Shown: positions 1-50,877 of the stretch, in pieces | Layout: the number at the start of each line of letters is the position of its first letter | Position numbering within the stretch: the stretch's first letter is position 1 | NCBI GenBank assembly: GCA_035506535.1 | Contig: DATJPE010000011.1 | Location: 1 to 50,877 of the forward strand | Length of the DNA stretch: 50,877 bases | Reading direction: 5' to 3' | Source: Actinomycetes bacterium | GTDB lineage: Bacteria > Actinomycetota > Actinomycetes > DATJPE01 | Notes under the pieces: generated by a model | Seen by the model: the letters and a program-made list of their open reading frames with translations, nothing else | Told to the model about the DNA's origin: nothing | The model's database searches: none | Program-made: the position numbers and the translations under genes

Positions 1-1500
<1,500 letters not shown>

Positions 1501-1612
1501 CATATCTACTCACCAACTGGTGAGTGCGCATCGCGTCCACTGTGCGGTTCCCGAGATACGGTCGGGAACGCCCAAAGAAAGCGCCCGCGCTTTCGACTGA
1601 CATCTCCATAGA
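1501..1612 (+). other. 23S-5S internal transcribed spacer
   Basis: This spacer holds no tRNA. It contains a short perfect hairpin at 1508-1525 (arms ACTCACC/GGTGAGT) just after the 23S end and a second inverted repeat around TTCCCGA/TCGGGAA near 1548-1568. Such stems are the usual substrates for rRNA end processing. The processing role is an inference. Confidence 0.6.
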
Positions 1613-1731
1613 GTTTCGGCGGCCATGGCGAAGGGGAAACGCCCGGTGACATTCCGAACCCGGAAGCTAAGCCCTTCAGCGCCGATGGTACTGCCCTGGT
1701 GACGGGGTGGGAGAGTAGGACGCCGCCGGAC
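1613..1731 (+). rRNA. rrf: 5S ribosomal RNA
   Basis: A 119-nt segment starts GTTTCGGCGG and ends CCGCCGGAC, so its ends pair as helix I. Inside are the conserved loop CCGAACCCGGAAGCTAAGC and the GGGAGAGTAGG element of actinobacterial 5S rRNA. It lies 112 nt after the 23S end on the same strand, as the last gene of the rrn operon. Confidence 0.96.
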
Positions 1732-1740
1732 ATTCTTTGC

Positions 1741-1777
1741 GATGAGGGCCACCCTGAATTCTCGGGTGGCCCTCATC
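1741..1777 (+). terminator. rrn operon intrinsic terminator
   Basis: A perfect 14-bp stem (GATGAGGGCCACCC at 1741-1754, complement at 1764-1777) encloses a 9-nt loop and is followed by GATTTTCC. It lies 10 nt after the 5S rRNA and is the strongest hairpin in the region. Confidence 0.9.
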
Positions 1778-1799
1778 GATTTTCCGGGCAGGAGGTCAG

Positions 1800-2711
1800 G
1801 TGGACCAGGGCGCATCCGCGGGCAGGCCGCGCCGGCATCGGCCGGGCGGGCCGTCGCGCGGCTCGACGCCGGCTGCGCGCGAGTCCGGCGCTGCCGCTCG
1901 GCGCGCCGCACCCCGAGGGCACCCGCGGCCCGAGCCGGCGGAGTCGACCCGACCACGGCGCCGCGTGCCGGCCGCCCCCGAGCCGGACGAGGACGCGACC
2001 CTCGCCGAGCTCGACCGCGCGACCCGGGCGCAGCTGCGGACCCTGCCCGCGCAGCTCGCCGACGACGTCGGTCGCCACCTGGTCATGGTCGGGCGCCTGC
2101 TGGAGGAGGATCCCCAGACGGCGTACTTGCACGCCGCGAAGGCCCAGGCGCTCGCCTCCCGCGTCAGCGTGGTGCGCGAGGCGCTCGGGCTGGCCGCGTA
2201 CCGGACCGGGAGGTGGGCGCAGGCGCTGGCCGAGCTGCGCGCCGCCCGCCGGATGGGCGGCCACGACGACCTGGTGCCGTTGATCGCGGACTGCGAGCGG
2301 GCGCTCGGTCGGCCGGAGCGGGCGCTGGCGCTCGCCGGTGACCCGGCGGTGGCGCGGCTGGACGAGGCGGGTCGGGTGGAGATGCTCATCGTGGGCGCGG
2401 GCGCGCGCCGGGACCTGGGGCAGCCGGAGGCGGCGGTCCTGGCCCTTCAGGTCAAGGAGCTGACCCCACCGGTGCTGCGGCCTTGGACGGCCCGGCTGCG
2501 CTTCGCCTACGCGGACGCGCTGGCGGCCGTGGGACGCGACGCCGAGGCGCGGCGCTGGTTCGCCGCAGCCGTCGAGGCCGACGTGGAGGGGGAGACCGAC
2601 GCCGCTCTTCGCCTCGCCGAGATGGACGGCATCGTGGTCGAGCCGCCGGGGCCCGACCCCGGTGTGGTCGTGGTGACCGACGCCCTCGTCGACGCCGAGG
2701 AGTGCGACTAG
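1800..2711 (+). CDS. TPR-like helical repeat protein
   Basis: This 303-residue protein starts at GTG 1800, with the Shine-Dalgarno GGAGGT at 1791-1796. The first ~75 residues are low-complexity (Arg, Pro, Ala). The rest is Ala/Leu/Arg-rich amphipathic helices with tetratricopeptide spacing (LYRTGRWAQALAELRAARRM-type units, 'YADALAAVGRDAEARRWFAAA' near the C-terminus). The tail is acidic. A similar protein is common in actinomycetes; its partner is unknown. It sits alone after the rRNA terminator, and its stop overlaps the convergent hydrolase gene by 4 bp. No signal peptide or membrane segment is seen. It is probably a cytoplasmic scaffold. Confidence 0.75.
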   Translation: MDQGASAGRPRRHRPGGPSRGSTPAARESGAAARRAAPRGHPRPEPAESTRPRRRVPAAPEPDEDATLAELDRATRAQLRTLPAQLADDVGRHLVMVGRLLEEDPQTAYLHAAKAQALASRVSVVREALGLAAYRTGRWAQALAELRAARRMGGHDDLVPLIADCERALGRPERALALAGDPAVARLDEAGRVEMLIVGAGARRDLGQPEAAVLALQVKELTPPVLRPWTARLRFAYADALAAVGRDAEARRWFAAAVEADVEGETDAALRLAEMDGIVVEPPGPDPGVVVVTDALVDAEECD

Positions 2712-3691
2712 GTCCGGTCCGACCCGTCCACGTGGTCCACCTGGTCCATGCGGTCCACCTGGTCCATGCGGTCCACCTGGTCGAGGAAGCGCATGATCCC
2801 GACCACGTTGGACCGGTCGGCGTTGAGGTGCTCGTAGCGGGCCACCCGACCGGGGTCGGCGAGGAAGGCCGCGTAGCGCTCCAGGGTGGCCTCGCGGACG
2901 CGGGCCACGGCGTGGTCGAGGTCGAGCCCGTCCGTGCGCGCCCCGCGCACGAGCTCGACCCACAGCCGCAGCTCCTCCTCCGAGCGGGCCAGGGTCGCCC
3001 CGACGTCGGTGACCGGCCCGAAGTGGCTGAACAGCAGCCGGGTGGGCGCCTGGTCGCGGAACCGGTGCAGGGAGTCCACCGCCAGCTCGAGGTCGAAGTC
3101 GGGGGGCGGTGTGGACGGCCGGAGGTCGGCCGTCTCCGGGATGTAGATCCCCGCGGCGTCGCCGACGTACAGGTCGCCCGTCGCGGAGTCGACGAGACCC
3201 AGGTGGTGCTTGGCGTGACCGGGGGAGTGGAAGGCAGCCAGCCGCCGGCCCTCCCCGAGGTCGACCGAGCCGGTCTCGCCAAGGGACCGGATCCGGGCCG
3301 CGTCGGTCGGCCGGAGCAGGCCGAACACGTCGTCGAGCACCGACCCGAAGACCTGCCGGGCGCTGGCGAGCAGTCGTTCGGGATGGGCCAGGTGCCGGGC
3401 GCCGCTCTCGTGGACGACCACCTGGGCCTTCGGGAACGCCGCGGCGAGGTCACCGACGCCTCCTGCATGGTCGAGGTGCACGTGGGTCACCACGATCGTC
3501 GCGAGGTCGTCGGGGCCGACGCCGAGCTCGCGCAGGCCCGCGACGACGGTTCCCGCCGACGTGGCGGTGCCGGTCTCCACCAGGCAGGGGTGTGCGGAGC
3601 GGATCAGGTAGGCGCTGGTGATCCCGGGGTAGCCGGACATGGTGGTGTCGACGAGGAACACCTCGCCGCCGAGTGGCACCGCAGCGTCCAC
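2708..3691 (-). CDS. Metallo-beta-lactamase-fold hydrolase
   Basis: This 327-residue protein has the zinc motif THVHLDHAGG (H70, H72, D74, H75) and downstream ligands in FHSPGH, LYVGDAAG and LLFSHFGP. These are the complete metal-binding pattern of glyoxalase II-like members of the superfamily. The substrate is unknown. The chosen start is GTG at 3691, with AGGAG seven bases upstream and the fold beginning at once; the open frame continues further but lacks a ribosome site. The C-terminal ~20 residues are a DNA-encoded hexapeptide repeat (DQVDRM). The gene is convergent with the TPR gene (4-bp overlap) and divergent from the ssb-like gene. Confidence 0.85.
   Translation of the reverse strand: MDAAVPLGGEVFLVDTTMSGYPGITSAYLIRSAHPCLVETGTATSAGTVVAGLRELGVGPDDLATIVVTHVHLDHAGGVGDLAAAFPKAQVVVHESGARHLAHPERLLASARQVFGSVLDDVFGLLRPTDAARIRSLGETGSVDLGEGRRLAAFHSPGHAKHHLGLVDSATGDLYVGDAAGIYIPETADLRPSTPPPDFDLELAVDSLHRFRDQAPTRLLFSHFGPVTDVGATLARSEEELRLWVELVRGARTDGLDLDHAVARVREATLERYAAFLADPGRVARYEHLNADRSNVVGIMRFLDQVDRMDQVDRMDQVDHVDGSDRT
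2734..2782 (-). repeat. 18-bp tandem repeat in the 3' end of the MBL gene
   Basis: Two full copies and one 13-bp partial copy of GGTCCACCTGGTCCATGC are read here on the + strand. On the coding strand they give the repeated hexapeptide DQVDRM just before the stop. The unit is a multiple of three, so copy-number change would keep the frame. Confidence 0.9.
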
Positions 3692-3796
3692 AGCCGATCT
3701 CCTCTCGCCCTCGTCCCCATCCTGCCGGACGGGCCGGCTCCCTCCCCTCGGGTCGCAGCAGGCTGGAGCGTCACCCCCCGATGCGCAGGAGGCTGC

Positions 3797-4132
3797 ATGT
3801 CCGCGACCACTCCCGCCCACCTCAACGAGGTCCACCTCGTCGGTCGGCTGTCCGCACCGCCCGTCGAGCGGGAGCTGCCCTCCGGCGACCACGTGGCCCT
3901 CTTCCGGGTGGTCGTCGAGCGCCCGGTGGGAGCCGCCGGAGCACCGGTGGACACCCTGGACTGCGCCGCCTGGCGGGCCGGCCTTCGACGTGCGGTGTCG
4001 CGGTGGAACGCCGGCGACGTGGTCAGCGTCGACGGCCAGCTGCGCCGCCGGTTCTTCCGGCGGGCGCAGGGGCTCGGCAGCCGCTACGAGGTCGAGGTCA
4101 GCCGCGCGCGGCGCCTCAGCCGGCCGACGTGA
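3797..4132 (+). CDS. Single-stranded DNA-binding protein paralogue without acidic tail
   Basis: The protein is 111 residues and starts at ATG 3797 after AGGAGG (3787-3792). It begins LNEVHLVGRLSAPPVERELPSG and has the FRVVVER/LDCAAWR strands and the GDVVSVDGQLRRR segment of the SSB OB-fold. It ends right after the fold and lacks the Gly-rich linker and the acidic DDxIPF tip by which the main SSB recruits repair proteins. It is also not in the rpsF-ssb-rpsR context. It is therefore likely an accessory SSB (compare Streptomyces SsbB), possibly for chromosome segregation or uptake of DNA. Its 3' end overlaps the convergent DUF1015 gene by 17 bp. Confidence 0.8.
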   Translation: MSATTPAHLNEVHLVGRLSAPPVERELPSGDHVALFRVVVERPVGAAGAPVDTLDCAAWRAGLRRAVSRWNAGDVVSVDGQLRRRFFRRAQGLGSRYEVEVSRARRLSRPT

Positions 4133-5369
4133 CCGGGGGCTCGAGCACGCGCAGGAGCAGGCCCGAGCGCGGCTTCGGCCAAAACGACGTGGACTTGCGC
4201 GGCATCCGGACCCCCCGCCCGGCGAGGTCGAAGACGGTGCCGATGTCGACCGGGGCGAGCAGCACCGCCGTCCCGCCGGCCTCCGCCGCGCGGCGTACCG
4301 CGTGCTCGGCGTCGTGGTGGTAGGTGACCGCCTCGTCGGGCACGCCCCAGGCCGGCAGCACGACGTGGTGCAGCACGACGGTGTCCAGCGCGCGCCACTG
4401 GGGTGGTCGTTCGTCCGGCGCCAGGGCGGCTCGTACCGTGCGGTCGACCGCCGCCCGGTCGTCGACCCGCGCGACCCGGGCCTCGCCCCCCGGCCCGACC
4501 AGCAACATCTCCCCCGCGCTCAGGCGGGGCAGCCGGTCCCACCACTCGGCTCCCGCGTCCTCGAGGCGGACCCCTTGTGGGGCGCTCGCCCGCGCTGGGA
4601 CCACCCCGTCCACGTGGCGGTGGATCGCCGCCAGCCGCGGGGGGTAGGCCTGGAGGTCGACGAGCAGCGCCAGGCCCCGCTCCCACGGCCCGCCGGGCCG
4701 GCCGGCCCGAAGGCGCCGGTACGCCGCCAGCCGGTGGTGCCCGTCGGCCACCAGCGCCTGGCGTCCGGCGAGGTCCCGCGCGACGCGGGCGAGCGTTTCG
4801 GGGTCGGTGAGCGCCCACAGCCGGTGGCGCAGCCCGTCGGGGGTCACGGCCTGCGCGAGGGGCTGCGTCGTGGCCACCTCGTCGACGGTGCGGGTGGTCG
4901 TCGCATCGTCACCGTGGAAGAGCAGCCAGATGGGCTCCAGGTTCGCGCCGGTGGCCGCCATCAGGCGCGTGCGGTCCTCCACCGGACCGGGCATGACGTC
5001 CTCGTGCGCCAGCACCGCGCCGCCCTCGGGGTCGCCGAGGCCCAGGGCCCCGATGACCCCTCGCTGGAGGACGCGGGTGCCCTCGGACTGCTCGTAGACG
5101 TACAGCGCGTCGAGCTCGTCGGGGACAACCACCCCCTCGGCGATCCACGTGCTCAGGGTGCGCGCCGCGGCGGCCGCCGGGTCCGGCCCCACGGGCAGGA
5201 CCAGCCGGACCACGTTGTGCTCGTCCCGGTGAGCGAGGGCGAGCGCCTCGTCGCGCTCCACGACGTCGTACGGCGGCGCGAGCACCGCCCCCAGCGGGAT
5301 CCGCGGCGCGTAGCGCCACGCGCGGAATCCCGCCAGGGAGAGGGTGTCCGGTCCCGCCACGCGCCGCAT
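4116..5369 (-). CDS. DUF1015 family protein
   Basis: This 417-residue protein opens with LAGFRAWRYAPRIPLGAVLAPPYDVVERDEA, the typical start of DUF1015 (SerB-cluster) proteins. It contains the conserved block VADGHHRLAAYRRL and the HNVVRLVLP motif. The family has no established biochemistry; the HHR block resembles ParB/Srx-like nucleotide pockets, which is an inference. The ATG at 5369 is only 14 bp from the divergent start of the HAD gene, so its promoter must lie inside that gene or the gap. I see no clear Shine-Dalgarno sequence. Confidence 0.85.
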   Translation of the reverse strand: MRRVAGPDTLSLAGFRAWRYAPRIPLGAVLAPPYDVVERDEALALAHRDEHNVVRLVLPVGPDPAAAAARTLSTWIAEGVVVPDELDALYVYEQSEGTRVLQRGVIGALGLGDPEGGAVLAHEDVMPGPVEDRTRLMAATGANLEPIWLLFHGDDATTTRTVDEVATTQPLAQAVTPDGLRHRLWALTDPETLARVARDLAGRQALVADGHHRLAAYRRLRAGRPGGPWERGLALLVDLQAYPPRLAAIHRHVDGVVPARASAPQGVRLEDAGAEWWDRLPRLSAGEMLLVGPGGEARVARVDDRAAVDRTVRAALAPDERPPQWRALDTVVLHHVVLPAWGVPDEAVTYHHDAEHAVRRAAEAGGTAVLLAPVDIGTVFDLAGRGVRMPRKSTSFWPKPRSGLLLRVLEPPVTSAG

Positions 5370-5371
5370 CG

Positions 5372-5377
5372 TACGGT
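5372..5377 (+). promoter_or_regulatory. -10 element TACGGT of a leaderless promoter (HAD gene)
   Basis: TACGGT is followed by exactly six bases and the GTG at 5384. Initiation about 7 nt downstream would place the start codon at the RNA 5' end. Confidence 0.6.
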
Positions 5378-5383
5378 GGGCCC

Positions 5384-6397
5384 GTGGACCACCCGGCGCT
5401 CGCCGCCAGCTACGACGGGACGATCCTCGACCTCGACGGCACCGTGCACCGCTCGGGAACGCTCATCCCGGGCGTCCTCGAGGCGCTCGCCGAGTCCTCG
5501 CAGCGCTACGGCATGCAGCACGTCTTCGTGACGAACAACGCCAGCCGCACGCCGGAGGAGCTCGCGGCAGACCTGCACGGCCTGGGCATCGAGGTCGAGG
5601 CCGATCACGTCTTCACCAGCGCACAAGCCGCGGCCCGGCTGCTCGTCGACCGGGTGCCGGCCGGCTCGCCGGTCCTCGCGGTGGGTGGCTCCGGGGTCCG
5701 TGCCGCCCTGGAGGCGGCCGGCTTCCGGTTGGTGGAGCGCTCGGACACCGGACGCCCGGTCGCCGTGGTCCAGGGGTGGTTCCCGGACCTGGCGTGGCGG
5801 CTGCTCGCCGAAGGGGCGTTCGCGCTCGCGGCCGGTGCGCTGTGGGTGGCCACCAACCTCGATGCGACGCTGCCGACCCACCGCGGCCTGGCTCCCGGCA
5901 ACGGGTCCTTCGTCCGGGTGCTCGCGGCCACGACGGGGCGTGAGCCGGACCTCGTCGCCGGGAAGCCCGGTCCGGGGATCCTCCTCGAGGCCGCCGCAGT
6001 GCTCGGCCTGCGCCGGGCGCTCGTCGTGGGGGACCGGCTGGACACCGACATCGAGGGTGCCCGGGCCGCCGGCCTCGACAGCCTCCTCGTGCTGACCGGG
6101 GTGACCGACGTGTGGCAGCTGCTCCAGGCGCCGGTCAGCCGGCGCCCGACCTACGTCGGCGCCGGCCTGGACGCTCTCCTGCGACCGACCTCCCTGCCGG
6201 TCATCGTCGACGGGGTGGTCACCTGTGGAGCGGCGTCGGTCGTACGCGGCTCCGACGGCGTCCTCGACCTCCATGCCGCGGGTGACCGGCTGGACCTCCT
6301 GCACGCCTCGTGCGTGGCCGCGTGGTCCGAGGACGCTGCCCAGGTAAGGCTGTCCGGCCCCCTGGCGGCGGCACTGGGCGTGTCGGTCCAGGGGTAG
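5384..6397 (+). CDS. HAD-superfamily hydrolase, NagD-like
   Basis: The 337-residue protein has the nucleophile motif DLDGT (residues 16-20), motif II in VFVTNNASRTPEELA, and motifs III/IV in GKPGPGILLEAA...VVGDRLDTDIEGARAAG. These are all the residues of a working class IIA (NagD/phosphoglycolate or nucleotide phosphatase) enzyme. About 65 C-terminal residues extend beyond the HAD core and have no recognised domain. The start is GTG 5384, with a leaderless-type promoter six bases away. The substrate cannot be told from sequence. Confidence 0.88.
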   Translation: MDHPALAASYDGTILDLDGTVHRSGTLIPGVLEALAESSQRYGMQHVFVTNNASRTPEELAADLHGLGIEVEADHVFTSAQAAARLLVDRVPAGSPVLAVGGSGVRAALEAAGFRLVERSDTGRPVAVVQGWFPDLAWRLLAEGAFALAAGALWVATNLDATLPTHRGLAPGNGSFVRVLAATTGREPDLVAGKPGPGILLEAAAVLGLRRALVVGDRLDTDIEGARAAGLDSLLVLTGVTDVWQLLQAPVSRRPTYVGAGLDALLRPTSLPVIVDGVVTCGAASVVRGSDGVLDLHAAGDRLDLLHASCVAAWSEDAAQVRLSGPLAAALGVSVQG

Positions 6398-6454
6398 CGT
6401 GGGGCCGTCGACCGAGGAGCGGTCGACCCGACCAGGGTCCGGACCGGAGGAGCG

Positions 6455-7372
6455 ATGGTCTACGACGCGATGCGGGGCTACCTGCAGCTGGCGCTGGGGC
6501 TGACCGAGGTCAGCCGGCAGCGGGCCAACGAGGCAGCCCGGGCGGTCGCCGCCCAGTTCGGCATCACCGGCGAGGACGCCATCGCCGGGGCCGGCGCCGC
6601 GGCCGGGATCGCCAGCCAGCAGGTGCAGACGCTGGCCGAGGACCTGTACGAGGCGGCCCGCAGCAACCGCAAGCTGCTGACCGACCTGGTCCGCACCGAG
6701 GTGGATGTGGTGATGACCCGGCTGGCGAGCGTGGACCCGCGGCAGGTGGAGGCGCTGCGCGGCGCCCTCGCCAGGCTCGAGGAGACCCTGGCCGCGCTGC
6801 TGAGCTCGCGTCCGGGCGTCCCGGGCAAGACCTCCTCCGTGGCCTCGGCCCGACCGCTGCGCCCCGAGGCGCCCGGTGCCGCAGCGCCACCGCCACCCAC
6901 GAAGGCGGCCAAGAAGACCACGGCGACAGCCAAGAAGGCGACGGCAGCGAAGAAGACCACCGCGAAGAAGACCACCGCGAAGAAGACCACCGCCAAGAAG
7001 ACCACCGCCAAGAAGACCACGGCCAAGAAGACGGCGGCCAAGCAGACGACGGCCAAGCAGACAGCGACGGCAGCGCCGGCTCGGCCGGCCACGGTCTCCG
7101 AGGCCACCGTCGCCGATGCAGCGCCGATCTTCGCGTCGAGCACGGGAACATCGCAGACCGGCTCATCCGACACCGGCTCATCTGACACCGGCTCATCCGA
7201 CACCCGCTCATCCGACACCGGCACATCCCACGTCGTCACACCGGCCACGGCCTCCGTCCTCGACACCCGGCAGCGAGCGGACGCCACCGGCGGCGAGGTG
7301 GCTGCGGAGGAGGTCATCGTCATCCCCGCCGTGGGCGATGAGGTCGAGGCGGGCTCCCCGGACTCGCCGTGA
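6455..7372 (+). CDS. Phasin-like helical protein with histone-H1-like lysine tail
   Basis: This 305-residue protein starts at ATG 6455 after GGAGG (6446-6450). Residues 1-118 are amphipathic helices resembling phasin or apolipoprotein-like coiled coils. Residues ~150-210 are a Lys/Ala/Thr tail built from KKTTA pentads, like bacterial histone-H1 homologues and the tail of mycobacterial HupB. Residues ~230-260 are SDTGS-type repeats, and the end is acidic. The domain layout suggests binding of DNA or another polyanion through the tail. Both functions are inference. It lies directly upstream of, and overlaps, the small gene before tlyA. Confidence 0.75.
   Translation: MVYDAMRGYLQLALGLTEVSRQRANEAARAVAAQFGITGEDAIAGAGAAAGIASQQVQTLAEDLYEAARSNRKLLTDLVRTEVDVVMTRLASVDPRQVEALRGALARLEETLAALLSSRPGVPGKTSSVASARPLRPEAPGAAAPPPPTKAAKKTTATAKKATAAKKTTAKKTTAKKTTAKKTTAKKTTAKKTAAKQTTAKQTATAAPARPATVSEATVADAAPIFASSTGTSQTGSSDTGSSDTGSSDTRSSDTGTSHVVTPATASVLDTRQRADATGGEVAAEEVIVIPAVGDEVEAGSPDSP
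6950..7066 (+). repeat. 15-bp tandem repeats encoding KKTTA
   Basis: Seven full units and one partial unit of a 15-bp repeat (consensus AAGAAGACCACCGCC) encode KKTTA x5, KKTAA, KQTTA and KQTA. The first units are nearly identical; the later ones drift toward Gln. Confidence 0.95.
7154..7228 (+). repeat. 15-bp tandem repeats encoding DTGSS
   Basis: Five 15-bp units, consensus GACACCGGCTCATCC, encode QTGSS, DTGSS, DTGSS, DTRSS and DTGTS in the same gene. The TCA serine codons are unusual for this GC-rich DNA. Confidence 0.93.
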
Positions 7373-7605
7373 CCGAGGGACCCCACGCCGTCGAGGCCAG
7401 CGACGGCTCCGACCACCTCGCCACCGACCCCGGCGTCGGCCCGACGCAGGACGAGGTGCTCGCCCGGCGCGTCGCACCTGTCGCTGACGCCCTGGCCGGG
7501 CTGGACACGCTGGGCGAGTCCTCGCTGGAGGAGCACGTCGCGGTCTTCGAAAGGATCCACCGCGGACTGCAGGACGCGCTCGCCGACGTGGACGCCGAGA
7601 CCTGA
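7369..7605 (+). CDS. Small conserved-context hypothetical protein
   Basis: A 78-residue acidic protein starts at GTG 7369 and overlaps the previous stop by 4 bp. Its second half (LGESSLEEHVAVFERIHRGLQDALADVDAE) is a predicted amphipathic helix. I recognise no domain. A short acidic gene just before tlyA is a common arrangement in actinomycetes, so it is likely real and translated by coupling. Confidence 0.7.
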   Translation: MTEGPHAVEASDGSDHLATDPGVGPTQDEVLARRVAPVADALAGLDTLGESSLEEHVAVFERIHRGLQDALADVDAET

Positions 7606-7609
7606 TCGC

Positions 7610-8410
7610 GTGCCCAGGGCCCGCCTCGACATCGAGCTGGTCCGACGTGGCCTCGCGCGGTCGCGTGAGCACGCCCAGGAGCTGCTCGCCGCCGGTCGGG
7701 TGAGCGTCGCGGGGACGTCGGCGACCAAGCCGGCCACGCAGGTGGCACGCGACACACCCATCGTGATCGCCACGGCAGGACCGGCGGACGGGTACGTCTC
7801 CCGCGGCGGCCACAAGCTCGCCGGCGCGCTGGACACCTTCTCGGACCTGGCCGTCGACGGGCGCAGGGCGCTCGACGCGGGAGCCAGCACCGGAGGGTTC
7901 ACCGACGTGCTGCTCCGGCGCGGCGCTCGTCAGGTCGTGGCGGTCGACGTCGGCTACGGCCAGCTGGCCTGGAGCCTTCGCACCGACGAGCGGGTCGTCG
8001 TCCTGGACCGCACCAACATGCGCACGCTGGGCGTCGAGCAGGTCCCTGGCGGGCTGGTGGACCTCGCCGTCGCCGACCTGTCCTTCATCTCGCTGGGCCT
8101 GGTGCTGCCCTCCCTCATCGGCGTGACCATGGCCGACGGAGACCTCCTCGTCATGGTCAAGCCGCAGTTCGAGGTGGGGCGCGAGCGGCTCGGCCCGGGC
8201 GGCGTCGTCCGCGAACCCGCGCTGCGGGCGGAGGCGGTGCGTACGATCGCGGAGCGGGCCGCCGCCCTCGGGTGGGGCACCGCGGGGGTCACGGCCAGCC
8301 TGCTGCCCGGACCCGCCGGCAACGTCGAGTACTTCCTGTGGCTTCGCGCCGGAGCTCCTGGACCCGACCCGCGCGCCATCGAGCGCGCCATCGTGGAAGG
8401 ACCGCCGTGA
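7610..8410 (+). CDS. tlyA: TlyA 16S/23S rRNA (cytidine-2'-O)-methyltransferase
   Basis: The 266-residue protein has an N-terminal S4 RNA-binding domain (residues ~1-60, RLDIELVRRGLARSREHA) and an FtsJ/RrmJ-type methyltransferase with SAM motif DAGASTGGFTDVLL (89-102). The N-terminal extension matches the long mycobacterial type, which methylates 16S C1409 and 23S C1920 and gives capreomycin sensitivity. The C1920 equivalent lies in this same window at position 521. It is the first gene of a tight tlyA-nadK-recN operon and starts at GTG 7610, 4 nt after the preceding stop. Confidence 0.94.
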   Translation: MPRARLDIELVRRGLARSREHAQELLAAGRVSVAGTSATKPATQVARDTPIVIATAGPADGYVSRGGHKLAGALDTFSDLAVDGRRALDAGASTGGFTDVLLRRGARQVVAVDVGYGQLAWSLRTDERVVVLDRTNMRTLGVEQVPGGLVDLAVADLSFISLGLVLPSLIGVTMADGDLLVMVKPQFEVGRERLGPGGVVREPALRAEAVRTIAERAAALGWGTAGVTASLLPGPAGNVEYFLWLRAGAPGPDPRAIERAIVEGPP

Positions 8411-9294
8411 CCGTCCCCGCGCGTCGGGTCCTCCTCGTCTCGCACCCTTCCCGCGAGGTGGCCCGCCACGCGGTGCTGGCGGCGACCAAGCGCTTCCTGG
8501 AGGAGGGCGTCGAGGTCGTGGTCCCGGTGGAGGACGCCTCACCGGAGCTGCCCGACGTCCAGGTCAGCCGAGACGCCGCGGGGTGCGACGTGGCGATCGT
8601 CCTCGGCGGTGACGGGACGATGCTGCGCGCGGCGGCGCTCACCCACGGCGCTCGAGTCCCCGTGGTCGGGATCAACCTCGGACATGTCGGCTTCCTCGCC
8701 GAGGCCGAGGAGCGGGACCTCGCCGCCGTCGTCGACCAGGTGGTCGCCGGGCGCTGGAGCGTCGAGCAGCGCCTGGCCCTGGACATCACCGTCACGCGGG
8801 AGGGGGCGCTCGCGGAGCGGCTCTGGGCGGTCAACGAGGCCTCCCTGGAGAAGGCCGATCGACAACGCATGATCGAGGTGGTCGTCGAGATCGACGGCCG
8901 CCCGCTGTCCCGCTGGGCGTGCGACGGCGTGGTCTGCGCGACACCGACCGGGTCGACGGCCTATGCCTTCTCGGCGGGTGGGCCGGTGGTGTGGCCGGAG
9001 GTCGAGGCGTTGCTGTGCGTCCCGATCAGCGCCCACGCCCTGTTCGCCCGGCCCCTCGTCGTGGCCCCGACGTCGGTGATCGCGATGGAGCTCATCGGGC
9101 GGGTCGAGGCGGTGCTGTGGTCCGACGGGCGGCGCAGCGTCCCGGTCCGGGTCGGGGACCGGATCGAGGTACGTCGCAGCGACGAGCCACTGCTGGTGGC
9201 ACGGCTGGAGCAGACGCCGTTCACCGACCGGCTGGTGGCCAAGTTCGCCCTGCCCATCGAGGGATGGCGGGGACGGCCGGGGTCGCAGCGGTGA
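8407..9294 (+). CDS. nadK: NAD kinase
   Basis: The 295-residue cytoplasmic enzyme phosphorylates NAD to NADP. It has the diagnostic GGDGT (67-71), NLGHVGFLAE and the second Gly-rich motif TPTGSTAYAFSAGG. The start is GTG 8407 in a GTGA overlap with the tlyA stop; the frame remains open further upstream inside tlyA, but the homology begins here (RRVLLVSHPSREVA). It ends in a 4-bp overlap with recN, the usual actinobacterial order. Confidence 0.96.
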   Translation: MTVPARRVLLVSHPSREVARHAVLAATKRFLEEGVEVVVPVEDASPELPDVQVSRDAAGCDVAIVLGGDGTMLRAAALTHGARVPVVGINLGHVGFLAEAEERDLAAVVDQVVAGRWSVEQRLALDITVTREGALAERLWAVNEASLEKADRQRMIEVVVEIDGRPLSRWACDGVVCATPTGSTAYAFSAGGPVVWPEVEALLCVPISAHALFARPLVVAPTSVIAMELIGRVEAVLWSDGRRSVPVRVGDRIEVRRSDEPLLVARLEQTPFTDRLVAKFALPIEGWRGRPGSQR

Positions 9295-11000
9295 TCGAGG
9301 AGCTGCGGATCAGCGATCTCGGAGTCATCGACGAGGCGGTGCTCGAGCTCGGCCCCGGTCTGACCGTCCTGACCGGGGAGACCGGGGCCGGCAAGACGAT
9401 GGTCGTCACCGCGCTCGGCCTGCTGCTCGGCGGCCGCGGTGACGCGGGTGCCGTTCGCGCCGGCCGGCCTCGTGCGGTGGTCGAGGGGCGAGTGCTCGCC
9501 CCGGATGCGGTCGTCCGGCGGGCGGAGGAGGCCGGGGCCGTGCTGGATGACGAAACGTTGATCCTCGCGCGCACGGTGACGGCCGAGGGGCGGTCGCGGG
9601 CCCACGTGGGTGGGCGCCAGGCGCCGGTCGGGCTGCTCGCCGAGCTCGGGGAGGAGCTCGTGTCGGTGCACGGCCAGTCCGACCAGCAGCGCCTGCTGAG
9701 ACCCTCGCGGCAACGGGAGGCGCTGGACCGCTACGCGGGGCCGGCCGTGCTCGAGCCACTGGCGAGCTACCGGGACGTCTTCGGCGAGCTGCGCGAGGCC
9801 GAGCGCGAGCTGGCGGAGCTCACCACGCGGGCCAGGGAGCGGGCCGAGGAGGCGGATCTGCTGCGCGGCGGGCTCGCCGAGGTGGAACGCGTCGCCCCCG
9901 AGGCGGGGGAGGACCTCCGCCTGGCCGAGGAATCCGAGCGGCTCGGTCACGCCGGTGAGCTGGTGGCGGCGGCACGGGCGGCCCACGACCTGCTGACCGG
10001 GGGCGGTGAGGAGGGCGCCGATGCCGGCACGCTCGTCGGCCTCGCCCGCCAGACGCTCGAGCAGGCGGCCGGTTACGACCCCCGGCTCGCCGACCTGGCG
10101 CGCCGGGTGGCCGAGGTGTCCTACCTGCTGGCCGACGCCTCGGCAGACCTCTCCGGCTACGCCGAGGGGGTGGACGCCGACCCGGCCCGCCTGGCCGCGG
10201 TCGAGGAGCGCCGGGCCCAGCTGTTCGTCCTGACCCGCCGCTATGGGGGAAGCGTCGAGGAGGTGCTGGCCTGGGCCTCCAGGGCGGGCCTTCGCCTGGT
10301 GGAGCTGGACTCCGACGACGAGCGCATCGCCGAGCTGCGGGCGCGTCAGGAGGCCCTGGGACGCCGGGTACGGGCGCTCGCCGAGGAGGTGAGCAGCGCC
10401 CGCAGGGCGGCTGCCGAGGCCTTCGCCGAGCAGGTCAGCGCCGAGCTGGCGGCACTGGCCATGCCCCAGGCCCGGCTGACCGTCGACGTGACCTCGGTGG
10501 ACGCCGCGGAGCTGTCCAGGTACGGCCCCGAGGGAATCGACACCGTCGAGCTGCGCCTCGCCGCTCACCAGGGTGCGCCGATGCGGCCGATCGCTGCCGG
10601 TGCCTCCGGGGGCGAGCTGAGCCGCGTGATGCTCGCCGTCGAGGTGGTGCTCGCGGGCGCGGACCCCGTGCCGACGGCCGTCTTCGACGAGGTGGACGCG
10701 GGTGTCGGCGGGCGCGCCGCGGTCGAGGTGGGGGCGCGCCTCGCCCGCCTGGCACAGACGGCCCAGGTGCTCGTGGTGACGCACCTGCCTCAGGTGGCGG
10801 CGTACGCCGACGCGCACCTGCTCGTCGAGAAGGACGCGTCCGACGGCCGTACCCGCGTCGTGGTCCTCGAGGGGGAGGCGAGGGTGGCCGAGCTGACGCG
10901 CATGCTCGCCGGGCTCGAGGGCAGCCGGACGGGGGCGGCGCACGCGCGGGAGCTGCTGGACGCCGCCGCTGCGCTGAAGGGCGGATCACCTCGGAGGTGA
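9291..11000 (+). CDS. recN: DNA repair protein RecN
   Basis: This 569-residue SMC-like ATPase acts in double-strand-break repair. Walker A is GETGAGKT (29-36), and long coiled-coil arms lie between ~150 and 380. The C-terminal half has the signature GASGGELSRVMLA, Walker B TAVFDEVDAGVGG and the H-loop VTHLPQVAAYAD. Start GTG 9291 overlaps the nadK stop by 4 bp. I see no actinobacterial LexA box upstream; expression is probably operonic from tlyA. Confidence 0.96.
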   Translation: MIEELRISDLGVIDEAVLELGPGLTVLTGETGAGKTMVVTALGLLLGGRGDAGAVRAGRPRAVVEGRVLAPDAVVRRAEEAGAVLDDETLILARTVTAEGRSRAHVGGRQAPVGLLAELGEELVSVHGQSDQQRLLRPSRQREALDRYAGPAVLEPLASYRDVFGELREAERELAELTTRARERAEEADLLRGGLAEVERVAPEAGEDLRLAEESERLGHAGELVAAARAAHDLLTGGGEEGADAGTLVGLARQTLEQAAGYDPRLADLARRVAEVSYLLADASADLSGYAEGVDADPARLAAVEERRAQLFVLTRRYGGSVEEVLAWASRAGLRLVELDSDDERIAELRARQEALGRRVRALAEEVSSARRAAAEAFAEQVSAELAALAMPQARLTVDVTSVDAAELSRYGPEGIDTVELRLAAHQGAPMRPIAAGASGGELSRVMLAVEVVLAGADPVPTAVFDEVDAGVGGRAAVEVGARLARLAQTAQVLVVTHLPQVAAYADAHLLVEKDASDGRTRVVVLEGEARVAELTRMLAGLEGSRTGAAHARELLDAAAALKGGSPRR

Positions 11001-11007
11001 TCAGTCG

Positions 11008-12207
11008 GTGAGACAATCGCCACCGATGAGGCTCCCCTTCCTGCACCGACGCCGGGTCGTGCCGACGCTGCCTGGTGTCACGGGCACGGTGCGGGTCGAC
11101 CGGCGGACCAAGAACCTCACCAAGCGGCTTCGTCCCGGCGACATCGCCGTCATCGATCACGTGGACCTCGACCGGGTGAGCGCCGAGGCGCTCGTGGGCT
11201 GCGGCGTGGCGGCGGTGATCAACGCCGCGCCGAGCATCAGCGGGCGGTACCCGAACCTCGGACCGGAGATCATCGTCGGTGCGGGGATCCCGCTCGTCGA
11301 CGACGTCGGCCCGGAGGCGATGACCCGCCTGCGCGAGGGTGAGTCCGTCCGCGTCGACAGCGAGACGATCTACCGCGGTGAGGACGCCCTGCTCAAGGGG
11401 GTCGCCCAGACGCCCGAGTCGGTGGCGACCGAGATGGAGGAGGCGCGGGCCGGGTTGTCCGCGCAGCTGGAGTCCTTCGCCGGCAACACGATGGAGTACC
11501 TGCGACAGGAACGCGACCTGCTGCTCGACGGCGTCGGGGTCCCCGACATCCGCACCGACCTCGAGGGCCGCCAGGTCCTCATCGTCGTGCGGGGCTATCA
11601 CTACAAGGAGGACATCGTCACGCTTCGGCCCTACATCCGGGAGTACCGCCCGGTGCTCATCGGGGTGGACGGCGGTGCCGATGCCCTGCTGGAGGCCGGG
11701 TACCAGCCGGACCTCATCGTCGGAGACATGGACTCCGTCTCCGACGACGCGCTGACCTGTGGTGCCGAGCTCGTCGTGCACGCCTACCGCGACGGGCGCG
11801 CGCCCGGCCGGGCTCGGCTGGAGGCGCTGGGGCTGGGGCCCGTGGTGTTCCCGGCGACCGGGACCAGCGAGGACGTGGCGATGCTGCTCGCCGACGCCAA
11901 GGGCGCGAGCCTCATCGTGGCGGTGGGAACTCACGCGACGCTCGTGGAGTTCCTCGACAAGGGCCGGGAGGGCATGGCGAGCACCTTCCTCACCCGGCTG
12001 CGCGTGGGCGGCAAGCTCGTCGACGCCAAAGGCGTGAACATGCTGTACCGCAGCAGGATCGCGACCTGGCAGGTGGTCTTCCTGGTCGGCGCGGGCCTGC
12101 TCGCGCTGGCGGCCGCCATGGCGGCGACGCCGCTGGGCCGCTCGTTCTACGACATCGTGGGCTCGCGGTGGAACGACTTCACGTTCTGGCTGCGCAGCAT
12201 CGTCTGA
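11008..12207 (+). CDS. steA: SteA, putative cytokinetic-ring protein
   Basis: The 399-residue protein contains a thiamine-pyrophosphokinase-like domain (IGVDGGADALLEAGYQPDLIVGDMDSV, mid-protein) and one transmembrane helix near the C-terminus (WQVVFLVGAGLLALAAAMAA). This is the layout of SteA, which in Corynebacterium works with SteB in septal cell-wall breakdown. Start GTG 11008 is preceded by a near-perfect anti-SD match GGAGGTGA (10993-11000) seven bases away; ATG 11026 is an alternative. It follows recN by 7 nt. Confidence 0.88.
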   Translation: MRQSPPMRLPFLHRRRVVPTLPGVTGTVRVDRRTKNLTKRLRPGDIAVIDHVDLDRVSAEALVGCGVAAVINAAPSISGRYPNLGPEIIVGAGIPLVDDVGPEAMTRLREGESVRVDSETIYRGEDALLKGVAQTPESVATEMEEARAGLSAQLESFAGNTMEYLRQERDLLLDGVGVPDIRTDLEGRQVLIVVRGYHYKEDIVTLRPYIREYRPVLIGVDGGADALLEAGYQPDLIVGDMDSVSDDALTCGAELVVHAYRDGRAPGRARLEALGLGPVVFPATGTSEDVAMLLADAKGASLIVAVGTHATLVEFLDKGREGMASTFLTRLRVGGKLVDAKGVNMLYRSRIATWQVVFLVGAGLLALAAAMAATPLGRSFYDIVGSRWNDFTFWLRSIV

Positions 12208-12225
12208 GAGGCACCGGTCCGGCCG

Positions 12226-13224
12226 TTGATCGACTTCCGCTATCACCTCGTCTCGCTCGTCGCCGTGTTCCTGGCCCTGGCGGTGGGCATCGTGCTCGGC
12301 GCCGGGCCGCTGAACGACACCCTCGGCAACGCCCTGGAGAAGCAGACCAAGGCGCTGAGCACGCAGAAGCGCGACCTGCAGAGCCAGGTCAGCAGCCTGC
12401 AGAACCAGGTGGGCTACGGCGAGGACGTGGCCTCCGACCTGGTCGCACCCATGGTGTACGGGCGCCTCACCGGCCAGCGCGTGGTCGTGATCCAGCTCCC
12501 GGGAGCGGACGGGAAGCTGGTCAACTCACTCACCCGCACCCTCGTCCAGGCCGGGGCCACGGTCTCCGGAGCCGTGCGGGTCGAGTCCTCCTACGTCGAC
12601 CCGAGCAAGTCGGTGCTGGTCGGTGACCTCGCCAGCCGGCTGGCGCCGAGCTACCTGCAGATGCCGATCACCGGTCCGTACGACGCCGCCGCGCTGCTGC
12701 TCGCCGAGAGCCTGGTCACCCGCGTCAGCGACCTGTCGGGGCGGCCCGACACGGAGTCGGTCACCGTGTTCAGCGGCTATACCCAGGCCGGGCTCCTCAA
12801 GGTGGCCGGCAGCGTGGACCGGCGGGCCGACCTGGCCCTCGTCGTCGCGCCCGGCGCACCCGCCTCGCCGAGCGACACGACCGACGCCGCGAACCAGGCC
12901 CTGCTGCCACTCGTGTCCGACCTGGCCGACGCGGGGCACGGGGTCCTGGTGGCCGGGCCGGTCGGCAGCGCCGGTGACGGTGGGTTCGTCCGCGCGGTTC
13001 GCGGCGACCACGACGCCCGGGCGAGGGTCAGCACGGAGGACATGGCCTCCCAGCCGTCCGGCCAGATCGGGACGGTCCTCGGTCTCGTCGAGCAGGCCCA
13101 GGGCGGGGTGGGCCATTACGGCAACGGCCCCGGGACGACCGGGGCGCTGCCGCAGCTCACCCCGCTCGGCACCCCGGTGGCGAGCACGACGTCCTCCTCC
13201 TCCCCGAGCCCGTCGTCGCGATGA
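12226..13224 (+). CDS. steB: SteB/MctB family membrane-anchored protein
   Basis: This 332-residue protein starts at TTG 12226 with IDFRYHLVSLVAVFLALAVGIVLGAG, one N-terminal membrane helix. A coiled coil follows (residues ~35-65, KALSTQKRDLQSQVSSLQNQV), then an extracytoplasmic domain and a Ser/Pro tail. The family is annotated as copper transporter MctB (Mycobacterium) or SteB (Corynebacterium). Its position directly after steA favours the division role. Confidence 0.87.
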   Translation: MIDFRYHLVSLVAVFLALAVGIVLGAGPLNDTLGNALEKQTKALSTQKRDLQSQVSSLQNQVGYGEDVASDLVAPMVYGRLTGQRVVVIQLPGADGKLVNSLTRTLVQAGATVSGAVRVESSYVDPSKSVLVGDLASRLAPSYLQMPITGPYDAAALLLAESLVTRVSDLSGRPDTESVTVFSGYTQAGLLKVAGSVDRRADLALVVAPGAPASPSDTTDAANQALLPLVSDLADAGHGVLVAGPVGSAGDGGFVRAVRGDHDARARVSTEDMASQPSGQIGTVLGLVEQAQGGVGHYGNGPGTTGALPQLTPLGTPVASTTSSSSPSPSSR

Positions 13225-14042
13225 CGGCGGCCGGGCGTCTCGGCGCGTGTGCCGTGGGGGCCGGCCTCGCCTGGGCGGGCACGGCACGATGGATCCGAGG
13301 AGGGCCGGTCGAGCGGAGGGCGCCGTGGTGGCGGACCAACTACCGGGGCCGCACGGTCTCGCTCGCCGAGGGCCCGCTCCTCCTCGCCGGCTCCACGGCC
13401 GGCCTGCTCGTCGTGCCTGGGCTGGACGCCAGGCGCCGGGTGGCGGCGCTGGCAGCGCTGCTCGTGGCTGGTGGCCTGGGCGCTGTCGACGACCGGGCGG
13501 AGGCCACCCGCGCCGCCAAGGGGCTTCGGGGCCACCTCGAGGCACTGCGGGGCGGCGAGGTCACCTCCGGGAGCCTCAAGCTGGTCGGCATCGGCGTGGT
13601 CGGTCTGGCGGCTGGAGCCATGCTTCGCGACCGTCCGGCCGAGCGGCTCGCGGCGGGGGTGCTCGTCGCGGGGTCGGCGAACCTGGTCAACCTGCTCGAC
13701 CTGCGCCCCGGCCGGGCGCTGAAGGCGGGCCTGCTCGGGGCCGGTCACCTGCTGGTCCGCCCGGGGGCGGGGGGTGCCATCGTGGCCGGTGGGGCCGGGG
13801 CGGCCGCGGCTCTCCTGCCCACCGACCTCGGCGAGACCTCGATGCTCGGGGACTGCGGCGCCAACGCCTTCGGCGCCCTGGTCGGGTCCGGCTTCGCCGT
13901 CCACGCCTCGCCCCGCGGGCTGCTCGCCGCCGCGGCACTCGTCGTCGCGCTGACCCTGCTCAGCGAGCGGGTCAGCTTCACCGAGGTCATCGAGGCCACC
14001 CCCGGCCTGCGGGAGCTCGACCGGCTCGGCCGGGCTCGGTGA
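13221..14042 (+). CDS. MraY/WecA-like membrane protein
   Basis: A 273-residue polytopic protein starts at ATG 13221, overlapping the steB stop by 4 bp. It keeps recognisable elements of the polyprenyl-phosphate phosphosugar transferase family: the GAVDDR acidic pair, NLVNLLDLRPGRALK (from residue 154) and GDCGANAFGALVG (from ~210). It is shorter than MraY (about 360 residues), and the spacing of the motifs suggests fewer helices. Activity is uncertain. The block steB-this-murJ-GT4 suggests envelope lipid-carrier chemistry at the division site. Confidence 0.75.
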   Translation: MTAAGRLGACAVGAGLAWAGTARWIRGGPVERRAPWWRTNYRGRTVSLAEGPLLLAGSTAGLLVVPGLDARRRVAALAALLVAGGLGAVDDRAEATRAAKGLRGHLEALRGGEVTSGSLKLVGIGVVGLAAGAMLRDRPAERLAAGVLVAGSANLVNLLDLRPGRALKAGLLGAGHLLVRPGAGGAIVAGGAGAAAALLPTDLGETSMLGDCGANAFGALVGSGFAVHASPRGLLAAAALVVALTLLSERVSFTEVIEATPGLRELDRLGRAR

Positions 14043-15670
14043 GCCAGCGGGGCTCGGTGGCCGCGGGGGTCGCCGGCGGTGCGGCGGTCATCGCGGTCGT
14101 CACCGTGCTCGCGAGGGGGATGGGCCTGCTGCGGCAGTTCACCTTCACCCGTGCCGTCGGCGTCACTTGCCTCAACAGCGTCTACACGACCGCGAACACG
14201 GTGCCGAACATCGTCTTCGAGGTCGTGGCCGGGGGTGCCCTGGCCGCTGCCGTCGTACCGGCCGTCGTCGCCACGCTCGAGCGAGGTGACCGCGAGAGCA
14301 CCACGGCAACCGTGTCGGCACTGCTGACCTGGACCATGCTCGTGCTGCTGCCCGTCACCGGGCTCGGCTACCTGCTGACCGGCCCGATCGTGCACGCGCT
14401 GCTGGGGTCCGGCGGCGCGCACTGCGCTGACCAGATCGACCTCATGCGCGGCACGGCCGAGCTCATGCTGCGCGTCTTCCTCGTCCAGGTGCCGCTGTAC
14501 GGGCTCTGCGTGGTGCTGGCCGGCGTCCTCAACGCGCACCGTCGCTTCCTCGCACCCGCGCTGGCCCCGCTGGTGTCCAGCGTCGTCGTGATCCTCGCCT
14601 ACGCGACGTACGCCGTCCTCGCGCGCGGCCACCGCGGGTCACTCGTCGCCCTGACCGGGACGGAGCGGTCGGTGCTGGCGTGGGGGACGACGGCCGGCGT
14701 CCTGGCCATGCTGCTCACCCAGCTCCCGGGGTCGGCGCGTCTTCGCCTGGGCCTGCGTCCGGCGCTGCGTTTCCCCGACGGGGTCGCGGGCCGCGTCGGC
14801 GGTCTCGCGCTCGCCGCGGTCGCGGTGGTCGCCGCCCAGCAGGGCAGCACGGCCGTGGTCGTCCGTCTGGCGAACAGCCGTGGCACGGAGGGTGCCCTGG
14901 GTGTCTGGACGGTCGCCTGGACCGTCTTCCTGCTGCCCTGGGCGGTTCTCGCGGTACCCATCGCGACCAGCGCCTTCCCTCGGCTGGCCGCCCACCACGC
15001 GGCGGGGGAGACGGACGCGTTCGCGGCCCTGACCTCGGGGGTCACCCGGACCGTCCTGCTCGTGTGCGCCGTCGCCGGCGGCGCCCTCGCCGGCAGCGCC
15101 CCCGCCGTGGCCCGGGTCGTCGCCCTCGGCGTCCCCGGGCCACCGGCCACCCACACCCTCAGCCTGGCCATCACGGCCTTCGTCCCCGGACTGCTCGGAT
15201 ACGCGCTCGTCGCCCACCTCACCCGAGCCCTCTACGCCGCCCTCGGAGCCCGCGCGGCGACGCTCGGGGCGGTGCTTGGCTGGGTCGTCGTCGTCCTCGT
15301 CGATGTCCTCCTCGTCACTCGGGTTCGGGCCGACCAGGTCGTCACCGCGCTCGGGGCGGGCAACTCGGTGGGCATGACCGTCGCCGGCGTCGCCCTGTTG
15401 GTCGCCGCCCGGCGGCGGCTCGGTTCCGGCGCGACCTCCGGCGTGCTGCGCGCGGCCGGTGTGGCGGTGGCCGCGGGGGTGATCGGCTTCGTGGCTGCCC
15501 GCGCGGTGCTCCTCGTGACCGGTGCCGGGGAATCGGTGCTGGCCTCCCTGGTCCTCGCGGTGCTCGTGGGGGCGCTGGGGCTCGCGGTCGGCAGCGCGGT
15601 GGCGTGGACGCTCGCCCGATCCGATGTCGACCGGGCGCTCGGTGCCGTCCGGCGCAGCGTCGCCCGATGA
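14039..15670 (+). CDS. murJ: MurJ/MviN-family lipid II flippase homologue
   Basis: This 543-residue polytopic protein has about 14 membrane helices. It begins SQRGSVAAGVAGGAAVIAVV with the family's ARGMGLLRQFTFTRAVG, NTVPNIVFEVVAGGALAAAVVPA and the MLRVFLVQVPLYGLCVVLAGVLNAHRRF loop. Start GTG 14039 overlaps the preceding stop by 4 bp. It may be a second, specialised paralogue, since the essential murJ of actinomycetes is usually near parAB/trxB at the origin. That reading is inference. Confidence 0.88.
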   Translation: MSQRGSVAAGVAGGAAVIAVVTVLARGMGLLRQFTFTRAVGVTCLNSVYTTANTVPNIVFEVVAGGALAAAVVPAVVATLERGDRESTTATVSALLTWTMLVLLPVTGLGYLLTGPIVHALLGSGGAHCADQIDLMRGTAELMLRVFLVQVPLYGLCVVLAGVLNAHRRFLAPALAPLVSSVVVILAYATYAVLARGHRGSLVALTGTERSVLAWGTTAGVLAMLLTQLPGSARLRLGLRPALRFPDGVAGRVGGLALAAVAVVAAQQGSTAVVVRLANSRGTEGALGVWTVAWTVFLLPWAVLAVPIATSAFPRLAAHHAAGETDAFAALTSGVTRTVLLVCAVAGGALAGSAPAVARVVALGVPGPPATHTLSLAITAFVPGLLGYALVAHLTRALYAALGARAATLGAVLGWVVVVLVDVLLVTRVRADQVVTALGAGNSVGMTVAGVALLVAARRRLGSGATSGVLRAAGVAVAAGVIGFVAARAVLLVTGAGESVLASLVLAVLVGALGLAVGSAVAWTLARSDVDRALGAVRRSVAR

Positions 15671-16733
15671 GGGTCTGCCTCGTGCTCGGGCCGAGCGCCG
15701 GTGGCGTCGGTGCCCATGTCCGGTCCCTCGCCGCCGGGCTGGTCGCCCGGGGGCATGCGGTGACGGTGCTCGGCCCGCGGGAGACGACGGCCCGCTTCGC
15801 GTTCGAGGGCACTGGCGCTGCCGTGGTCTCGCTGGAGATCTCCGACGCCGTACGTCCGGGCCGGGACGCCCGCGCCGTCCGGACCCTGCGCGCGAATCTT
15901 CGGGGCAGTGACGTGCTCCACGCCCACGGCCTGCGCGCCGGCCTCGTCGGCGTCGCCGCGGACCGCGTCCCGGCCCGCGGCGGCCACCGGATCCCGCTGG
16001 TGGTCACCTGGCACAACGCGGTCCTCGCGTCGGGTCCCCGCGCGGTGGCGCTGTCCGTGCTCGAGCGGGTGGTCGCGCGCGGGGCGGACGTCACGCTGGC
16101 CGCATCCTCTGATCTCGCCGAGCGCGCCCGGCGGCTGGGGGCGCGCGACGTCCGCGACGCGCCGGTGAGCGCCCCGGCGCTGCCGGCTCCGGCGCGCTCC
16201 CCGGATGAGGTACGCACGAGGCTGGGGCTCGGGGACGACCCGCTGGTGCTCGCCGTGGGGCGGCTGGCACCGCAGAAGGACTACCCCACCCTCCTCGACG
16301 CAGCGGCGCGCTGGCGAGAGATCGGGCCGGTCGTGGCCATCGCCGGGGCGGGACCCCTGGACGGGCAGCTGCGCCACCGCGTCGAGTCCGAGCACCTGCG
16401 CGTGCTCCTGCTCGGGTCCCGCGACGACGTCGCGGATCTGCTCGCGGCCGCGGACGTCGTGGTGGTCCCCAGCCGCTGGGAGGCTCGCGCCCTGGTCGCG
16501 CAGGAGGCGCTTCGCGCCGGGGTGCCTCTCGTGGCCAGCCGGGTGGGCGGGCTGCCCGAGCTCGTGGGCGATGCGGCGGTCCTGGTCCCGCCCGCCGATC
16601 CCGTCGCCCTGGCCGGGTCGGTCGAGCGCATCCTCGGCGACCCGGCGCTCGCGGCGCGGCTGCGGGCGGCCGGCCCGGCCCGCGCCGCGACGTGGCCCGG
16701 GCCCGAGCAGACGGTCGAGCAGGTGGCGGCGGT

Positions 16734-16761
<28 letters not shown>
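15667..16761 (+). CDS. GT4-family glycosyltransferase
   Basis: This 364-residue GT-B enzyme has N-terminal GPSAGGVGAHVRSLAAGL, the donor-domain block AVGRLAPQKDYPTLLDAA and the retaining EX7E motif in WEARALVAQEALRAGVPLVAS. Start ATG 15667 overlaps the murJ stop by 4 bp. The acceptor is unknown; translation coupled to murJ and a MraY-like protein suggests a lipid-linked envelope glycan. The 3' end overlaps the convergent gene by 28 bp. Confidence 0.88.
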
Positions 16762-19515
<2,754 letters not shown>

Positions 19516-19569
19516 GCGGGGTCGTTGCAGGCCACTCCCGCAGTGGGACCCCAGGGGCCCGGACGGCGC

Positions 19570-19575
19570 TACGCT
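19570..19575 (+). promoter_or_regulatory. Candidate -10 TACGCT for ald
   Basis: TACGCT sits 84 bp before the ald start in a 144-bp gap, giving a leader of about 80 nt. No good -35 is seen at the right distance. Confidence 0.35.
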
Positions 19576-19659
19576 CTCGGAAGCCCTCGCCGGGCGCGGA
19601 GCCTCTCGCCGACAACGGAGTCGGCGCGCCGCAGCGTGCAGAAGTGGACGTGCATAGCC

Positions 19660-20778
19660 GTGAAGGTCGGGATCCCCACCGAGGTCAAGAACCACGAGTA
19701 CCGCGTCGCCATCACCCCCGCCGGCGTGAACGAGCTGGTACGACACGGCCACGAGGTCTACGTCCAGCAGGGTGCCGGGATCGGCTCCTCGATCACGGAC
19801 GAGGAGTTCGTCGCAGCGGGCGCGAGCATCCTCGGGACGGCCGATGACGTGTGGGGGACCGGTGACCTGATCCTCAAGGTCAAGGAGCCGATCGCGGAGG
19901 AGTACCACCGCATGCGCTCGGGGCAGACCCTGTTCACCTACCTGCACCTCGCCGCGTCGAAGGAGTGCACGGACGCGCTCCTGCAGCAGGGTGTGACGGG
20001 CATCGCCTACGAGACCGTTGAGCTGCCGGACCGATCGCTGCCGCTGCTCGCCCCCATGTCGGAAGTCGCGGGCCGGCTCGCGCCCCAGGTGGGCGCCCAC
20101 TGCCTGATGCGCGCCCAGGGCGGCCGCGGCGTCCTGATGGGCGGAGTCTCCGGGGTGTACGCCGCCAAGGTCGTCGTCATCGGAGCCGGGGTGTCCGGGC
20201 TCAACGCCGCCGCCATCGCCCTCGGCATGCAGGCCGAGGTGCTGCTGCTGGACAAGAACATCGAGCGGCTGCGCCAGATGGACCGCATCTACCAGGGACA
20301 CGTGCAGACCGTCGCCTCGAACGCCTACGAGGTCGAGCGCGCGATCCTCGACGCGGACCTCGTCATCGGGGCGGTGCTGGTCCCCGGTGCGAAGGCGCCG
20401 ACGCTGGTCACCAACGAGCAGGTGTCACGCATGAAGCCGGGCTCCGTCCTCGTCGACATCTCCATCGACCAGGGGGGCTGCTTCGAGGACTCGCGCCCGA
20501 CGACGCACGCCAACCCGACCTACCCGGTCCACCAGTCGGTGTTCTACTGCGTGGCGAACATGCCCGGCGCGGTGCCGCACACCTCGACCTACGCCCTCAC
20601 GAACGTCACCCTGCCCTATGCCGTCGAGCTGGCGAACAAGGGCTGGCGGCAGGCGTGTAGCGACGACCGGGCGCTGGCGCTGGGGCTGAACACCCACGCC
20701 GGCCACGTCGTCTACGGCCCGGTCGCGGAGGCGCACGGGATGAGCGTGCTCCCGCTGCAGGAGGCGCTCGCCGGCTGA
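19660..20778 (+). CDS. ald: Alanine dehydrogenase
   Basis: This 372-residue enzyme interconverts L-alanine and pyruvate plus ammonia with NAD. It starts [23 protein letters not shown] and keeps catalytic K75 (LKVKEP), H96 (YLHLAAS) and the NAD fold [20 protein letters not shown]. The length matches the family at ~371. Start is GTG 19660; an in-frame GTG 24 bp upstream exists, but the homology starts here. No strong Shine-Dalgarno is present. Confidence 0.95.
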
Positions 20779-20797
20779 GCCGGTCGGGGGGAGCCGC

Positions 20798-20803
20798 TAC
20801 GCT
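20798..20803 (+). promoter_or_regulatory. -10 element TACGCT before xerD
   Basis: TACGCT ends nine bases before ATG 20813, so the transcript would have a leader of only one to three bases. Confidence 0.45.
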
Positions 20804-20812
20804 CCCGGCGTT

Positions 20813-21754
20813 ATGTCAGGTCTGAAGATGTCGGGCACCGTGGCGAGCGCGCTGGCCACCTACCTCGACCATCTCGGCGTCGAGCGTGGGCTGTCCGCGA
20901 ACACGCTGACCTCCTACCGGCGTGACCTGACGCGCTACGAGAGCTTCCTCGCCGCCCGCGGGATCGACGAGCCGGACGCGGTGGGGGAGGGCGACGTCTC
21001 GGCGTTCCTGCAGCACCTGCGGGCCGGGGACGCGCAGCACCCGGCCCTGTCGGCCGCCTCCGCGGGTCGCGCCGTGGTCGCCGTGCGTGGTTTCCACCGC
21101 TTCTGCGCCCGCGAGGGCCTCACCACCTCGGATCCTTCGGCGAGCGTCCGTCCGCCGGCCCCCCCACGTCGGCTGCCCAAGGCGATCCCGGTCGAGGAGG
21201 TGACCGCGCTGCTGGATGCGGCCGGAGCGGGCGATCCGCCTCGCTCGCTGCGCGACCGGGCCCTGCTGGAGCTGCTGTACGGCGCTGGGGCGCGCATCTC
21301 GGAGGCGGTGGGGCTCGACGTCGACGACGTGGACCTGGATCGCGGGACGGTGCTGTTGCGCGGCAAGGGTTCCAAGGAGCGGCTGGTGCCGATCGGGTCC
21401 TACGCCCGCTCGGCACTGGACGACTACCTGGTGCGAGCCCGCCCGGGGCTCGCCGAGCGTGGACGCGGGACGCCGGCGCTGTTCCTCAACGCGCGCGGCG
21501 GGCGGCTCACCCGGCAAAGCGCCTGGGTGGTGATCCGGGACGCCGCCCGACGAGCTGGGCTCGAGGGGGCACACCTGAGCCCGCACACGTTGCGGCACAG
21601 CTTCGCCACCCACCTGCTGGACGGCGGGGCCGACGTGCGCGTCGTCCAGGAGCTGCTGGGACACGCGTCGGTCACGACGACCCAGATCTACACCAAGGTG
21701 ACCGTCGAGCGCCTGCGCGAGGTGTACGCAGCCGCCCACCCCCGTGCTCGCTGA
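20813..21754 (+). CDS. xerD: Tyrosine recombinase XerD
   Basis: This 313-residue recombinase has a SAM-like N-terminal domain (residues ~10-105) and a catalytic domain with R161 (ARISE), K185 (GKGSKE), H258 and R261 (HTLRH), H284 (LGHAS) and nucleophile Y293 (TQIYTKV). It resolves chromosome dimers at dif with FtsK. A dif-like site lies 25 kb downstream in this window. The gene sits between ald and the parA-scp operon, its usual actinobacterial place. Whether a separate XerC acts with it cannot be seen here. Confidence 0.95.
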
Positions 21755-21769
21755 GGTCCACGGACCGGC

Positions 21770-21798
21770 TTGCCCCGGCGAGGGGTGGCCCCTAGGCT
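21770..21798 (+). promoter_or_regulatory. Housekeeping promoter for the parA-scp operon
   Basis: TTGCCC (21770-21775), a 17-bp spacer and TAGGCT (21793-21798) make one of the best sigma-70-type promoters in the window. Transcription would start near 21805, about 54 nt before the parA homologue. Confidence 0.65.
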
Positions 21799-21858
21799 GC
21801 GGCCTCCGGAGCCGTCAAGCCGACGTGTGTCTCCAAGGCTAGAGAGGCAAGACCACAG

Positions 21859-22743
21859 GTGGATATGTCGACAAGTGGCGAGCTCGGTCCCACCGGCCGG
21901 CCGGTCCCGACCCTGCCCGAACCCACCCGTCCGCTCGCCCACGGGCCGGCCCGCGTGGTCGCCCTGTGCAACCAGAAGGGCGGGGTGGGCAAGACCACGT
22001 CGACGATCAACCTCGGGGCGGCCCTCGCCGAGCTCGGCCGGCGGGTTCTCCTCGTGGACTTCGACCCGCAGGGAGCCCTCTCGGTGGGGCTGGGTGTGAA
22101 TCCCCATGAGCTGGACCGCACCGCGTACAACCTGCTCGTCGAGCCAGGGATCACCGTCGACGACGTGCTGCTGAAGACCAACGTTCCCGGCGTCGACCTG
22201 CTGCCCAGCAACATCGACCTGTCCGCCGCCGAGGTCCAGCTGGTGAACGAGGTGGCGAGGGAGCACAGTCTGGCCCGGGTGCTGCGGCCGGTGGTCGAGG
22301 ACTACGACTACGTGCTGATCGACTGTCAGCCCTCGCTCGGCCTGCTCACGGTGAATGCGCTCACGGCGGCGGACGGTGTCATCGTCCCGCTCGAATGCGA
22401 GTTCTTCGCCCTGCGCGGGGTTGCCCTCCTCATGGACACCATCCAGAAGATACGTGATCGGCTTAACCCTCGACTTGAGGTTGAGGGAATTCTCGCCACT
22501 ATGTACGACTCCCGCACCGTCCACGGGCGGGAGGTGCTGACCCGCCTCGTCGAGGCCTTCGGAGACACCGTGTTCCACACGGTGATCTCACGCACCGTCC
22601 GCTTCCCAGAGACCACCGTCGTGGGGGAGCCGATCACCAGCTATGCCTCCAGCTCCGCGGGTGCGGGGGCCTACCGGTCGCTCGCCCGAGAGGTGCTCGC
22701 CCGTGACGCGGCCCGGCGACCGGCCGAGCCGGTGGCCCCGTGA
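21859..22743 (+). CDS. ParA-family ATPase next to condensin genes
   Basis: This 294-residue protein has a ~30-residue disordered N-terminus and the deviant Walker A motif KGGVGKT (40-46), followed by LLVDFDPQGALSVGLG and VLIDCQPSLGLLTVNAL. It is a ParA/Soj relative, but not the origin-linked one, because no parB follows. It is always found beside scpA/scpB in actinobacteria, so a role in organising the chromosome with SMC-ScpAB is inferred. Start GTG 21859; ATG 21865 is also possible. Codons around 22445-22500 are unusually AT-rich. Confidence 0.9.
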   Translation: MDMSTSGELGPTGRPVPTLPEPTRPLAHGPARVVALCNQKGGVGKTTSTINLGAALAELGRRVLLVDFDPQGALSVGLGVNPHELDRTAYNLLVEPGITVDDVLLKTNVPGVDLLPSNIDLSAAEVQLVNEVAREHSLARVLRPVVEDYDYVLIDCQPSLGLLTVNALTAADGVIVPLECEFFALRGVALLMDTIQKIRDRLNPRLEVEGILATMYDSRTVHGREVLTRLVEAFGDTVFHTVISRTVRFPETTVVGEPITSYASSSAGAGAYRSLAREVLARDAARRPAEPVAP

Positions 22744-23150
22744 GCCGCCGGGCCAGCCTGCCCGGGGCGGCCGAGCTCTTCCGGGCCACCGGTGAGGAGG
22801 TCCCCGCCCGGCCGATGGCCGCGGTTCCTGACGCCGCGACCGGTACCGGGGAGGAGATGTCCACACCGGCGCCGTCGGCGAGCTCGGGGGTGCGCCGGAC
22901 GGCGCGGCGGCGGGTGCGTCCCGGCGAGCGTCGTCCCTCCGGGCGGGAGCGGCACGACGAGAAGATCACCGTCTACCTGTCCGCCGACGAGCTGTTCGAC
23001 CTCGAGCAGGCTCGCCTCGTGCTGCGCGGGGAGTACGGCCTCGCGCTCGACCGGGGCCGGCTGGTCCGCGAGGCACTGGCCGTCGTGATCGCCGACCTGG
23101 ACGCCCGTGGCGAGGGCAGCACGCTGGTTCGTCGCTTGCGCGAGGGCTGA
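22740..23150 (+). CDS. Ribbon-helix-helix-like partner of the ParA-family ATPase
   Basis: A 136-residue protein starts at GTG 22740 with a 4-bp overlap. Its first ~70 residues are disordered and basic (TARRRVRPGERRPSGRERH). Residues ~75-136 (KITVYLSADELFDLEQARLVLR...DRGRLVREALAVVIADL) fit a strand followed by two helices, as in CopG/Arc DNA-binding proteins. ParA relatives need a DNA-binding, ATPase-stimulating partner, and this is the candidate. The fold call is by pattern only. Confidence 0.75.
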   Translation: MSRRASLPGAAELFRATGEEVPARPMAAVPDAATGTGEEMSTPAPSASSGVRRTARRRVRPGERRPSGRERHDEKITVYLSADELFDLEQARLVLRGEYGLALDRGRLVREALAVVIADLDARGEGSTLVRRLREG

Positions 23151-23161
23151 ACCGGCTCGGC

Positions 23162-23167
23162 TACCGT
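23162..23167 (+). promoter_or_regulatory. Leaderless -10 element TACCGT for scpA
   Basis: TACCGT plus exactly six bases leads to GTG 23174. It gives scpA its own internal promoter inside the parA operon. Confidence 0.6.
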
Positions 23168-23173
23168 GGCCCG

Positions 23174-24058
23174 GTGACCTCCGCCCTCGGGGACGACGCG
23201 GCGCCGCTCGCCCCCAGCGTGTCCGCGGGAGCCTTCGAGGTCCACCTGCCGGTGTTCGACGGGCCCTTCGACCTGCTGCTGGGACTGATCGCCAAGCACA
23301 AGCTCGACGTGACCGAGGTGGCGCTCTCCCGGGTCACCGACGACTTCTTGGCCCACATCCGCGCGTTCGGGCCAGGGTGGGACCTGGGCCAGGCCAGCGA
23401 GTTCCTCGTCGTCGCGGCCACCCTGCTCGACCTCAAGGCGGCGCGGCTGCTCCCCGCGGGGGAGGTCGAGGACGAGGAGGACCTCGCCCTGCTCGAGGCG
23501 CGGGACCTGCTCTTCGCCCGACTGCTGCAGTATCGCGCGTTCAAGCAGGCCGCCGCTTCGATCGCGGAGCGGCTGGCTATCGGTTCCCGGCGCTACCCGC
23601 GGGCCGTCGGCCTCGATGATCGCTTCGTGGGCCTGCTACCCGAGGTCCTGCTCGGCCTCTCACCGGAGCGCTTCGCCGCCGTCGCGGCGCAGGCGCTGAC
23701 CCCGCGCCCCGCGCCCACCGTGTCGCTGGCCCACCTGCACGCGCCCCTGGTCAGCGTGCGGGAGCAGGCTGCCCTGCTCGTCGCGAGGCTGCGCGACGCA
23801 GACGCCGCGAGCTTCCGCGCGCTCGCAGACGACGCTCCCGACACGCTGACGGTCGTCGCGAGATTCCTGGCGGTCCTGGAGCTCTACCGTGAGGGCGCGG
23901 TCGCCTTCGAGCAGGTGACGCCGCTCGGTGAGCTCGTGGTCCGCTGGACCGGGGCGGGGGCCGACGTCGACGACGTGGATGAGTTCGAAGGAGCCGGCGA
24001 GCCGAGTCCGACGGCTGAGGAGGAGGAGCGCAGCGTGATCGAGGGCGTGGGCCTATGA
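23174..24058 (+). CDS. scpA: Segregation and condensation protein A (kleisin)
   Basis: The 294-residue kleisin bridges the SMC heads. It has the family start FEVHLPVFDGPFDLLLGLIAKHKLDVTEVALSRVTDDFL and the ASEFLVVAATLLDLKAARLLP helix. A winged-helix C-terminus (~200-260) is followed by an acidic tail. Start GTG 23174 follows a leaderless-type promoter, and it overlaps scpB by 4 bp. The smc gene is not in the window. Confidence 0.94.
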   Translation: MTSALGDDAAPLAPSVSAGAFEVHLPVFDGPFDLLLGLIAKHKLDVTEVALSRVTDDFLAHIRAFGPGWDLGQASEFLVVAATLLDLKAARLLPAGEVEDEEDLALLEARDLLFARLLQYRAFKQAAASIAERLAIGSRRYPRAVGLDDRFVGLLPEVLLGLSPERFAAVAAQALTPRPAPTVSLAHLHAPLVSVREQAALLVARLRDADAASFRALADDAPDTLTVVARFLAVLELYREGAVAFEQVTPLGELVVRWTGAGADVDDVDEFEGAGEPSPTAEEEERSVIEGVGL

Positions 24059-24729
24059 GCGAGGGTGATCGTGCGGAGGAGCCCGTCCTCGACCTGCGCG
24101 AAGGCGGTGCGGACGCCGGCGAGCAGCCGGCGGCATCACGCGAGGCGGGGGATCGCGAGCTCTTCGCCGCGCTCGAGGCGATCCTGCTCGTGGTGGACGA
24201 GCCCGTGTCTGAGCTGACCTTGGCGCAGGTCGTGGAGCGGCCACGGGCCGAGGTCGCGGGCGCCCTGCGGCGCCTGGCCCGTGACTACGACGAGGAGGGA
24301 CGTGGGTTCGAGCTGCGTGAGGTCGGCGGTGGGTGGCGCTACTACACCCGGCCGGAGCTTGCGCCGTTGGTGGAGCGGTTCGTCCTGGACGGGCAGCAGT
24401 CCCGGCTGACCCAGGCGGCGCTGGAGACCCTGGCGGTGATCGCCTACCGCCAGCCGGTGTCGCGAGCGCGGATCGCGGCGGTGCGCGGGGTCAACGTCGA
24501 TGGCGTCGTCCGAACCCTGACGACCCGTGGCCTCGTCGAGGAGGCCGGGACCGAGCCGGAGACGCACGCCCTGCTCTACCGGACCACGTCCCTGTTCCTG
24601 GAGCGACTGGGCCTGCGCTCACTCGAGGAGCTGCCGCCGTTGGCCCCGTTTCTGCCTGAACTTGATGCATTAGAAGAGGAGATAGACCTTCTCTCAACTA
24701 GAGAGTTAGACATAGACTCGGATGAATGA
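24055..24729 (+). CDS. scpB: Segregation and condensation protein B
   Basis: The 224-residue ScpA partner has two winged-helix domains (ELFAALEAILLVVDEPVSELTLAQVV and TQAALETLAVIAYRQPVSRARIAAVRGVNVDGVVRTL). The last ~22 codons (24661-24726) are only about 42% GC by hand count and use TTA twice, ATA twice, plus AGA, CTT, TCA and ACT, none usual in this gene. The protein tail is acidic (EEIDLLSTRELDIDSDE). The stop overlaps the rluB start by 8 bp. Confidence 0.94.
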   Translation: MSEGDRAEEPVLDLREGGADAGEQPAASREAGDRELFAALEAILLVVDEPVSELTLAQVVERPRAEVAGALRRLARDYDEEGRGFELREVGGGWRYYTRPELAPLVERFVLDGQQSRLTQAALETLAVIAYRQPVSRARIAAVRGVNVDGVVRTLTTRGLVEEAGTEPETHALLYRTTSLFLERLGLRSLEELPPLAPFLPELDALEEEIDLLSTRELDIDSDE

Positions 24730-25483
24730 CCAACCCGACCACCCTTCGCCCGAACGCCTGCAGCCCGAACGCCTGCAGAAGGTCCTCGCCAGGGCGGGAG
24801 TCGCCAGCCGCCGTGCGTGCGAGGCGCTGATCGCCGAGGGGCGTGTCGAGGTGGACGGTGTCGTGGTCAGCAAGCTCGGGACACGCGTCGACCCGAGCAC
24901 CGCGGTGATCCGGGTCGATGGGGTGCGGGTCTCCGTCTCCTCGCACCAGGTGTACCTCATGCTCAACAAGCCGGCCGGGGTCGTCTCCACGATGGCCGAT
25001 CCGGAGGGCCGGCCCTGTCTGGGCGATTACGTCGGGAGCAACAGGGAGCGGCTGTTCCACGTGGGTCGCCTCGATGTGGACACCGAGGGTCTGCTCCTCC
25101 TGACCAACGACGGCACCCTCGCCCACCGGTTGGCCCATCCGTCCTTCGAGATCCCGAAGACCTACCTGGCGGACGTGCCGGCGCCGCTGCCGCGCGACCT
25201 TGGACGACGGCTGCGCGAAGGGATCGACCTCGAGGACGGCCCGGTCCGTTTCGACTCCTTCCGAGTCGTCGGAAGTACCGCGTCGCGAGCCCTGGTGGAG
25301 GTCACCCTCCACGAGGGTCGCAACCGGGTGGTGCGCCGCAGCTTCGAGGCCGTGGGCTTCCCAGTGACGCGGCTGGTGCGGACCGCCATCGGACCGGTGC
25401 AGCTCGGTGAGCTGCGTCCCGGCAAGCTTCGGCCGCTGTCCAGCAAGGAGCTCGGTGCGCTCTTCGAGCTCGCCGGTCTTTGA
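24722..25483 (+). CDS. rluB: 23S rRNA pseudouridine synthase RluB-type
   Basis: This 253-residue enzyme has an N-terminal S4 domain (ERLQKVLARAGVASRRACEALIAEGRVEVDG) and a RsuA/RluB catalytic domain with Asp in GRLDVDTEGLLLLTNDG (D118), HEGRNRVVRRSFEAVGFPVTRLVR. It should modify U2605-like sites of 23S rRNA. Start ATG 24722 overlaps scpB by 8 bp. The N-terminus contains a duplicated PERLQ. Confidence 0.93.
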   Translation: MNDQPDHPSPERLQPERLQKVLARAGVASRRACEALIAEGRVEVDGVVVSKLGTRVDPSTAVIRVDGVRVSVSSHQVYLMLNKPAGVVSTMADPEGRPCLGDYVGSNRERLFHVGRLDVDTEGLLLLTNDGTLAHRLAHPSFEIPKTYLADVPAPLPRDLGRRLREGIDLEDGPVRFDSFRVVGSTASRALVEVTLHEGRNRVVRRSFEAVGFPVTRLVRTAIGPVQLGELRPGKLRPLSSKELGALFELAGL

Positions 25484-25782
25484 CCGATGCGTCGGTGGAG
25501 GATGAAACAGCTCAGCAGCTTTGTCGACATTCTGTGGCCTGAGCTACTGGGCTTGAGAACCAACTTATCGATATCAGCACGCAGATTCATCCTCCCTGAT
25601 ATCGACAAAGAGACTTTTGCTGGCCCAGCGCTAAACCCGACTCATCGACAAAATGCTTTATGCATCTAGTGGTCGATAGGTGAGTCGTCTCAGATTGGGC
25701 ACCGGCCCGGTGCTACGGCCCTGGGGCGGGCCTCCCCTAGGGTTGGGGCGGCGACCAACCAGGGCGAGAGGAGGGTGGGTCG
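25484..25782 (+). other. AT-rich intergenic region with inverted repeats before aroH
   Basis: About 300 bp hold no convincing gene. From 25500 to 25680 the GC content is roughly 48% by hand count, against over 70% around it. A perfect 10-bp inverted repeat (TCGATATCAG at 25568-25577, complement at 25596-25605) has an 18-bp spacer. The octamer TCGACAAA occurs at 25603 and 25645, with its complement at 25520. A -10-like TAGGGT is at 25738-25743, leading to aroH with a ~33-nt leader. The perfect palindrome CACCGG-C-CCGGTG lies at 25700-25712. Confidence 0.6.
25568..25605. repeat. 10-bp perfect inverted repeat
   Basis: TCGATATCAG and its exact complement flank an 18-bp spacer inside the AT-rich gap before aroH. 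It is a candidate operator; the long spacer and lack of a T-run make a terminator unlikely. Confidence 0.6.
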
Positions 25783-26145
25783 GTGTCGATCCGTGCCGTG
25801 CGCGGCGCCACCCAGCTGCGCGCGGACGACCCGCGCGAGATGGCTGACGCTGTCGTCGAGCTGGTCTCCACTCTGCTGGCGCGCAACGAGCTCGCGATCG
25901 CCGACCTGGTCTCGGTGCTGTTCACCGCGACGCCCGACCTGACCAGCGAGTTCCCGGCCGCGGCGGCCCGCACGCTCGGCCTGGGAGAGGTTCCCCTGCT
26001 CTGCGCCCAGGAGATCGACGTCGCCGGGGCGCTGCCCCGTGTGGTCCGTCTCATGGCGCACGTGGAGACGTCTCGCGCCCGGTCCGAGATGGTCCACGTG
26101 TACCTGCGCGGCGCTGAGGTGCTGCGTCAGGACCTGGCCCAGTGA
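25783..26145 (+). CDS. aroH: Chorismate mutase, AroH class
   Basis: The 120-residue enzyme converts chorismate to prephenate. It starts SIRAVRGATQLRADDPREMADAVVELV, typical of the trimeric Bacillus AroH type, with SVLFTATPDLTSEFPAAAARTLG and PRVVRLMAHVE. Start GTG 25783 has GAGGAGGG upstream. It is followed after 10 nt by tyrA, so mutase and dehydrogenase of tyrosine synthesis are made together. Confidence 0.94.
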   Translation: MSIRAVRGATQLRADDPREMADAVVELVSTLLARNELAIADLVSVLFTATPDLTSEFPAAAARTLGLGEVPLLCAQEIDVAGALPRVVRLMAHVETSRARSEMVHVYLRGAEVLRQDLAQ

Positions 26146-26155
26146 AGCCACCCCG

Positions 26156-27256
26156 GTGAGCCTGCAGAGCGCCCTCGTGGTGGGCGCCGGCCTGATCGGG
26201 ACCTCGGTCGCGATGGCGTTGACCGACGCCGGGACCGCCGTGTGGATCGAGGACGTCGACCAGGGCAGGGCGCGCGTCGCGTCCGAGCTCGGCGCGGGCC
26301 GCACGGGGCGCCCGCCGGAAGAGCCGGACATCGTCATCGTGGCGGTCCCTCCAGGCGCGGTCGGGTCAGTCGTCCAAGAGCTCAGCGGTATTTATCTCAG
26401 GTGCATTTTTACTGATGTTGCCTCAGTTGCCTCTATCCCTCAAGCAGATGTCGAGTCTTTGGGCCATGATGTCGCCCAGCGATTCGTCGGTGGACATCCC
26501 ATGTCGGGGCTCGAGCGCTCTGGTCCCGCCGCCGCACGCGCGGATCTGTTCCGCGACCGTCCTTGGGTGCTGACTCCGGGGCGGGAGTCCTCGCAGCGTG
26601 CGCTGGGGCGAGCGAGAGCGGTGGTGGCCGCCTGCGGGGCGGACCTGGTGGAGATGAGCCCGCAGCGCCATGACGAGGCCGTGGCGCTGGTGTCCCACGT
26701 CCCCCAGCTGGTCTCGAGCCTCACCGCGGCGCGTCTGGAGGACCAGCCGGAGGACCTCGTCGCCCTCTCCGGGCCGGGTGTGCGCGACGTGACGCGCATC
26801 GCCGCCTCGGACCCCGACCTGTGGACCGGCATCCTCGACGCGAACGCATCGGCCGTCCTTCCGGTCGTCGAGGACCTGCGCCGCCAGCTCGACGACGTCG
26901 CGGCGGCGCTGGCGACCCTGGCGTCCAGGGGAGCCGGGTCGGACGAGCAGGAACAGGCTCGCGCGAGCGTGCGGCGTGCGCTCGCAGGAGGGGTGCGCGG
27001 CAGGGCCCGGATCCCCGGTAAGCACGGTGGTCGACCGACCCAGTTCGCGGTGGTCACGGTCGTGGTCGCGGACCAGCCCGGCGAGCTGGCGCGGATCTTC
27101 GCCGCCGCGGCCGCCGCATCGGTGAACATCGAGGACGTCACCCTGGAGCACGCCTCCGGGCACCCTCTCGGCAGCCTGCTCCTCCAGGTGCAGGCCGGGT
27201 CGGTCGGCGCCCTGGTCGAGGCGTTGTCCCGCGAGGGGTGGACGGTCCACTCCTGA
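26156..27256 (+). CDS. tyrA: Prephenate dehydrogenase with C-terminal ACT domain
   Basis: The 366-residue protein begins with an NAD fold (VVGAGLIGTSVAMAL) and has the conserved FTDVASV segment, His in GGHPMSGLE (H114) and the all-helical dimerisation domain. A C-terminal ACT domain (~295-366, FAVVTVVVADQPGELARIFAAA) probably senses tyrosine. Start GTG 26156 is 10 nt after aroH. Codons 78-115 (about 26390-26500) are strongly AT-ending, unlike the rest of the gene, while the protein sequence stays normal. Confidence 0.93.
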   Translation: MSLQSALVVGAGLIGTSVAMALTDAGTAVWIEDVDQGRARVASELGAGRTGRPPEEPDIVIVAVPPGAVGSVVQELSGIYLRCIFTDVASVASIPQADVESLGHDVAQRFVGGHPMSGLERSGPAAARADLFRDRPWVLTPGRESSQRALGRARAVVAACGADLVEMSPQRHDEAVALVSHVPQLVSSLTAARLEDQPEDLVALSGPGVRDVTRIAASDPDLWTGILDANASAVLPVVEDLRRQLDDVAAALATLASRGAGSDEQEQARASVRRALAGGVRGRARIPGKHGGRPTQFAVVTVVVADQPGELARIFAAAAAASVNIEDVTLEHASGHPLGSLLLQVQAGSVGALVEALSREGWTVHS

Positions 27257-27290
27257 GCGCGCACGAGGACCGCACCGAGATCCGGCTCGC

Positions 27291-27296
27291 TACTCT
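27291..27296 (+). promoter_or_regulatory. Leaderless -10 element TACTCT for cmk
   Basis: TACTCT followed by six bases and ATG 27303 fits the leaderless pattern seen elsewhere in the window. Confidence 0.6.
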
Positions 27297-27302
27297 CGGG
27301 AC

Positions 27303-28067
27303 ATGGCCCCCGACGAGCCCAGCGACCCGGCACTGCGCCGCGCGGTCCTGGCGGTCGACGGGCCCTCGGGGTCCGGGAAGTCCAGTGTCTCGCGCGGGGT
27401 GGCCCGTCGCCTTCGCCTTCGCTACCTCGACACCGGGGCGATGTACCGCGCGGTGACGTGGTGGATGCTGGCCAACGGGGTGGACGTCGACGACCCCGAC
27501 TCGGTCGCGTCGCGGGTCGGCGAGATCGGTCTCGAGGTCTCCACCGATCCGGAGCATGCCTCGATCGCGGTGAACGGGACGGATGTGTCGGGTCCCATCA
27601 GGGGGCCCGAGGTGACTGCCGCGGTCAGCGCCGTGAGCGCCGTACCGGCCGTGCGTGCCCGCCTGGTCGATCTGCAGCGAGCCGCCGTAGGCGAGGGCGG
27701 CATCGTCGTCGAGGGACGCGACATCGGGACCGTCGTGCTGCCGGACGCCACGCTCAAGGTCTTCCTCACCGCCCACGAGAGCGTCCGCTCGACCCGTCGA
27801 GCCGATGAGCTGCGGGAGCGCGGGATCCCCGCCCCCGCCGACTCGCTGGAGTCCATCCGGCGCCGAGACCGGCTCGACAGCACCCGAGCCGTGTCCCCCC
27901 TCCAGCGGGCCGAGGACGCCGTGGTCGTGGACGCGACCGACCTCGGGCTGGGCGACGTGATCGACCTCGTGGCTCGACTCCTGCTGGACCGGCTCGCCCG
28001 GCCAGGCGTGGGTTCCGCCCCCGCGGCCCTGGCAACGGGCCAGCAGTGGGTAGCGGGCCAGCAGTGA
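27303..28067 (+). CDS. cmk: Cytidylate kinase
   Basis: This 254-residue enzyme phosphorylates CMP and dCMP. The P-loop is GPSGSGKSS, with [39 protein letters not shown] and [15 protein letters not shown]. The last ~30 residues are a low-complexity tail, partly from a direct repeat GGGCCAGCAGTG at its 3' end. It overlaps der by 4 bp; cmk-der is the standard actinobacterial pair. Confidence 0.95.
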
Positions 28068-29440
28068 GCGAGGAGGACGACAGCGCGACTGGAGACGACG
28101 GCGCGCTTCCGGTCCTCGCCGTCGTCGGACGGCCGAATGTGGGCAAGTCCACGCTCGTGAACCGCGTGCTCGGGCGGCGAGAGGCGGTCGTCGAGGACGT
28201 ACCAGGCGTGACGCGGGACCGGGTCGCCTACGAGGCGAACTGGAACGGACGGGCGTTCACCGTGGTGGACACCGGCGGCTGGGAGCCCGATGCGCAGGGA
28301 CTGGCCGCCACGGTGGCAGCGCAGGCCGAGGTGGCGGTCGCGGCGGCAGACGCGGTGCTGCTCGTGGTCGATGCGACGGTGGGCATCACGGACACCGACG
28401 AGGCGGTCGCCCGGGTCCTGCGACGATCGGCCAAGCCCGTGGTCCTCGCGGCGAACAAGGTCGACGACGCTCGGGGTGAGGCGGAGGCCGCTGCCCTGTG
28501 GAACCTCGGGCTGGGGGAGCCGCACCCGGTGTCGGCCCTGCACGGCAGGGGGAGCGGCGACCTCCTCGACGCCGTGCTCGACGCGCTGCCGGAGGCGCCC
28601 CGGGAGGTCTTCGGGGCCGAGGGCGGGCCGCGGCGGGTGGCGCTCCTCGGCCGGCCCAACGTCGGCAAGTCCAGCCTGCTCAACCGGCTCGCGGGCACCG
28701 AGCGAGCGGTGGTGCACCCGGTCGCCGGGACGACGGTCGACCCGGTGGATGAGATCGTGGAGCTCGGCGGGCGTACCTGGCGCTTCGTCGACACCGCAGG
28801 GATCCGCCGTCGAGCCGACGAGGCGTCTGGCCACGAGTACTACGCGGTGCTCCGCACCCAGGCGGCCCTGGAGAAGGCGGAGGTCGCCATCGTCCTGCTC
28901 GATGCGAGCGAGCCGCTGACCGAGCAGGACGTTCGGATCCTCTCCCTCGTGGTCGACGCGGGGCGCGCCCTCGTCCTGGCTCTCAACAAGTGGGACCTGG
29001 TCGACGAGGAGCGGCGGGTGGCTCTCGACAAGGAGCTGGACCGGGAGCTCGTGCGACTGCCCTGGGTCCCTCGGGTCAACGTGTCCGCCCGCACCGGCCG
29101 CCATGTCGATCGGCTGGTACCGGCACTGGAGAAGGCCCTGGCTGCCTGGGAGCGGCGCATCCCGACGGGCCGGCTCAACGCCGTGCTGGGGGAGATCGTC
29201 GCCGAGACCCCGCCCCCGGTCCGCGGCGGCAAGGCACCGCGCATCCTCTTCGCCACCCAGGCGGGCGTGCGCCCGCCTCGGTTCGTGCTGTTCGCCACCG
29301 GCTTCCTCGAGGCGTCCTACCGCCGCTTCCTCGAGCGCCGCTTCCGGCAGCTCGAGGACTTCACCGGCACCCCGATCGAGATCAGCGTCCGGGTCAGGGA
29401 CAAGCGGGGCGTCAGGGACAAGCGTGGTCGGAGAACCTGA
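28064..29440 (+). CDS. der: Ribosome-assembly GTPase Der (EngA)
   Basis: The 458-residue protein has two tandem G domains: [17 protein letters not shown] and [19 protein letters not shown]-terminal KH-like domain ([21 protein letters not shown]) follows. It acts in 50S subunit assembly. I chose GTG 28064, which overlaps the cmk stop by 4 bp, over GTG 28046, which would sit in a repeat. The protein ends with a duplicated VRDKRG, encoded by a short direct repeat. Confidence 0.95.
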
Positions 29441-29453
29441 AACCCCACTCCGG

Positions 29454-29459
29454 TAGAGT
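29454..29459 (+). promoter_or_regulatory. -10 element TAGAGT for tRNA-Pro
   Basis: TAGAGT lies 23 bp before the tRNA 5' end, just after the der stop. No strong -35 is seen. Confidence 0.5.
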
Positions 29460-29482
29460 GGCGCGCGCCCGCTCGAGGGTGC

Positions 29483-29556
<74 letters not shown>

Positions 29557-29574
29557 CGGCAGCTCCAGAGTCGC

Positions 29575-29605
29575 CGAGGGCCGGACCCGTGAGGTCCGGC
29601 CCTCG
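29575..29605 (+). terminator. Hairpin terminator after tRNA-Pro
   Basis: A perfect 13-bp GC-rich stem (CGAGGGCCGGACC and complement) encloses the 5-nt loop CGTGA. No T-run follows, as is common for actinobacterial terminators. Confidence 0.8.
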
Positions 29606-29766
29606 ACGCGTCGACGGCGTCCGTTCCGGTGTCACCCCGTATCAAGGCCCGAGCCCGCGTGCTCACCTGTCGGGGAAGATCGTCGGCCGAGGGCGCTCAG
29701 GGTGTCCCGGGAGGGGCGGGGGATGGGACACGCGGACGTGCCCGCGCGGACGACGTGGGCGCTGCC

Positions 29767-31053
29767 ATGAGCGCTGCCTCGGCGCGCGTCGACTCGCAGC
29801 GCTATGACGTGCTCCTGCTCGACGCGGCGAGCCGGCAGAGCCTCGCCACCGCTCGCAGCCTGGGCCGGGCCGGTCTGCGCATCGTCATGGGGGAGTGCTT
29901 CGCCGAGTGCGACCCGCGTCAGCCCGTACCGGGCTTTCGTTCGCGGTACTCCAGCCGCAACCTCGTGCTCCCGAGCTTCGCGAGCGATGCGGACGCGTTC
30001 GCCAACGCGGTCGTCGACTTCGCGGACCGGCACCCCACCGCCGTGGTCCTCCCGGCGAGCGACGGCGCGATCGCCGCGCTGGCGCCGGTGCGGGACGACC
30101 TGGCGGCGCTCGGAGCCCGACTCGCCCTGCCGTCGGACTCCGCGCTGGAGGTGGCGGCGCACAAGGGACGGACCCTCCAGGTCGCGCGCGATCTCGGGAT
30201 CAGCCACCCGAGGACCAGCCACATCCAGCAGCTGGACGATCTCCCCGACCTGCTGAGCGGGTTCGACTTCCCGCTCGTGCTGAAGCCGACCTCGTCCTGG
30301 GTGCGCAAGGCCGTCACGCGCCTGCAGGCCGTCGAGGTCATGAACGAGGCCGAGGCCGTCACCGTGGCGGACTCCTTCCTGGCCGCGGGGGCAGAGGTCC
30401 TCGCGCAGCAGCTGGTCCGTGGCCGGCGCGAGGGCGTCACCTTGTTCATGGTCGACGGGGAGGCCCGCGCGGCGTTCGCGCACCTGGAGCATCGCTGCAG
30501 CCCGGCCCTCGGCGGCGCGTCCGTGGTCCGCGAGAGCATCCCTTTGCCGGCGGACATCTACCGCCCGTCGGTGGAGCTGGTGTCCGCTCTCGGGCTGCAG
30601 GGACTTTGCGAGGTCGAGTACCGCAGAGACGGTGACGGCAGCCCGTTGCTCATGGAGATCAACGCGCGTCTCGCCGGGCCGGTGGAGACCGCTCTTCGTG
30701 CCGGTATCGACTTCCCGCTCATGCTCTGGCGATGGGCGGTGGACGCCCCGGTGGAGCGGGTCAGCGGCTACCGCACCGGCGTGCGGATGCGGTGGTTGCG
30801 CGGAGACATGCGCTGGCTGCGGGACAACTACCGGCGCCGCGGGCGGCCGGACAGCGTCACGGCGACCCAGGCCGTCGGGACATTCCTCGCGGAGTTCGTC
30901 CGGACCCGCCACTACGACGTCCTCGACTGGCGCGACCCCCACCCGTTCCTGGCCGAGCTGCGCATCACCGCGGCCTCGGCCCTCAGCCGTTCGCGGCGAT
31001 CGCCGTCTTCGGTCTCCGATCTCGCTCGGAAGGGAGCAGCACGTGTCATCTGA
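29767..31053 (+). CDS. ATP-grasp ligase of unknown substrate
   Basis: This 428-residue protein resembles carbamoyl-phosphate-synthase-like ATP-grasp enzymes. The N-terminal domain is YDVLLLDAASRQSLATARSLGRAGLRI. The nucleotide-binding Lys lies in FPLVLKPTSSWVRKAV, and the metal ligands are in LCEVEYRRDGDGSPLLMEINARLAGPVE. Such enzymes join a carboxylate to an amine through an acyl phosphate. I chose ATG 29767 where homology begins; the frame is open upstream to 29629. It overlaps the next flavoprotein gene by 11 bp, so the two probably act in one pathway. Product unknown. Confidence 0.82.
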   Translation: MSAASARVDSQRYDVLLLDAASRQSLATARSLGRAGLRIVMGECFAECDPRQPVPGFRSRYSSRNLVLPSFASDADAFANAVVDFADRHPTAVVLPASDGAIAALAPVRDDLAALGARLALPSDSALEVAAHKGRTLQVARDLGISHPRTSHIQQLDDLPDLLSGFDFPLVLKPTSSWVRKAVTRLQAVEVMNEAEAVTVADSFLAAGAEVLAQQLVRGRREGVTLFMVDGEARAAFAHLEHRCSPALGGASVVRESIPLPADIYRPSVELVSALGLQGLCEVEYRRDGDGSPLLMEINARLAGPVETALRAGIDFPLMLWRWAVDAPVERVSGYRTGVRMRWLRGDMRWLRDNYRRRGRPDSVTATQAVGTFLAEFVRTRHYDVLDWRDPHPFLAELRITAASALSRSRRSPSSVSDLARKGAARVI

Positions 31054-32263
31054 CCGCCCGCTCGTCATCGGGGCCGGGCCGTTCGGCCTGTCCGTCTCGG
31101 CGCACCTGCACGCGCTCGGCGTCGACCATCGCATCGTGGGCCGAACGCTGGACACGTGGCGGGCGCACATGCCGAGCGGCATGATGCTTCGCTCCGAACC
31201 CTACGGCTCCGACCTGGCCGCCCCCGTGCCCGGCTACGACGTCGGCGCCTATTCACGCCTGCACGGCCTGGACTACGTCGACCGTCTTGGGCCGCTGTCG
31301 ATCGAGCGATTCCTCGACTACGCGGACTGGTACGTCGAACGCTTCGTGCCTGACGTCGCCGACGTGACGGTCACCGGCGTGACGCCTGTCGACGGCGGCT
31401 TTCGCGTGAGTTTCGCGGAGGAGGCCGACCAGATGTTCGGCTCCGTCGTCGTCGCGACCGGCGTGCTGCCGTACAAGGTCGTCCCGGATCAGCTCGCGAG
31501 CCTGCCGGCCGAGCTGGTCTCGCACACCTCCGACCACCACGACCTCGCCACCTTCCGGGGCCGGTCGGTGGCCGTCGTGGGGGGCGGGCAGTCGGCCCTC
31601 GAGACGGCTGCGCTGCTGCACGAGGCGGGAGCCCAGGTGCACGTCATCGTCCGCGCCCCAGCGCTGAACTGGCTCGAGCCCAACCCTGAGCATCTCAGCG
31701 CGCTCGGTCGGGTCCGGCGCCCGGTGAACAAGCTGTGCGAAGGCTGGCACTGCGCCTTCTGGAACTCCCCGGCAGCCTTCCGCATGCTTCCTCGTGCGGT
31801 TCGGGTCACGAAGGCGCGAACCGTCCTCGGACCGGCCGGGGCGTGGTGGCTCCGCGCGCGGGTGGAGGGGCGGGTCGACGTGCTGACGGGCCATCGGGTC
31901 CTGCGGGCGACGGCGGCAGGAAGCGGCGTCCACCTCGACCTCGGCGGCGGGCAGCGCCAAGGGCTCGACGTGGACCACGTCATCGCGGGAACGGGCTTTC
32001 GCATCGATGTGGGCCGGCTGCCCTTCCTCTCGGTCGAGCGGCTGCGGACCCTGAACGGATACCCGGTGGTGAGCCGGGCCGGGGAGTCGAGCCTTCCGGG
32101 CCTGTACTTCGCCGGCGCGCCGGCGGCGGTGAGTCTCGGACCGTCGGTGCGCTTCATCGCGGGGACGCACACCAGCGCGCGACAGATCGCCCGCTCGGTC
32201 TCCCGGCGAGCTCCGGCGTCACCGGCTCGTCCCGCCGCGGGGATGCTCAGTCGGTCAGGATGA
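31043..32263 (+). CDS. FAD/NAD(P)-dependent monooxygenase-like flavoprotein
   Basis: This 406-residue protein has an FAD fold VIGAGPFGLSVSAHL, the segment SGMMLRSEPYGSDLA, a second Rossmann motif VVGGGQSALETAALL and VIAGTGFRIDVG near the end. The layout is that of class B flavin monooxygenases and amine N-hydroxylases (SidA/IucD relatives). Start GTG 31043 has GGAG eight bases upstream and lies inside the end of the ATP-grasp gene. The substrate is unknown; N- or C-hydroxylation of the ligase substrate or product is an inference. Confidence 0.82.
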   Translation: MSSDRPLVIGAGPFGLSVSAHLHALGVDHRIVGRTLDTWRAHMPSGMMLRSEPYGSDLAAPVPGYDVGAYSRLHGLDYVDRLGPLSIERFLDYADWYVERFVPDVADVTVTGVTPVDGGFRVSFAEEADQMFGSVVVATGVLPYKVVPDQLASLPAELVSHTSDHHDLATFRGRSVAVVGGGQSALETAALLHEAGAQVHVIVRAPALNWLEPNPEHLSALGRVRRPVNKLCEGWHCAFWNSPAAFRMLPRAVRVTKARTVLGPAGAWWLRARVEGRVDVLTGHRVLRATAAGSGVHLDLGGGQRQGLDVDHVIAGTGFRIDVGRLPFLSVERLRTLNGYPVVSRAGESSLPGLYFAGAPAAVSLGPSVRFIAGTHTSARQIARSVSRRAPASPARPAAGMLSRSG

Positions 32264-32471
32264 CGTAGAGGCCTGTGGCGATGGCGAGGACGACGAGGGC
32301 GAAGCACACGGCCGCGCCGGTCAGCCGGACCACACGGGTCACCGGTGGAGCGTCCTGGGCCGAGGAGACCCCGACCAGGCCGAGCGCGAAGAACACGACG
32401 ATGCCGACTCCGCAGACCAGGCCGCCCAGGAGGGCCTGACTCAGTGCGCTGACGTTCACCCACTCAGACAT
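32247..32471 (-). CDS. Small two-helix membrane protein downstream of Pit
   Basis: The 74-residue protein has two hydrophobic segments (ALLGGLVCGVGIVVFFALGLVGV and LTGAAVCFALVVLAIATGLYVIL). Start ATG 32471 overlaps the end of the Pit gene by 8 bp, so translation is probably coupled. The 3' end overlaps the convergent flavoprotein gene by 17 bp. No known domain; likely an accessory subunit of the transporter. Confidence 0.72.
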   Translation of the reverse strand: MSEWVNVSALSQALLGGLVCGVGIVVFFALGLVGVSSAQDAPPVTRVVRLTGAAVCFALVVLAIATGLYVILTD

Positions 32472-33621
32472 TGGCGTATGGCTCCCGGGCGTCGGGGAGC
32501 GGCCGGTCGGCGGTCTCGGGCGCGTTGACGTTCGAGGCGTTGACCGGTGCCTTGCGGGCCGCGCGGAAGATGAGTCCAGCCGCGAGGATCGACAGCGCGA
32601 AGACGACCAGGACGCCGGCGCTGCCCCCGATCGCGGTCGCGAGCCGCCAGGCGAGAGCCCCCACCAGAGCAGCGGACGGCAGCGTGATGACCCACGCCGT
32701 GACCACCCGTCCGGCGACGCCCCAGTGGACCCCCGCGACCCGGCGGCCGACCCCTGAGCCGACGACGCTCCCGGTGACGACCTGCGTGGTGGAGAGGGGG
32801 TAGCCGAAGTGGGTGGAGGCGAGGATCACGGCTGTCGCCGAGGTGGACGAGGCGAACCCCTGGGGAGTCTCGATGTGGGTCAGCCGGTGCCCGACGGTCC
32901 GGATGATGCGAAACCCTCCGGTGGCCGTACCGATCGCGATGGCGAGCGCACACGAGAGCACCACCCACTCGGGGATGCCGGCGTTCGGCGAGATGGTCCC
33001 GTTCGCGATGAGCGCCAGGGTGATCACGCCCATCGTCTTCTGCGCGTCGTTGGTCCCGTGGGCCAGAGCGAGCAGCGACGCCGACCCGATCTGTCCGATC
33101 TTGAACCCGGCCTCGCGGACCTGGGTGCGCACGCCCCGGATGAGGACGTACACGGCCAGCGTCGCGATGCCCGCGATCCCGGCGGCAGCGACCGGCGCGA
33201 GGACGCCGGGCACGATCACCTTGGACACCAGGCCGTGCACCTGGATTGCGTTGACGCCACCGGCGATGAACGCGGCGCCTACGACACCGCCGATCAGCGC
33301 GTGGGAGGAGCTGGACGGGAAGCCGAGGTACCAGGTCACGAGGTTCCACATGATGGCGCCGACGAGACCGCAGAACACGACGGTCAGGGTGACCGAACCG
33401 GTGTTGACGATGCCCTTGGCGATCGTCGCCGCCACCGAGAGGGACAGCAGCGCACCGACGAAGTTGAGCGCGCCGGCCATCAAGACGGCGGCCCGTGGCC
33501 GCATCGCCCCCGTGGCGATCGATGTTGCGACGGCGTTCGCGGTGTCGTGGAAGCCGTTGGTGAAGTCGAATCCGAGCGCCATGAGGACGGTAAGGGCCAG
33601 CACGACGTCATCGGCGCTCAC
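32464..33621 (-). CDS. pitA: Low-affinity inorganic phosphate transporter, PiT family
   Basis: This 385-residue polytopic protein has about ten helices and the two PiT signature repeats: GFDFTNGFHDTANAVATSIATG near the N-terminus and ALAHGTNDAQKTMGV in the middle, plus GFPSSSSHAL and GYPLSTTQV. It imports metal-phosphate with protons. Start GTG 33621; GTG 33630 is also possible. The usual DUF47/PhoU-like partner gene is absent on both sides. Its promoter lies in the ~135-bp divergent gap. Confidence 0.92.
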   Translation of the reverse strand: MSADDVVLALTVLMALGFDFTNGFHDTANAVATSIATGAMRPRAAVLMAGALNFVGALLSLSVAATIAKGIVNTGSVTLTVVFCGLVGAIMWNLVTWYLGFPSSSSHALIGGVVGAAFIAGGVNAIQVHGLVSKVIVPGVLAPVAAAGIAGIATLAVYVLIRGVRTQVREAGFKIGQIGSASLLALAHGTNDAQKTMGVITLALIANGTISPNAGIPEWVVLSCALAIAIGTATGGFRIIRTVGHRLTHIETPQGFASSTSATAVILASTHFGYPLSTTQVVTGSVVGSGVGRRVAGVHWGVAGRVVTAWVITLPSAALVGALAWRLATAIGGSAGVLVVFALSILAAGLIFRAARKAPVNASNVNAPETADRPLPDAREPYANV

Positions 33622-33757
33622 AGTGATCACTATGGCATGCGCCTCCGTGGCCACGAGGGCCAGAAGTCCCGACTCGTTGGGTAGCCTCGAGGAGGAACCG
33701 GGACGATCGCCGGACCGCGAGTGGAGGACCCAGGGCGTGGAGGTCCAGGAGACGCAC

Positions 33758-34354
33758 GTGCAGACGACGCGCGTCCTCACCGTCCCTAACGCCTTGTCCC
33801 TCCTGCGCCTGCTCGCCATCCCGCTGTTCCTCTGGCTGGTCCTCGTCCCGGAGGCGGACGGGTGGGCGGCCCTCGTCCTCGTCCTCAGCGCGTTCACCGA
33901 CTACCTCGACGGCTACCTGGCCCGGCGCTGGCACCAGATCTCCCGGGTGGGGCAGCTGCTGGACCCCGTCGTCGACCGGCTCTGCACGGTCGCGACCTTG
34001 CTCGGGCTGGCGATCCGCGACATTGTGCCCTGGTGGTTCGTGGCTCTCCTGGTCTTGCGTGACGTCATGCTGGTCGCCACCGGCCCGACGTTGCGCCGCC
34101 TCGGCCTGACCGCCCTGCCGGTCCACTTCCTGGGCAAGGCGGCGACCTTCAACCTGCTGATCTCGTTCCCGCTCCTGCTGCTGGGCGCCGGGTCAGGGAC
34201 GGCGGCGGCGATCGCCTCGACGTTCGGGTGGGCCTTCGCTATCTGGGGTGCCGCGCTGTACTGGTGGTCGGGCCTGCTCTACGTCGAGCAGGTGCGCCGG
34301 CTCGCCGGCGGACCCGCCCGCGTGGTCGGGGCCCCGACGGGAGGTGTCGCGTGA
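33758..34354 (+). CDS. CDP-alcohol phosphatidyltransferase
   Basis: A ~198-residue membrane enzyme has the full active-site pattern DX2DGX2ARX8GX3DX3D in [20 protein letters not shown] and the following LDPVVDR. It could be a phosphatidylglycerophosphate, phosphatidylinositol-phosphate or cardiolipin synthase; I cannot tell which. GTG 33758 has AGGAG six bases upstream; GTG 33737 is the alternative. It overlaps the next gene by 4 bp. Confidence 0.88.
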
Positions 34355-36849
34355 AGGCCGTCGTGATGGCCGGCGGCGAGGGGACCAGGCTGCGCCCGAT
34401 GACGGCGACGCTGCCCAAGCCGCTGCTGCCCGTGGTGCACAAACCGATCATGGAGCACGTCCTGGACCTGCTGAAGCGGCACGGGATGACCGACACCGTC
34501 GTCACCGTGCAGTTCCTCGCCTCGATCCTGCGCAACTACTTCGGGGACGGCGAGGAGCTCGGCATGCGGCTGACCTACTCCTCGGAGGAGACGCCGCTCG
34601 GGACGGCGGGCAGCGTCAAGCGGGCCGAGGCCGAGCTGCGTGACGGCAGCTTCCTCGTGATAAGCGGGGACGCGCTCACCGACATCGACCTGTCCGCCCT
34701 CGTGGACTTCCACCGCACCAAGGGTGCGATGGTCACGGTGTGTCTGACCCGCGTGGCCGACCCGGTGGAGTTCGGGATCACCATCACCGACGACGAGCAC
34801 CGGGTGCAGCGCTTCCTCGAGAAGCCGTCATGGGGGCAGGTGTTCAGCGACACCGTCAACACCGGTATCTACGTCATGGAGCCTGAGGTCTTCGACCACG
34901 TCCCGGAGGGTCAGGTGGTCGACTGGTCGGGCGACGTCTTCCCGAAGCTGCTGGCCGACGGGCTGCCGGTGCTCGGTCACGTCAGCGACGGGTACTGGGA
35001 GGACGTGGGGACTCTCGAGTCCTACCTGCGCGCCCAGGTCGACGTCCTCCTCGGCAAGGTCAAGGTCGTCATGCCCGGTTTCGAGGTCTCGCCCGGGGTG
35101 TGGGTGGGTGAGGGCTCGGACGTCGACCCGGACGCGACGGTCAAGGGGCCGGTGTACATCGGCGACTACTCCAAGGTCGAGGCGGGCGCCGAGCTGCGCG
35201 AGTTCACCGTCCTGGGTAGCAACGTCGTCGTGCGCGAGGGTGCCTTCGTCCATCGCAGCGTCATCCACGACAACGTCTTCGTGGGACCGCACACCAACAT
35301 CCGCGGCTGCGTCGTCGGCAAGGGGACGGACCTGATGCGCGCCAGCCGGGTCGAGGAAGGCGCGGTCATCGGCGACGAGTGCGTCGTCGAGGAGGAGGCG
35401 ATCATCTCGCCCGGGGTGAAGGTCTACCCCTTCAAGACGATCGAGGCCGGCGCTGTCGTCCACGACAGCGTGATCTGGGAGAGCCGGGGCACCCGCTCCC
35501 TGTTCGGGCCACGCGGGATGTCGGGCATCGTCAACGTCGAGATCACTCCGGAGCTGGTCGTGCGGCTCGTCTCGGCGTACGCCTCGACCCTGCGCAAAGG
35601 CGCGGCGGTGACGGTGAGCCGGGACCACTCCCGCGCCGCGCGCGCCCTCAAGCGGGCCGCGATCGCGGCTTTCAACGCCTCCGCGATAGACGTCCGTGAC
35701 CTCGAGGTCGCCCCGCCACAGGTCACCAGGCTCACCGCGGTCCGCCAGGCCGGAGCCGGTGGCCTGATGATCCGGACCACGCCCGGCGTCCCCGACTCCG
35801 TCGACATCGTCTTCCTCGACGACACCGGCGCGGACCTCGCCCCCTCGGCTCAGCGCAAGGTCGAGCGCATCCTGCAGCGGGGGGAGTTCCGGCGCGCCTT
35901 CCCGGGCGAGATCGGGGACCTGTCCTTCCCGCCTCGTGCCGTGGAGTCCTACGTCCAGCACCTGACCGGGGCCGTCGACATCTCGGGTATCGGGGCCGGT
36001 GAGGTCAAGCTCGTCGTCGACTGCGCGGGTGGGGTTGCGTCGTTGATTCTTCCGACGCTGCTCAGCCGGGTGGGGGTCGACGTCCTCACCGTCAACGCCC
36101 GCCTCGACGACGCCAACCCGACCGAGAGCCCGGCCGAGCGCCGCGAGGCCCTAGCCCGTCTCGGGGGGCTGGTGGCCTCCTCCCGAGCCGCCTTCGGAGT
36201 CCGCTTCGACCCGGTCGGCGAGCGGCTGAGCATCGTCGACGACACCGGACACCCGATCGAGGACGAACGGGCGCTGCTGGTCTTCCTCGACCTCATCGCT
36301 GCCGAGCGGCGCGGCAAGAAGGTCGCGCTGCCTGTGAGCACGACGCGGGTGGCGGAGCAGGTGTGCCGCTTCCATGGCGTCGAGGTCGAGTGGGTGACCA
36401 CCGCCCCGGACTCCATCGTCCGCGCCGCGGCATCGCCCGACCTCGCCGGCGCGGGGGACGGACGAGGCGGGTACGTGGTCCCCGAGGCGAGCCCGGCCAT
36501 CGACGGCAACGCCGCGTTCCTTCGCCTGCTCGGCCTGGTCGCGCGCACCCGCCTGACCCTCTCCCAGATCGAGGCCCGGATCCCCACGGCGCACGTCCTT
36601 CGCGCCGACGTGGAGACCCCGTGGGCGGCGAAGGGCCAGGTGATGCGCTCTGTCATCGAGGCCGCCGGCGGGCGCGGTCTCGACACCACCGACGGGGTCC
36701 GGGTCGTGGAGGACGACGGCCGCTGGGCGCTCGTCCTGCCCGACCCGTCGCAGGCGATCACCCACCTGTGGGCCGAGGGCGGCACCGAGGACGAGGCGGC
36801 CGACCTGCTCCAGGAGTGGGCGAGCGTCGTCGCGCGGGCCGGCCGGTAG
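34351..36849 (+). CDS. Mannose-1-phosphate guanylyltransferase-like enzyme fused to a degenerate phosphomannomutase domain
   Basis: This 832-residue fusion protein starts at GTG 34351 after GGGAGG. Residues 1-235 are a sugar nucleotidyltransferase ([26 protein letters not shown]). Residues ~250-370 are left-handed beta-helix hexapeptide repeats. Residues ~380-832 follow the phosphohexomutase fold, but the four catalytic loops are changed: RTTPGVP replaces TASHNP near 475, DPVGER replaces DGDGDR at 620-625, PEASPAIDG sits at the sugar loop (711-719), and PDPSQA replaces RxSGTEP (797-802). The second half is therefore probably regulatory or structural. Homologues of this length are common in actinomycetes. 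Confidence 0.88.
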
Positions 36850-36852
36850 CAT
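36847..36852 (+). promoter_or_regulatory. -10 element TAGCAT for gcvH
   Basis: TAGCAT begins within the stop codon of the preceding gene and lies 47 bp before the gcvH start, giving a leader of about 40 nt. Confidence 0.4.
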
Positions 36853-36899
36853 CGGCGCCCGGCGAACGCTCGACCGACGACGACCTCTCGGAGCAGCCC

Positions 36900-37277
36900 G
36901 TGCACCCGGACGACCTCAAGTACACCGCCGAGCACGAGTGGGTGCGCCCCGAGGGCGCCCACGTCCGCGTCGGCATCACCGACTACGCCCAGGAGCAGCT
37001 CGGCGACGTCGTCTTCGTCTCCCTCCCGGGCGTCGGGGACCAGGTGAGCGCGGGGGAGTCCTGCGGGGAGGTCGAGTCCACCAAGAGCGTGAGCGACATC
37101 TACGCCCCGGTGAGCGGCGTCGTCACCGCCCGGAACGAGACGCTCTCGGACTCACCCGACCTGGTCAACTCCGACCCCTACGGCGGGGGCTGGCTCTTCG
37201 AGATCGAGCCTGCCGACCCCGCCGCCACGGACGCGCTGCTCGACGCGGCCGCCTATCGAGGCCAGATCGGGGAATGA
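36900..37277 (+). CDS. gcvH: Glycine cleavage system H protein
   Basis: The 125-residue lipoyl carrier has lipoylation Lys62 in [15 protein letters not shown] and the family frame [18 protein letters not shown]...[20 protein letters not shown]. It shuttles the aminomethyl group from GcvP to GcvT; gcvT is not in the window. Start GTG 36900 with GGAG upstream. It precedes garA-ftsR, a conserved actinobacterial order. Confidence 0.95.
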
Positions 37278-37308
37278 ACCCTCGACCCTCGATCTGAAGT
37301 CGAGGGTT
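37277..37308. promoter_or_regulatory. Dyad CTCGA-N7-TCGAG in a larger inverted repeat (garA promoter region)
   Basis: Immediately after the gcvH stop is a perfect 10-bp inverted repeat AACCCTCGAC/GTCGAGGGTT with a 12-nt spacer. Nested in it is CTCGA-N7-TCGAG at 37288-37304. The same nested dyad with the same 7-base spacer lies at 39148-39164 upstream of the second MerR gene. It could also end gcvH transcription. Confidence 0.6.
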
Positions 37309-37343
37309 GGCTCCTCCGTTCGGCCACCGCGATCGAGGCCCGG

Positions 37344-37373
37344 TTGACCTGCGACCCGGTGGCCGCCTAGGTT
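37344..37373 (+). promoter_or_regulatory. Promoter of garA-ftsR
   Basis: TTGACC (37344-37349), an 18-bp spacer and TAGGTT (37368-37373). The -35 begins 40 bp after the dyad ends. The slightly long spacer would suit activation by a MerR-family protein. Confidence 0.62.
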
Positions 37374-37457
37374 TCCTCGAGCCCGGATGGAGAGTTTCCG
37401 GGTGCCGTCGTGGGGATGGCGGGACGCGTCGATGGCGGGCGAGGAGGGACCGGGGCG

Positions 37458-37940
37458 ATGGCGTCGCAGCAACCTGGGTCGCCCGAGCAGGGGCCGCCGG
37501 AGCAGGAACCGCCGGAGCCGGAACCACGCGACCACACCTCCACCCTCAACCTGGGGGCGCTGGGACCCGACGCCGACGTGGAGGCGCGGCTCGAGGCCGA
37601 GGCGCCGGAGGAGGTCCAGGCGCTCGCACCCGGCACGGCCCTGCTCGTCGTGCAGCGGGGGCCCAACGCGGGGTCGCGCTACCTGCTGGACTCCGCTGTC
37701 ACGAGCGTCGGGCGCCACCCCGACTCCGACATCTTCCTCGACGACGTGACCGTCTCCCGCCGGCATGCCGAGTTCCGCCGGGACGCCTCGGGATTCCGGG
37801 TGGTCGACGTCGGCAGCCTGAACGGGACCTATGTCAACCGGCACCGCATCGACGACGTGGTACTCGCGGGCGGGGACGAGGTCCAGGTGGGCAAGTACCG
37901 CCTGCTCTTCCTCGCCGGCGTCGAGGCGGGCACATCGTGA
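37458..37940 (+). CDS. garA: FHA-domain regulator GarA
   Basis: The 160-residue protein has a Pro/Glu-rich N-terminus and an FHA domain (~70-155) with GRHPDSDIFLDDVTVSRRHAEFRR and VDVGSLNGTYVNR. GarA/OdhI switches the TCA cycle and glutamate metabolism when Ser/Thr kinases phosphorylate its N-terminal ETTS motif. Here the corresponding segment is RDHTSTLNLG, a variant. Start ATG 37458 has GAGGAGGG upstream. It overlaps ftsR by 4 bp. Confidence 0.92.
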   Translation: MASQQPGSPEQGPPEQEPPEPEPRDHTSTLNLGALGPDADVEARLEAEAPEEVQALAPGTALLVVQRGPNAGSRYLLDSAVTSVGRHPDSDIFLDDVTVSRRHAEFRRDASGFRVVDVGSLNGTYVNRHRIDDVVLAGGDEVQVGKYRLLFLAGVEAGTS

Positions 37941-38665
37941 GCGCCACCGTTCCCGCCCGGGCCTACATGAGCATCGGGGACGTGCTCGCCCGGCTACGCC
38001 CCGACTTCCCCGACGTGACGATCAGCAAGATCCGCTTCCTCGAGTCCGAGGGGCTGGTCGAGCCGCAGCGCACCGCGTCCGGCTATCGGAAGTTCACCCA
38101 CGAGGACCTGCAGCGGCTGCGGTACGTGCTCGCTGCCCAACGCGACCAGTACCTGCCGCTCAAGGTGATCCGTGAGCACCTGGACGCCATGGACCGCGGC
38201 CTGCAACCGCCCGACACCCCCGGCGCACGCCCCCGGGTGCCGGTGTCCCTCGTGGCCGAGGACGGCCTGCCCACCGCCGAAGCGTTCGCCAGGGACCCCT
38301 CCGAGCTGCGCCTGTCCCGGCAGGAGCTGCTCGTCGCCGCCGGTGCGAGCGAGCAGCAGCTGAGCGAGCTGGAGAGCTACGGCCTGGTGCACGCGAGGGG
38401 CAACCACTACGACGGGGACGCCCTCGCGGTGACGAAGGTCGTCGCGGAGATGGCCGTCTTCGGGCTCGAACCGCGTCACCTTCGCGCCTACCGCGCGGCG
38501 GCCGACCGCGAGGTCGGGCTCGTTGAGCAGGTCGTCGCGCCGCTTCGCCGGGGGCGCGGCGCCGACGCGGCCGGGCGTGCCGACGAGGTGCAGCGCGAGC
38601 TCGCCGCCCTGTCTGTGCGGCTGCACGCCGCACTCGTCAAGTCGGGTCTTGCCTCGCGGGCGTAG
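37937..38665 (+). CDS. ftsR: MerR-family regulator FtsR
   Basis: This 242-residue protein has an N-terminal MerR winged helix (MSIGDVLARLRPDFPDVTISKIRFLESEGLVEPQRTASGYRKF, ~11-55) followed by a dimerisation helix and a C-terminal domain with no metal-binding Cys. The mycobacterial orthologue is Rv1828; the Corynebacterium one activates ftsZ. Start GTG 37937 overlaps the garA stop by 4 bp. The dyad at 37288 is a candidate autoregulatory site. Confidence 0.92.
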   Translation: MSATVPARAYMSIGDVLARLRPDFPDVTISKIRFLESEGLVEPQRTASGYRKFTHEDLQRLRYVLAAQRDQYLPLKVIREHLDAMDRGLQPPDTPGARPRVPVSLVAEDGLPTAEAFARDPSELRLSRQELLVAAGASEQQLSELESYGLVHARGNHYDGDALAVTKVVAEMAVFGLEPRHLRAYRAAADREVGLVEQVVAPLRRGRGADAAGRADEVQRELAALSVRLHAALVKSGLASRA

Positions 38666-38668
38666 GCT
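38663..38668 (+). promoter_or_regulatory. Leaderless -10 element TAGGCT
   Basis: TAGGCT plus six bases leads to ATG 38675. The element overlaps the ftsR stop codon. Confidence 0.62.
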
Positions 38669-38674
38669 CGCGTC

Positions 38675-39145
38675 ATGCAGGAGCTCGACGTCGTCGGCGT
38701 CCGTGTCGAGATGCCGTCCAACAACCCGATCGTGCTGCTCCGCGAGGTGGGCGGCGACCGCTACCTGCCCATCTGGATCGGGACGGGGGAGGCGACGGCC
38801 ATCGCCAACGCCCAGCACGGCCTGGTCCCGCCCCGGCCGCTGACCCACGACCTGATGCGCGACCTGCTCGAGGCGCTCGGCCAGAAGCTGCTGCAGGTGC
38901 GGATCACCTCCCTGGAGGACGGGGTCTACTACGCGGTTCTCGTGCTGAGCGGCGGTGCCGAGGTGAGCGCCCGCCCCTCTGACGCGATCGCCCTGGCCCT
39001 GCGCACTGGCTCGCCGATCTTCGGGGCGGAGGAGGTGCTGGCCGAGGCCGGGATCGCCATCCCGGACGACCAGGAGGACGAGGTCGAGAAGTTCCGGGAG
39101 TTCCTGGACCAGGTCTCGCCCGAGGACTTCTCCGAGCAACCCTGA
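38675..39145 (+). CDS. Bifunctional nuclease family protein (DUF151)
   Basis: The 156-residue protein has the DUF151 blocks MQELDVVGVRVEMPSNNPIVLLREVGGDRYLPIWIG, EATAIANAQHGLVPPRPLTHDL and SARPSDAIALALRTGSPIF. Family members have RNase/DNase activity reported in plants; the bacterial role is unclear. It lies between ftsR and the second merR gene in most actinomycetes and has its own leaderless promoter. Confidence 0.9.
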   Translation: MQELDVVGVRVEMPSNNPIVLLREVGGDRYLPIWIGTGEATAIANAQHGLVPPRPLTHDLMRDLLEALGQKLLQVRITSLEDGVYYAVLVLSGGAEVSARPSDAIALALRTGSPIFGAEEVLAEAGIAIPDDQEDEVEKFREFLDQVSPEDFSEQP

Positions 39146-39147
39146 CC

Positions 39148-39164
39148 CTCGACCTCCGGTCGAG
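39148..39164. promoter_or_regulatory. Dyad CTCGA-N7-TCGAG (second copy)
   Basis: This is the same arms and spacer length as at 37288-37304, again starting just after a stop codon. It ends 40 bp before the -35 of the second MerR gene (39 bp intervene at the first copy). Confidence 0.6.
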
Positions 39165-39180
39165 ACTTTCACGGGATCGA

Positions 39181-39198
39181 GTGGCGTGTCGACGCCAC
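39181..39198. repeat. Inverted repeat GTGGCGT-N4-ACGCCAC
   Basis: A perfect 7-bp inverted repeat with spacer GTCG lies just before the -35 of the second merR gene. It is a candidate operator. Confidence 0.55.
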
Positions 39199-39204
39199 CG
39201 GTCG

Positions 39205-39233
39205 TTGACGCGGGCCGGTGCCCGCCCTAGCGT
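39205..39233 (+). promoter_or_regulatory. Promoter of the second merR gene
   Basis: TTGACG (39205-39210), a 17-bp spacer and TAGCGT (39228-39233). The predicted leader is ~125 nt; I see no known riboswitch in it. Confidence 0.65.
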
Positions 39234-39365
39234 GACTCGACGGCGAATCCCACGCCTGTCGTTCACCGCCTGTCTGGTTCGGTTGTCTCGGGCAGCAGGT
39301 CGGACCCGCTGGACGACGGCGCCGGGGTGGGGTGCGCCGGCTTCCCCACGAGTTCGGAGGTTCCC

Positions 39366-39971
39366 GTGACGGGAGACCCGCAGGACCCCACGGCACCGGC
39401 GCCGGTCGACGAGGGCGCGCGCCTGCGAGCCGGGGAGCAGGGGCTGCTCTTCGACGCCGCCGTCACCACCCTGCCGGCCGACGTGGGCTACCGCGGCCCG
39501 ACGGCCTGCGCGGCCGCGGGCATCACCTACCGCCAGCTGGACTACTGGGCGCGAACCGGTCTGGTGGAGCCGAGCATCCGCCCGGCGCACGGGTCGGGCA
39601 CCCAACGGCTGTACTCCTTCACCGACATCCTCGTCCTCAAGATCGTCAAACGGCTGCTGGACACCGGGGTGTCCCTGCAGCAGATCCGCAGCGCCGTCCA
39701 GCACCTAAGGGACCGGGGCGTGGCGGACTTGGCGCAGATCACCTTGATGAGCGACGGAGCGAGTGTCTACGAGTGCACCTCGGCCGACGAGGTCATCGAT
39801 CTCGTCCAGGGCGGGCAGGGCGTCTTCGGCATCGCCGTGGGACGCGTCTGGCGCGAGGTCGAGGGCTCCCTGGCGTCGCTTCCCGGAGAGTCCACCGGGC
39901 ACGAGGAGCTCACCGCGGAGCACCCGGGCGACGAGCTGGCGGCGCGCCGGCGTACCCGCGCCACCGGCTGA
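39366..39971 (+). CDS. MerR-family regulator, second copy
   Basis: This 201-residue protein has a winged helix in YRGPTACAAAGITYRQLDYWARTGLVEPSIRPAHGSGTQRLYSFTDILVLKIVKRLLDTGVSLQQI (~45-110). An effector-free C-terminal part ends in Arg residues. Start GTG 39366 has GGAGG five bases upstream. It always sits between the DUF151 gene and gcvP in this order, suggesting, but not proving, a link to glycine metabolism or to ftsR targets. Confidence 0.9.
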   Translation: MTGDPQDPTAPAPVDEGARLRAGEQGLLFDAAVTTLPADVGYRGPTACAAAGITYRQLDYWARTGLVEPSIRPAHGSGTQRLYSFTDILVLKIVKRLLDTGVSLQQIRSAVQHLRDRGVADLAQITLMSDGASVYECTSADEVIDLVQGGQGVFGIAVGRVWREVEGSLASLPGESTGHEELTAEHPGDELAARRRTRATG

Positions 39972-39995
39972 CCGGCCGGGCGCCGTCGCGCGGCT

Positions 39996-40001
39996 TAGAC
40001 T
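39996..40001 (+). promoter_or_regulatory. -10 element TAGACT for the gcvP leader
   Basis: TAGACT lies just upstream of the riboswitch, with predicted initiation near 40008. Confidence 0.5.
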
Positions 40002-40017
40002 AAGCGGGCCGACGACC

Positions 40018-40122
40018 CCGCGCGGGAGAGTCCCCTCACAGCCGGTGAGGGGCGCCGAAGGAGCAACCTCCCCGGAATCTCTCAGGCGAGCAGGACCGGG
40101 CGGACGAGGCGCCTCTGGAGCG
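40018..40122 (+). ncRNA. Glycine riboswitch
   Basis: The conserved blocks of the glycine aptamer are present in order: GGGAGAGT (40024-40031), GGCGCCGAAGGAGCAA (40050-40065), CCGGAATCTCTCAGGC (40072-40087), AGGACCG (40092-40098), and a closing GACGAGG...CTCTGGAG. It looks like one full aptamer. After it, GC-rich palindromes at 40133-40147 and GCCCGCGCGCGGGC near 40155-40170 could form the expression platform before the gcvP ribosome site at 40184. Expected to switch on gcvP with glycine. Confidence 0.92.
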
Positions 40123-40193
40123 GGCACGTGACAGAGGGGGAACCTCTCGTGCGCGCCCGCGCGCGGGCCGGACCCGATCCGCCGGAGGCTCCC

Positions 40194-43067
<2,874 letters not shown>

Positions 43068-43071
43068 CGCT

Positions 43072-43077
43072 TAGGGT
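43072..43077 (+). promoter_or_regulatory. Leaderless -10 element TAGGGT for the type III PKS operon
   Basis: TAGGGT followed by six bases and ATG 43084, right after the gcvP stop. Confidence 0.62.
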
Positions 43078-43083
43078 CAGGGG

Positions 43084-44169
43084 ATGGCCGGACCGGTGAG
43101 CGTCGTCGCGGGGGTGGGTACAGCGCTCGGCGCCCACTCCTACCCGCAGGCCGAGATCACCGACGCGTTCGTCCACTACGTCCTGGGGGCCGACGGCGAG
43201 CCACGCACGGCCGCGGCGCTGCGGCGCTTCCACGACAACAGCGGGGTGCAGACCCGTCACCTGGCGCTGCCGCTGGCGGCCTACCCGGGGCTGGACGGGT
43301 TCACCGGCGCCAACGCCGCCTGGCGGGAGGTCGCTGTCGGCATGGGGGCCGGCTGCGCGCGTGAGGCGCTGTCGCGGGCCGGGCTGGTCGCGGCCGACGT
43401 CGACCTGGTGGTGTCCACCACGGTGACCGGCGTGGTGGTGCCCTCCCTGGACGCGCTGCTCGTCCCCGTGCTCGGTCTGCGCGACGACGTCAAGCGGGTC
43501 CCGCTGTTCGGGCTCGGCTGCGTCGCCGGCGCGGCGGGCATCGCCCGCATCCACGACTACCTCTCCGGGCATCCCGATGGGGTGGCTCTGCTGATCGCGG
43601 TGGAACTGTGCTCGCTCACCGTCCAGCGCGACGACACCTCGATGGCCAACCTGGTCGCGAGCGGGCTGTTCGGCGACGGCGCGGCGGCAGTGGTCCTCGT
43701 CGGCGAGCGCCGCGCTCGGGCGCTGGGGCTGACCGGCCCCGCCGTGCTCGCCAGCCGCTCGCGCTTCTACGAGGACACCGAGGCCGTCATGGGCTGGGAC
43801 GTCGGGGGGAGCGGCTTCAAGGTGGTCCTCGCCCCCACGGTCGCCGACGTCGTCCGCACGCATCTCGGGACCGATGTCAAGGGCTTCCTCGCCGATGAGG
43901 GCCTCGAGGTGCACCAGCTGGTGCGCTACATCGCGCATCCCGGTGGGCCCAAGGTCATCGACGCGGTGACCGAGGCGCTGGGCCTGGCCCCGGACGCGCT
44001 CGCCGTGACCCGTACATCGTTGCGGCAGAAGGGGAACCTGTCCTCCGCGTCGGTGCTCCACGTCTTGCGCGACGCCCTGGACGCCTCGCCCCCGGGGTCG
44101 GGGGAGCCGGCCCTGCTCATGGCGATGGGCCCGGGCTTCTGCGCGGAGCTGGTCCTGCTGCAGTGGTGA
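43084..44169 (+). CDS. Type III polyketide synthase, alkylresorcinol/alkylpyrone type
   Basis: This 361-residue chalcone-synthase-like enzyme has the complete triad C146 (LFGLGCVAGAAG), H285 (YIAHPGGPK) and N318 (QKGNLSSASVL), and the C-terminal GPGFCAELVLLQW. Actinobacterial members extend fatty acyl starters with malonyl units to alkylresorcinols or alkylpyrones. The next genes, a methyltransferase and a flavin hydroxylase, match the srsA-srsB-srsC order of Streptomyces griseus phenolic-lipid synthesis. Confidence 0.92.
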   Translation: MAGPVSVVAGVGTALGAHSYPQAEITDAFVHYVLGADGEPRTAAALRRFHDNSGVQTRHLALPLAAYPGLDGFTGANAAWREVAVGMGAGCAREALSRAGLVAADVDLVVSTTVTGVVVPSLDALLVPVLGLRDDVKRVPLFGLGCVAGAAGIARIHDYLSGHPDGVALLIAVELCSLTVQRDDTSMANLVASGLFGDGAAAVVLVGERRARALGLTGPAVLASRSRFYEDTEAVMGWDVGGSGFKVVLAPTVADVVRTHLGTDVKGFLADEGLEVHQLVRYIAHPGGPKVIDAVTEALGLAPDALAVTRTSLRQKGNLSSASVLHVLRDALDASPPGSGEPALLMAMGPGFCAELVLLQW

Positions 44170-44199
44170 GCCGCGTCCGGGCGGAGGAGGGTTGACCAC

Positions 44200-44739
44200 G
44201 TGAGCTCGCAGGGCTGGTACGTGCTGCTGCTGCTCGCCGTCGCGGGCGAGCGGCTGGCCGAGCTGGTCCTGTCCCGGCGCAACGCCGCCTGGTCGCTCGC
44301 CAGGGGAGGGGTCGAGACAGGGTTCTCGCACTATCCCGCCATGGTGGCCCTGCACACGGGTCTGCTCCTGGGCTGCCTCGGCGAGGTGCTCATCGCCCAC
44401 CGGCCGTTCATCCCGGCCCTCGGCTACCCGATGCTCGCCCTCACCCTCGCCGCTCAGGGGCTGCGGTGGTGGTGCATCGCCACCCTGGGACCGCGCTGGA
44501 ACACCCGGGTGATCGTCGTGCCCGGCATGGCGCCGGTCACCTCGGGGCCGTACCGCTTCGTGCGCCACCCGAACTACGTCGCGGTCGTCGTCGAGGGCAT
44601 CGCCCTGCCGCTCGTGCACACGGCGTGGATCACCGCGCTGGTGTTCAGCGTGTGCAACGTGCCCCTGCTGCGTACCCGGCTTCGCGTGGAGGAGGCCGCC
44701 CTGGCCACCTTGCCGGCCGGTCCCCGGACGCTCTCGTGA
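44200..44739 (+). CDS. Isoprenylcysteine carboxyl methyltransferase-family enzyme
   Basis: A 179-residue membrane protein of the ICMT family has RHPNYVAVVVEGIALPL and GPYRFVRHPNY, the SAM-binding core, with several hydrophobic helices. It starts at GTG 44200 after GGAGGAGG. By context it is the SrsB counterpart, an O-methyltransferase for alkylresorcinols. It overlaps the hydroxylase gene by 4 bp. Confidence 0.88.
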   Translation: MSSQGWYVLLLLAVAGERLAELVLSRRNAAWSLARGGVETGFSHYPAMVALHTGLLLGCLGEVLIAHRPFIPALGYPMLALTLAAQGLRWWCIATLGPRWNTRVIVVPGMAPVTSGPYRFVRHPNYVAVVVEGIALPLVHTAWITALVFSVCNVPLLRTRLRVEEAALATLPAGPRTLS

Positions 44740-45776
44740 GCGTCGTCGACCTCGTCGTGGCAGGAGGCGGTCCGGTCGGCCTGACGACCGCGTTGTACGC
44801 CCGCGCGGCGGGCCTTCGGGTCCTCCTGGTAGAGCCTCGGGCCGGGGCCGTGGACAAGGCCTGCGGCGAGGGTGTCATGCCCAGCGCGGTCCTGCGGCTG
44901 GCCGCGCTCGGGATCGGGCTGCCCGGCCGGCCGTTCCGGGGGATCACCTACATCGACGCGGCCGGGCGCTCGGTGACCGCCGACTTCCCGCGCGGCCCCG
45001 GGCAGGGGGTGCGCCGGGTGGCGCTGCACGACGCCTTGCGCACGGCCGCGCACGCTGCCGGGGTGGTTCGGGTGGTCGGCGCCGTGACGGCCGTCCGCCA
45101 GACGAGGACGCAGGTGCGCGTCGAGGCCGACGGGACGACGTACGTCGCCGCGTATCTCGCGGCCGCGGACGGGCTGCACTCGGGCATCCGCCGCCAGCTC
45201 GGCCTGGACCGGCCGGTCCGGCGGGCTCGCCGCTACGGCTTGCGCCGCCACTTCCTGGTGGAGCCGTGGTCGGACCACGTCGAGGTGCACTGGTCGGACC
45301 ATGCGGAGATGTACGTGACGCCGGTGGGCCACGACGTGGTCGGGATCGCCGTCCTGACCGGCCGCCGGGGGAGGACCTACGCGGAGTGGCTGCGCGACTT
45401 CCCGATCGTCGCCGACCGGCTGCGCGGCACCACGGCGGTCTCTCCCGTGCTCGGCGCGGGCCCGCTCCGCCAGCGCGCCCGGGCGGTCCGCGCTGGTCGC
45501 GTGCTCCTCGTCGGGGACGCCGCCGGGTACGTCGACGCGCTGACCGGCGAGGGCCTGGCGGTCGGGATCCACGGGGCGCAGGCCCTCGTCGACGCCGTCG
45601 CGGCCGACCGGCCCGAGACCTATCCGCGGGCGTGGCGGGACCTGACCAGGACCTCGAGGCTGCTCACCGAGACCCTGCTGCGCACGACCAGCGTCCCGGT
45701 GCTGCGTCAGGCCCTGGTCCCCTCCGCGCGGGCGCTGCCTTGGGTGTTCCGTGCCGCGGTCGCTCAGCTCGCCTGA
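44736..45776 (+). CDS. FAD-dependent hydroxylase (SrsC-like)
   Basis: This 346-residue flavoprotein has GGGPVGLTTALYARAAGLRVLLVE at the N-terminus, CGEGVMPSAVLRLAALGI, the middle DGLHSGIR motif and the GDAAGYVDALTGEGLAVGI FAD-ribityl motif. These are typical of group A aromatic hydroxylases and geranylgeranyl reductase relatives. Start GTG 44736 overlaps the methyltransferase stop. By context it hydroxylates the methylated phenolic lipid to a hydroquinone. Confidence 0.88.
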   Translation: MSVVDLVVAGGGPVGLTTALYARAAGLRVLLVEPRAGAVDKACGEGVMPSAVLRLAALGIGLPGRPFRGITYIDAAGRSVTADFPRGPGQGVRRVALHDALRTAAHAAGVVRVVGAVTAVRQTRTQVRVEADGTTYVAAYLAAADGLHSGIRRQLGLDRPVRRARRYGLRRHFLVEPWSDHVEVHWSDHAEMYVTPVGHDVVGIAVLTGRRGRTYAEWLRDFPIVADRLRGTTAVSPVLGAGPLRQRARAVRAGRVLLVGDAAGYVDALTGEGLAVGIHGAQALVDAVAADRPETYPRAWRDLTRTSRLLTETLLRTTSVPVLRQALVPSARALPWVFRAAVAQLA

Positions 45777-45850
45777 GCCGGATCCGGATGAACCGGACGC
45801 GACCGGCGACGGCCATCAAGGGCAGCTCCCGGCCGGTCGATGAATGCCCC

Positions 45851-46261
45851 ATGGACACCTGCGTCCGGTGCGGCGCCGGGCTGCCCGCCGGGGCCGCCTG
45901 GTGCTCGCTGTGCCACACACCGCGCGGTGCCGCCCCTGCCGCGGCGCCAGCGCCCACCCGCGCTAACGCTCCCGTCCCCGCCGCCCTCGTCCAGCGCACC
46001 CGCTACGGGCACTCCGAGGTCACCTTCGGCCTCACCGGACGCATCGTGATGACCGTGCTGCTCCTGGCCCCGCTCGGTCTGTTCGCCTTCGCCATCGCCG
46101 CCGGCTTCGGCATCGTCGGCATGGGCATCTGGGCCGTGGTCGTCGTGCCGTGGGGGCTGCGTGACATCTGGAAGTCCTCGCACCGCCGCGGGCTGACCTC
46201 CGCGGTCCCGCCACCGGCCGTGTCCGCCGAGCGCTTCGGCGGCGGCCCCTCCAACACCTGA
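45851..46261 (+). CDS. Zinc-ribbon membrane protein
   Basis: A 136-residue protein begins MDTCVRCGAGLPAGAAWCSLC, a four-Cys zinc ribbon, followed by a Pro/Ala linker and two membrane helices (IVMTVLLLAPLGLFAFAIAAGFGIVGMGIWAVVVV). An in-frame ATG at 45788 would add 21 residues without a better ribosome site. Function unknown. It is the last rightward gene before the dif-like site. Confidence 0.7.
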   Translation: MDTCVRCGAGLPAGAAWCSLCHTPRGAAPAAAPAPTRANAPVPAALVQRTRYGHSEVTFGLTGRIVMTVLLLAPLGLFAFAIAAGFGIVGMGIWAVVVVPWGLRDIWKSSHRRGLTSAVPPPAVSAERFGGGPSNT

Positions 46262-46303
46262 CGAAGCCCGGCGATGGCCCCGGGGGACGGCCTGTTCTCC
46301 TTT

Positions 46304-46331
46304 ACCTTACATAATGTCCATTATCGGCGTT
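46304..46331 (-). other. dif: dif-like XerCD recombination site
   Basis: Read on the minus strand, the site has an 11-bp left arm AACGCCGATAA, a 6-bp centre TGGACA and an 11-bp right arm TTATGTAAGGT. The E. coli dif has GCGCATAA and TTATGTTAAAT at the matching places, and the CCGATAAT...ACATTATGT core agrees with the actinobacterial dif consensus as I remember it. The site is intergenic between convergent genes and touches only the methyltransferase stop. Gene strand bias flips here. Confidence 0.85.
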
Positions 46332-47091
46332 ACCACCATGGGGTCGCGCCCGTCAGGCGGGCCCGGTGGGCGCTGGTGTGGTAGCGCAGGGTCGCGAGTC
46401 CCTCGACCGCCAGCCGGTCGTGCAGCGCGGCGACCTCCTCGAGCAGGACCTGACGCTCGTCCGACGCCATGAGCGCGACATAGCTGCGTGAGGCGACCAG
46501 CCCGACCAGCTCCTCGCGGGTCAGGCGCTGGGCGTTCGGGAAGTCGGCCGCCTCCAAGGGCGCGAACTGCGGGCCCACGACGATCTCCTCCGCCCACGGC
46601 CGGCTGGCCTTGGCGTCCTCCTCACCGATGAGCTCGGCCAGGCCCGCCCCGAGCGGGTCGTCGGTGCGACGCAGGTTCCAGACCAGGCCGAGCACCCCGC
46701 CTGGTCGCAGCACCCGGGCGGCCTCCGCCGAGGCGGCGACCGGGTCGACCCAGTGCCAGGCCTGGGCGTAGGTGACCGCGTCCACCGAGGCGTCGGCGAG
46801 CGGCAGCACCTCCCCGCCGGCTCGCACCCCCGCGGCGGTCGGGACCGCGTCGTGCAGACGGGCGAGCATCGGTTCGGAGGGCTCGACGGCCACTACCTCG
46901 TGCCCGGCCGCCAGGAGCACCCTGGAGAGCTTCCCGGTGCCCGCGCCCACGTCGGCGACCCGCTTCGGTCCGGGGCCGACCAGCCAGCGGACCGCGTCGA
47001 GCGGGTACTCCGGCCGTGAGCGGTCATAGACCTCGGCGACCGCTCCGAAGGAGACCGCCCTGGCTCGGTGCTCGTCTTCAGAACGGCCCAT
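46330..47091 (-). CDS. Class I SAM-dependent methyltransferase
   Basis: The 253-residue protein starts RAVSFGAVAEVYDRSRPEYP and has SAM motif I VADVGAGTGKLSRVLLAAG, followed by VVAVEPSEPMLARL, VDAVTYAQAWHWVDP and LRPGGVLGLVWNL, as in the UbiE/methyltransferase-11 family. The substrate is unknown. Start ATG 47091 has TATCGT seven bases upstream, so the transcript is probably leaderless. It is divergent from rbpA. Confidence 0.88.
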   Translation of the reverse strand: MGRSEDEHRARAVSFGAVAEVYDRSRPEYPLDAVRWLVGPGPKRVADVGAGTGKLSRVLLAAGHEVVAVEPSEPMLARLHDAVPTAAGVRAGGEVLPLADASVDAVTYAQAWHWVDPVAASAEAARVLRPGGVLGLVWNLRRTDDPLGAGLAELIGEEDAKASRPWAEEIVVGPQFAPLEAADFPNAQRLTREELVGLVASRSYVALMASDERQVLLEEVAALHDRLAVEGLATLRYHTSAHRARLTGATPWW

Positions 47092-47098
47092 GCGCGTG

Positions 47099-47104
47099 AC
47101 GATA
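47099..47104 (-). promoter_or_regulatory. -10 element TATCGT for the methyltransferase gene
   Basis: On the minus strand TATCGT is followed by seven bases and ATG 47091. Confidence 0.5.
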
Positions 47105-47112
47105 CAAACCGC

Positions 47113-47139
47113 GGGAACACCGACGGCGGGGCATTCGTT
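47113..47139 (+). promoter_or_regulatory. Sigma-R/SigH-type promoter before rbpA
   Basis: GGGAAC (47113-47118), exactly 18 bases, then GTT (47137-47139) match the -35/-10 pattern of the thiol-stress sigma factors SigR/SigH. Transcription would start near 47147, about 48 nt before rbpA. In Streptomyces rbpA is a known SigR target. Confidence 0.68.
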
Positions 47140-47194
47140 GTGACGGGTGAACCAACCATTCCTGCCGGCCGTGTCACGGCGTTGGGAGGACACC

Positions 47195-47623
47195 ATGGGC
47201 GAGGCCATGCGGGGCACCCGGCTCGGTGCGACCAGTTATGAGTCGGACACGGGCGTCGAGCTCGCGCCGCGCCGCTGGAGCAGGTATGACTGCCCGAACG
47301 GCCACAGCTTCGAGGTGCCCTTCAGCGTCGAGGCCGAGGTTCCCTACACCTGGGAGTGCCGCTTCTGCCGGGCGGAGGCGATCCTGCGTGACGGCGAGGA
47401 GCCCGAGGCGCACAAGCACCGTCACCAGCGCACGCCGTGGGACATGCTCCTCGAACGGCGCTCGGTGGACGACCTGGAGGCCCTCCTCGACGAGCGGCTG
47501 ACGCTGCTGCGTGACCGAGGTGGCGCCGGTGTCGTGCTGCACGAGGCCCGGGAGGTCGTCGCGGAGCGCGGTTCGCGCCGGCGGGCGAAGGTCCCCGGCG
47601 GGCCGGACCGCAAGAGCGCCTGA
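47195..47623 (+). CDS. rbpA: RNA polymerase-binding protein RbpA
   Basis: This 142-residue protein activates holoenzymes with principal sigma factors. It starts MRGTRLGATSYESDTGVELAPRRWSRYDCPNGHSFEVPFSVEAE and has the zinc-binding Cys/His region YDCPNGH...WECRFC, the basic linker and the sigma-interacting helix TPWDMLLERRSVDDLEALLDERL. It is about 20-30 residues longer than typical RbpA (111-124), with the extra, charged stretch before the conserved RKSA end. Start ATG 47195 with GGGAGG upstream. Confidence 0.94.
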   Translation: MGEAMRGTRLGATSYESDTGVELAPRRWSRYDCPNGHSFEVPFSVEAEVPYTWECRFCRAEAILRDGEEPEAHKHRHQRTPWDMLLERRSVDDLEALLDERLTLLRDRGGAGVVLHEAREVVAERGSRRRAKVPGGPDRKSA

Positions 47624-47642
47624 CCCCTCCCCCTGGTCAGGC
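47618..47642. terminator. Bidirectional hairpin containing both stop codons of rbpA and fxsA
   Basis: GCCTGACC (47618-47625) pairs perfectly with GGTCAGGC (47635-47642) around a 9-nt pyrimidine-rich loop. Each arm carries the TGA stop of one of the two convergent genes. Confidence 0.65.
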
Positions 47643-48095
47643 CGGCGGCGGCGGCTCGTCCTCGCGGATGATCTCGCCCCGGATGACGCGGTCGTCGTCG
47701 ATGCGCGGGCTGCGGGTCCACACGGTGAAACCGCCCGGACCCGTGACCGCGGTGAAGCGTCGGACGAACCACGACGCGACGGCACCGCGCAGCAGCACCC
47801 GCACCAGCGGGACCAGCAGCAGGAGCCCGATGACGTCCGAGATGAACCCGGGCCAGATCAGCAGGATCCCCGCCGCGAACAGCAGCGCCGAGTCCCCGGC
47901 CGCCCGACCCTGGGCTCCGGTCTGGGCGGCACGCATCCAGTCCCGCCCCGTGCGTCGCAGTACGTAGATGCCGAGGACGGCCGCGGCCGCGAGGAGTACG
48001 ACCGTCCACCAGCCGATGAGCTTCGCGACGACGACGATCGACGCGATCTCCACCAGCGGGGCGACGACGAACAAGAAGAACGCGAACAGGCTCAC
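47637..48095 (-). CDS. fxsA: FxsA-family membrane protein
   Basis: The 152-residue protein has three to four membrane helices (LFAFFLFVVAPLVEIASIVVVAKLIGWWTVVLLAAAAVLGIYVLR) and the family block AAGILLIWPGFISDVIGLLLLVP. FxsA lowers phage T7 exclusion in E. coli; its role here is unknown. Start GTG 48095 overlaps the ppm1 stop by 4 bp. It is the last gene of lnt-ppm1-fxsA. Confidence 0.9.
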   Translation of the reverse strand: MSLFAFFLFVVAPLVEIASIVVVAKLIGWWTVVLLAAAAVLGIYVLRRTGRDWMRAAQTGAQGRAAGDSALLFAAGILLIWPGFISDVIGLLLLVPLVRVLLRGAVASWFVRRFTAVTGPGGFTVWTRSPRIDDDRVIRGEIIREDEPPPPA

Positions 48096-48856
48096 GCCGG
48101 GCTCCGCTCCTTGGGGCGCAGGGCACGGGCGACCTGGCCGGCGCGGTGCCGGGTCCCCCACACGGTGACTCGCCACAGCGCCTCACCGACGATGGCGCGG
48201 TTCATCTTGCTCGCGCCGAGCTCGCGCTCGACGAAGGTGATCGGGACCTCCACGACGCGAAGGCCGCGCTGCACGGCGCGCCAGACCAGGTCGACCTGGA
48301 AGCAGTAGCCCTGCGACGCGACGTCGTGCAGGTCCAGCTGGCGCAGCGCGGAGGCGCGGAACGCGCGGAACCCGCCGGTCGCGTCGTGGACGGGGATGCC
48401 GAGAGCGATCCGGGCATAGGCGTTGCCACCGCGGGAGAGAAGCGCCCGGCGGCGCGGCCAGTTCTCCACCGACCCGCCGGAGACCCAGCGGGACCCGAGC
48501 GCGACGTCGGCGCCGTGGTCGATCGCGGCGAGAAGCAGGGGCAGGTCCTGGGCGCGGTGCGAGCCGTCGGCGTCCATCTCGACGACGACGTCGTAGCCCT
48601 GCGCCATCGCCCACGCGAAGGCGTCGAGGTAGGCCGCACCCAGACCCTGCTTGACCTGGCGGTGCCGTACGTGCACGGCGGGGTCGTGCGCTGCCAGCTT
48701 CTCGGCGAGCTCGCCGGTCCCGTCCGGGCTGCTGTCGTCGACCACGAGGACGTCGGCGTCAGGGACCGCGGCGCGCACGCGCGCGACGCTGCGTTCGAGG
48801 TTCATCACCTCGTCGTAGGTGGGCACGCAGACCAGTACGCGCGGCCCCGAGCTCAT
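48092..48856 (-). CDS. ppm1: Polyprenol-phosphate mannosyltransferase (dolichol-phosphate-mannose synthase type)
   Basis: A 254-residue GT2 enzyme has VCVPTYDEVMNLERSV, VVDDSSPDGTGELAE and the metal motif VVEMDADGSHRAQDLPLLL. It moves mannose from GDP-mannose to polyprenyl phosphate. No membrane domain is attached; in mycobacteria it works with the neighbouring Lnt. Start ATG 48856 overlaps the lnt stop by 4 bp. Confidence 0.93.
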   Translation of the reverse strand: MSSGPRVLVCVPTYDEVMNLERSVARVRAAVPDADVLVVDDSSPDGTGELAEKLAAHDPAVHVRHRQVKQGLGAAYLDAFAWAMAQGYDVVVEMDADGSHRAQDLPLLLAAIDHGADVALGSRWVSGGSVENWPRRRALLSRGGNAYARIALGIPVHDATGGFRAFRASALRQLDLHDVASQGYCFQVDLVWRAVQRGLRVVEVPITFVERELGASKMNRAIVGEALWRVTVWGTRHRAGQVARALRPKERSPA

Positions 48857-50433
48857 GGCGTCGATGTCGGCTCCTCTCGTCGGCGGCCGCCCAGGACCAC
48901 GGCGCCCACGCCCACGAGGACGAGCAGCAGCTCCACGGTGTTCCCGAGCCGGTCCGCCAGCGTACGGCTATCGGAGAGCCGCACCTGCTGCACCACCGTC
49001 GCAGGGGTGAACAGCTGGGTCCGCTGGACGACGCGGCCGTCCGGGGCGATGGCCGCGGAGATGCCCGACGTGGCGGCGATGAGCACCCAGCGGCCGTGCT
49101 CGACCGCCCGCAGCCGGCTCATGGCGAGCTGCTGGCGGGTCTCCGGGGTGTGCCCGAAGGTCGCGTTGTTGGTCTGCACGGCGATCAGCTGGGCACCGGC
49201 GTCGACGGTGCGGCGGACCAGGGTGTCGTCGGAGACCTCGAAGCAGATGACGTCGCCGACCCGCGCCGGGCCGATCTGCAGCACACCGGGCCCGGCCCCC
49301 TTGGCGAAGTTCCGGCTGACCCGGTCCACGGCGGAGGAGAAGAAGCGGGCCAGCCTGCGCATGGGGATGTACTCGGCGAAGGGCACTGGGTGCTGCTTGA
49401 CGTACACCGGACCGGGACCGGGTGTCGCGCTGAGCAGCGGACCCCACACGATGCCCATGTTGAACAGGGTGTTCGGGTCCAGCGGGTTGGTGACGACCGC
49501 GCCGACGAGGACGGGTACGCCGACCGCGTCGACCGCCTCCTGGATCAGCTCGCGGGCCTGCGGGTCGGCGTACGGGTCGACGTCGCTGGCGTTCTCCGGC
49601 CAGATGACCAGGTCCGGTCGGGCGACGCGCCCGGCCGCGACCGCGGCCGCGAGACGCTGCGTCTCGGCCACGTGGTAGCGCAGGACCTGCTCCTGCTGGG
49701 TCTCGATGTCCAGGCCGATCCGGGGGACGTTGCCCTGGACGAGCGCGACGGTGACCGCCCGACCGCGAGCCACCGGCGCCGGGACGGCGGCCGCCGCGAG
49801 AGCGAGCACCACCAGCGCGGCCAGGCAGCCGGCGGCCGGGGCGACGCGGTGCCGGCGTGCCTCGACCAGCCCGACGGCGAGCAGCATGCCGATGAGGGCG
49901 ACGACGAAGGTCACCAGCGGCGCCCCGCCGAGGGAGGCGACCCGCAGCCAGGGCGCGTCGGCCTGGGAGAAGGCGAGCCGGCCCCAGGTGAAGCCGCCGT
50001 ACGGCCACCGGCCGCGGACCGCCTCCTCCACCACCCAGACCGCGGCTCCCCCGACGACCGCGCCGGGTGCCGGCAGCCGTGAGCACAGGGCCACTCCCAC
50101 GCCCAGGGGCGCGAAGTAGAGCGCCTGCACCACGGCGAGGATCAGCCACGGGACCGGGCCGACGTAGACGCCCGTCCAGTGCAGCAGGGGGACCATCTCC
50201 CCGAGGCCGAAGGCCAGCCCGACGAGCGCGGCCGCTCGCCAGCGCAGCCCGCGGACCGCCAGCGCGAGCGCCGCGACGCACAGCGGGGCGAGCCACCACA
50301 GGCCGTACGGGTCGAAGGCGAAGGTGAGCGCGACACCGGCCAGGGCCCCGGTCAGCGGGCGTGGCCACCGTCGGCGCGGGCGGGTCGTGGGGGGGACGAC
50401 GGGCCGCGGCGTGTCCGTGGTCGCCGTGCTCAC
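48853..50433 (-). CDS. lnt: Apolipoprotein N-acyltransferase
   Basis: This 526-residue protein has about seven N-terminal membrane helices and a periplasmic nitrilase-type domain. Its triad lies in LVIWPENASDVD (Glu), YVKQHPVPFAEYIP (Lys) and DVICFEVSDD (Cys). It N-acylates lipoproteins. Start GTG 50433 is seven bases after TACCGT; the longer open frame upstream would cross the divergent promoter. It is first gene of lnt-ppm1-fxsA. Confidence 0.93.
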   Translation of the reverse strand: MSTATTDTPRPVVPPTTRPRRRWPRPLTGALAGVALTFAFDPYGLWWLAPLCVAALALAVRGLRWRAAALVGLAFGLGEMVPLLHWTGVYVGPVPWLILAVVQALYFAPLGVGVALCSRLPAPGAVVGGAAVWVVEEAVRGRWPYGGFTWGRLAFSQADAPWLRVASLGGAPLVTFVVALIGMLLAVGLVEARRHRVAPAAGCLAALVVLALAAAAVPAPVARGRAVTVALVQGNVPRIGLDIETQQEQVLRYHVAETQRLAAAVAAGRVARPDLVIWPENASDVDPYADPQARELIQEAVDAVGVPVLVGAVVTNPLDPNTLFNMGIVWGPLLSATPGPGPVYVKQHPVPFAEYIPMRRLARFFSSAVDRVSRNFAKGAGPGVLQIGPARVGDVICFEVSDDTLVRRTVDAGAQLIAVQTNNATFGHTPETRQQLAMSRLRAVEHGRWVLIAATSGISAAIAPDGRVVQRTQLFTPATVVQQVRLSDSRTLADRLGNTVELLLVLVGVGAVVLGGRRREEPTSTP

Positions 50434-50440
50434 GACGATC

Positions 50441-50446
50441 ACGGTA
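50441..50446 (-). promoter_or_regulatory. -10 element TACCGT for lnt
   Basis: On the minus strand TACCGT plus seven bases leads to GTG 50433, so the transcript is near-leaderless. Confidence 0.5.
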
Positions 50447-50482
50447 CGCGAGCAACCACTGCCCGACTCCGGCCCTGGGCAA

Positions 50483-50488
50483 TAGCGT
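50483..50488 (+). promoter_or_regulatory. Leaderless -10 element TAGCGT for the decarboxylase gene
   Basis: TAGCGT plus exactly six bases leads to ATG 50495, 36 bp from the divergent lnt -10. Confidence 0.6.
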
Positions 50489-50494
50489 GGCCTC

Positions 50495-50877
50495 ATGGCT
50501 CTCAAGCACCCGCAGGCGACCACGCGCCCCCACCGAGACCTGCCCGGCGACCCGATGCTGGTCAGCGACTCCATCGTCGCCCGCCGCCGGCTGCTCGCCC
50601 ACGGCACCAGTCCCGACGTGGCCTATCAGCTGGTCCACGACGAGCTGATGATCGACGGGAACGCCCGGATGAACCTGGCGACCTTCGTCACGACCTGGAT
50701 GGAGCCGCAGGCCGAGCGGCTGATGGCCGAGTGCCTCGACAAGAACATGATCGACAAGGACGAGTACCCGCAGACGGCCGAGCTCGAGGTGCGCTGCGTG
50801 GAGATCCTCAGCCGGCTGTGGCACGCCCCGGACGCCGCGACCGCAACGGGGTGCTCCACGACCGGGTCGAGCGAGGC
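50495..50877 (+). CDS. gad: Glutamate decarboxylase, N-terminal part (cut by window end)
   Basis: The first 127 residues have the family-specific block [20 protein letters not shown], then [24 protein letters not shown] and WHAPD...[10 protein letters not shown]. This is the PLP-dependent enzyme that turns glutamate and a proton into GABA and CO2. The PLP lysine lies beyond the window. The gene starts at ATG 50495 with a leaderless promoter. Confidence 0.93.

Follow-up and report, generated by a model that had tools for sequence, protein, structure and literature searches.

The locus analyzed here raises the question of what an ATP-grasp ligase and a flavoprotein do together when their genes overlap and stand beside a tRNA gene. 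The window, that is, the whole 50,877-nt stretch of DNA analyzed, comes from an Actinomycetes bacterium. The initial annotation had described the two genes as joined by an 11-bp overlap and placed between der/tRNA-Pro and a phosphate transporter gene. The overlap proved to be exact, and the location was confirmed by the coordinates and by a match of the transporter to PHO4. The features are as follows.

28064-29440: der (EngA with a KH-like domain), upstream of gene A
29483-29557: tRNA-Pro(ggg), upstream of gene A
29576..29604, plus strand: hairpin between tRNA-Pro and gene A, with a 12-bp perfect stem and without a T run
29767..31053, plus strand: gene A, ATG start, TGA stop, 428 aa, predicted ATP-grasp ligase
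31043..31053, plus strand: overlap of genes A and B, exactly 11 bp in different frames, read directly from the sequence
31043..32263, plus strand: gene B, GTG start, 406 aa, predicted FAD/NADPH flavoprotein of the N-hydroxylase/FMO type
32464-33654, minus strand: PHO4-family phosphate transporter gene, downstream of B and convergent

An in-frame GTG at 29755, 12 bases 5′ of the ATG, is a possible alternative start of gene A, and a Shine-Dalgarno-like AAGGGAG lies approximately 8 nt upstream of the gene B GTG at 31043. The hairpin had an MFE z-score of -3.4, and none of 200 shuffles folded equally well. Because this terminator-like structure lies between tRNA-Pro and gene A, it suggests that the pair is transcribed separately from the tRNA. 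At the other end, a 74-aa hydrophobic ORF, probably encoding a membrane protein (32247-32471, minus strand; without a Pfam match), adjoins the end of the phosphate transporter gene; it is convergent with B and overlaps its 3′ end by approximately 17 bp. Further downstream, genes for a CDP-alcohol phosphatidyltransferase and then an 832-aa NDP-sugar pyrophosphorylase/phosphomannomutase fusion follow (33677-36849, plus strand). The earlier statement that no other pathway gene stands beside the pair needs a correction here, since these genes are located 1.4 to 4.6 kb downstream; neither belongs to the conserved unit.

The position next to a tRNA gene, away from any polysaccharide cluster, and the fact that the closest homologues are only about 51 to 63% identical could indicate a relic, or a recent stray tRNA-associated mobile insert without present function. 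We consider this extremely unlikely, since both frames are intact, the catalytic residues are kept, and the G+C content and codon usage of the pair match those of the neighboring genes, with no foreign signature. Furthermore, no second copy of the tRNA-Pro 3′ end was found elsewhere in the window. Given this lack of a repeat and the ordinary composition, the idea of a mobile island was rejected.

The product of gene A matched PF15632 (ATPgrasp_Ter) above the Pfam cut-off. Among its homologues, 10 of 43 matched PF15632 and 2 of 43 matched PF14397, the "sugar-transfer associated ATP-grasp" family; most were closer to carbamoyl-phosphate-synthase-like domains. An AlphaFold2 model of A (pLDDT 89, with lower confidence in the C-terminal part beyond residue 345) revealed an ATP-grasp fold, and the ATP lysine, the acidic/Asn metal residues and the Arg near the C-terminal strand that mark ATP-grasp ligases were all present. 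Across 43 to 48 homologues, residues K173, Q214, G279, N299 and R301 were invariant or nearly so; for K173, Q214, N299 and R301, conservation was complete or at least 90%. By both sequence and fold, the nearest solved relative was the L-amino-acid ligase BL00235 (3vot), which together with RizA (4wd3) gave the best matches. Other fold matches were 2pn1, carbamoyl phosphate synthase (CPSase) and biotin carboxylase, and carbamoyl-phosphate-synthase-like proteins were also found among the sequence and structure matches. BL00235 and RizA catalyze ATP-dependent amide formation, which is presumed for A likewise, but A is only about 20% identical to them or less, and its relatives occur in a polysaccharide context. 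With its catalytic residues kept and its likeness to amide ligases, A resembles an amide-forming ATP-grasp ligase and is regarded as a putative one. Although the PF15632 cut-off was reached, a role connected with a Ter (tellurite) operon receives no support from the neighbors: Ter-operon families were absent from the 25 commonest neighbor families and from the part of the window genes that was scanned.

The product of gene B matched Pyr_redox_2/3 and Lys_Orn_oxgnase above the Pfam cut-offs. Its PF13434 match spanned profile positions 95 to 229 of 339 only, which is the NADPH part, and did not extend to the full length with the substrate region and the C-terminal motif. The motif order of this type (FAD GxGPxG, NADPH GxGxSA, ATG(Y/F)) and the overall fold were present. 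Alignment with Streptomyces PF13434 N-hydroxylases revealed a common FAD motif, GxGQSAxE, the W/GM/DP N-terminal substrate region and the ATG motif, along with one deleted loop and a differing C-terminal end. B lacks the LVT stretch (3 residues) in the substrate region, and its C-terminal region reads GPxxRF...G, in contrast to N...PDLG in the PF13434 N-hydroxylases. The AlphaFold2 model of B (pLDDT 94.6) superposed over most residues on the N-hydroxylases PvdA, SidA and SsDesB, with TM-scores of 0.70 to 0.75 (0.75 to PvdA and SsDesB, query normalized). With these three proteins B has a like fold and the GxGP FAD, GxGQSAxE NADPH and ATG motifs in common, at 20% identity or less. DesB is an N-hydroxylating monooxygenase belonging to PF13434 (PMC8009421). 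We did not assign B to PF13434; judging by motifs and model, it probably only works like a member of this family. In line with the classes given in the initial annotation, matches, motifs and folds point to an ATP-grasp ligase and an N-hydroxylase-like flavoprotein.

The fold search itself raised another explanation for B. The best E-value was obtained with YpdA (7a76), the profile matches were mostly to thioredoxin and ferredoxin reductases, within the NADPH domain, and the sequence likeness was strongest in this domain, which is common to thioredoxin-reductase-like proteins. B could thus be a YpdA/thioredoxin-reductase-like enzyme, an NADPH-dependent reductase or dehydrogenase. It would then deliver reducing power or act as the reductase of a sugar intermediate, and A would be the sole tailoring enzyme. 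However, the query-normalized TM-score to YpdA was 0.62, lower than those to PvdA and SsDesB, and the alignment with N-hydroxylases includes the W/GM/DP region as well as the ATG motif. Moreover, among 53 B homologues, no invariant or near-invariant cysteine was detected. A reductase is therefore improbable in our view, and a disulfide reductase of the YpdA/thioredoxin-reductase kind was rejected for lack of conserved redox cysteines. The MSMEG_0569 flavoprotein family (TIGR04046) was also rejected for B (55.8 bits versus a curated cut-off of 498), and scores for TIGR04018 and TIGR01292 were far below the cut-offs. Neither A nor B of the window passed any named NCBIfam cut-off, and their homologues, compared with NCBIfam by best E-values only, were similarly weak.

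The initial annotation had proposed looking for the two families as neighbors across actinobacteria. B homologues were collected with an alignment query of genome contigs; the closest ones were 53 to 63% identical, the next about 47% or less. An A homologue was located at most 3.5 kb away in 54 of the best 80 B loci. When only B loci with flanks of 3 kb or more to each side were considered, A was found within 3.5 kb in 42 of 59 and within 350 bp in 36. The density of the A family was 0.109 per kb within 3.5 kb of B and 0.0065 per kb further out, a background 17 times lower. When 395 genomes of the class were drawn, A was located within 3.5 kb at 41 of the 46 B places; conversely, 41 of the 49 strong A places were paired with B. 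Of the pairs, 37 lay within 400 bp. Both genes were present in 38 of these genomes, A only in 5, B only in 2 and neither in 350. The genes are thus strongly linked in relatives. The Fisher p value of the class sample is inflated by kinship, as a single genus-level group accounts for most of these genomes, and the occurrence of the pair across phyla is therefore more telling. Indeed, it was detected in Mesorhizobium, Bradyrhizobium and Granulicella, and also in further Acidobacteriota, Alphaproteobacteria and Noviherbaspirillum, so that the linkage extends over Actinomycetota, Acidobacteriota and Pseudomonadota.

In the 54 paired loci, the order was A-B in 30 and B-A in 10, and the genes were on opposite strands in 14; all four relative orientations occur and the adjacency persists. 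The distance matrices of A and B were correlated (r 0.68; 0 of 2000 permutations). In Bradyrhizobium the genes overlap by 4 bp, and in the relative G018 they meet in a TGATG junction. As read from such junctions, translational coupling of A and B is often present and recurs in relatives. With frames and adjacency conserved in relatives, we conclude that the A-B pairing is real and beyond chance. Approximately a quarter of the B homologues with sufficient flanks, including one on a Streptomyces mirabilis plasmid, had no A neighbor; therefore, B can work without A nearby. In an Actinomycetospora locus (L047:8000-11194), A and B share a single open frame without interruption, which may be a true fusion or result from a frameshift that hides a stop. 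It was not counted as a natural fusion, since the linker resembles out-of-frame sequence.

The surroundings of the pair in relatives bear on its role. Among 108 genes adjoining the pair, group-1/4 glycosyltransferases (GT4) were represented 15 times, Bac_transf 10 times, Polysacc_deac 9 times and UDP-glucose dehydrogenase 6 times, the last in a minority of loci only. Among 73 genes located 6.5 to 10 kb away, regulators were the leading group, Bac_transf was found in 2 of 73, and the GT4 families were absent from the top 25. All four groups, of which Bac_transf represents the undecaprenyl-phosphate sugar transferases, are enriched beside the pair. These counts were made with a simple gene caller in an Actinomycetes-rich sample, and the far genes come from a subset of the loci used for the near genes. 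For the closest homologues (B 61 to 63% identical), the location is within an exopolysaccharide cluster or next to one: the clusters that L015-L017, the closest relatives, contain or adjoin have genes for Wzz, AsnB, heparinase II/III, polysaccharide pyruvyl transferase, dTDP-sugar isomerase, Wzy-like proteins and glycosyltransferases. Such a location, expected for exopolysaccharide tailoring, was found in many relatives, the closest ones included, but not in the window, where the pair is outside any polysaccharide cluster. Overall, the pair occurs in many unrelated soil bacteria, in which clusters for surface sugar polymers are its usual place. In L012 and some other loci the polysaccharide context was weak.

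A and B could instead make a free small molecule, such as an N-hydroxylated dipeptide or amide of hydroxamate-like type, in which case the polysaccharide context in relatives would be incidental or regulatory. This would fit the dipeptide-forming L-amino-acid ligases as nearest to A in sequence and fold, the resemblance of B to siderophore N-hydroxylases, and the fact that the window and some plasmids have no polysaccharide gene directly beside the pair. We nevertheless judge it unlikely, because polysaccharide genes are enriched beside the pair as compared with genes 6.5 to 10 kb off, and because transporter, siderophore synthetase and carrier protein are absent from the top neighbor families. 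A hydroxamate siderophore cluster was rejected, since neither a siderophore synthetase nor an acyltransferase was found beside B among the called window neighbors, which were inspected, or among the top neighbor families.

We consider it probable that the two enzymes A and B make up a conserved module for the tailoring of a cell-surface polysaccharide or exopolysaccharide, or a lipid- or nucleotide-linked precursor thereof. Because the homologues recur in polysaccharide-biosynthesis clusters, the proposed role shifts from the small amide metabolite suggested earlier, which is now the less likely product, to the modification of a polysaccharide or of one of its building blocks. To this extent, the homologues are common parts of a known kind of cluster. 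The two-gene unit itself, which the initial annotation did not recognize as a described pathway, has no curated named family, and our literature searches found no description of the pair in polysaccharide clusters, with an earlier mention in a 2009 amidoligase survey being possible.

The module is best read as an amide ligase plus an N- or C-oxygenase, a chemistry that we infer by analogy with established ATP-grasp and group B flavoprotein reactions. A would use ATP to convert a carboxylate, likely that of an amino acid or of a uronic acid within the sugar chain, to an acyl-phosphate and would then join it to an amine, yielding an amide. B would use NADPH and O2 to form a C4a-hydroperoxyflavin and may oxygenate this substituent, either before ligation or after it, at the amine or at another electron-rich or soft site. 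A more specific proposal, which we regard as very unlikely, is that an amine hydroxylated by B is coupled by A to the carboxylate of a uronic or amino acid, so that hydroxamate-like, metal-binding N-oxygenated amides are put on a secreted polysaccharide. If true, this would mean a metal-chelating exopolymer that is widespread in soil bacteria.

The best precedent for A in a polysaccharide setting, by analogy, is Cj1438C, the ATP-grasp domain of the Campylobacter jejuni HS:2 capsule enzyme Cj1438. This C-terminal amidoligase amidates glucuronic acid, forming an amide on the C6 carboxylate in the growing chain (PMC11800379). Cj1438, like the relatives of A, is encoded in a polysaccharide cluster, and both are ATP-grasp ligases. 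By its description, Cj1438 differs in being a TupA-like ATP-grasp protein fused to a glycosyltransferase, and no flavoprotein partner is reported in the passages considered. The pair is best read as a polysaccharide-decorating kind of ATP-grasp ligase with a distinctive flavoprotein partner.

In the source genome, the pair is single copy, and contigs C41 and C73 carry the polysaccharide genes. Those on C73 form a cluster, from which the pair is absent, with genes of the GT4, Wzy and acyltransferase types and two that are GH26-like. No homologue of the heparinase of the L015 cluster was found in the source genome, and therefore an L015-type cluster is not simply located elsewhere in it. Since GH26-like genes of the C73 type occur close to B in eight loci, the lone pair probably serves the C73 cluster.

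Polymer decorations influence adhesion, desiccation tolerance, metal binding and host recognition. As a recurring unit in three phyla with no named family, the pair may stand for an uncharacterized exopolysaccharide decoration, and in culturable Streptomyces and Bradyrhizobium it would offer a simple genetic handle on the polymer.

Two further observations concern the genes next to the pair in relatives. In many actinomycete loci (L021, L026, L030, L049, L069 and similar ones), two genes of approximately 1.4 and 1.15 kb directly follow B in the same direction, suggesting a longer conserved operon. In G018, the pair is adjoined by a gene (L007:10828-12273, minus strand) for a protein predicted to be secreted, which contains long repeats of GGGHSTPP and HGDSG and ends in an LPxTG-like sequence.

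Follow-up and report, generated by a model that had tools for sequence, protein, structure and literature searches.

The window analysed here comprises 50,877 nucleotides and spans contig 11 of a draft assembly (102 contigs, 3.35 Mb, 96.5% complete) from end to end; its features are summarized in Table 1. The genome is the sole representative of its family and order among the genomes compared. A 28-bp sequence lies between two convergent genes, of which the left one stops at 46261 and the right one, encoding a methyltransferase, has its stop codon at 46330–46332, so that the 28-mer and this stop codon share 2 bases. A preliminary description of the window had assigned the XerCD arm structure and the convergent setting to this sequence. 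Both were confirmed, with the 11+6+11 layout read on the minus strand; the XerC and XerD arms are alike at 6 of 11 positions. The strand layout described for the flanks was reproduced in part. On the left, 27 of 31 genes run rightward (rough gene calls), and the rRNA genes named in that description amount to a partial operon on this contig. On the right, 4 of 5 genes run leftward (rough gene calls); an rbpA-like gene, which is missing from that description, lies on this side and runs away from the site.

An rRNA operon as close to the terminus as that at the left end of the contig seems unusual. The three genes in a row at 43084–45776, left of the site (Table 1), possibly form a small biosynthetic cluster.

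Table 1. Features of the window and their coordinates.
Feature	Position	Strand	Remarks
23S rRNA (3' half, cut by contig end) and 5S rRNA	1..1731		about 44.6 kb from the site, reading toward it
Left flank	1801..46303	+	GGGGGAG: 22 copies toward the site, 1 away (at 4509)
xerD, tyrosine recombinase	20813..21754	+	345 bits against a cut-off of 330 (TIGR02225); 24.5 kb from the site
parA-, scpA-, and scpB-like genes, in line with xerD	20813..24729 (xerD included)	+	from translations; 22–26 kb from the site
Glycine riboswitch	40013..40108		directly upstream of the gcvP-like gene
gcvP-like gene	40128..43067		identified by reading
DpgA-related type III polyketide synthase-like and isoprenylcysteine methyltransferase-like genes (both below cut-off), FAD-binding oxidoreductase gene	43084..45776		in a row, left of the site
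Putative dif site, 28 bp	46304..46331	-	XerC arm AACGCCGATAA, centre TGGACA, XerD arm TTATGTAAGGT
XerD-side arm	46304..46314	-	left end of the 28-mer
XerC-side arm	46321..46331	-	right end; its 2 first bases lie within the methyltransferase stop codon
Right flank	46332..50877	-	GGGGGAG: 2 copies toward the site (47627, 50046), 0 away
rbpA-like gene	within 47147..47623	+	XerC side, strand opposite to the site, as in relatives
GT2 glycosyltransferase gene (ppm1-like)	48092..48856	-	adjoins lnt
lnt (apolipoprotein N-acyltransferase)	48853..50607	-	XerC side, same strand as the site, as in relatives

The core pattern CGATAATNNNCATTATGTAA occurs once in the window when up to 3 mismatches are allowed, and it was found at this tolerance in 0 of 100 shuffled sequences. 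The search for a second copy that had been suggested in the preliminary description gave the outcome expected of dif: the 28-mer is unique at ≤3 mismatches in its own assembly, a 96.5% complete draft. The reversed 28-mer, used as a control, had 0 matches in the same genome.

Alignment with actinobacterial dif sites likewise supported the earlier reading, since 24 of the 28 bases are identical to the dif of F. alni given in PMC3025954, which is itself a prediction. With Frankia alni as the seed, that paper (Kono et al. 2011) predicted a dif for 66 of 66 actinobacterial genomes with a single chromosome, and it notes that none of these predictions had experimental confirmation. Compared with a 145-locus consensus, the window site is identical at 23 of 28 positions; 115 of these loci were retrieved with a pattern that itself fixes most site positions. 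L058, L075, L113, and L141, which had short flanks or two hits, were left out of the locus alignment. In 30 loci from the class sample described below, the pattern-free positions 4, 5, 15, 16, and 24 showed conservation of 1.35, 2.0, 1.53, 1.58, and 1.43 bits, respectively; the flanks of the same loci had a mean of 0.20 bits and a maximum of 0.73 bits, and the outermost arm bases (1–3 and 26–28) were weakly conserved at 0.17–0.55 bits. At position 24 the window site carries A, which it shares with 4 of 30 and 7 of 115 loci; most loci carry C.

A class-wide sample of 296 genomes contained the core pattern (≤1 mismatch) in 237, with more than one match in 11 of these (read by eye), and the reversed-pattern control matched 4 of the 296 (counted by eye). 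It was absent from 59 class genomes, 26 of which belong to one family, f19; leaving this family aside, 236 of 269 genomes have the pattern. This family is represented by 27 genomes of a single genus (5.8–11 Mb; loci L256–L280 are included), and the one pattern match found among them is a poor sequence. In the one-contig members of f19, dnaA lies in the middle of the contig (at 4.50 of 9.17 Mb in G018 and 3.63 of 7.08 Mb in G172), where it would be on the linear chromosomes of Streptomyces, presumably the genus in question. In a sample of the whole phylum, the pattern matched 125 of 296 genomes, and control matches occurred there too.

The chromosomal position of the site was determined in relatives. 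Thirty-nine genomes with the match on contig C1 were chosen by eye among the matches listed, leaving out G177, and removal of 7 multi-contig genomes gave 32; most genome sizes were rounded to 0.1 Mb, and each single contig was treated as a circle. The site lay at a median of 0.483 of the circle from dnaA, and at 0.42 or more in 31 of the 32. The exception was G058, at 0.28; its dif retains the lnt neighbour despite this position, which suggests unequal replichores or an assembly problem. In the genome under study, a 102-contig draft, the window site presumably lies opposite its own origin, on a chromosome that is presumably circular. The statement in the preliminary description that the site marks the replication terminus holds for the layout of the terminus region, which is as in relatives, and is approximate with regard to the exact terminus. 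Replication terminates near dif and not necessarily at dif, according to the accessible parts of two papers (PMC3025954, PMC13342612), and "terminus region" is therefore the safer wording.

A GC-skew switch at the site, which the preliminary description had proposed as a check and whose absence within a few kb it had named as a refutation, did not materialize in the window: over the 10 kb left of the site the skew was -0.008, over the 4.5 kb right of it +0.007, and over the whole left flank +0.014. There was also no clean skew switch at dif in the complete genomes G029 and G123, in which dif lies at 0.48–0.49 of the circle from dnaA and which were sampled in 20 stretches of 20 kb each (about 13% and 7% of the genome, respectively); the result in the window was therefore not counted against dif. 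The genome papers on Corynebacterium and Actinoplanes, in their accessible parts, describe a skew that fits two replichores (PMC2830990, PMC3022926, PMC3219685, PMC3350403, PMC3364876), and the test is therefore not useless across the group. The accessible text of PMC3025954 gives a significant correlation of dif with skew shift-points in Proteobacteria and Firmicutes, and a figure legend there extends the correlation to all three phyla once genomes without visible skew are omitted.

The genes surrounding the site were compared with those of relatives. We located lnt in 30 of the 32 one-contig genomes, and its best match lay on the XerC side and on the dif strand in 29 of the 30. In the remaining one, G029, the best match lies on the other strand at a distance of about 153 kb from dif, and a second, nearly as good copy is 6.4 kb away; with this nearer copy the placement is the same in 30 of 30. 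The distance from lnt to dif was 49 bp to 120 kb, with a median of 9.3 kb (30 genomes, nearer copy used in G029). Neighbours were also searched in 161 loci, many of which have short flanks and not all of which are independent. On the XerC side were found rbpA (32 of the 32 loci in which it was detected, opposite strand), lnt (23 of 23, same strand), the ppm1-like gene (22 of 23, same strand), and fxsA (4 of 4, same strand), and gcvP was on the XerD side in 5 of 5 loci, on the opposite strand. The arrangement in the window agrees for all five. Because the placement of lnt, rbpA, ppm1, fxsA, and gcvP is nearly constant across relatives, the dif neighbourhood, including the polarity of dif, appears to be old in the class. 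Among the papers listed by one literature search, none was seen to describe a linkage of dif with lnt or rbpA.

Two other candidates for conserved neighbours were rejected. The methyltransferase of the window had 1 weak match in the 161 loci, on the other side of the site. The xerD gene was 14 kb to 2.2 Mb away from dif and on the opposite side from lnt in 21 of 30 genomes; the small genomes of family f26 have xerD close to dif, at 14–17 kb, and the window has it at 24.5 kb. In 14 of the 161 loci (L037, L044, L051, L060, L073, L079, L081, L082, L094, L101, L108, L115, L129, and L213), genes resembling tyrosine recombinases, with 29–35% identity to the window XerD, lie about 0.5–4 kb from dif, and these may mark elements inserted beside it.

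In regards to the partner proteins, a XerC-like protein is encoded on contig 35, with XerC as its best family (296 bits, below the cut-off of 335); its gene is downstream of an ORF that by reading alone is DprA-like. Contig 83 encodes an FtsK comprising alpha, motor, and gamma domains. In an alignment with two solved FtsK chains, of Pseudomonas (2iut) and E. coli (2ius), the helix of the gamma domain reads GFAKAGRLMDLME here, GYNRAARMIEAME in the former, and GYNRAARIIEQME in the latter. The residues N, R, and E of this helix contact KOPS; two of these three differ here, and the difference would fit a changed motif.

The heptamer GGGGGAG came to light when two complete relatives were screened for words with a strand bias. 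In 12 genomes, the two discovery relatives included, it occurred 118:4 toward:away from dif within about 10 kb on each side and held the top rank among 15,515 heptamers. A held-out set of 20 genomes, some families of which are shared with the first 12, gave a ratio of 285:6 within at most 20 kb on each side, and the motif again ranked first. The 32 genomes combined, covering 16 family codes, gave 403:10; family f4 was weak, with 1 copy in G289. A further 119 loci, whose species may overlap with the 32 genomes, gave 578:10 and the first rank of 16,222 heptamers. Of the 25 copies in the window, 24 face the putative dif, the best point for the switch falling between 45368 and 47626. Among the 4313 plus-biased heptamers of the window's left flank, GGGGGAG shares rank 2 with GGGCTGG, after CTGCGCG; the window alone would therefore not single the motif out.

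We considered other origins of this bias and other motifs. A coding-strand origin was rejected on the basis of rough gene calls in 29 high-GC genomes, since the ratio was 98:2 toward dif inside genes read away from dif and 90:4 where no gene was called. The bias is thus independent of the direction of transcription. An origin in ribosome-binding sites was rejected as well, with 7 copies located ≤20 nt upstream of called starts. The six other permutations of G6A were less polar (at most 141:55 in the 32 genomes; GGGGAGG gave 194:44 in the 119 loci). E. coli KOPS, GGGNAGGG, was weakly polar at 120:72 in the 32 genomes and 6:7 in the window's left flank. Of two further motifs, the SRS motif GAGAAGGG gave 34:6 toward:away yet is absent from that flank, and the Lactococcus motif GAAGAAG gave 95:114.

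In stretches sampled along the chromosome, G212 showed a clear gradient, with GGGGGAG at 70:0 over 12 stretches and 13 copies per 20 kb at dif compared with 2–7 elsewhere. G029 and G123 had uneven profiles that turned up near dnaA, and some far stretches of G123 were opposite in sign. In G018 and G172 of family f19, the motif points outward from dnaA (84:25 over 25 stretches), though that genus lacks the dif pattern.

Taken together, the likeness to the F. alni dif, the uniqueness of the site, the genes for XerD, a XerC-like protein, and an FtsK with a gamma domain, the occurrence in the class, the position in relatives, the neighbourhood, and the motif switch uphold the earlier reading of the 28-mer as dif, and we are highly confident in identifying it as this actinobacterium's chromosomal dif. 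It is very probably an ordinary site of a known kind. By analogy with the known dif/Xer pathway, FtsK at the division septum would be oriented by polar G-rich motifs facing the site from both sides and would move terminus DNA until dif is reached. Its gamma domain would then activate XerD at dif, and XerC and XerD, binding the 28-mer, would recombine the two dif copies of a chromosome dimer and so resolve it into two monomers. GGGGGAG would presumably be the sequence read by FtsK.

Several other explanations of the 28-mer were weighed. It might be the dif-like attachment site of an integrated element, a phage or plasmid exploiting XerCD, rather than the chromosomal dif. The tyrosine recombinase-like genes beside the matching site in 14 of 161 loci of other species lend this some plausibility, but the site is single-copy in its own genome, the right flank consists of ordinary-looking chromosomal genes (methyltransferase, rbpA, fxsA, and lnt), and the neighbourhood and polarity match those of other families. 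We therefore regard an attachment site as very improbable. Slightly less probable still is a chance AT-rich and partly palindromic stretch, such as terminator-like DNA. The location between convergent genes is where such DNA could be found; against it, even at 3 mismatches no match appeared in the 100 shuffles, and the five pattern-free positions are conserved at 1.35–2.0 bits against the flank mean of 0.20.

A genuine dif that is now an unused relic would be consistent with the A at position 24, where most loci carry C. However, the conserved core is otherwise intact, both recombinase genes and the FtsK gamma domain are present, and the polar motifs have been retained, all of which make a relic about as improbable as a chance stretch. 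The reading as the chromosomal dif is thus preferred. This reading locates the terminus region in a draft genome whose order has no other member among the genomes compared. In the relatives sampled, GGGGGAG and the lnt/rbpA neighbourhood mark this region more clearly than GC skew does, and these markers would aid the orientation of other draft genomes. We lean slightly toward a broader proposal, in which GGGGGAG is the KOPS of Actinomycetes, read through an FtsK gamma DNA-contact helix that differs from those of E. coli and Pseudomonas, and in which the dif region (lnt, ppm1, and rbpA on the XerC side, in constant polarity) was fixed anciently in the class, so that dif could be placed in drafts without GC skew. 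Literature searches linking the motif to FtsK, or KOPS to Actinobacteria, returned in the accessible text of the sources no KOPS sequence named for the class.

The actinobacterial dif sites of Kono et al., as far as the accessible part of PMC3025954 describes them, share with the window site the length of 28 bp, the 11+6+11 layout, and the single copy. The window site differs from that of F. alni in its centre (TGGACA against TGCACA) and in its XerD arm (TTATGTAAGGT against TTATGTCAAGT). The dif of Actinoplanes sp. SE50/110 similarly has 4 mismatches to the F. alni dif; according to the accessible text of PMC3364876, it lies almost opposite oriC with the support of GC skew, whereas skew was of no help for the window site in its draft genome. 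In regards to the motif, E. coli KOPS are, like GGGGGAG here, polar and G-rich and switch at dif. GGGGGAG is already known as a polar motif in Corynebacterium: the accessible parts of corynebacterial genome papers use G(A/T/C)GGGGGA and (T/C)GGGGGAG to locate dif (PMC2830990, PMC3022926, PMC3219685, PMC3350403), PMC2830990 credits these architecture imparting sequences to Hendrickson and Lawrence (2006), and the chromosome of C. aurimucosum is given as carrying 856:61 copies of them. These sequences resemble the motif described here in being G-rich, polar, and biased to the leading strand. In contrast to them, GGGGGAG was found here without prior knowledge, near dif (within 10–20 kb), and across 16 family codes as well as in the window.
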